From Actinomyces sp. ICM47 (GTDB taxonomy: Bacteria; Actinomycetota; Actinomycetes; Actinomycetales; Actinomycetaceae), in assembly GCF_000278725.1 (NCBI RefSeq), contig NZ_ALCA01000088.1:1-30513 (forward strand): 30,513 bases of DNA, given 5' to 3'. The notes beneath the pieces were generated by a model. It was not told the DNA's origin. It saw only the letters and a list, made by a program, of their open reading frames with translations, and made no database searches. Of this stretch, positions 1-30,513 are shown one piece after another (within the stretch, counting starts at the first letter, position 1; each line of letters begins with the position of its first letter). Position numbers and translations under genes: made by a program.

Positions 1-20
1 GCAGGCCCCGCGCCGACCTC

Positions 21-1232
21 ATGTGGCGAACCATCATGCCGCCTACGGAACAGAGCGGGCGGGCGTCTCATCTCGAAGCCCGGCCAGGCCCTGCCGCCGT
101 CCCCGGGGCTAGCCGCCGGCCCCGTCTGGGCATGACGCTGAGTGCCCTCCTCGTGTCAGCTCTCCTCTTCATCGTGGGTGCCCCCTCTTCTGTTGCTGAC
201 CCGAGTCCCGACCCCGACCTCGCGCAGAGCGTCGCCGCGCACGAGGAGTGGAGAGGCGAGGCCAGCGAGATCAGCGCCGGACACGTCGACCTCGGACCCC
301 GACTGATCGACGGGCAGTGGCGGGCCGGCCTGCGCCACGACGCCGAGAGCGGCGCCGTGTGGCGCGACCCCAACCAGACCGTCCTCCGGGTCAGCGATGC
401 GGCCATCATGACCGCGCCCGACTCCGCCGACTACCCGTTCCTGGCCGACGTCGCGGGCAAGCCCGTCCACGTCATCCCCCAGACACAGAACCCGAGCGTC
501 GTGTGGCTCGGCTGGAACACGCAGGACCCCGCCGTCACGGCCACCATCGACCGCGGCCTCACCATGCGCGTCGGCCCCGTGAGCGGCCCCGGCCGCGCGT
601 GGCTGTTCCTCCAGTCCGGCACCTTCGGCAAGCCCCTCCTGCTCGCCGACTCGGGTGCCGCCCCCGGCGACGTGTGGATCGACTCGGGCACGCACGTGCA
701 CGCCAACTGGGCGTTTTCCGCCCCCGGTACCTACACGGCGACCGTGACCTTCCTGGGCACGACCACCGCCGGCGAGGCCGTCAACGCTTCCACGACCCTG
801 CGCTTCGCCGTAGGCGACGCCGCTTCCGCGTCCGAAGCCCTGGCCATGGCTGCGCCCGCCGCTTCCGGTTCTGGTTCTGGTTCTGGTTCCGGGGCTCTGG
901 CCGCGGGCACCTCCCAGGGCCCCGGCTCCTCCGAATCGACGTCGTCCTCGCCCGAGGGCGGCTTGCCCGACTGGGCCTTCATCGCGATCATCGTTAGCGT
1001 CGCCCTCTCCTTCCTCGTGATCGGCGCGCTCGTCGTTGCACGCTCGCGGCGCAGCCGCGCCGAACAGGCAGCCGCCATCGCCGAGGCCGACTCCCTCCTC
1101 GCGCCCCTGCCCACCGCCCGCGGCGAGGGAAACGGAGAAGCGGCCACGGCCTCGTCCCAGAGTGCCGGAGCACCCGGCGCGGGCGAGAGCGCTGAGGGCC
1201 ACGGCCTCGGTAATGGGGGAGGGGAGCAGTGA
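21..1232 (+). CDS. Surface-anchored ABC-transporter-associated protein (actinobacterial anchored-repeat family)
   Basis: Secreted, membrane-anchored protein of the actinobacterial 'surface-anchored / choice-of-anchor M' type, encoded with its ABC transporter. An Arg-rich n-region is followed by a hydrophobic signal segment (about residues 38-59). The repeat domain spans about residues 85-265 and ends with the family hallmark GTHVHANWAFSAPGTY. After a Ser/Gly/Pro linker there is one membrane helix (about 316-340) with a basic RSRRSR stop-transfer. The linker carries a Gly-Ser run encoded by 6-bp tandem repeats near 861-892. The stop overlaps the ATPase start (GTGA). The frame is open to the left edge and the start at 21 lacks a clear ribosome site, so the true start may be ATG 36 or upstream of the window. 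The family is usually assumed to handle a metal or small ligand, but the substrate is unknown. Confidence 0.8.
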   Translation: MWRTIMPPTEQSGRASHLEARPGPAAVPGASRRPRLGMTLSALLVSALLFIVGAPSSVADPSPDPDLAQSVAAHEEWRGEASEISAGHVDLGPRLIDGQWRAGLRHDAESGAVWRDPNQTVLRVSDAAIMTAPDSADYPFLADVAGKPVHVIPQTQNPSVVWLGWNTQDPAVTATIDRGLTMRVGPVSGPGRAWLFLQSGTFGKPLLLADSGAAPGDVWIDSGTHVHANWAFSAPGTYTATVTFLGTTTAGEAVNASTTLRFAVGDAASASEALAMAAPAASGSGSGSGSGALAAGTSQGPGSSESTSSSPEGGLPDWAFIAIIVSVALSFLVIGALVVARSRRSRAEQAAAIAEADSLLAPLPTARGEGNGEAATASSQSAGAPGAGESAEGHGLGNGGGEQ

Positions 1233-1948
1233 GCCAGCTGCGCGTCACCTCTTTGGGGGCGTCCCTGGGTGGGCGCAGCGTCCTTGAGGGCGTCGACCTG
1301 GAGGTCGAGGCCGGGGAGCTCGTCGGCCTCATCGGACCCAACGGCGCCGGGAAGACCACGCTGATCCGCTCGATCCTGGGGCTCATCCCCTCCAGCGGCA
1401 GCGTCGAGACCGACGGCGCGATCGGCTACGTGCCGCAGCGCCACGAATTCGCGTGGGACTTCCCGATCAGCGTCCGCGACGCTGTTCTGCAGGCCGTCAC
1501 CGTGCGGCGCGGGCTGCTCGGGCGCGCGCGGACACCGCACTTCCGCGCCGTCGAGGAGGCCCTGTCCCTCGTCGGCATGCGCGACCTCGCGAAGCGACCC
1601 ATCGGTGAACTGTCCGGCGGGCAGCGCCAGCGCGTCCTCGTCGCCCGGGCCCTCGCGATCCGGCCCGCCGTGCTGCTCCTCGACGAACCCTTCACCGGCC
1701 TCGACATGCCCACCCAGGAGATGCTCATGGACCTGTTCCGCGCGCTCGCCGACGGGGGGCGCGCGCTCCTCATGACGACGCACGACCTTATCGGCGCGCG
1801 CGCCGGCTGCGACCGCCTCTACCTGCTGCGGCGCACGATCATCGCGTCCGGGCGACCCGACGAACTCGCCGACGCCGACCCGTGGATCCGCGCCTTCGAT
1901 GTGCGACCCGACAACCCGATCCTCGACGCCCTAGGAGTGCGCGCATGA
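1229..1948 (+). CDS. Anchored-repeat-type ABC transporter, ATP-binding subunit
   Basis: Cytoplasmic ATPase that powers the adjacent permease. It has a Walker A motif (GPNGAGKT, about residues 36-43), the ABC signature LSGGQRQR (about 128-135), a Walker B motif followed by the catalytic Glu (VLLLDEP) and an H-loop (MTTHD). At 239 aa it is a normal length for a zinc/manganese-type ABC ATPase, the group to which anchored-repeat transporters are related. The GTG start overlaps the previous stop by 4 bases and its own stop overlaps the permease ATG (ATGA), so the three genes are probably translationally coupled. Substrate specificity cannot be read from the ATPase. Confidence 0.9.
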   Translation: MSQLRVTSLGASLGGRSVLEGVDLEVEAGELVGLIGPNGAGKTTLIRSILGLIPSSGSVETDGAIGYVPQRHEFAWDFPISVRDAVLQAVTVRRGLLGRARTPHFRAVEEALSLVGMRDLAKRPIGELSGGQRQRVLVARALAIRPAVLLLDEPFTGLDMPTQEMLMDLFRALADGGRALLMTTHDLIGARAGCDRLYLLRRTIIASGRPDELADADPWIRAFDVRPDNPILDALGVRA

Positions 1949-2859
1949 GCACCGTGATCCACGCGGGCGGCCACGGCCTCGTCGCTGCGGCTGACTTCCT
2001 GAGCCCCTACGACTTCTTCCGCGACCTGACGAACCCCGCGCTGGCGTTCCTGCCGCGCGCGCTGCTCATCGCGGTCGTCGCCGCGCTCGTGTGCGGCAGC
2101 GTCGGCGTGCACGTCGTCCTGCGTGGCATGGCGTTCATCGGGGATGCCGTCGCGCACTCCGTGTTCCCCGGCCTGGCCATCGCGTTCGTGTGCGGCGGAT
2201 CCCTGGTGTTCGGAGGTGCCCTCGCGGGCGTCGTGACCGCCGTGCTGGTGGCGCTGTTGGCGCAGAATCGGCGGCTCAAGGAGGACTCCGTCATCGGCGT
2301 ACTCTTCGTCGGCGCGTTTGCGCTCGGCGTTGCGATCATCGCGCGGGCACCCGGGTACGCGGGGAGCCTGCAGGACTTCCTGTTCGGGTCGATCACTGGT
2401 ATCCCGGCGTCGGATGTGCCCGTGGTGCTGTGCGGCGCGTTGTTTGTGCTGCTCATGCTGTTCCTGGCGCACCGACCCATCGTGGCCGTGACCCTGGACC
2501 GCGAGAGCGCGCGGGCGGCGGGCGTGCGTGTGCTGCTCGCGGATCTGTTTTTGTACATCGCCGTCGCGCTGGCCGTCGTGATTTCTGTGCAGACGATCGG
2601 CAACGTGCTGGTGCTGGCACTGCTCGTGACCCCCGCGGCGACCGCGCGGCTCCTGTGCGACCGCCTATGGACGATGATGATTCTGTCGCCGGCCCTGGGG
2701 GCATCTGGTGGCCTGGTGGGCCTGTACCTGTCGTGGTCGCTGGACGTGCCCACGGGTGCCACGATCGTCCTGGTGCTCACCGCGTGCTTTGTGCTCGCCT
2801 GGGTCTTCGCGCCGAGGCATGGGGTCCTCGCGCGGAGGCTGCGGGAGAGGCGGGGGTGA
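1945..2859 (+). CDS. Anchored-repeat-type ABC transporter, permease subunit
   Basis: Integral membrane permease of the ABC-3 (ZnuB/MntB-like) fold, about 304 aa. Many hydrophobic helices are visible, and the conserved early segment reads LRGMAFIGDAVAHSVFPGLA, typical of the family. The start is ATG 1945, which overlaps the ATPase stop as ATGA; an upstream in-frame start at 1882 would run through the ATPase gene and is rejected. It is the last gene of the transporter operon, with a strong hairpin terminator following about 45 bases later. Neighbouring genes suggest a metal or small-ligand importer, but the ligand is not determinable here. Confidence 0.88.
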   Translation: MSTVIHAGGHGLVAAADFLSPYDFFRDLTNPALAFLPRALLIAVVAALVCGSVGVHVVLRGMAFIGDAVAHSVFPGLAIAFVCGGSLVFGGALAGVVTAVLVALLAQNRRLKEDSVIGVLFVGAFALGVAIIARAPGYAGSLQDFLFGSITGIPASDVPVVLCGALFVLLMLFLAHRPIVAVTLDRESARAAGVRVLLADLFLYIAVALAVVISVQTIGNVLVLALLVTPAATARLLCDRLWTMMILSPALGASGGLVGLYLSWSLDVPTGATIVLVLTACFVLAWVFAPRHGVLARRLRERRG

Positions 2860-2904
2860 GGTGTTGCTGTTGGTTGCGCGGCGCAGGTGCGCGTGACTCA
2901 TTGA

Positions 2905-2934
2905 GCGGGGTGCTGCCGAGGGGCGGCACCCCGC
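2905..2934 (+). terminator. Rho-independent terminator after the ABC operon
   Basis: A 13-bp stem (GCGGGGTGCTGCC with GGCGGCACCCCGC, one G-U pair) closes a GAGG loop. It is followed by a T-rich tail (TTGTTGTTATCTGTTGTTG). It sits 46 bases past the permease stop. Confidence 0.8.
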
Positions 2935-3016
2935 TTGTTGTTATCTGTTGTTGAGTGCGTGGTGGGCGTGTGGTTGCGCGTTTGCTGGCGTGTGTGCCTG
3001 CAGGTGCAGGCGCCAA

Positions 3017-3032
3017 TGTTTCACGTGAAACA
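3017..3032. promoter_or_regulatory. parS site 1 (ParB-binding palindrome)
   Basis: Perfect 16-bp palindrome TGTTTCACGTGAAACA, matching the bacterial chromosomal parS consensus. It lies in the intergenic region after the ABC operon. ParB loads here and spreads, acting in origin segregation and SMC loading. Confidence 0.9.
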
Positions 3033-3178
3033 ATTCGAGGATGACAGTTGATTTGGGGAGAGGCGGGGGCGGGCGCTGGGTGAGTTTGAGTTGGATTTTA
3101 AATAACTGTGCGGGCGGCGCACGGCGTTGTTTGTGCTGCCTGTCGAGCGAGTGGTGAGACTGTTAGGCGTGGAGCGAT

Positions 3179-3194
3179 TGTTTCACGTGAAACA
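3179..3194. promoter_or_regulatory. parS site 2
   Basis: Perfect copy of TGTTTCACGTGAAACA, 162 bases from site 1 and about 60 bases before the 21-bp-phased palindrome array. Confidence 0.9.
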
Positions 3195-3254
3195 CATGTT
3201 GATGGTGCTGGCGTCTGTTCCCGTTGTAGCCTCGAGGTTGGGATGTTGCTCGAT

Positions 3255-3399
3255 TCTATGAATCATAGATGCTCCTCTATGAGGTTCTATGACGCAAAAA
3301 TGGGCGTCTATGAGTTATGAAGGGGCCTCTATGTCATAGAAACCCCCTTCTATGACATAGAAATGGGGTTCTATGAGATAGAAAGGTGCTTCTATAAAT
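3255..3399. repeat. 21-bp-phased array of TTCTATG-N-CATAGAA palindromes (operator or iteron array)
   Basis: CTATG or CTATA cores start at 3256, 3277, 3287, 3308, 3329, 3350, 3371 and 3392. All steps are exactly 21 bases except one 10-base step (3277 to 3287), so sites stay on one or opposite faces of the helix. Several units are near-perfect dyads, for example TTCTATGACATAGAA at 3348 and TCTATGAATCATAGA at 3255; the last unit is degenerate. The array ends right before the winged-helix ORF at 3404. This fits cooperative binding by a dimeric repressor or an iteron-binding protein. The binding protein is not identified. Confidence 0.8.
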
Positions 3400-3403
3400 T
3401 GAA

Positions 3404-3742
3404 GTGAGTGGTGGGGATGGATCTGTGGTTGACCCGGATTGTGTATCGCATCGAGTGTCCTTCACGGTGTGTTTCCCGAATGCTGCGCTGATTCCGGATG
3501 GGGACTTGATGTGGCCTGGCGGTCTCGGGCTGGAGGCAGCGACCGGTTTGAATAGGCGTCAGAAGGAGGCGCTGGTCGACATGCGTCATGGGCGTACCTG
3601 GAGCAACGGGGAGTACAGGGAGCATTTTGGTGTGACCGCTGAGGAAGCGCGCTCGGAGCTGCGCGACCTCGTGTCACGAGGCCTGGTGACGTCCACGGGT
3701 CAGCGCCGCTGGGTGCGTTACGAGCTCGCTGTGAAACCGTGA
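3404..3742 (+). CDS. Small winged-helix protein, possibly a remnant of an AlbA_2-type ATP-binding regulator
   Basis: 112 aa. The C-terminal half (about residues 48-108) has the pattern of the C-terminal winged helix found in AlbA_2/Divergent-AAA-4 regulators: LNRRQKEAL, then WSNGEYREHFGVTAEEAR, then LRDLVSRGLV and a basic wing ending in a Tyr. The N-terminal part resembles only the tail of the preceding domain in full-length relatives, so this is probably a truncated remnant. It could still be a functional small DNA-binding protein acting on the adjacent palindrome array. The GTG start at 3404 has only a weak ribosome site and is uncertain. Confidence 0.5.
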   Translation: MSGGDGSVVDPDCVSHRVSFTVCFPNAALIPDGDLMWPGGLGLEAATGLNRRQKEALVDMRHGRTWSNGEYREHFGVTAEEARSELRDLVSRGLVTSTGQRRWVRYELAVKP

Positions 3743-3774
3743 TCATGGTGTGACGCTGGTCCGGTGGCCTGGGG

Positions 3775-4164
3775 TCACGGGGACACAGCTGTAGTGATGA
3801 TATGGAGGAGCGTTCCTCGGGTTGATGACCATGTCGTCGTCGGTGACGATGTTGATGCGGGGATTGTTTCACGTGAAACATTCTGGTGTTGGCGGGCTGT
3901 TCGCACTTGGGGGAGTGGGCTTGGCGATCTCAGTCGGTATAGGTGCTGGGGCGGTGTATCTCTTGGCTGTAGGTCCCCAGACTGGCTATCGGTGGACTGT
4001 GGGGTGTTAGATTGAGCTGATTGCTGACGATCCTCGGCCTCGGCATTCGCCTTGGTGCTGAATGCCCGGAACCCAAGCAGGGATGCTGCGATGACTGTGG
4101 CGACGGTGATGACCGTGATGATTCAGGGATGCGCATTGCGTTGGTGAAACTGTGAGTCGCTCAC
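3775..4164 (-). pseudogene. Small membrane protein interrupted by an in-frame TGA
   Basis: On the minus strand a GTG at 4164 is preceded by an excellent ribosome site (GGGAGGAAAG). The frame gives 13 residues (SDSQFHQRNAHP after the start) and then TGA (4125-4123). The same frame continues past the TGA into a clear membrane helix (IITVITVATVIAASLLGF) and a polar Ser/Gln-rich segment, and stays open to 3775. A single CGA-to-TGA change would explain this. The gene lies 26 bases downstream of the secreted protein at 4191-5123 and would end the same operon. The part beyond about 4000 reads across parS site 3 and may not be genuine coding sequence. No homologue is recognised. Confidence 0.45.
3865..3880. 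promoter_or_regulatory. parS site 3
   Basis: Perfect TGTTTCACGTGAAACA palindrome, about 0.7 kb from site 2, downstream of the minus-strand operon ending near 4191. Confidence 0.9.
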
Positions 4165-4190
4165 GATTCTTTCCTCCCTTGATCGCCCTG

Positions 4191-5123
4191 TTAGTGGCCT
4201 TGTTTTTCTTCCCAGGTGTCGGTGTTGTTGATGACCAGGTGGGACAGGGGGAACTTGCCGGTTGTTTCCGTGGTGGTGACGAGGCCGTTGATGGTTTGCG
4301 TTTCTCCGGTGAAGGGGTTGGTGGCTGTGCCGCTCCACGTGGTGGTGAGGGTGATGTCGCGGTCTTCGTGAGGGTAGGGGCCGTCCAACATGGAGCGCCA
4401 GCCTTGGGGTGGTGTGTAGTAGTGGCGGATCAGGTTCGGGTCGGTGTTTAAATCCATGCCCTCGGACCACACTGATCCTGTGGAGGTGGTGACCAGGTTG
4501 GGGGTGCCATCTCCCCAGTTCCATTCGTAGTTCGTGGCGGTGAGCGTGATCGTGATGTCGCGTCCCAGCAGGTTGATGACGTGTGTTTGGGTGGGGCTGG
4601 TGACCGCGACAATCGTGGGAATGAACTTATTCGTGTAGGAGACCCCGAGTGGCCGCTTATACAACCCAGCCCCGTCGGCGTGGATCACGGCTGCGGCTGA
4701 ATAGAGAATGTCCCTCGTTGTAGGCAGCTTTTCGGGCAGAGGTGATTCAGGAGATTCTGGTGGTGGATAGGCGCATACTGCCACCTGCAACTTCAATGGC
4801 TGTGAAGGGTCGATAATGTCGAAACCGCAATGTTCCCAGTCAATATCAGAATCTGGGTCTGAGGCATGCACAGATTGAGCCGTACTCCAGGCCCTCTCGT
4901 CGCCAAGGGATGAGTCTGCAGCTTGTGGGAGTGCGTTTTCAATCTGCTGTTCGATCAATTGCGCATAAGTCGTTACTGATCGTCCGGATGCGTCGGAACG
5001 CTGAGCGTATGGATCTGGCAGATCATCATCAAAGAATGCGTTAGCAGTAGAAGGTGTATTGACTAGAATGCATAGAGATAGGAGGCCGGCGAACCCAGCG
5101 TTTATTGACTTATTTGCTAGCAT
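4191..5123 (-). CDS. Secreted protein of unknown function with a PKD-like segment
   Basis: 310 aa. An N-terminal signal peptide (about residues 1-29, hydrophobic FAGLLSLCILV, cleavage after STANA) is followed by an acidic and Ser-rich exported region. A stretch near residues 185-215 reads as a beta-rich PKD-like fold, with the WNWGDGTP motif typical of such domains. No sortase motif or second membrane helix is seen, so it is likely extracellular and soluble or bound through a partner. It starts inside the end of the upstream DUF6318-like gene (14-base overlap), so the two are probably co-translated and may form one surface complex. I do not recognise a functional family. Confidence 0.75.
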   Translation of the reverse strand: MLANKSINAGFAGLLSLCILVNTPSTANAFFDDDLPDPYAQRSDASGRSVTTYAQLIEQQIENALPQAADSSLGDERAWSTAQSVHASDPDSDIDWEHCGFDIIDPSQPLKLQVAVCAYPPPESPESPLPEKLPTTRDILYSAAAVIHADGAGLYKRPLGVSYTNKFIPTIVAVTSPTQTHVINLLGRDITITLTATNYEWNWGDGTPNLVTTSTGSVWSEGMDLNTDPNLIRHYYTPPQGWRSMLDGPYPHEDRDITLTTTWSGTATNPFTGETQTINGLVTTTETTGKFPLSHLVINNTDTWEEKQGH

Positions 5124-5991
5124 CAGTAATCAGGCTTCCTTGAGTTTCGATCCAATGATCGTCTTGCCATGTCATATATAGCGTTAGTAGTGACTGATAC
5201 TCTCGATCTCTCTTCACTATCTTCTGACCTTGACACAGGACCCCAGTCTTTGAGGAGAGCTGAAAGGTGACTGCGATCGTGTTTCGCCGTACATCGTTTC
5301 CGTTCTCAGGAATGGGTTCAACACGAACGATGTGAGAAATTTCTGATTCACTCCCGTAAGCCCATCCGTTCGAGTACAGCTCGGCAACGTCATCGGCGTA
5401 AGAGGTTGCAAAAGTTGAGTCGGGATCTGACATGCCCAAAAGTGCTGAAGTGTCGCCCGTGTTCCAGGAGTATCCCATCAGCGCGTGGTAGTACTCGGCT
5501 GCGAGTTCTGCACCCCTCTCTGTGTTTTCTTTGGCTTCTTCGGGTAGTTCGGGTTTGGCGTAGGTGGATGCGGCGTGTTCGGCGGGGCGCACGAGCACGC
5601 CGTCGGGTCCGATCTGGTAGCCGCCCGACATCGCCGCCTCGGTGGAACTCGATGCGGATGGGGCAGGCCTGGCGGCGGGCGTCGTGGCCGCGACGGTGGG
5701 TTTCTCACCCCACGCGTGCCACCACCCCTCTGCGACGCCGTTGATGTAGACGGCGAAGACTGCCCCAACGACAAGCACAACGTAGGCGGCGCGCATCCCC
5801 CAATAGAACGGCTCAACGTGCAACCAGGCCCGCACCCGGGCCTTTACGCCCTTGGGCCGGTTGGCTTTCGCCTCGGCTCGATAGTCGGCCCACCGCTGAC
5901 GCAGCGTGTACGTGCGCGGCATGGACTCTCGCCGGAACTGCTCCTCGTCCTCCTCAGTGACGGGCCGCTCGGACAACGGTGGAACCATCAT
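5110..5991 (-). CDS. DUF6318-like membrane-anchored protein
   Basis: 293 aa. A basic cytoplasmic N-terminus (residues 1-65) leads to one membrane helix (about 66-86), an Ala/Pro/Ser linker (about 97-120) and an extracytoplasmic domain (about 150-290). That domain contains the pattern 'Tyr-Tyr ... GYSWNTGDTSAL', which recalls actinobacterial DUF6318 proteins. The double ATG at 5991 has GGAGG about 13 bases upstream. It is the first gene of a minus-strand operon with the secreted protein that follows. The function of DUF6318 is unknown, and the family assignment is from memory of its pattern, not from a search. Confidence 0.7.
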   Translation of the reverse strand: MMVPPLSERPVTEEDEEQFRRESMPRTYTLRQRWADYRAEAKANRPKGVKARVRAWLHVEPFYWGMRAAYVVLVVGAVFAVYINGVAEGWWHAWGEKPTVAATTPAARPAPSASSSTEAAMSGGYQIGPDGVLVRPAEHAASTYAKPELPEEAKENTERGAELAAEYYHALMGYSWNTGDTSALLGMSDPDSTFATSYADDVAELYSNGWAYGSESEISHIVRVEPIPENGNDVRRNTIAVTFQLSSKTGVLCQGQKIVKRDREYQSLLTLYMTWQDDHWIETQGSLITDASK

Positions 5992-6489
5992 GTTCTCTCA
6001 ACCTCCACGATGAGGTAGCTATCCTCCAGCGCACCCCCACCATCGGAAACACGCCCTGTTAAGAACACAGGCTACGCCCAGAACCAACACAAAACACTAG
6101 AAATATAAAGTAACTATGATGCACATCCTCCCGAAATTTGATGGTGGGCGGCGCAAATGTGCGACTAACGGACAAATTACTCGTCTGACCTTGTCAAACA
6201 TTGATCGATGTGCGCGACGCGCGCATCTGATACAGGTGAAACTGTGGGCCGCTATGTGGACCAAGTCGCCAGTAAGGCTCAAAGACGCGTCATTTGGCGA
6301 CACGTAGGGCTTCCGATCGAATGAACGGAGCGTGGGCGTGCAGTGAGTTCTTCGATAGGGGGAGCACCCCCGTGCCATCAATTGTTTCACGTGAAACATT
6401 CTGACAAGAGATGCGTTGATCCACGTCAATCTGAGTGCAGTGGTCGCGTTGCGCAGCCTGTGAGGCGTGTGCCGTGTATACCTGTCCTC
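5992..6489. other. 498-bp gap between divergent transcription units
   Basis: Divergent intergenic region between the DUF6318-like gene (minus) and the first RHH gene (plus). It is AT-richer than the flanks between about 6090 and 6200. Apart from parS site 4 and a possible promoter element just before 6490, I see no supportable gene or RNA. Confidence 0.5.
6383..6398. promoter_or_regulatory. parS site 4
   Basis: Perfect TGTTTCACGTGAAACA palindrome, 2.5 kb from site 3. It lies in the divergent intergenic region, about 90 bases before the first RHH gene. Confidence 0.9.
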
Positions 6490-6783
6490 ATGAGGAAGCG
6501 TAGTAACCGAGCGGACGCGAAGATGAAGGCCGACCTCCAACGCTGGCTCATTGAATCTGGGGAAGCTGAAGAGCTCGTGGCCTTCCTCCGCGACGAGCGG
6601 GCGCGTCATCCTATGCCCCCCTCGCGAGTGGCCGTAACCACGAGCCTCGACGTCGATATGTTCGACGCCATGATGGCTCGCGCGGCCAGTGAGGGTATCA
6701 CGTCACGGTCGGGAGCTCTCCGCGCTGCGGTGCGTGAGTGGATTAGTGACGTCGAGTGCCTGCCTGAGGCACGCCAGGATTGA
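6490..6783 (+). CDS. Ribbon-helix-helix (CopG/Arc-like) protein
   Basis: 97 aa from ATG 6490. A charged N-terminal segment is followed by an RHH pattern near residues 45-85: the strand VAVTTSLDVDMFDAM, then a helix, then SRSGALRAAVREWI. This arrangement is typical of CopG-like DNA-binding domains and antitoxins. The in-frame extension back to 6343 only reads through parS site 4 and is rejected. There is no Shine-Dalgarno. A TATACC element ends 8 bases before the ATG, which fits a leaderless mRNA, common in actinobacteria. No toxin-like partner follows; the next gene is a second RHH protein. Confidence 0.65.
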   Translation: MRKRSNRADAKMKADLQRWLIESGEAEELVAFLRDERARHPMPPSRVAVTTSLDVDMFDAMMARAASEGITSRSGALRAAVREWISDVECLPEARQD

Positions 6784-6870
6784 CGAGGCCATGGCACGTC
6801 CCCGGGTCATGGTTGGTGTGTGGGTCGTCAGGGTTGACGAGGCCGTGGCACCTCCCCGGGTCACGGTCAA
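6779..6870. promoter_or_regulatory. Tandem pair of dyads 54 bp apart, with matching arm changes
   Basis: Two related units begin TGACGAGGCC at 6781 and TGACGAGGCC at 6835. Each has inverted arms around a shared CCCCGGGT core: CCATG...CATGG in the first, CCGTG...CACGG in the second. The A-to-G change in one arm is matched by T-to-C in the other, so the dyad is preserved. They lie between the two RHH genes and about 60 bases upstream of the second, so they are good candidate operators for an RHH protein. Confidence 0.65.
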
Positions 6871-6931
6871 CGCGTGGGCAGATGGGTGTGCCGCGAGGAC
6901 AGGAGCCCCGCTCTCGTGTACACATGTGACT

Positions 6932-7201
6932 ATGACGAAGCGCGATGATGAGAGCTTGGCGGAACAGAACGCTGAAATCCGGCGGTGGGCGGAGGCGAAC
7001 GGGCTGACGGTCGGGGCGATATTCGGTGAGCAGCGTGACGCGGTGGAGCGAGTCGCTCCTCGAGCGCCGGTCGTCGAGGTCACGGTGCGCGTCGACGAGG
7101 ACGTGTACGAGGCGGCGATGCTGCGCGCAACCTACGACGGCTACGACAGTGCGTCCGAGGTCGTCGAAGAGGCCCTCCGAGAGTGGGGGAGAGGGTACTA
7201 G
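6932..7201 (+). CDS. Second ribbon-helix-helix protein
   Basis: 89 aa from ATG 6932. The C-terminal half carries an RHH pattern: strand VVEVTVRVDEDVYEAAM, helix, then YDSASEVVEEALREW. The N-terminal half is a charged helix. It ends 10 bases before the next gene, which suggests an operon. There is no ribosome site. The bases just before the ATG (GTGTACACATGTGACT) closely resemble those before the 6490 gene (GTGTATACCTGTCCTC), so both may be leaderless transcripts from similar -10 elements. The tandem dyads upstream suggest autoregulation (inference). Confidence 0.65.
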   Translation: MTKRDDESLAEQNAEIRRWAEANGLTVGAIFGEQRDAVERVAPRAPVVEVTVRVDEDVYEAAMLRATYDGYDSASEVVEEALREWGRGY

Positions 7202-7211
7202 GACCGCCGAG

Positions 7212-8090
7212 ATGCATTCCGCCAGTTGTGACGGCGTCTCAGGGGGAGTCGCCCGTTATGAGGATGCGGTGCGACACGTCGTGGGTATTCTCGGCAGGAA
7301 TATTAGCTGTGACTATGATTCGACAGAGAAGCGTGGTTCGGAGTTCATCGCTCGGGGCCTGATTTCAATGTTGAAGGTCAGAAGAGCGAGGGAGCACATG
7401 GACGCGATCGATGAGTTGATTAACGGTGCGAAGACCTTCTATGAGGATGCGCGCACGAGCGAGAATGGGCGCTCGACGTCGTGGGAGCACTGCTATCGCG
7501 TGTTTCGAGATGCGCGGATCGACCCGTCCCCGGACTGTGACTATTTGAGCCTGCACCTCGCTTTCTACCTGGCGAGCTGGGGGATGTATCGGGGCTCGTC
7601 CTTCCTGCTGCAGAAGGACTACAAGGTGCTGACGCCCATCGTCGAGAAGATCCTGAAGCCCGAATATGACTGCCTGTTTGGGGTTGCGTGCGTGAGCCTG
7701 CGGGAGTCTGAGGTTCAGGAGAGGTACACGAACGTGTACGACGACATCGCCGAGCATTTCCGGCCGATACGTAACGAGGTTGCAGGGCGTGAGGTTGCGT
7801 CTTCTGTATCCCCGGTCCTCATCACGAAAATCCTCATGGGAACGCTTGGCTGCGTGCCCGCGTATGACAGATTCTTTCAGGATGGCGTTGCGACATACAA
7901 GGTGACGACGCAGGAATACAGCCCGGAGTTCGTCCTCAGGCTCGTGGACTTCTACGAGGAGCACAACGACCGCCTCGAGGAAGCGCGGCGAGGAATGCGG
8001 ACTGAAGACCTCATCTATCCGCAGATGAAGCTGCTCGACATGGGGTTTTGGCAGGTTGGATTCGAGAAGGACGCTGGGGACGCCAAGTGA
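7212..8090 (+). CDS. Conserved hypothetical soluble protein
   Basis: 292 aa from ATG 7212. No signal peptide or membrane helix is seen. The protein is mainly helical, with distinctive segments CDYLSLHLAFYLASWGMYRGSS trimmed to its core 'HLAFYLASWGMYRG' and 'SPVLITKILMGTLGCVPAYD'. I remember such segments from widespread uncharacterised bacterial proteins of about 200-300 aa, but I know no function. It follows the second RHH gene by 10 bases and ends before a pair of hairpins, so it is likely the last gene of that unit. A toxin-like or enzymatic role regulated by the RHH protein is possible but unsupported by any motif I can see. Confidence 0.65.
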   Translation: MHSASCDGVSGGVARYEDAVRHVVGILGRNISCDYDSTEKRGSEFIARGLISMLKVRRAREHMDAIDELINGAKTFYEDARTSENGRSTSWEHCYRVFRDARIDPSPDCDYLSLHLAFYLASWGMYRGSSFLLQKDYKVLTPIVEKILKPEYDCLFGVACVSLRESEVQERYTNVYDDIAEHFRPIRNEVAGREVASSVSPVLITKILMGTLGCVPAYDRFFQDGVATYKVTTQEYSPEFVLRLVDFYEEHNDRLEEARRGMRTEDLIYPQMKLLDMGFWQVGFEKDAGDAK

Positions 8091-8181
8091 CCCGTCACTG
8101 AACGTCTGTGGGGTCGACGACGCCGAGAATCTCGGTCACCGCCGACCCCACCAAGAGTCGCTCATAACCTCGATGCGGCAC

Positions 8182-8220
8182 GTGCCACCCGCTGTGGAGA
8201 CGGAGACAGCGGGTGGGCAC
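8182..8220. terminator. Hairpin between convergent genes
   Basis: GTGCC/ACCCGCTGT pairs with ACAGCGGGT/GGGCAC around a GGAGACGGAG loop. The stem is long and GC-rich, without a T-tract. It lies between the convergent 7212-8090 gene and the GpsA-like gene. Confidence 0.55.
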
Positions 8221-8255
8221 CCAACGGAGGCCTCGACAAGGAGGCCACCGTTGGG
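8220..8255. terminator. Second hairpin, directly abutting the first
   Basis: CCCAACGG and GGCCTC pair with GAGGCC and CCGTTGGG around a GACAAG loop, with a single A-A mismatch (14 paired bases). The two abutting stems probably act as a bidirectional terminator for the convergent genes. Confidence 0.55.
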
Positions 8256-8277
8256 TGCAATCGAGGAGGAGGCGCGA

Positions 8278-9246
8278 TCATGGGCGCGCGGGCAACACCG
8301 CCTGTCCGATCCTGGTCTTGACGTCCCCGACCTCCCCGGAGAGAACGTCGATGACGGCATTCATGAGCGGCAGCTGCTCGCGAAGCTCCGGGGCGTGCTG
8401 GTCGACGAACTTCTGCGCCAAACCGGCCGCAGGAACGCCTTCAACGGTCTGCTCCAGGCGAGCCATCTCCTCGAGCGCTTCCTTCGGCCCTTCGCCGCGC
8501 CCGATGCGTACGCCGTAGAACTTGTTGCGCCCGGATAGGCCCGTCACCTCGAGGTCGCCGACACCCGGGAGGCCGAATGCGGTCGTCTCGTTGGCGCCCT
8601 GTGAGGTGCCGAGGATCGACATCTCCCTCACGGCCTCGTTAAATGTGGCCGCCTTGAGGTTGTGGTGCGGGACGCCGGTCTTCTCCTGGAGGCCGTCGGC
8701 GATGCCGAGTGCGATCGCGAAGACGTTCTTCATGGGAGCGCAGATTTCCACGCCGGTCTCGTCGTCGGTGGCCTCGATGGCGTAGTTGTCGGTGCGAATT
8801 GCGCGCGCGTACTTGATGGCGACGTCGAGGTCCTTGCACCCGAAGATGGTCGCGGTGGGTTCCCGCGCGGCGCACTCGTTCGCCTTCACGGGACCCGCGA
8901 CAGCGATGATCGGAGGCAGGTTGTCGTAGCTCTCGTCCGCCGCGATGCGCCGGATCGAGTCGGGCAGCGCCATTTTCACGACCTGCTCGACGCCGACGGA
9001 CGCCACGGAAACGATGACGGTATCCGCGCCATCCAGGGCCTCGTCGAGTTCGGAGGAGCGGTAGAGGGTGACGCCCTGCGCGAAGGGCTGGTTCGTGCGC
9101 GGGTGGTTCTCGCCTCGCTCGATCGCGTCGAGGAGGTGATCGTCGAGCCACGTTCCCCACAGCTGCACGTCCCAGCCGGCGTCCGCGAGCGGCGTGCAAA
9201 TCGCCGAGCCCATCGCTCCGGCGCCAAGGACGGTAATGGTAGACAT
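8278..9246 (-). CDS. GpsA-like NAD(P)-dependent glycerol-3-phosphate dehydrogenase family protein
   Basis: 322 aa, about normal GpsA length. The N-terminal Rossmann motif GAGAMG is at residues 8-13. The GpsA catalytic Lys context is recognisable as CAPMKNVFAIALGIADGL (Lys173), and the C-terminal substrate motif as GVGDLEVTGLSGRN (230-241). The usual GpsA segment KGIE is replaced by VKANE, and several positions diverge, so this is probably a paralogue acting on a related polyol phosphate rather than the housekeeping enzyme. It lies 18 bases downstream of the disrupted FGGY kinase with an AGGAGA ribosome site, which suggests a two-step sugar-alcohol catabolic operon (kinase, then dehydrogenase). 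The substrate is unknown. Confidence 0.8.
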   Translation of the reverse strand: MSTITVLGAGAMGSAICTPLADAGWDVQLWGTWLDDHLLDAIERGENHPRTNQPFAQGVTLYRSSELDEALDGADTVIVSVASVGVEQVVKMALPDSIRRIAADESYDNLPPIIAVAGPVKANECAAREPTATIFGCKDLDVAIKYARAIRTDNYAIEATDDETGVEICAPMKNVFAIALGIADGLQEKTGVPHHNLKAATFNEAVREMSILGTSQGANETTAFGLPGVGDLEVTGLSGRNKFYGVRIGRGEGPKEALEEMARLEQTVEGVPAAGLAQKFVDQHAPELREQLPLMNAVIDVLSGEVGDVKTRIGQAVLPARP

Positions 9247-9353
9247 TGTTTCTCCTTGCGATTCCTAGAGTTCTGCCTTCGGTGATTCGGGCTTCGTCGA
9301 GGGGGACTTGCGCGAGAGCTCGTAGAGGTCCTCGAACACGTCCTTCAGCTTCG

Positions 9354-9361
9354 GGTAGAGC
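9354..9361. repeat. 8-bp target-site duplication, left copy
   Basis: GGTAGAGC directly abuts the IS end. An identical copy lies at 10815-10822. Removing the IS and one copy restores the FGGY kinase reading frame (KLYPKLK). Confidence 0.9.
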
Positions 9362-10814
9362 GGCTCTTCAGAGTTGGGTGTGGGTGGAGGCGTCTAGGCC
9401 TCCTGCGATGAGGAGCATTCGGAGTTGGTAGTTGGTGGGGTTGCGGTAGCCTCTGGCGGTGCGTCTGCCTAGCTCGATGATGTCTGTTGATGGCTTCGGT
9501 GTGGTGCGTTGCTGGCTCCGGCGGTGTCGAAGTAGGCGTCGAGTGCGTCCTTCCATTTGCGTAGGGTCCGGCCCAGTCGGGCGATTTCGGGGATGGGGCA
9601 GGCTGGTAGGGGCTCGATGAGGTGTGGCCAGGCGTCGGCCTTGGGTGGGTGTGTCTTGGTGGAAGACCTCGCGCACTTGCCCGGTGAAGGTAGACGACTT
9701 CCACACTGATGTGTGCCTCATCTGCCGTGAAGGCCTCTCGGAGTCGTTCTTGTTGACGTGGGGTGAGCGTGCGCGCGCAAGGCGTGCAAAAGAAGCCGGA
9801 TTTGGTAGAGGGGATCCCCCTTGCGTCCGCGGTGGCCCAGGGTGTCTTGCTGGACGCGGCGGTGTACTTCATCGAGGGCGTCACCGGCGAGCTTGACGAT
9901 GTGAAAGGCATCGAGCACGCTGGTTGCGTCTTGGAGCTGGCCAAGCGATGGCGTTCTTATATCCCTGGAAGGGATCCAGAGTCGCGATTTGCACCCCTGC
10001 ACGGAAGTCTTCTCCGCGCTCGGCCAACCAGTTCTTGTACACGGTGCCAGACCTGCCTGGGACCAGGTCTAACAAGCGGGCTGGGGGATGATCCTCCCCG
10101 CGTGTCAGGTCCACGATGCCGGTGAGCTCACGTGGGCCTCGTCGGCGTCGGTCCTGGTGATGCCACACGCCTCTCATCGACCCCCAGTACCCGCACGCCT
10201 GCGAAGCGGGCGGGGTCATCAGATGCGGCTTGCAGGCACGGCTTGATGTGGGACCACACGGTATTCCACGTGGTTCCTAGCTGGCGGGCCAGCCCCGAGA
10301 TAGTGGCTCCCTCGAAGCGCAACTGTCGGATCGCCCAGCGGATCGCCCGCACACCCAAACGCGCCCTGGGGGCGCACACCGAGTGGTTCTGCTCGATGAA
10401 GGTCGCGATCTGGCAGGTGTGTTCGCGGCATATCCATCGGCGCTTGTGCCACCGGATCCGCGCCGGGACCCCGGCCCAGGGCGCGTCGATCACCTCCACC
10501 ACCACGCGTCCGTGGCCTTGAGCGATTCAGCCCACACCCAGGGCAGCCAGCAAGGTGATCGCAGGACTCTATGTCGAGCACCAGAGCATCTGGGGTGCGA
10601 GCCACGCTCATCAGATGGAAGCCCTCCAAACCGACGAGCAGATCACACCGATCACAACGATCAAGCGACGCAGAGCAGCAGCAGGTAGGGTGAGACACCG
10701 CCCGAGGTCCCTTGACGACAGCGGGGGTAGAAGTCCGCTCATCATCAAGGACCTCGACCTCTACCCGCAACCCCCGACCAACACCCACTCACCCACACTC
10801 AACTCGGAAGAGCC
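9362..10814 (-). mobile_element. ISL3-family insertion sequence, 1453 bp, transposase decayed
   Basis: The ends are inverted repeats: GGCTCTTCAGAGTTGGGTGT at 9362 and, read from the other end, GGCTCTTCCGAGTTGAGTGT, with only two differences over 20 bases. The 8-bp direct duplication GGTAGAGC flanks it on both sides. Terminal GGCTCTTC, 8-bp duplications, a length of about 1.45 kb and the encoded protein all fit the ISL3 family of actinobacteria. It lies inside the 3' end of the FGGY kinase gene, with its transposase on the same (minus) strand. Confidence 0.9.
9368..10611 (-). pseudogene. ISL3 transposase, multiply frameshifted
   Basis: The protein is readable only by changing frame at least six times. 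In order, the fragments carry the zinc-finger-like N-terminus (CPGCG), then KRRWICREHTC, then the HTH stretch GLARQLGTTWNTVWSHIKP. After that come the first catalytic Asp context (LGVDE), LLDLVPGRSG, the second Asp context (ATLDPFQGYKNA), VVKLAGDALDEV, GHRGRKGDPLY and the C-terminal RNPTNYQLRMLLIAGGL. The order and spacing match ISL3 (transposase 12) enzymes. With so many shifts the element cannot move on its own. ATG 10611 is the likely start; an upstream non-ATG start is possible. Confidence 0.85.
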
Positions 10815-10822
10815 GGTAGAGC
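10815..10822. repeat. 8-bp target-site duplication, right copy
   Basis: GGTAGAGC immediately follows the IS inverted repeat and matches the copy at 9354-9361. Confidence 0.9.
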
Positions 10823-12293
10823 TTGCGCTGGATTTTGGCGACGTCGCAGTACTGCTCGTGCTTCTCCATGTCGGGTTCGATTGTTTTGCCGTATTGCGCC
10901 ATCTTCTTTGCGGTGGCGGCGACGTCATGCTCGCCGTAGATGCCCGTCGAGGCCATGGCGAGGACCGCCGCACCGAGCGCGGAGATCTCGTCCTGGGTGC
11001 ACACGGTGATGGGCAGGGCGGTGGTGTCCGCCATGATCTGGCGCCACAGGAGGGAGCGCGTGCCGCCACACATCGCGCGCAGTCCGGTGAGCCTCACACC
11101 GGTGCCCGCCTCGATCGAGTCGAGGTTGTAGCGCATTTCGAATCCGATGGATTCGAGGATGGAGCGGTACATGTGGGCGCGAGAGTGGGTGCCGCGCCAG
11201 CCGACGACGGCGCCTCGGGCGACGGAGTCCCAGTGGGGGATTGGACGGCGTTCCAGTAGGGGAGTGTCACGAGGCCTTCGCAGCCCGGGGGAATGAGGCT
11301 CGCAGCCTCGTCGAGGGCGGGGTCGGGTGCGCCGAGGAGCTTTGGATCGCCGAGGGTTTCACGGAACCAACCGGCCAGGTAGGAGCCGGAGGACTGGAGG
11401 ACCTCGAACACGTAGTTGCCGGGGATGCCGGACACGTGGGTGCGGAAGACCTTGTCGTACTTGTAGACCGGCGAGTCGACGCCCGCGTTGACGGCCGTGC
11501 TGAGGTTGAGGAATCCGATCTCGGGATCGGCGGCGGCTCCGATGCCGGCTGCCTGGCCGTCGCCGAGGCCGGCGATGACGGGCACTTCGGCGATGCCCCG
11601 CTCCTCGGCGAGTTCTTTGCGCAGCGTGCCCATCTCGTAGGAGGGTTCGACGAGGTCTGCCATCTGTTCGCGGGAAACGCCCGCAATGTCGAGGAGTTCG
11701 TCGGACCAGTCGCGCTTCTGGATATCGAAGAGGCCGAGGGAGTCCGCGGCGGCCTGCGAGCTCACGGGGCGTCCGGTGAGCATCCAGGCGATGTAGCCGT
11801 GAACATCCATCACCCTGTAGGCGTCAGCGAAGATCTCGGGTTCGTGTTCCTTGACCCAGGCCATCTTGTAGATGGCGGGGGTGACGCCGGCTGGCTTTCC
11901 GGAGAGCTCGTTGATGTGTTCGCTGCCGTAGCGGCGGATTTGCTCTGTGGCGCGGCCGTCGAGCCACAGGATGCCGTTTCGGAGCGGTCGGCCGTCCTTG
12001 TCGAAGGGGGCGAAGGAATCGCGCTGGGGTGTGATGCCGATGGCTGCGATCCGGCTGCGGTCTGTCGGCGAGAGCTTGGAGAGCACCTCCCCGATGGTCG
12101 CGCGGCTGGTTTCCCACCAGCGGATGGGGTTGTGCTCGTACTGGTCCATCGCGGGGGTGTGCAGCTGAATGTTCTGCTTCGCCGTGTGCCAGATGTTTCC
12201 TTCTGCGTCGACGACGATCGCCTTCGTGGATGTCGTCGAGGAGTCGATTGCGACGACGAGAGGATCGTCTGCCAGATACTTGTTCTCGGTCAT

Positions 12294-12765
12294 GATGCTT
12301 TTGCCTCACCTGTGAATGACAATTGCAGATCTCGTGCACACGGAAAGGCCATTCTTTCTGTGTTGCGCTGAATGCAGAGACTACTCCCGGTGTATGTGAG
12401 GGACAATCAACCTGTCACATGCGCGCGAGGGGCTACGAGGCCCCATTGGAGACGCGCGTGCGGCGTGGTAGCTTCACTGAAAATACGCTGGAAATGGTGG
12501 GCTATCTGCATGTTTGCAGCGTGGTGCTTCGGTTGCTGCCACCTGCATGGGCGGCGCGGATGCACACGTTGTGTTAAAGCGAGGCGCATTCAAGATGCAC
12601 ATAGATGCGATTGAGGCGCCACCCTCAAATTGTTGGAGATGGCGCTGTTGGGGAAAATGTGCTCACATGTTGGCCGATGTGTGTGGTGGGCGATCGTCAG
12701 GCGGGCGGGTCCGTGCGGGGTGTGCGTAGCTCAGGGGTGATGACCTGCGGGTACAAGTAGAATAC
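12294..12765. other. Gap between the divergent kinase and the membrane-protein gene
   Basis: No gene is supportable here. Short frames lack ribosome sites and family resemblance. The first ~100 bases should hold the kinase promoter (minus strand). A tRNA-like snippet near 12724 is not a tRNA. The boundary between the metabolic operon and the defence island must lie in this stretch, but I see no clear attachment repeat. Confidence 0.4.
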
Positions 12766-12804
12766 TTGACACATGGATGTAACTGGCGTAATAGCTGCTA
12801 TGAT
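12766..12804 (+). promoter_or_regulatory. Promoter of the membrane-protein gene
   Basis: A perfect -35 TTGACA (12766-12771) is followed after 17 bases by TAATAG (12789-12794). A few bases later an extended -10, TGCTATGAT (TATGAT at 12799-12804), could serve instead. Either would start transcription just before or inside the dyad at 12811. Confidence 0.6.
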
Positions 12805-12810
12805 CAACTT

Positions 12811-12833
12811 GACAGTAATGTTTAGTTACTGTC
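12811..12833. promoter_or_regulatory. Operator-like dyad at the transcription start
   Basis: GACAGTAA and TTACTGTC form perfect 8-base arms around a 7-base spacer. It sits directly downstream of the -10 and ends 26 bases before the preferred start codon. A repressor here would block initiation; alternatively it forms a small leader hairpin. Confidence 0.6.
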
Positions 12834-12858
12834 GAACTCAATGATGAGAGGAAGAGTC

Positions 12859-13740
12859 ATGTCATGGTTGCTTGAGCTAGGGATTGGTGCAGCTGCGGGT
12901 ATCCTTTCCGGCGTCATTCTGCAGGTGCTCTTTCCTGCAAATTCAGGTATTTCTTCGCCCGTTATTGCCTCTGGTGCACAGGTGAATCAACAGGTGATGA
13001 CAAGTGAGGGTGATGCGATTTCGATTGTAGGGAGTGGGAATCAAGCGCACATTGGCGATGTCAATTCAGTTCATGTGACGGTTAATGAGCGTGTAGGCCA
13101 ACGGGAGTCAAATAATGATGACGTTGGTGGATTTGTCATCCTGTGTATCGTTGTGACTGTCGTGGTTGCGTGGGTTCTGCTGCGTAATTACGAGAGCATA
13201 TTGCATGTACTCATTGGCGTATCAGCTGCACTGTTGACGCTATGTATCCTGATGGTTGGTTTGGCGCTACGGGCGCGATATGTTTCGCCTTCCCTTGGTG
13301 CTGCAATATTCACGAGTATCTTGATGGGCACTGTGGTGTACGTTAGTTACTACACGTGCTTTTCGCTCAAGACTGCAACGACAGGTTTGTCGATGCCAGA
13401 TCTATCACGCTTGCTAGCTGAGTCTTCAGAGAGCGGCAATGCGACTTCGGTTGGTACAGTCGTCCGCGTTCTTTTCGATGAAGGTGCCCTGGCATATGTG
13501 GGGACTGTATTCATTGAGATGCTGATTAGCGCATTGCTGGGTGTCCTGGCGTTCCAACTGCTGCTGCGTGAATGCTGTGAGCGCTACATGGTTGGGTACT
13601 CTGGTGGTGGAGTAGCTCAGTGGGTCTCGGATCATCTCACCGTGTCGTGGAAGCGTTCATTGCTTTGCGCTGTCATCCTTCTCGGTATTTCCGTCGGGTT
13701 GATCTTCCTCTTCCACTGGATCCCAGATCTTATTCAATAG
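12859..13740 (+). CDS. Multi-pass membrane protein of unknown function upstream of BREX
   Basis: 293 aa from ATG 12859, chosen because GAGAGGAAGAG lies just upstream (ATGs at 12841 and 12844 lack one). A hydrophobic N-terminal segment (about residues 3-22) is followed by a polar region (about 25-85) with a repeat-like 'GAQVNQQV...GDAISIVGSGNQAHIGDVN' pattern. Then come about five more membrane helices (about 88-106, 112-136, 144-168, 215-240, 270-287). It is visibly AT-richer than the metabolic genes to its left. It has its own promoter and operator and is separated from brxA by a strong hairpin. No family is recognised. Its position next to a defence operon suggests an accessory or stand-alone defence role, which is inference only. 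Confidence 0.7.
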   Translation: MSWLLELGIGAAAGILSGVILQVLFPANSGISSPVIASGAQVNQQVMTSEGDAISIVGSGNQAHIGDVNSVHVTVNERVGQRESNNDDVGGFVILCIVVTVVVAWVLLRNYESILHVLIGVSAALLTLCILMVGLALRARYVSPSLGAAIFTSILMGTVVYVSYYTCFSLKTATTGLSMPDLSRLLAESSESGNATSVGTVVRVLFDEGALAYVGTVFIEMLISALLGVLAFQLLLRECCERYMVGYSGGGVAQWVSDHLTVSWKRSLLCAVILLGISVGLIFLFHWIPDLIQ

Positions 13741-13781
13741 TGGTTCAGTGCGTGTCCCTGTCACGTGGAAGTGTTACTTGT

Positions 13782-13821
13782 ACGGTTGTCCCCGCGCGGC
13801 TGTCCGCGCGGGGACAACCGT
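13782..13821. terminator. 18-bp perfect hairpin between the membrane gene and brxA
   Basis: Perfect 18-base arms (13782-13799 and 13804-13821), including CCCCGCGCGG and CCGCGCGGGG, close a CTGT tetraloop. There is no T-tract after it. It most likely terminates the membrane-protein transcript. Because it ends 56 bases before brxA, it could also be a leader structure of the BREX operon if the promoter lies upstream. Confidence 0.6.
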
Positions 13822-13877
13822 GTGCGATGATAGTAAGGTTCCTGGCGGGGAAACCGCCGCGTTGATTGAGGTAGACC

Positions 13878-14513
13878 GTGAGAGGTGACGTCGTGTCGGA
13901 TCGCAGACTGGCCTCGACAATCACGGTGGGCGGCGCGACGAACGCGGGAACGTTTGAGGCGGCTGAGCTGATGGCCGCTGGCATGAGTGCGCGTGAGGCG
14001 AGCGACGTGTTATTCGAGCAGAACCTGGTGGTCGCGGGCTCGGAGTCGACGCGGCGACGCTTGGCGAGCGCGACGACGAAGCACCTGTCGTTCCTGGAGG
14101 ACGACGCCCTCCGATTCGTCGCCAGTCGCGAGTACGGATGGGAGCTTGTCATGTGGCTGGCTCTCGTGACGGAGTCCTACGTGTTTGCGGCGTGTGCGCG
14201 CGAGGTTGCCTGGATCCGTCTGGTCGTCGATGAGGCTCCGCTGACAGCGTCGGATATCGACAACTTCGTGGAACGCCAACGCGGGGTGGATCCCGCGATG
14301 TCGACACTGACAGTAAAGAGTGGCCAGAAGGTGCGATCCGTATTTCTGCGCTGCATGCGAGATGTGGGTTTCATCAACGAGATCGGTGTTGCTTTGCCGG
14401 TCTTGGTCCCGGTGGGGGTTGCCCGCTTGGTGAACGCGGCTCCGCAGCCGTGGGGTTGGCCGATGCGGGAGTCGTTCCCGGTCGCGCAGTTCCAGTTTGA
14501 TGTCCTCGGCTGA
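13878..14513 (+). CDS. brxA: BREX protein BrxA
   Basis: 211 aa, usual BrxA (DUF1819) length. The N-terminal region has the family layout: a Gly/Ala-rich start, helices 'AAELMAAGMSAREASDVLFEQN', trimmed here to AAELMAAGMSAREASDV, then a Thr/Arg-rich turn (STRRRLASAT). The middle is a helical bundle with the NusB-like character reported for BrxA. It is the first gene of the BREX operon and is followed by brxB. BrxA is a small DNA-binding component of type 1 BREX, needed for restriction in some systems. A GTG at 13893 with a GAGAGGTGA ribosome site just upstream is an equally good or better start. No WYL-type BrxR regulator gene precedes it in this window. Confidence 0.85.
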   Translation: MRGDVVSDRRLASTITVGGATNAGTFEAAELMAAGMSAREASDVLFEQNLVVAGSESTRRRLASATTKHLSFLEDDALRFVASREYGWELVMWLALVTESYVFAACAREVAWIRLVVDEAPLTASDIDNFVERQRGVDPAMSTLTVKSGQKVRSVFLRCMRDVGFINEIGVALPVLVPVGVARLVNAAPQPWGWPMRESFPVAQFQFDVLG

Positions 14514-14559
14514 CAGTTATTCGGGAAATTGTGACGCAGGAGCCATGATTAAGCTCGAA

Positions 14560-14587
14560 TTGTGGGTGGCTTGCGGTACGGTATGAG
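14560..14587 (+). promoter_or_regulatory. Possible internal promoter before brxB
   Basis: TTGTGG (14560-14565) and TATGAG (14582-14587), spaced by 16 bases, lie in the 115-base gap between brxA and brxB. The match to consensus is partial. If real, it would give brxB-brxL a source of transcript independent of brxA. Confidence 0.25.
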
Positions 14588-14628
14588 AAGCCCGGTAAGG
14601 GGTGCTGCGCGAGAGGAAGGTACGGTCG

Positions 14629-15276
14629 GTGTCGAAGCGTGGAGCGTATCTGGATTCGCTCAGGGAGACCTTTGATTGTGCCTTCCGGGTGCTCACGTCG
14701 GAGCGCTTCAAGAAGATGGAGGGCCTGGGCAACGAGGTTCCTTTCTTTGTCCTGCGCTACAAGCCGGAGTGGGAGCCGACTGTCGACGAGGAGTTCTCGA
14801 GGCTGCGTCGCCGCCTGCGCGAGGAGCGCTACCACCTGGCCGATGTCGACGTGTTCGGGCTCGCGGTGAACATCTGGAAGAGATCTCCTTTTTTCGATCA
14901 GATGTTGGCGATGGAAAAGACGTTGCCTCCGGAGACTTTCCGGGATGCGCTGAGCAAGGTAATCGACGTCGAGGGTTTGCTCGCGCCCGCTATTAAGAAG
15001 GCTGTGGACGAGGCCGGGGGAGAGGATAGCGTTGACGCCGTCCTGCTCTCGGGGGTGCACCATCTGTTTCCGCTCGTGCGCACGCATTTGCTGCTGAACT
15101 GCCTGCAGCCCCTGTTGGGGCGCGTGCCGCTGGTCGTGACTTTCCCGGGGTCGTACCACCAGTCGCCGTCCACTCACTCGGCGCTCGTCCTCTTCGATCA
15201 AATCTCCCAGGACAACTACTACCGGGCTTTTGATTTGGTGGACTTTTCACTTACTCTAGAACCGTCGGCGAACTGA
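14629..15276 (+). CDS. brxB: BREX protein BrxB
   Basis: 215 aa from GTG 14629, chosen because GAGAGGAAGG lies 8 bases upstream; GTG 14602 is an alternative with no ribosome site. DUF1788-type protein. The C-terminal half has the diagnostic core: VLLSGVHHLFPLVRTH, then LLGRVPLVVTFPGSY, then the acidic/aromatic end YYRAFDL. This resembles the fold of the BrxB/PglZ-partner family. BrxB is a core BREX type 1 protein thought to bridge PglZ/PglX and BrxC. It ends 18 bases before brxC. Confidence 0.87.
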   Translation: MSKRGAYLDSLRETFDCAFRVLTSERFKKMEGLGNEVPFFVLRYKPEWEPTVDEEFSRLRRRLREERYHLADVDVFGLAVNIWKRSPFFDQMLAMEKTLPPETFRDALSKVIDVEGLLAPAIKKAVDEAGGEDSVDAVLLSGVHHLFPLVRTHLLLNCLQPLLGRVPLVVTFPGSYHQSPSTHSALVLFDQISQDNYYRAFDLVDFSLTLEPSAN

Positions 15277-15294
15277 AAGACAAAGGTGTGACGC

Positions 15295-18200
15295 ATGGAC
15301 ATGAAGGGTCTGTACGCGAAGGATATTTTCCGGTCGATCGACGGTGTCATCAAGGCTGATGACGTCTCGAAGGTCGCCTCCGAGGTCGACGAATACGTTA
15401 TGACCAGCGAGATCCGCAGCGGTCTGTCGCGGATTGTCGATGCGTGGAACCAGGTCGATGCTCCGTCGAACGGCGTGTGGATCGCGGGTTTCTTTGGGTC
15501 GGGTAAGTCGCACCTGCTGAAGATGCTGTCCTACCTGCTGGGTGAGCAGGCGGGAAGCCAGCCGATGACCCGCGAAGATGTCGAACGAGCCTTCGAACAG
15601 AAGGTCGCAGGCGATGAGACACTTATTGCGGACCTCAAGAGGAGCCTGCATACGCCCATGCGCGCGGTGCTCTTCAATATCGACGCCAAGGATGATAAGT
15701 CGACGCGTGAGCGCGGATCGGCAATGATCGAGGTCTTCTACAAGGTCTACTTTGAGGCGCGCGGCCTGTACTCGAAGGATCTGGGAGTTGGTGCACTCGA
15801 GTGTGACCTGGAAGATCGGGGAGAACTGGCGCGTTTTCGCGAGGCCTACCAGGAGGAAGCTGGGCATACCTGGGAGGTCGGTCGCGTCAACACCGTCTTT
15901 TCGGAGGCGCTTGTCTCGAGGGCGCTGGCCCGCCTTGGGCACCAGGTGGATCAGCCCTTCCGCAGCTATCGGGAGCAGATGAACCTGTCGGCCGAGGCCT
16001 TCGCGCAGGACGTGGCCTCGTGGCTTGACCGTCAGGGGCCTCACCAGCGCATCGCCTTCTTCGTCGACGAGGTCGGCCAGTTCATCGGCGACGACTCTCA
16101 GCTGATGCTGAACCTGCAGACCATCACCGAGCAGCTGGCGACGCATTGCCCCGGTCGCGCCTGGGTCTTTGTGACCTCGCAGGAGGAACTGAGTGGTATT
16201 ACGGCGCAGATGAACGAGCGCCGTAGCACGGACTTCTCCAAGATTCAGGGGCGCTTCGCGATCAAGGTGAGCCTGTCGACGGAGGAGGTCACGGACGTGA
16301 TCGCTCGCCGACTGCTGACAAAGAGTGAGCAGGGGGCGGAAGACCTGGACACGCTGTGGCAGCGTCTCGGCGCGGGGTTCCCGTCGATGTTCCGTTTCCC
16401 AGTGAAGACGAAGAAGTACGATAACTACCTGACGAGGGATAGCTTCGTTGCTAAATACCCGTTCGTGGACTACCAATTTGAGATGTTCACGCAGGCGATG
16501 CGAGGCCTGTCCGATAACGACCTCTTCACGGGCCGTCACTCGTCGGTGGGTGCGCGTTCGCTGCTGGGCGTGTGTCAGCAGATCGCGCAGGAGCTGACGG
16601 ATGACGAGCTGGGTACGGTTGCGTCTTTCGATCGCTTCTACGACGGCATCGCGGCGATGCTCAAGTCCGACGTGAAGGACAATATTGGGCGAGCCGCACA
16701 GGATTCGCGCACGTGTGACTCCTTCACGATGAGCGTGCTGAAGGTGCTCCTTCTCGTTCGCTACGTGGATTCCTTCCATGCATATCCGCGCAATATTGCG
16801 GTTCTGCTGCGCCGTTCCCTGGATCAGGATGCGACTGATCTGGAAACACGTGTTGAGCGTGCGCTTCGCATCCTGTCGGATCAGGTGTACGTGCAGCGTC
16901 AGGCGGATGGAACCTACGCGTACATGACAAATGAAGAAAAGGAAGTCCGTCGAGAGATTCGTCAGATCACCGTGGAGTCCAGGGAAATAGCGGATCTGCT
17001 GCGCACGGACATCCGTAAGCACGTCGGTACCTCCGCGACGAGCTTCGTGTATCCCGGAACGAACCGACGCATGGGCGTGTCCCTGTTCGTCGATGGACGC
17101 CGCGAACAGGCCGAGCCGCTGGTAATCTCGGTGTCCACGCCGCAGTCCTCCCTGGACGAGGCGGGTATTCGTAACGAGAGTGCCTATCGCCATGACAGCC
17201 TTTCGTTGGGGCTGGATATCAGCTCCGAGATCCTCGAGGATGTGCGAGTCTTCTGCCAGACTGAGGAGTATGTGAAGCGTCAGGCAGGCGCTGCCTCAGG
17301 CCTTCGCAAGCGCATCATCCTGGCGCATAAGGAAGACAATGAGCAGCGTCGTCGAGTGATCGGCGAGGCCGTGAAGGATGCGCTTATGCGGGCGTCGTTG
17401 TTTGTTGCGGGGGAGGAAGTGAAGACGGGTACGGCGAAGACGCCGGCAGACGTGATTGAGCTGGGACTGACTCGTCTTGCTCAGAAAGTCTACCCCCGTA
17501 TCGAGGATGCGAAGCCGCTGGCGGGCCTCAAGGATGGACAGATCGTGTCCTTCCTGCGCGATCAGGAGGACGCGACGCTGGACGTTGACCCGGGCGTGGA
17601 TATCGCGCAGAGTCTCGCGGGCGAGTGCGCCCAGTGGGTGGAGCAGGCGCGCGTGCTGAACGGACAAAACGTGTTCGTGAAGAACGCGATCGAGTATTAC
17701 GGTCGGGCCCCCTTCGGCTGGGACAAGAACGCGGTGCTGGCCATCGTGGCGACGGCCCTTCGCCTGGAGCTGCTCGAGGCCCTCGAGAACGACAGACCCC
17801 TCACTCGCACGGAGCTGGAGGGTGCCCTGCGCGACGTGACCCGCCAGGGGCGGGTGCTGCTGCAGAAAAAGAAGCACCTGGATCGCGCCGCACTCGCGGA
17901 TTTCCAGCGTTTTGTTGGTCATTTTGTCCCGAGGGAGTCCCCGCAGGATGGCCCTTCGCGCGTTCGCGCGGTTGAGGTCAAGGCGGCCGAGTGGGTGAAG
18001 CTGCTCAAGGGATACAGGTCCGACTGGTACAGCTTTGATGACGAAGTCGCGGAGGCCCTCGACCTGCTGACGCCGCTCACAACCACGCAGCACACCGAAG
18101 AGGAGATGCTTGCCCCGCAGATCCGCGGCGGATTCGACGATCTGATCGAGATTGTCGACGACTTCCTCATGCCCTACCGGGAGTTCGTGGAGGAGCATGA

Positions 18201-18804
18201 ACAGGAGCTTCGCGACGCGTTGGCCGAGGCGGACAGCCTGTCGTTCTTCGAACTCACGGAGGACGGTGAGCAGGCAATTGATGAGCTTCGAAAGCTCGCA
18301 GGTGACTCGAGGCTGTACGTGCGCACGCAGGAGATCGCGCCGCTGGTTCGGCGTATCGACGCGGCGCGTCGTGCGTTGGTGCAGGCGCAGCGTGACAAGG
18401 TACTGCGACGCATCGACGAGGCCGTGGCGGGTATTCGCGGATCCGCTGAGTTCAAGGCTGCGTCGGAGGAAGCTCGGCTGAGGGTTGATGCGGTGATGGA
18501 GCGGCTCTGTGCTGCGGTGAATTCGGTATCGAAGCCGGGTCATGCGGAGGAAATCGGCCGTCAGCTCGATCAGCGTGTGGACGACCTCTACGCCGCATTG
18601 ATCGCGTCGGCGACGCCCGCGGAGTACCCGGACCCAGACGAGGCGACGGAGCCGACCAAGAGGCCGACGATTGTGCGCCTGGCGGATCTGCTGCCGAAGA
18701 CGAACGGCCTCCTGTCGACGCCGGATCAGGTCAACGAGTACATCGAGCGCGTTCGTGAGCAGATGCTCGCGGCTGTGAACGACGGCAAGCAGCTGCGCCC
18801 CTGA
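15295..18804 (+). CDS. brxC: BREX ATPase BrxC
   Basis: 1169 aa, typical for BrxC (about 1200 aa). The N-terminal ATPase has a P-loop GFFGSGKS (residues 65-72) and a Walker B at about 250-260 (IAFFVDEVGQF). The long C-terminal region is helical and charged and contains coiled-coil-like stretches. BrxC is a large AAA-type ATPase required for both methylation and phage exclusion in type 1 BREX; it is thought to power assembly on DNA. The ATG at 15295 has AAAGGTG upstream. The next gene, pglX, starts 10 bases after its stop with an AAGGAG ribosome site. Confidence 0.92.
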   Translation: MDMKGLYAKDIFRSIDGVIKADDVSKVASEVDEYVMTSEIRSGLSRIVDAWNQVDAPSNGVWIAGFFGSGKSHLLKMLSYLLGEQAGSQPMTREDVERAFEQKVAGDETLIADLKRSLHTPMRAVLFNIDAKDDKSTRERGSAMIEVFYKVYFEARGLYSKDLGVGALECDLEDRGELARFREAYQEEAGHTWEVGRVNTVFSEALVSRALARLGHQVDQPFRSYREQMNLSAEAFAQDVASWLDRQGPHQRIAFFVDEVGQFIGDDSQLMLNLQTITEQLATHCPGRAWVFVTSQEELSGITAQMNERRSTDFSKIQGRFAIKVSLSTEEVTDVIARRLLTKSEQGAEDLDTLWQRLGAGFPSMFRFPVKTKKYDNYLTRDSFVAKYPFVDYQFEMFTQAMRGLSDNDLFTGRHSSVGARSLLGVCQQIAQELTDDELGTVASFDRFYDGIAAMLKSDVKDNIGRAAQDSRTCDSFTMSVLKVLLLVRYVDSFHAYPRNIAVLLRRSLDQDATDLETRVERALRILSDQVYVQRQADGTYAYMTNEEKEVRREIRQITVESREIADLLRTDIRKHVGTSATSFVYPGTNRRMGVSLFVDGRREQAEPLVISVSTPQSSLDEAGIRNESAYRHDSLSLGLDISSEILEDVRVFCQTEEYVKRQAGAASGLRKRIILAHKEDNEQRRRVIGEAVKDALMRASLFVAGEEVKTGTAKTPADVIELGLTRLAQKVYPRIEDAKPLAGLKDGQIVSFLRDQEDATLDVDPGVDIAQSLAGECAQWVEQARVLNGQNVFVKNAIEYYGRAPFGWDKNAVLAIVATALRLELLEALENDRPLTRTELEGALRDVTRQGRVLLQKKKHLDRAALADFQRFVGHFVPRESPQDGPSRVRAVEVKAAEWVKLLKGYRSDWYSFDDEVAEALDLLTPLTTTQHTEEEMLAPQIRGGFDDLIEIVDDFLMPYREFVEEHEQELRDALAEADSLSFFELTEDGEQAIDELRKLAGDSRLYVRTQEIAPLVRRIDAARRALVQAQRDKVLRRIDEAVAGIRGSAEFKAASEEARLRVDAVMERLCAAVNSVSKPGHAEEIGRQLDQRVDDLYAALIASATPAEYPDPDEATEPTKRPTIVRLADLLPKTNGLLSTPDQVNEYIERVREQMLAAVNDGKQLRP

Positions 18805-18814
18805 AGGAGTAGAC

Positions 18815-21800
18815 ATGAACACCTCAGTGTTGGAGTCCCTGGCGGCCGCCTCGCGCGAGCGCCTCATCGAGATGTCCGTGGCTGCGATCGAGCGCAAGAT
18901 GGCCGATCCGCTTCTGAGCGACGCCGACCGCGTGCGCCTGACCCAGGCTGTCGACAAGCATGCCGAGGCCGGTGGTAACCGGGTGCTGGGTGCTGCGAAG
19001 GTGGTTGCCTACTCCTGGTTTAACCGCCTGACAGCCCTGCGCTACATGGACGCGATGGGTCTCTCAGGTGACTACGGAGTCGTCACCCCGGCCGAGGGTG
19101 CGGGGACGGGTGTACCCGAGTGCGTGCAGCGCGCCCGCGGGGGTGACTTCGACCGACACATCGGAGAGGATGCGCGAGCGCGGATAGTGCAGCTGCTGTT
19201 CGATAATCAGGACCTTGATGCATACGTTCTGCTGCTCCGCGAGTACTTCACCTCGTGGCACCTGGTCATGCCGGGCGTATTCCCCGAGGCGGAAGACTGG
19301 ACGAACCTGGTTCCGCCAACGGACCTCCTGTCGGCTGGTGAGTCTGTGCGTGCCGATATCGTTGCGGCGATCAACCCCAACGATTCTGGACGCATGGACG
19401 TTGAGGTAATCGGCTGGCTCTATCAGTTCTACATTTCAGCTCGTAAGCAGGAAATCAACGAGTCGAAGGCCAAGATCGACAAGGACACGTTGGCTCCCGT
19501 CACGCAGCTCTTTACCCCGCACTGGGTGGTGCGCTACCTGGTGGAGAATACGCTGGGGAAGCAGTGGCTGCGTGCCCACCCGGACTCCGCGCTCCGGGAG
19601 AAATTCGAGTACCTGGTGACCCCTGCCGAAGGACAGGAGGATGAGGGCCTGGCAATCTCCAACCCCGAGGACTTCCGCGTCATCGACCCGGCCTGCGGCT
19701 CTGGGCACATGCTCACCTATGCCTTCGACGTCCTGTGGGAGATGTACGCTGAGGCCGGATACCCGACCAGGCAGATCGCTCGCCTGATCCTGGAGAAGAA
19801 CCTGCATGGTGCGGACGTGGATGGGCGCGCGGCGCAGCTCGCTTCCTTCGCCTTGACGATGAAGGCCGTCGAGCATAATCCTGGTTTCTTGGGGCGTATC
19901 GAGCGCCAGAGTCAGCGAGATGGCGAGACCTCGTGGCAGGGGCCCAGAATCGTTCACGTTGAGTCTATGGAACTCGATGAGCTGAGCCCCGCAGAGATCG
20001 CGGATGCCTCCGACGATGGAGTGTCCCTCGGCATGTCTCAGCTGATCGAACAGCTGCGCTATGCCGACGCCTACGGATCGCTGATCCGTGTGCCCGAGGG
20101 TGCGTCTACTCTGTTCCGCGAGATCGCGCGCCGCATTGAAGCGGGGGAGAAGCAGCAGGTGCTGGGCGGCGCGGACAGTGAGGAGTGGCTGCGCGCCGCC
20201 GACATGTGCGAGATCCTTGAGGACGGACGCTACACGACCCTGATTGCGAACCCGCCTTATCTCAGCATGAAGAAGGCGAAAGATCCACTCAAGCGGTTCG
20301 CGAACAAACACTACAAGCGTAGTTCCACAGACCTGTGCACGATGTTTATCGAGCGTGCTGCTTCCCTCGCTCAACGTCGTGGTGCGATCGGTATGATCAC
20401 GATGCACGCGTGGATGTTCCTGGACTCGTATCGAGAACTGCGCCCGTGGATGTTGTCGACCATGAGTATCGACTCGATGGCTCACCTTGGTACGCGTGCC
20501 TTCGACTCGATTGGGGGAGAGGTCGTCCAGACGACCGCTTTTACGATTACGAATGCAACTAGCGATGTCGACCGTGTCGGCGTCTATTTGCGGCTAGTAG
20601 ACGGTCGAAACGAAGCTGAAAAAGACCTTGTTCTCCGAACGGTAGCGTGTGAACAGAAGCATGACATTCGCTTTGAAGTCTCACCCGCAACTTTTGCAGT
20701 GATTCCCGGAAGGCCCATAGTGTACTGGGCTAGTCGCCAAATGCTTAACGCTTTTGAAGCGGGCGTCCCGTTGGGAGAGGTGGCGCCCGCGAAGCAAGGG
20801 CTCGCGACCGCTGATAACGAGCGATTCCTACGTCAGTGGTTCGAGGTAAGCGCCGACCGCTCTTACATGCAGGCCCGCGATCGTGCGGATGCCCAGGCCA
20901 GTGGTGCACGCTGGTTCCCACACAACAAGGGCGGCGAGTTCCGCAAGTGGTGGGGCAACCAGGACTACGTTATCAACTGGCAGGACGATGGCCGTGAACT
21001 TTGGGATTTCAGACCACGCTCGGTCATCCGAAATCCCGATTGTTACTTCCGTCCCTGTGTTTCGTGGGCGCGTGTGTCCTCAGGTGATCCGTCATTCCGA
21101 TTGTTTGATTCATCTTCTACATTTAACGACAAAGGTGCCGCTGTATTTTTGAGCTCGCATCAGCAAACATATGAGATGCTTGGCTATTTGAATTCGAGTA
21201 CAACGTTAAAGCTTGAATCTACAATCGCTCCAACCGTCATGTTCGAGGTTGGCCAGGTGAAGAATCTCCCCTGGATCAAGCCCGAGTCCTTTGATTCGGC
21301 GGGAGTCGAGCGGTTGATCGAGATTTTCCGCGCCGACTGGGACGCCCGTGAGACCTCGTGGGACTTCGCCCGGCCTCCCTACCTGCGCGGCGGGTACTCG
21401 CTGCTCCAGGATGCCTTTGACGACTGGTACCGCCGCAGCTGTGAGACTGCCGATGAAGCGCGACGCCTGGAGACGGAAAATAACCGCTACTGGGCCGAGG
21501 TCTACGGCCTCGCGGACGAGGTGGAGATCAACGTTCCACTCTCGCGAGTCTCCCTCACCTATAACCCGCGGTTCGCCTTCGCCCCCACGAAGGGTGCGCC
21601 CGAGCGCAGCGAGGAGGAATACCGCTGGCTGCACTACCAATGCAGCGCGCGCGAACTCATCTCCTGGGCCATCGGCGTCACGATGGGCCGCTACAGCGTC
21701 GACGTGCCCGGCCTCGTACTGGCCGACCAGGCCTCGTCGCTTGACGACTTCCGCGCCCGCGTCGCCGAGGCGCGCCTCGAACCCGACGATGACGGCATCA

Positions 21801-22537
21801 TTCCCGTCACCGGCGGCGCCTTCGACGACGATGCCTCGCGCCGCGTCAGGGCCGTGCTGCGCGTTGTCTTCGGTGCCGCTGATCTGGGTGACAACATCGA
21901 GTTCCTCACTCGCTGCCTGGCCGTGAAGCCTGGCAGCTCGAGCGCGGAGTTCGTGCCGCCGGCGATCCCGGCCGACCCCGAGCGGGCCCTTGAGGACTAC
22001 ATGGCGAAGTCCTTCGCCGCCGACCACCAGAAGGACTACAGCGGCCGCCCCGTGTACTGGTCTCTTGAGTCTCCGAAGGGCACGTTCCGGGCGCTCATCT
22101 ACCTGCACCGCTACACGCCTGACACGGTTGGCCAGGTGCTCACCAAGTACGCGGCTCCCTTCGTCGATCGACTCAAGGCCGAATCGGAGGCCGTCGGGCG
22201 TGAGCGTGACGCCGTGATGGGCGACGACAGGAAGGCCGATCGCGAGCGCGCCCGCATCGACAAGAGGCGTGCGGAGATCGACGCGACGATCGCGGAGGTT
22301 CAGGGATTCATCGACTCGGTCCTGCAGCCTCTCGCTCAGCGCCGCATCCACTTGGACTTGGACGACGGCGTGCGCATCAACCGCCTCAAACTCGCTTACG
22401 GCTGGCGCTCGGATCTGGCTGACCTGCCCCAGCCCGCGATCGGCGTTGCCACGGCGGCAGTCAAGAAGGAGATCGAGAAGGATCTCAAGTGGGCCCACAA
22501 GGAGGTCGCAAAGAACAACGCATGGTGGAGTGAGTAA
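18815..22537 (+). CDS. pglX: BREX-1 adenine-specific DNA methyltransferase PglX
   Basis: 1240 aa, the usual size. Methyltransferase motif I is IDPACGSGHMLTYAFD (about residues 290-305), and the N6-adenine catalytic motif NPPYLS is near residues 479-484. Before these lies the helical N-terminal domain, with TQLFTPHWVVRYLVENTLG leading into the catalytic domain. The C-terminal half holds the target-recognition region and ends in a long coiled coil (about 1125-1170). PglX methylates an adenine in a short non-palindromic site on host DNA and is needed for exclusion of unmodified phage. Two internal stretches (about 20530-20760 and 21000-21250) look AT-richer than the rest. Its TAA overlaps the RT start by one base (TAATG). 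Confidence 0.93.
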   Translation: MNTSVLESLAAASRERLIEMSVAAIERKMADPLLSDADRVRLTQAVDKHAEAGGNRVLGAAKVVAYSWFNRLTALRYMDAMGLSGDYGVVTPAEGAGTGVPECVQRARGGDFDRHIGEDARARIVQLLFDNQDLDAYVLLLREYFTSWHLVMPGVFPEAEDWTNLVPPTDLLSAGESVRADIVAAINPNDSGRMDVEVIGWLYQFYISARKQEINESKAKIDKDTLAPVTQLFTPHWVVRYLVENTLGKQWLRAHPDSALREKFEYLVTPAEGQEDEGLAISNPEDFRVIDPACGSGHMLTYAFDVLWEMYAEAGYPTRQIARLILEKNLHGADVDGRAAQLASFALTMKAVEHNPGFLGRIERQSQRDGETSWQGPRIVHVESMELDELSPAEIADASDDGVSLGMSQLIEQLRYADAYGSLIRVPEGASTLFREIARRIEAGEKQQVLGGADSEEWLRAADMCEILEDGRYTTLIANPPYLSMKKAKDPLKRFANKHYKRSSTDLCTMFIERAASLAQRRGAIGMITMHAWMFLDSYRELRPWMLSTMSIDSMAHLGTRAFDSIGGEVVQTTAFTITNATSDVDRVGVYLRLVDGRNEAEKDLVLRTVACEQKHDIRFEVSPATFAVIPGRPIVYWASRQMLNAFEAGVPLGEVAPAKQGLATADNERFLRQWFEVSADRSYMQARDRADAQASGARWFPHNKGGEFRKWWGNQDYVINWQDDGRELWDFRPRSVIRNPDCYFRPCVSWARVSSGDPSFRLFDSSSTFNDKGAAVFLSSHQQTYEMLGYLNSSTTLKLESTIAPTVMFEVGQVKNLPWIKPESFDSAGVERLIEIFRADWDARETSWDFARPPYLRGGYSLLQDAFDDWYRRSCETADEARRLETENNRYWAEVYGLADEVEINVPLSRVSLTYNPRFAFAPTKGAPERSEEEYRWLHYQCSARELISWAIGVTMGRYSVDVPGLVLADQASSLDDFRARVAEARLEPDDDGIIPVTGGAFDDDASRRVRAVLRVVFGAADLGDNIEFLTRCLAVKPGSSSAEFVPPAIPADPERALEDYMAKSFAADHQKDYSGRPVYWSLESPKGTFRALIYLHRYTPDTVGQVLTKYAAPFVDRLKAESEAVGRERDAVMGDDRKADRERARIDKRRAEIDATIAEVQGFIDSVLQPLAQRRIHLDLDDGVRINRLKLAYGWRSDLADLPQPAIGVATAAVKKEIEKDLKWAHKEVAKNNAWWSE

Positions 22538-24126
22538 TGAGCACGAAGCCGAATCCCACCATTCTCGATCTGGATCACGATAAGGCTCGGCGCCTTTTGA
22601 TGCAGCCCGAGTCGTACTGCAATGTGCCGCTTCCTGAATACTATGACTTTACTGGAGTTTTATCTGAAGCCGGAAAACTTGCTCGAAAATATCGAAGTTC
22701 ATGCGTCACCAATAATGGGCTACGAAAGTCAATGAGCGGAAGTGTTTGTTCCGCCGGTTACCGTCCAGACTCTTGCGAGATAAAGCATATATATGAAGGT
22801 GTGAACTACCGGATTCTTGCAAATAAAGACGGTCTTCTTAGTTGGCGTCCGTTGGAGTTGATTAATCCGATAATCTATGCAGCAATAGTTTATAAGTTGA
22901 CTGAGAGGGCGAGCTGGGAACTAGTGCGATCTCGTTTTGCAGAATTTCAGCAAAATGAGCAGATTGAGTGCTGTAGCATTCCACGAGGTTTGTTTACGTA
23001 CGCGCAAAAAAGTTCTGTAATGAATTGGTGGGAGTCATTTGAGCAGAGGTCGATCGCATTGTCGCTCGAATTTCCGTATATGGGTAAAACAGATATATCT
23101 GACTGTTATGGGGCGATATATACGCACAGTATTTCCTGGGCTCTTCATGGGAAGGTGCAGGCAAAGAATGGTGGTAGGGGTAGTAGCCTCCTTGGTGATT
23201 ATATTGATAGTGAAATTCAGAATATGCACTCACGGCAGACTGTTGGTATTCCTCAAGGGAGTGTGCTTTCAGATTTAATTGCTGAAATGGTGCTTGGATA
23301 TGCGGATTTGTCGTTATCTCGAGAGCTAGAAAATGACCCTGCGCTCGTAGATTGTGAGTACAAAATTCTGCGATATCGAGATGACTATCGCATATTCGCA
23401 AGCTCTCGTGAGGGCGTGCATTCAATTCTACTGGCGCTCATGAAAGTTCTTTCAGGGCTGAATTTTAAGCTTGGGGCGGCGAAGACAGCTATCTCCGATG
23501 ATGTTGTCCTTGATTCTGTCAAAGCTGACAAAATCGAGTGGCTTTTGACTGGTCGCGCGCATTCATCTATACATAAACGACTTCTCATGCTGAGTCGTTT
23601 TGCTCGCGACTATCCACAGTCGGGAACACTCGTCCGCGAATTGCAGAAAATTAGTAATTACCTAGAGACTACGAAGCGTTTCCCAGGTAAGCGAGATGTC
23701 TTGGTGGCTCAGGTTGTTGATATTGTCGTGCGCAATCCGCGATGTTATCCAATCGGCGCCCGTATCCTCAGTCTGCTGCTGCGAAAAGAGGAAAGTGATG
23801 CGCAACGCGACTTTCTCGTCAAAATTATCAATCGGTGTCGAATGACTCCAAACAGTGGGCTGTTTGAAATTTGGCTTCAACGAGTTGCTCGAGTCTTGGA
23901 TATTAGAATGAGCTATGACGAGTCGATGTGTTGTGCAATCGAAGCTTTTGTCATTGGTGATTGTGATGTTGTCAATCCATGGCCATGGCAGTGGATGAGG
24001 GATCCAGTTCGTGCTGATCTTGAGGCTCTCTCAATTATTGATATTGATAAGTTGAATGGTATCTCCGATGTCATCTCTTCTGATGAAGTCGGGGATTTGT
24101 CTTCGTACCCTCGAGCAGGCGCGTGA
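22537..24126 (+). CDS. Reverse transcriptase (UG/Abi-like) embedded in the BREX operon
   Basis: 529 aa. RT palm motifs are intact. A pre-palm segment SWRPLELINPIIYAAIVY (102-119) precedes motif A, KTDISDCYGAIYTHSI (184-199, Asp186). Motif B is GIPQGSVLSD (237-246). Motif C is RYRDDYRIF (279-287, catalytic Asp282/Asp283). A motif D-like GAAKTAI follows. The C-terminal ~180 residues are helical (YPIGARILSLLL, GLFEIWLQRV), like the alpha-repeat domain of UG/Abi defence RTs. No intron maturase X or endonuclease domain and no adjacent msr/msd-like RNA are seen, so a group II intron or retron is unlikely. The gene is visibly AT-richer than pglX and pglZ and starts inside the pglX stop codon (TAATG). 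I cannot assign the UG group. Confidence 0.9.
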   Translation: MSTKPNPTILDLDHDKARRLLMQPESYCNVPLPEYYDFTGVLSEAGKLARKYRSSCVTNNGLRKSMSGSVCSAGYRPDSCEIKHIYEGVNYRILANKDGLLSWRPLELINPIIYAAIVYKLTERASWELVRSRFAEFQQNEQIECCSIPRGLFTYAQKSSVMNWWESFEQRSIALSLEFPYMGKTDISDCYGAIYTHSISWALHGKVQAKNGGRGSSLLGDYIDSEIQNMHSRQTVGIPQGSVLSDLIAEMVLGYADLSLSRELENDPALVDCEYKILRYRDDYRIFASSREGVHSILLALMKVLSGLNFKLGAAKTAISDDVVLDSVKADKIEWLLTGRAHSSIHKRLLMLSRFARDYPQSGTLVRELQKISNYLETTKRFPGKRDVLVAQVVDIVVRNPRCYPIGARILSLLLRKEESDAQRDFLVKIINRCRMTPNSGLFEIWLQRVARVLDIRMSYDESMCCAIEAFVIGDCDVVNPWPWQWMRDPVRADLEALSIIDIDKLNGISDVISSDEVGDLSSYPRAGA

Positions 24127-24134
24127 TACGCTTT

Positions 24135-24174
24135 CGCGGAAGGGGAGGCTTTCCGCGCAGCTGATGGCGCTGCG
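24135..24174 (+). other. Two adjacent small hairpins in the RT-pglZ gap
   Basis: CGCGGAA/TTCCGCG (24135-24141 with 24151-24157) and CGCAGC/GCTGCG (24156-24161 with 24169-24174) share two bases, so they are alternatives or form a stacked structure. This 74-base GC-rich gap is the only sizeable untranslated stretch between pglX and brxL. It may be a processing or attenuation structure, or a scar of RT insertion. Confidence 0.4.
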
Positions 24175-24200
24175 AGGAAGAGTGAGGAAAGGCGATACTG

Positions 24201-26750
24201 GTGAGCGGAATCGATGCCTCTCGGCTGGCAGAGGAACTGAACGCCCTGCTCGAGCATGGGCGCATTGTCACGTGGTTGGATCGCAACGGCGAATACGCCG
24301 AGGACCTTGACGCCGTCCGAGAGCTGCTCGACGGGGCTACACTTATCACGATCAACGCCAACCTCTTCGAAACCAAACTCCGCATCTTCGCCGAAGACAC
24401 CAAGTCCCGCTACGTTCTCTACTGCGGAGGCGAGCTCCCGCCCCTCGAAGAAGACCTCCTCGCCGACGTGCGCTGCGGATACCCCACATTCAAGGCCGAC
24501 GCTTCGACCCTCCTCGTGCGCGAACTCGGCGTCGACCCCGGCCTGGCCGCAGTCATCGACGAATACGCCCCCTTCTTCAACTCCACCGCCCGCGTCGCCG
24601 ACCTTAAGAAGCACCTCGGAGCCATCAGCGACGCCGACAAGCGCTCCGACCGCAGGACCTTCCTCGCCGCGATGAGCGCCGTTCTGCTCAAGACGCAGCA
24701 GCGTTCCTTCTCCGTCCTCTTCGCCAAGCTCGCCTCCATGACGCAGGACAACCCGCTCGACGCCCTCAAGTGGGGCCTCGACGCGTACTTCTGGGAAGGT
24801 GCCCACGCCATCTGGGGGTACGACGGCGAACACAGCTTTGACGCTCTCATGACATGGCTTTTCGTCATGAACGCGAACGGCTGGGACCACCGGCACAACT
24901 CCGCCCAGCGCGACTTCAGCATGTGGACCCGCGACGTGGCCACGCGAGACGACGCCCGCCGATGGGCCAGGCGCGTCGATGAGGCAACCGGTGCCAGCGC
25001 CGCCCTGCGCGATGCGGCTACCGACGCCCTCCTCATCGACACGACCACGCCCGGCGTTGACCGAGAACTCATCTCCCGCCTCGTCCGCGGAATCATCGAC
25101 GGATCCGTTGGCGTCGCTCAAGTCGAAGAACAGCGCGGAAGGCGCCGCGAAGGCCTCTGGTTCGACGACACGGAGGCGCTGTGGGACGCTGCGCGCGCGG
25201 GGGCGCGTCTGCTCACCCACCTGCGTGCGCTCCCGGGCATCGCCTTCTCGGACGCGGCCGAGGGCTTCGCCCGCTACACGAACCCGGACAGCGGCTTGTG
25301 GGCCATTGACCAGGAGTACCGCCACTACGTGCGCGCCTCCCGAGCCGTTCACGTCGATGATGTCCTCACCGACCTCGACCGGCACGTCGAAAATGCGTAC
25401 TGTGACGACTACCTGCGCCCCCTTTCGCGCACGTGGGACGACGCGCTGCGCGGCATGCGCACATGGGATATCGCCGTGCCCTCGTCTAGCGGGCGCATTG
25501 ACTCGTTCCACCGTCTCCTCGTCGCAGGCTCCCACAGGCGAACCGTCGTCATCATCTCCGACGCTCTCCGATACGAGGCCGGCGTCGAGCTCGCCGACCA
25601 CCTGCGCTCCCTTGGACGCGGCGCGATCGCCCTGAATCCCTGGTACACGATGCTGCCGTCGATCACCGCCCTCGGAATGGCCGCGCTGCTCCCGCATCGA
25701 GAGCTGACCCTTAACGTACGCGGCAAAGACCAAGTGGTCGTCGAGGCTGACGGCCGACCGACGTCCGGGATCGATGCACGCCGGACAATCCTCGAAGGTG
25801 CCGATGGGCGTGCGTTTACCTATCAGGAGCTCGCGAGCGACTCCGTCAAGTCGATGCGCTCGAAGTTCAAGGGTGCCTCCGCCGTGTACATCTACCACGA
25901 TGTCATCGACGCGATCGGCGACCACGCGGCCTCGGAAAGTGATACCCCCGATGCCGTCAACCGTGCGATTGCCGAGCTCTCCGGCCTCGTCGGCAAGCTC
26001 ATTTCCGCGGACATCACCCGCATCCTCGTGACCGCTGACCACGGCTTCCTCTTCCAGGACAGCGAACCCGCCAACGACGACACCGCGAAACAGGACGGCG
26101 TTCCGCGCGGGCGTTCCGTCTCCGTGAAGAAGCGTCGCTATGTCCTCGGCAAGGACCTGGGGTCGACGGATGACTTCGTCGCTTTCGACGCGACGAGCGT
26201 CGGCCTGACAGACGGGCCGAGCATCGCCCTACCCTACGGCACCCGCCGCATTCGCACCCAGGGCCGAGGAAACCGCTTCGTCCACGGAGGAGCCTCCCTC
26301 CAGGAAATCACAACCCCCGTCATTGAGGTGTCGGTGGGTAGTAGGGGTGCCGAGGACGTCCGCGACGTCGGTATCGCCCTGCATTACGACGACATGTCCC
26401 TGAAGGTTAACCGTTTCAGTCCACGTGTCATCCAGCGGGAACCCATCAGCCCGACGCGACGCCCTCTGACCGTCACGATTGGTCTCGAGAGCATGTTGGG
26501 TGAGCAACTGTCGAGCACTCGAGTCCTTACTCTGGATGCGGCTGAGCGCTCCGAGGTGTCGCTCAAGCAGAGCAGCGAACTCATCCTTTTCGACGGGGTG
26601 CTGCAGAGACACTCCGGCGAAGCCGTCAGGATCGTCGCCTACAAGACTGTTCACGGACAGGTCGTCGGCGAGGCCGTCGCCACCCACGAGCTGACCCTCA
26701 ACGACAACGGGTTCGGAGGGTTCGGAGGATTCGGAGGATTCGACCTATGA
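24201..26750 (+). CDS. pglZ: BREX-1 phosphatase-fold protein PglZ (type A)
   Basis: 849 aa. The GTG start has GAGGAAAGG 8 bases upstream. The N-terminal part reads IVTWLDRNGEYAEDLD, as in type A PglZ proteins. The PglZ alkaline-phosphatase-like core has metal-ligand contexts VVIISDALRYEAGVELADHL (about 447-466) and LVTADHGFLFQD (about 609-620). The C-terminus is a GGF repeat (GFGGFGGFGGF) before the last two residues, encoded by imperfect 9-bp tandem repeats. PglZ is essential for BREX defence and methylation and interacts with PglX; some homologues have nuclease or phosphodiesterase activity. The stop overlaps the brxL start (ATGA). Confidence 0.92.
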   Translation: MSGIDASRLAEELNALLEHGRIVTWLDRNGEYAEDLDAVRELLDGATLITINANLFETKLRIFAEDTKSRYVLYCGGELPPLEEDLLADVRCGYPTFKADASTLLVRELGVDPGLAAVIDEYAPFFNSTARVADLKKHLGAISDADKRSDRRTFLAAMSAVLLKTQQRSFSVLFAKLASMTQDNPLDALKWGLDAYFWEGAHAIWGYDGEHSFDALMTWLFVMNANGWDHRHNSAQRDFSMWTRDVATRDDARRWARRVDEATGASAALRDAATDALLIDTTTPGVDRELISRLVRGIIDGSVGVAQVEEQRGRRREGLWFDDTEALWDAARAGARLLTHLRALPGIAFSDAAEGFARYTNPDSGLWAIDQEYRHYVRASRAVHVDDVLTDLDRHVENAYCDDYLRPLSRTWDDALRGMRTWDIAVPSSSGRIDSFHRLLVAGSHRRTVVIISDALRYEAGVELADHLRSLGRGAIALNPWYTMLPSITALGMAALLPHRELTLNVRGKDQVVVEADGRPTSGIDARRTILEGADGRAFTYQELASDSVKSMRSKFKGASAVYIYHDVIDAIGDHAASESDTPDAVNRAIAELSGLVGKLISADITRILVTADHGFLFQDSEPANDDTAKQDGVPRGRSVSVKKRRYVLGKDLGSTDDFVAFDATSVGLTDGPSIALPYGTRRIRTQGRGNRFVHGGASLQEITTPVIEVSVGSRGAEDVRDVGIALHYDDMSLKVNRFSPRVIQREPISPTRRPLTVTIGLESMLGEQLSSTRVLTLDAAERSEVSLKQSSELILFDGVLQRHSGEAVRIVAYKTVHGQVVGEAVATHELTLNDNGFGGFGGFGGFDL

Positions 26751-28963
26751 GCATCTCGCCCGAAGAAGCCCTAGAGCGCGAGGATTCCCCGGCCTCGTCT
26801 CTGATCGGGGGTAGCGAGGGAGGAAAGCTCGCGGAGTACGAGGAAATCGCCGCGCGCGCATACGACGGCTTCGTCGTCCGCAAGGACCTGGTCGGCCAGG
26901 TCAAGGGCAACGCGATCGTCCCCTCCTACGTGCTCGAATTCTTGCTCGCTCAGTACTGCGCGACCACGAGCGAGGCGGCCATTGTCGAGGGTGTCGAGAG
27001 TGTCCGTCGCATCCTCGCCAAGCACTACGTCAACCGCGGAGATTCCGAGCTCATCAAGTCACGCATCCGCGAGGAGGGACAGTATCGGATTATCGACAAG
27101 GTCTCCGTCAACCTTGACGAAACGCACGACCGATACAACGCCTCCTTCGAAAATCTCGGGGTCACCAACGCGCTGGTATCCGACGAGACCGTTCGTGAGA
27201 ACGACCGCCTCCTGACCGGTGGTGTCTGGTGCCTGGCTGAGATGTCCTACGTGCCGATGGGAGATTCCGGAGCAAAAGCATCCAGCCCGTGGATCGTCTC
27301 CCGCCTTCAAGCCATCCAGCTGCCGCGCTTCGATTTCGGCCGCTACTGCACGGGGCGCGCCTCTTTCAGCACCGACCAGTGGATCGACCTGCTCGTCGCC
27401 TCGGTCGGTCTCGATCCCGATAAGCTCAGCCGACGCTCGAAACTCTTCCAGCTGACCCGCCTCATTCCCTACGTCGAACGCAACTATAACCTCGTCGAGC
27501 TGGGCCCCAAGGGCACCGGAAAATCGCATATCTACTCCGAATTCTCGCCCCACGGCATCCTCGTGTCGGGCGGCGAGGTGACGCTGGCAAAACTCTTCGT
27601 TAATAACGCGACCCGGCGCATCGGCCTGGTTGGCTACTGGGACGTCGTCGCCTTCGATGAATTCGCCGGGCACAAGCGCGTGGAACGCAGCCTGGTCGAC
27701 ACGCTCAAGAACTACCTCGCGAACAAGTCGTTCTCACGTGGCGACAGCACGATCACGGCCGAGGCCTCGATGGTCTTCGTCGGTAACACGACGCGGACCG
27801 TACCCGCGATGCTGGCCAGCGCCGACCTTTTCGAGGCCCTGCCCGAGGCGTATCACGACACGGCGTACATGGACCGCGTCCACTACTACCTGCCCGGATG
27901 GGAAGTGGACATTGTGCGGCCCGAGCTCTTCTCGCGCGGGTACGGGCTCATTGTCGATTACCTGGCGGAGGCGCTGCGGCACCTGCGTACCCTGGATTAC
28001 TCCGGTGACCTGGATACCCTCGCGACGCTCGATCCGGCGATGTCCAAGCGCGATCAGGACGCTGTGCGAAAGACGTTCTCGGGCCTGGCGAAACTCATCT
28101 TCCCGGCACGCGATGGCGAGCCTGAGGAACTCGAGGAGCTGCTCCGCTTCGCGATCGAGGGGCGTAAGCGCGTCAAGGATCAGATCATCCGACTCGACGA
28201 CACGATGGCTGCGTCCGGGTCCCACTTCACGTACATGCTGGGACGCGTGGACCAGGACCACTACAATGCCTCGAGCGCCCGATCCGTTCCCACGCAGGAG
28301 GAACTGGACTACCCGCAGTACTTCACGTCGCACGGTGATGCTGATGAGCGGGGGAGTGGTCAATGGGATGCCGGAGAGCTTTCCGACGGTCTTCCGAAGT
28401 CGGACGTTGTAGTCGATGCACGCGGAGACAATAAGCCGGCCTCGCCCGTCTTTGACCGTCGAGCCCTGTTGAAAGCACGCGCCATCCCCAAGCGCTACAA
28501 GATCGAGCCGAGCATGGGTAATTCCATGCCGGACATCCTGCTCCCGTACCTGTTCGATGCGGCTGAGATACGGATCCGTGACCCGTACTTGCGCCAGACG
28601 CACCAGGTTCGAAACGTGCACGAAATACTGCTGCAGCTGATCCAGAATGCCGATGTCGCGAAGCTGCCGCACATTGTCATCGAGACGTGCGCCAGCGACG
28701 AGGACATCTATCGCTTGCGGCAGGAAGAGACGTTCAAGCAACTACAGCAATCGTGGGAGCCCTTCGGCATCGTGATCGACTGGAGCATCGTTGATTACTT
28801 CCATGACCGCTGCATTACGACCGACACCGGCTGGGTCATCGACCTCGGTCGCGGGCTGGACGTCTATGACGCGTACACGCCGCTATCGCAATTCGACCCT
28901 CGTTATGCGATCCCGCACCTGCGGCGGACGAAGGAGATTACGATCAACATCAGCAGGGAGTAA
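26747..28963 (+). CDS. brxL: BrxL-type AAA+ protein with a C-terminal MIT_C-like domain instead of Lon protease
   Basis: 738 aa. The BrxL core is clear: Walker A ELGPKGTGKS (251-260), SGGEVTLAKLFVN (274-286), Walker B GYWDVVAFDEFAG (296-308), FSRGDSTI (329-336) and the sensor region FVGNTT (344-349). The linker EGRKRVKDQIIRLD (471-484) normally leads into a Lon-like S16 domain with a GDMSLGG-type motif, but none is present. Instead residues about 590-720 read like MIT_C, the phospholipase-D-like domain: IRIRDPYLR (608-616), QVRNVHEIL (620-628), FHDRCI (685-690) and TGWVIDLGRGLDVY (694-707). BrxL is the DNA-binding AAA+ effector of type 1 BREX and forms ring assemblies. Last gene of the operon. 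Confidence 0.88.
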   Translation: MSISPEEALEREDSPASSLIGGSEGGKLAEYEEIAARAYDGFVVRKDLVGQVKGNAIVPSYVLEFLLAQYCATTSEAAIVEGVESVRRILAKHYVNRGDSELIKSRIREEGQYRIIDKVSVNLDETHDRYNASFENLGVTNALVSDETVRENDRLLTGGVWCLAEMSYVPMGDSGAKASSPWIVSRLQAIQLPRFDFGRYCTGRASFSTDQWIDLLVASVGLDPDKLSRRSKLFQLTRLIPYVERNYNLVELGPKGTGKSHIYSEFSPHGILVSGGEVTLAKLFVNNATRRIGLVGYWDVVAFDEFAGHKRVERSLVDTLKNYLANKSFSRGDSTITAEASMVFVGNTTRTVPAMLASADLFEALPEAYHDTAYMDRVHYYLPGWEVDIVRPELFSRGYGLIVDYLAEALRHLRTLDYSGDLDTLATLDPAMSKRDQDAVRKTFSGLAKLIFPARDGEPEELEELLRFAIEGRKRVKDQIIRLDDTMAASGSHFTYMLGRVDQDHYNASSARSVPTQEELDYPQYFTSHGDADERGSGQWDAGELSDGLPKSDVVVDARGDNKPASPVFDRRALLKARAIPKRYKIEPSMGNSMPDILLPYLFDAAEIRIRDPYLRQTHQVRNVHEILLQLIQNADVAKLPHIVIETCASDEDIYRLRQEETFKQLQQSWEPFGIVIDWSIVDYFHDRCITTDTGWVIDLGRGLDVYDAYTPLSQFDPRYAIPHLRRTKEITINISRE

Positions 28964-29186
28964 ACTGTCCGTTCGTCAATCGTATAGTTGTGATGTAATG
29001 CCGACCGCTGAGCGCATCGTGAGTGCAGTATAGTTGGGCACTTATAGTGGCGAGTGTCACTAGCACTTGTTGTGACGGGCGCATTGCTTAAGGGTATCGT
29101 TGAATATAACATGACCGGTTCCGCTACCCGCTATGCAGTGGGAGTCCAGGGCCGGTCCTTGCTATTCGGGAGAAGCGATTTGTGCC
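28964..29186. other. Gap between brxL and the Abi gene
   Basis: An AT-rich 223-base gap with no gene. It contains two near-identical short motifs (GTATAGTTGTG at 28982, GTATAGTTGGG at 29029) and a weak dyad (AGTGTCACTAGCACT near 29054). The Abi gene therefore probably has its own promoter here, but I cannot fix one. Confidence 0.35.
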
Positions 29187-30107
29187 GTGACTCGTGTGAA
29201 AGTGTTCAAAACCTACGCTGAGCAGGTCGAGCTGCTTCGAAGTCGTGGGATGCGTATTGATAATGTTGAGCGCGCGGAGAAGGAGCTTGCTCAACTGAAC
29301 TACTATCGACTATCGGGGTATTGGTATCCTATGCGCCGTTTTTCTTCAGGTACCCGTAAGGCGTGCGACGAGTTTGTTGACGGAGCTTCGTTTGATTTGG
29401 TCATCGACCTCTATGAGTTTGACGAACAGATGCGGCATGTCGTATTCGGCGAACTTGATCGTATTGAAATGGCCATCCGCACCATGCTTGGGTATCGCTT
29501 GGGAAGCATTGATCCTTTCATTTATCGAGATGTGAAACGTTTGAGTGCGTCTGCTCGTCAACAGAATAAGGGGAGTTCCCGTAGTAAACATGCTGTTTGG
29601 ATGGAGAAATTTGAAAGAGCTGCGAAGTCTTCAAGGGAAGACTTTGTCGAGCATCATCGGAAACATTATCAAGGCGATATGCCTATCTGGGCAGCTGTCG
29701 AAATCATGGATTGGGGGATGTTATCTTACTTATATGATTTTTCTCCGACGTATGTACGTGACGATATTGCGCATGAGTGCCGACTTACGGCTCCGCAGCT
29801 CGCATCATGGTTGAAATGTCTGAATATTGTGCGAAATTATGTCGCCCATCATGCGCGTATATTTAATCGTGTTTTCGATATTAAGCCGAAGCTTAGTAAT
29901 GATGAGCGGTTGCAGGCGGTGGCTGGCGTGAGCAATCGTTCTTTTGGGCAGTTGTCACTCATCCAATACTTGCATCGCCAACTTGGTCTATCTCCCGCCA
30001 ATCGCCTGCCTCAGTTGCTTGATATGTTCCCGCATAACGATGTTGTTCCCTTGTCGCGAACTGGTGCTCCTGATGGATGGCAAAAGCTTGCGGTGTGGGA
30101 GCGCTAG
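29187..30107 (+). CDS. Abi_2 (AbiD/AbiF-like) abortive-infection protein with HEPN motif
   Basis: 306 aa from GTG 29187; GGGAGAAG lies 11 bases upstream, and the frame is open back to ATG 29133 without a ribosome site. The N-terminal pattern matches the Abi_2 family: TYAEQVELLRSRGM, then AEKELAQLNYYRLSGYWYP and DLYEFDEQMRHVV. The C-terminal VRNYVAHHARIFNR carries the R-N-x3-H signature of HEPN ribonucleases. Abi_2 proteins cause growth arrest or death of infected cells, probably by RNA cleavage, and the family includes a Cas13-related HEPN lineage. It is codirectional with the BREX operon and of similarly low G+C to the RT, so it is probably part of the same defence island. Confidence 0.85.
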   Translation: MTRVKVFKTYAEQVELLRSRGMRIDNVERAEKELAQLNYYRLSGYWYPMRRFSSGTRKACDEFVDGASFDLVIDLYEFDEQMRHVVFGELDRIEMAIRTMLGYRLGSIDPFIYRDVKRLSASARQQNKGSSRSKHAVWMEKFERAAKSSREDFVEHHRKHYQGDMPIWAAVEIMDWGMLSYLYDFSPTYVRDDIAHECRLTAPQLASWLKCLNIVRNYVAHHARIFNRVFDIKPKLSNDERLQAVAGVSNRSFGQLSLIQYLHRQLGLSPANRLPQLLDMFPHNDVVPLSRTGAPDGWQKLAVWER

Positions 30108-30513
30108 TCTAGAGTGCTCCATGTCGCACAGACGTGCACGTATGCGATGTGTTGCGGAACGGATGTTCTTGGTTCGGGGTACGCGTATGCGGGTTGGTAA
30201 GGGTTCGGGGTGGAAGATAGGGGTTCGTGTGCACCACGCGCCAAACTGGTCCGACAAATCGGCCCGCAACCAGCCTAAACACGCCCTGAAACCCCGCCCA
30301 GGCCTCGTCCGAAGCAGAGCCAAAAAGTGAACGCCGCCACGAAAAATGGCTTAGGATGGTGGGCGCGCCGACGAACCCCAATGACGGGAACGACCGGCAC
30401 AACACAGTATCCAACGCAGCAGCAACACACCAACCAGCAGACCGCAAGGCCAGCACAGCGCGGACGCACCGTCGCAACCGTGCGCAGCCGGAGCACAGCG
30501 GGGGAGCGGCACC
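30108..30513. other. Right-end region without a confident gene
   Basis: G+C rises to the chromosomal level. Two overlapping plus-strand frames are open to the right edge: from ATG 30356 (MVGAPTNPNDGNDRHNTVSN) and from GTG 30327 or ATG 30381 in another frame. Both are Asn/Gln/Thr-rich and neither has a good ribosome site, so one may be the start of a gene cut by the window edge. A loose dyad lies near 30119-30150 just after the Abi stop. Nothing else is supportable. Confidence 0.3.

Follow-up and report, generated by a model that had tools for sequence, protein, structure and literature searches.

We analyzed a 30,513-nucleotide stretch of Actinomyces sp. ICM47 (contig NZ_ALCA01000088.1; hereafter, the window), which carries a complete BREX type 1 operon in the order brxA-brxB-brxC-pglX-RT-pglZ-brxL. 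The BREX genes, including a type A pglZ, lie in order on one strand, with a reverse transcriptase (RT) gene between pglX and pglZ (Table 1). The RT ORF is intact, starts with ATG, encodes 529 aa, and retains Asp186 and the GIPQG and YRDD motifs. The final A of the pglX stop codon TAA doubles as the A of the RT start codon, giving a 1-base overlap, and 74 nt separate the RT stop codon from the GTG start codon of pglZ. The GC content of the RT gene is 45.8% (42.6% at the third codon position), compared with 61.5% in pglX and 64.8% in pglZ. An earlier sequence-only reading had described an intact RT that begins within the pglX stop codon, is AT-richer than both neighbors, and lies inside the operon, and all of this was borne out.

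Table 1. Features of the BREX-1 operon and the embedded RT (positions in the window; L130 is a relative with different cargo)
Feature	Position	Strand	Evidence
brxA	13878..14513	+	Pfam PF08849
brxB	14602..15276	+	Pfam PF08747
brxC	15295..18804	+	NF033441, 807 bits (curated cut-off 400)
pglX, BREX-1 adenine methyltransferase	18815..22537	+	NF033452, 1168 bits (cut-off 500)
Stretch without match in L130	22529..24201	+	blastn
Abi-P2 family reverse-transcriptase-like DNA polymerase, 529 aa	22537..24126	+	
Tyr35, putative counterpart of Abi-P2 priming Tyr61	22639..22641	+	alignment to 7r08 residue 61
Catalytic Asp186	23092..23094	+	Asp in 99/99 aligned relatives
GIPQG motif, residues 237-241	23245..23259	+	
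YRDD catalytic motif, residues 280-283	23374..23385	+	both Asp in 99/99 relatives
C-terminal helical domain (predicted), residues ~341-520	23557..24096	+	AlphaFold2 model, mean pLDDT 84.5
Spacer RT-pglZ, 74 nt, with 9-bp hairpin	24127..24200	+	
pglZ type A	24201..26750	+	TIGR02687, 432 bits (cut-off 270)
brxL	26747..28963	+	TIGR02688, 552 bits (cut-off 329); PF13337, PF16565
AbiD-like abortive infection gene	29133..30107	+	PADLOC AbiD, 215 bits; Pfam Abi_2

The RT is an Abi-P2 polymerase, as indicated by its profile match, catalytic residues, priming tyrosine, and fold match. The best profile match over its whole length was PADLOC AbiP2 (542 bits; RT residues 6-520 on profile positions 4-482 of 489), followed by Drt6 at 146 bits. 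The catalytic aspartates of motif A (D186) and YxDD (D282 and D283), together with G241 and R281, are invariant in 99 aligned relatives, and the other RT motif positions are kept in 96-98 of the 99. Tyr35 is the likely equivalent of the priming Tyr61: its alignment to residue 61 of 7r08 is ungapped but lies in a weak segment (2.5 bits), and the position is Tyr in all 99 relatives. The AlphaFold2 model predicts a bilobal fold with a C-terminal helical domain that falls within the range aligned to 7r08, and this predicted fold matches solved Abi-P2 over its full length. The protein therefore shares its profile, length, catalytic residues, priming tyrosine, RT domain, and helical domain with Abi-P2 (ORF570 of P2-type prophages; PDB 7r08), and differs from it in sequence (32% identity in the fold alignment) and in its setting, a BREX-1 operon in an Actinomycetaceae-like genome. 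These results agree with the earlier assignment to Abi-type RTs that carry a helical C-terminal domain. Solved Abi-P2 carries out untemplated, protein-primed DNA synthesis, which is abolished by Y61F (PMC9508834).

Other RT classes were considered and rejected. A group II intron RT model scored 50 bits, below its cut-off of 300, and group II intron, retron, and DGR RTs were ruled out by profile scores and fold rank; no retron-named model was found among the matches listed (25 of 38). The placement among group II intron or retron RTs that the sequence-only reading had set against its own view was thus not obtained. An RNA-templated DRT with an associated ncRNA was likewise rejected, since the window gave no match to Rfam at gathering scores and the fold of the spacer region (24100-24215) was not better than that of shuffled sequences (z = -0.70).

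The pglX-pglZ junction is a cargo slot. In a blastn comparison with L130, DNA homology ends at 22528 and restarts at 24202, with 88% identity to the left of the RT and 95%, then 89%, to the right. Instead of the RT, the L130 slot holds an OLD/AriA-like ATPase (HEC-01A, 380 bits) and a HEC-01B partner, within an operon that is incomplete (pglX is shortened, and brxA-C have no match in 19 kb). An OLD/AriA-like ATPase with a partner also occupies the slot of another locus, L131. Of 39 other pglZ-bearing loci surveyed, 27 allowed the slot to be assessed, and 17 of these carried something between pglX and pglZ (10 of 12 for the Actinomycetaceae set, 7 of 15 for the other loci), contrary to the sequence-only premise of a BREX-1 order in which pglZ normally follows pglX directly. 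In the remaining 12, pglX was inverted, cut, or absent from the stretch, or the contig ended. The tally counts L177 (pglX broken) as occupied and L165 (pglX split) as empty, and 4 of the 17 occupied slots (L177, L178, L181, and L184) were called from gap length alone; the survey includes a plasmid sample of 7 of 299 records and leaves out weak pglZ matches in G383, G528, G722, and G994. Further occupants included Shedu, Schlafen/AlbA, AAA_13, and Fic proteins, with weak PrrC matches (24-26 bits) in three of the four AAA_13 occupants, and on an Acinetobacter johnsonii plasmid (L163) the slot holds a DUF262-HNH gene. The contents of this junction can be compared between close relatives.

Within these data sets, the occurrence of the RT inside BREX rests on this window, as the Abi-P2 profile gave no match in the 39 other pglZ-bearing stretches (slot judged in 27). 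With 0 of 39, the RT also lacks the presence in most loci that marks a BREX-1 core component. RT matches were found in 4 of 189 genomes from the family of G001 (Alloscardovia by record title), in 8 of 213 from that of G002 (by title, an Actinomycetaceae bin), and in 5 of 394 drawn from the class of G002. The best identity across these searches was 44%, indicating that none of the RT's close clade was among the genomes searched; the closest RT relatives, in 35 clusters, show 47-94% identity, and the context counts exclude their flanks. None of the 23 pglZ-matching genomes among the same 213 overlapped with the eight RT-matching ones, so the recurrence in other genomes that the sequence-only reading had looked for did not appear in either set. 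Around Abi-P2 genes, no BREX gene was detected in seven viral-contig loci, nor in the best 80 of 565 genome loci except for one distant methyltransferase match (L062), which turned out to be a type IIG enzyme; a scan of viral contigs with the single RT protein gave no match. We found no description of an RT inside BREX in the portions of the literature consulted, and the term "reverse transcriptase" occurs 0 times in the main text, supplements aside, of PMC12839542.

Abi-P2 RTs recur in type I restriction-modification (R-M) operons. We examined 87 loci, comprising the best 80 of 565 confirmed relatives and seven viral-contig loci; because the best 80 were taken, the set represents the nearest neighbors of the query rather than a random draw. 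Type I R-M clusters held the RT in 22 of these 87 nearest loci, a share given without a matched control set of other defense genes, and 16 of the 87 showed the order hsdS-RT-hsdR. The survey used two profiles, HsdS and HsdR, iterated from seeds, and all 46 matches above 60 bits (25 HsdS and 21 HsdR) in the 87 loci lay on the RT's strand. The counts of 22 and 16 loci were read by hand from printed coordinates rather than taken from script labels, which were S-RT-R in 14 loci, RT-R in 6, S-RT in 4, and other in 63. In L014, L024, L038, and L074, the overlap between hsdS and the stop-to-stop RT frame is longer than the script allowed; L048, whose HsdR match is a 54-bit fragment, was reassigned to the group with hsdS alone, and fragmentary matches in L021, L040, and L057 were discarded. 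Pfam confirmed Methylase_S in 14 of the 46 upstream neighbors scanned (those of at least 150 aa among 55 found, 32 of the 87 loci having none) and HSDR_N in 4 of the 44 downstream neighbors scanned (out of 54 found), and further supported three more HsdR proteins, an HsdM, and an HsdM-HsdS fusion. Most of the 87 nearest loci, 63 by the script and 65 by hand count, showed no type I R-M genes, some of them having short flanks; this majority indicates that the tie to restriction is not obligatory.

Judging by record titles, the R-M-linked RTs among the 87 nearest loci come from bacteria of several phyla and one archaeal bin. On the RT tree, the R-M label required 14 changes, at least 10 of them forced by starred branches, and was somewhat clustered (14 versus 18.6 changes in shuffles; 7 of 500 shuffles were as low). 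This tree was built quickly and carries no bootstrap values, and the window RT is among the sequences with long-branch and composition warnings; L062 was labeled as lacking R-M, and 28 of the 87 loci received no label because they showed no R-M genes and had flanks of less than 3 kb on either side. A retron-type RT near a type I R-M system has been reported in a cyanobacterial bin. In the two Abi structure papers, the mentions of hsdS and hsdR in the text consulted are strain genotypes.

On balance, we favor the reading that this Abi-P2 polymerase occupies a modular BREX-1 cargo slot and most likely serves as a second, abortive line of defense. It builds on the family, the intact catalytic and priming residues, the predicted fold, and the exact position of the RT, as well as on the different genes that a relative carries between the same two joints and on the repeated occurrence of the family inside type I R-M operons. 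Because related operons carry different cargo at this site, the RT is probably a back-up weapon rather than a component of BREX. The gene would have been acquired from a lower-GC source into the pglX-pglZ slot of an otherwise complete operon, and would be transcribed as part of that operon, its translation being coupled to that of pglX. The RT would stay idle while BREX works; once a phage passes or disables BREX, untemplated DNA synthesis may kill or arrest the cell, and control of the RT by BREX is likewise putative. The route from untemplated synthesis to phage defense is described as unsettled even for studied members (PMC12039810).

BREX loci have been described to contain embedded nuclease effectors with auxiliary or back-up roles (PMC12839542). 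Shedu, OLD-type, and Schlafen proteins, which are listed in that paper, occupy the pglX-pglZ slot in other loci of our survey. The RT resembles these effectors in lying inside a BREX core locus but adds a polymerase to cargo that is catalogued in that paper as nucleases. BrxU (GmrSD type IV, pEFER) and the DUF262-HNH gene of the A. johnsonii plasmid are also accessory defense genes in BREX-1 islands, the latter lying, like the RT, between pglX and pglZ; BrxU, however, is a modification-dependent nuclease that works without BREX (PMC8565348).

How closely the RT is tied to BREX can be read in two further ways. It may be a stand-alone defense gene in a permissive operon gap, with its own triggers and no functional tie to BREX, which we regard as possible but not probable. 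Abi-P2 is a lone gene of P2-type prophages, and the P2-EC30 record carries one such gene. The single sighting of the RT in BREX and the lack of R-M genes in most of the 87 nearest loci are in keeping with such independence, as is pEFER BrxU, which alone suffices for its share of the defense although it lies in a BREX island (PMC8565348). However, the stop/start codon fit, the different cargo at the same joints in L130, and the repeated hsdS-RT-hsdR order with all 46 R-M matches on the RT's strand go beyond a random gap; they point to selection for the place, not necessarily to control. In a stronger form of the preferred back-up reading, overlapping with it, the BREX complex would silence the RT, or the RT would sense anti-restriction proteins, and phage inhibition of BREX would release it. 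We hold this form only tentatively. The L130 and L131 slot pairs resemble PARIS (AriA/AriB) and related OLD-ATPase pairs in BREX in combining an OLD/AriA-like ATPase with a partner, which is presumably Toprim-like, judging from a motif rather than a family match; they differ in that PADLOC ranks them as HEC-01A/HEC-01B, with weaker AriA matches of 84 and 97 bits. PARIS senses Ocr. The linked type I R-M enzyme silences PrrC, and a phage anti-restriction factor activates it (PMC2610378, PMC12707154). Like PrrC/RloC, the RT is carried as cargo within operons for modification-based restriction, both in the BREX operon here and in the type I R-M clusters of 22 of the 87 nearest loci, where 16 RTs lie between the specificity and nuclease genes. 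For PrrC, a tRNA nuclease, control by the R-M enzyme has been proven, whereas the likeness of Abi-P2 lies in its position; position by itself is no proof of guarding, and BREX offers a single case. By this analogy, it is plausible that the RT guards BREX as PrrC guards type I R-M. Extended to the family, Abi-P2 RTs could be general restriction guards at hsdS/hsdR and pglX/pglZ, idle until anti-restriction proteins disturb the complex and then engaging in untemplated protein-primed DNA synthesis. We regard this generalization as possible but not probable; if true, the window would hold the first BREX member of the class. For Abi-P2 embedded in BREX and type I R-M, interference with the restriction complex is a concrete candidate trigger that can be tested.

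Two other accounts are far less probable. The sequence-only reading had proposed a cDNA-based layer. In this account, the RT would copy an RNA, perhaps of phage or operon origin, into cDNA used by BREX, and the proximity of an RT-fold enzyme to BREX genes speaks for it. It is very unlikely, because the best match by far is Abi-P2, whose solved member synthesizes DNA template-free, starting at a tyrosine whose counterpart here is Tyr in all 99 relatives; the Rfam and spacer-fold results also speak against it. Of the sequence-only reading as a whole, the Abi-type RT and its location inside the operon stand, and its proposal that the RT guards BREX against phage anti-BREX proteins keeps the support of analogy (the slot ATPase in L130 and the PrrC-like hsdS-RT-hsdR order), while the cDNA layer and recurrence in BREX do not. 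An assembly chimera, in which the RT gene was artificially joined to the operon, might account for the abrupt GC shift at both RT edges; the joints, however, fall at stop and start codons, and L130 has other cargo between the same points, which makes this account highly improbable.

At the 3' end of the operon, brxL encodes a phospholipase-D-like domain at its C-terminus; by this domain-level assignment, it corresponds to the variant named HKD in PMC12839542. Downstream of brxL lies the AbiD-like gene, with a GC content of 48.8%, and the same placement was observed in L130.

A complete BREX type 1 operon, with the RT gene included, lies on the + strand of the window. As the sequence-only reading had described, the RT is nested between pglX and pglZ and is AT-richer than both neighbours, with a GC content of 45.8% (42.6% at third codon positions) vs 61.5% for pglX and 64.8% for pglZ. 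It also starts within the pglX stop codon, whose last base, the single shared position 22537, is the first base of the RT gene. The spacer between the RT gene and pglZ is 74 nt. Upstream of brxA, a 299-aa open reading frame (12841-13740, + strand; GC 50.3%) had no match at E 0.001 among the families of Pfam, NCBIfam or PADLOC; it is possibly a regulator. Also upstream, a xylulokinase gene (10789-12293, - strand) is split, with FGGY_N and FGGY_C in two overlapping frames; both domains lie in one 523-aa relative that is 97% identical, and the nearest named relative is a Mobiluncus mulieris protein (80% across 88% of the frame), which points to an Actinomycetaceae-like host.

Genes of the BREX type 1 operon and its 3' neighbour, in window coordinates
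Gene	Position	Strand	Remark
brxA	13878-14513	+	
brxB	14602-15276	+	
brxC	15295-18804	+	
pglX	18815-22537	+	
RT	22537-24126	+	
pglZ	24201-26750	+	
brxL	26747-28963	+	
AbiD-like gene	29133-30107		after brxL

A close relative of the 3' part of the operon was found in genome G333 (locus L130). Its DNA matches the window at 88% identity over 21242-22528 (the end of pglX), at 95% over 24202-24981, starting inside the pglZ start codon, and at 89% over 25096-30400, with no match from 22528 to 24202. The pglX-pglZ junction, a slot where cargo genes can sit, is occupied in L130 by an OLD/AriA-like ATPase (PADLOC HEC-01A, 380 bits) and a 205-aa partner (HEC-01B, 232 bits). L130 lacks a complete operon: its pglX is shortened, and brxA, brxB and brxC gave no match in the 19 kb of sequence covered. 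The same gene pair occurs in a complete operon at locus L131. Upstream of its shortened pglX, L130 has a further AbiD-like piece (compare window 29057-29383), so AbiD-like sequence stands on either side of the remaining BREX genes.

The survey of this slot covered 39 pglZ-bearing stretches: 22 belong to the Actinomycetaceae-type family, 7 are plasmids and 10 come from two class samples. Cargo filled the slot in 17 of them, 10 had an empty slot and 12 could not be judged; among judgeable slots, occupancy was 10 of 12 in the Actinomycetaceae-type set and 7 of 15 for the rest. Family loci held Shedu with a Schlafen/AlbA protein (L136), an AAA_13 ATPase with an AlbA-like protein (L138, L142 and L144, the latter two known from PADLOC rows only), AlbA alone (L141, L147), AAA_13 (L148) or Fic (L151). 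Annotated cargo was present in three of the seven plasmid loci (L162, L163, L166), being a DUF262-HNH gene in L163. The search for RTs between pglX and pglZ in other BREX loci did not bear out a recurrent arrangement: an Abi-P2 profile built from a 99-row RT alignment matched none of the 39 stretches. Across 213 genomes of the family, the RT was matched in 8 and pglZ in 23 (one at only 1.8e-4), with no genome matching both. Taken together, the slot is common and its RT occupant rare, and the RT-in-BREX arrangement rests on one window. In three stretches (L134, L140, L143), parts of pglX match on opposite strands and are separated by a 402-478-aa open reading frame, and this pglX looks invertible.

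Abi-P2 RTs were then considered in 87 loci: 80 from genomes, being the best of 565, and 7 from viral contigs. With coordinates read by hand, 22 of these 87 lie in type I restriction-modification (R-M) clusters, and the majority (65) show no R-M genes. Within the 22, hsdS is upstream and hsdR downstream of the RT in 16, hsdS is upstream with no clear hsdR in the flanking DNA in four, and the remaining two read R-S-RT and RT-S-R. In the same best 80 plus 7 viral loci, all matches above 60 bits (25/25 HsdS, 21/21 HsdR) are on the strand of the RT. Pfam scans identified Methylase_S in 14 of the 46 neighbours upstream and HSDR_N in 4 of the 44 downstream. Confirmation was also obtained for three more HsdR, for HsdM in L014 and for an HsdM-HsdS fusion in L073. 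A Schlafen/AlbA protein, a class shared with the BREX slots, sits between RT and hsdR in R-M-linked L014 and L053. In a Bacteroidales genome (L062:7149-15258), a type IIG restriction-methyltransferase directly precedes an Abi-P2 RT, and a YobI-like P-loop ATPase follows.

Labels of R-M (22 loci and the window) or no R-M (37 loci) were placed on a quick tree built from 99 RTs, where the label requires 14 changes, at least 10 of them forced by starred branches. Shuffled labels gave a mean of 18.6 changes and reached as low as 14 in 7 of 500 shuffles, indicating that R-M linkage is in part inherited and in part has been gained anew or lost on many occasions. The window RT groups with actinobacterial sequences; the other members of this branch whose context could be read, L001 and L002, are not R-M-linked.

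Abi-P2 enzymes make untemplated DNA on a tyrosine, as established for a solved relative rather than the window protein. The earlier proposal that the RT adds a cDNA-based layer is unlikely. How Abi-P2 chemistry stops phage is described as unclear in PMC12039810. The position in the operon suggests that the RT would act as a back-up effector; for BREX, such effectors are described as nucleases in PMC12839542, whose main text does not contain "reverse transcriptase". According to PMC12707154, the PrrC gene is embedded in a type I R-M locus and PrrC is activated when T4 Stp inhibits the enzyme, while PARIS senses Ocr. PrrC is the model guard for type I R-M, and by analogy with PrrC and PARIS we infer that an Abi-P2 RT may likewise be silenced by BREX and released when a phage inhibits it. 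Because of the type I R-M pattern, this suggestion is better founded than the sequence-only reading could know.

The RT is an Abi-P2 enzyme, a kind already known, and we found no report of it in such a setting: searches of the open-licence literature returned no paper on an RT inside BREX or on Abi-P2 inside R-M operons, and a prior report of either is possible. Neither "restriction" nor "BREX" occurs in PMC4244168. A precedent for an RT near R-M genes is the retron-type RT beside a type I R-M system that is reported in PMC9716671.

Among metagenome relatives of the window PglZ, shortened or fused forms were observed (protein clusters P0258, P0279, P0309 and others; the window region concerned is pglZ-brxL, 24201-28963). 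In P0309 (233 member sequences), PglZ residues 16-487, with about 50 missing inside, continue in frame into the C-terminal 253 residues of BrxL. In 708- and 617-aa forms, the PglZ domain lies 138 and 229 residues closer to the N-terminus than in the window protein. These forms may reflect deletion, decay or an assembly effect.
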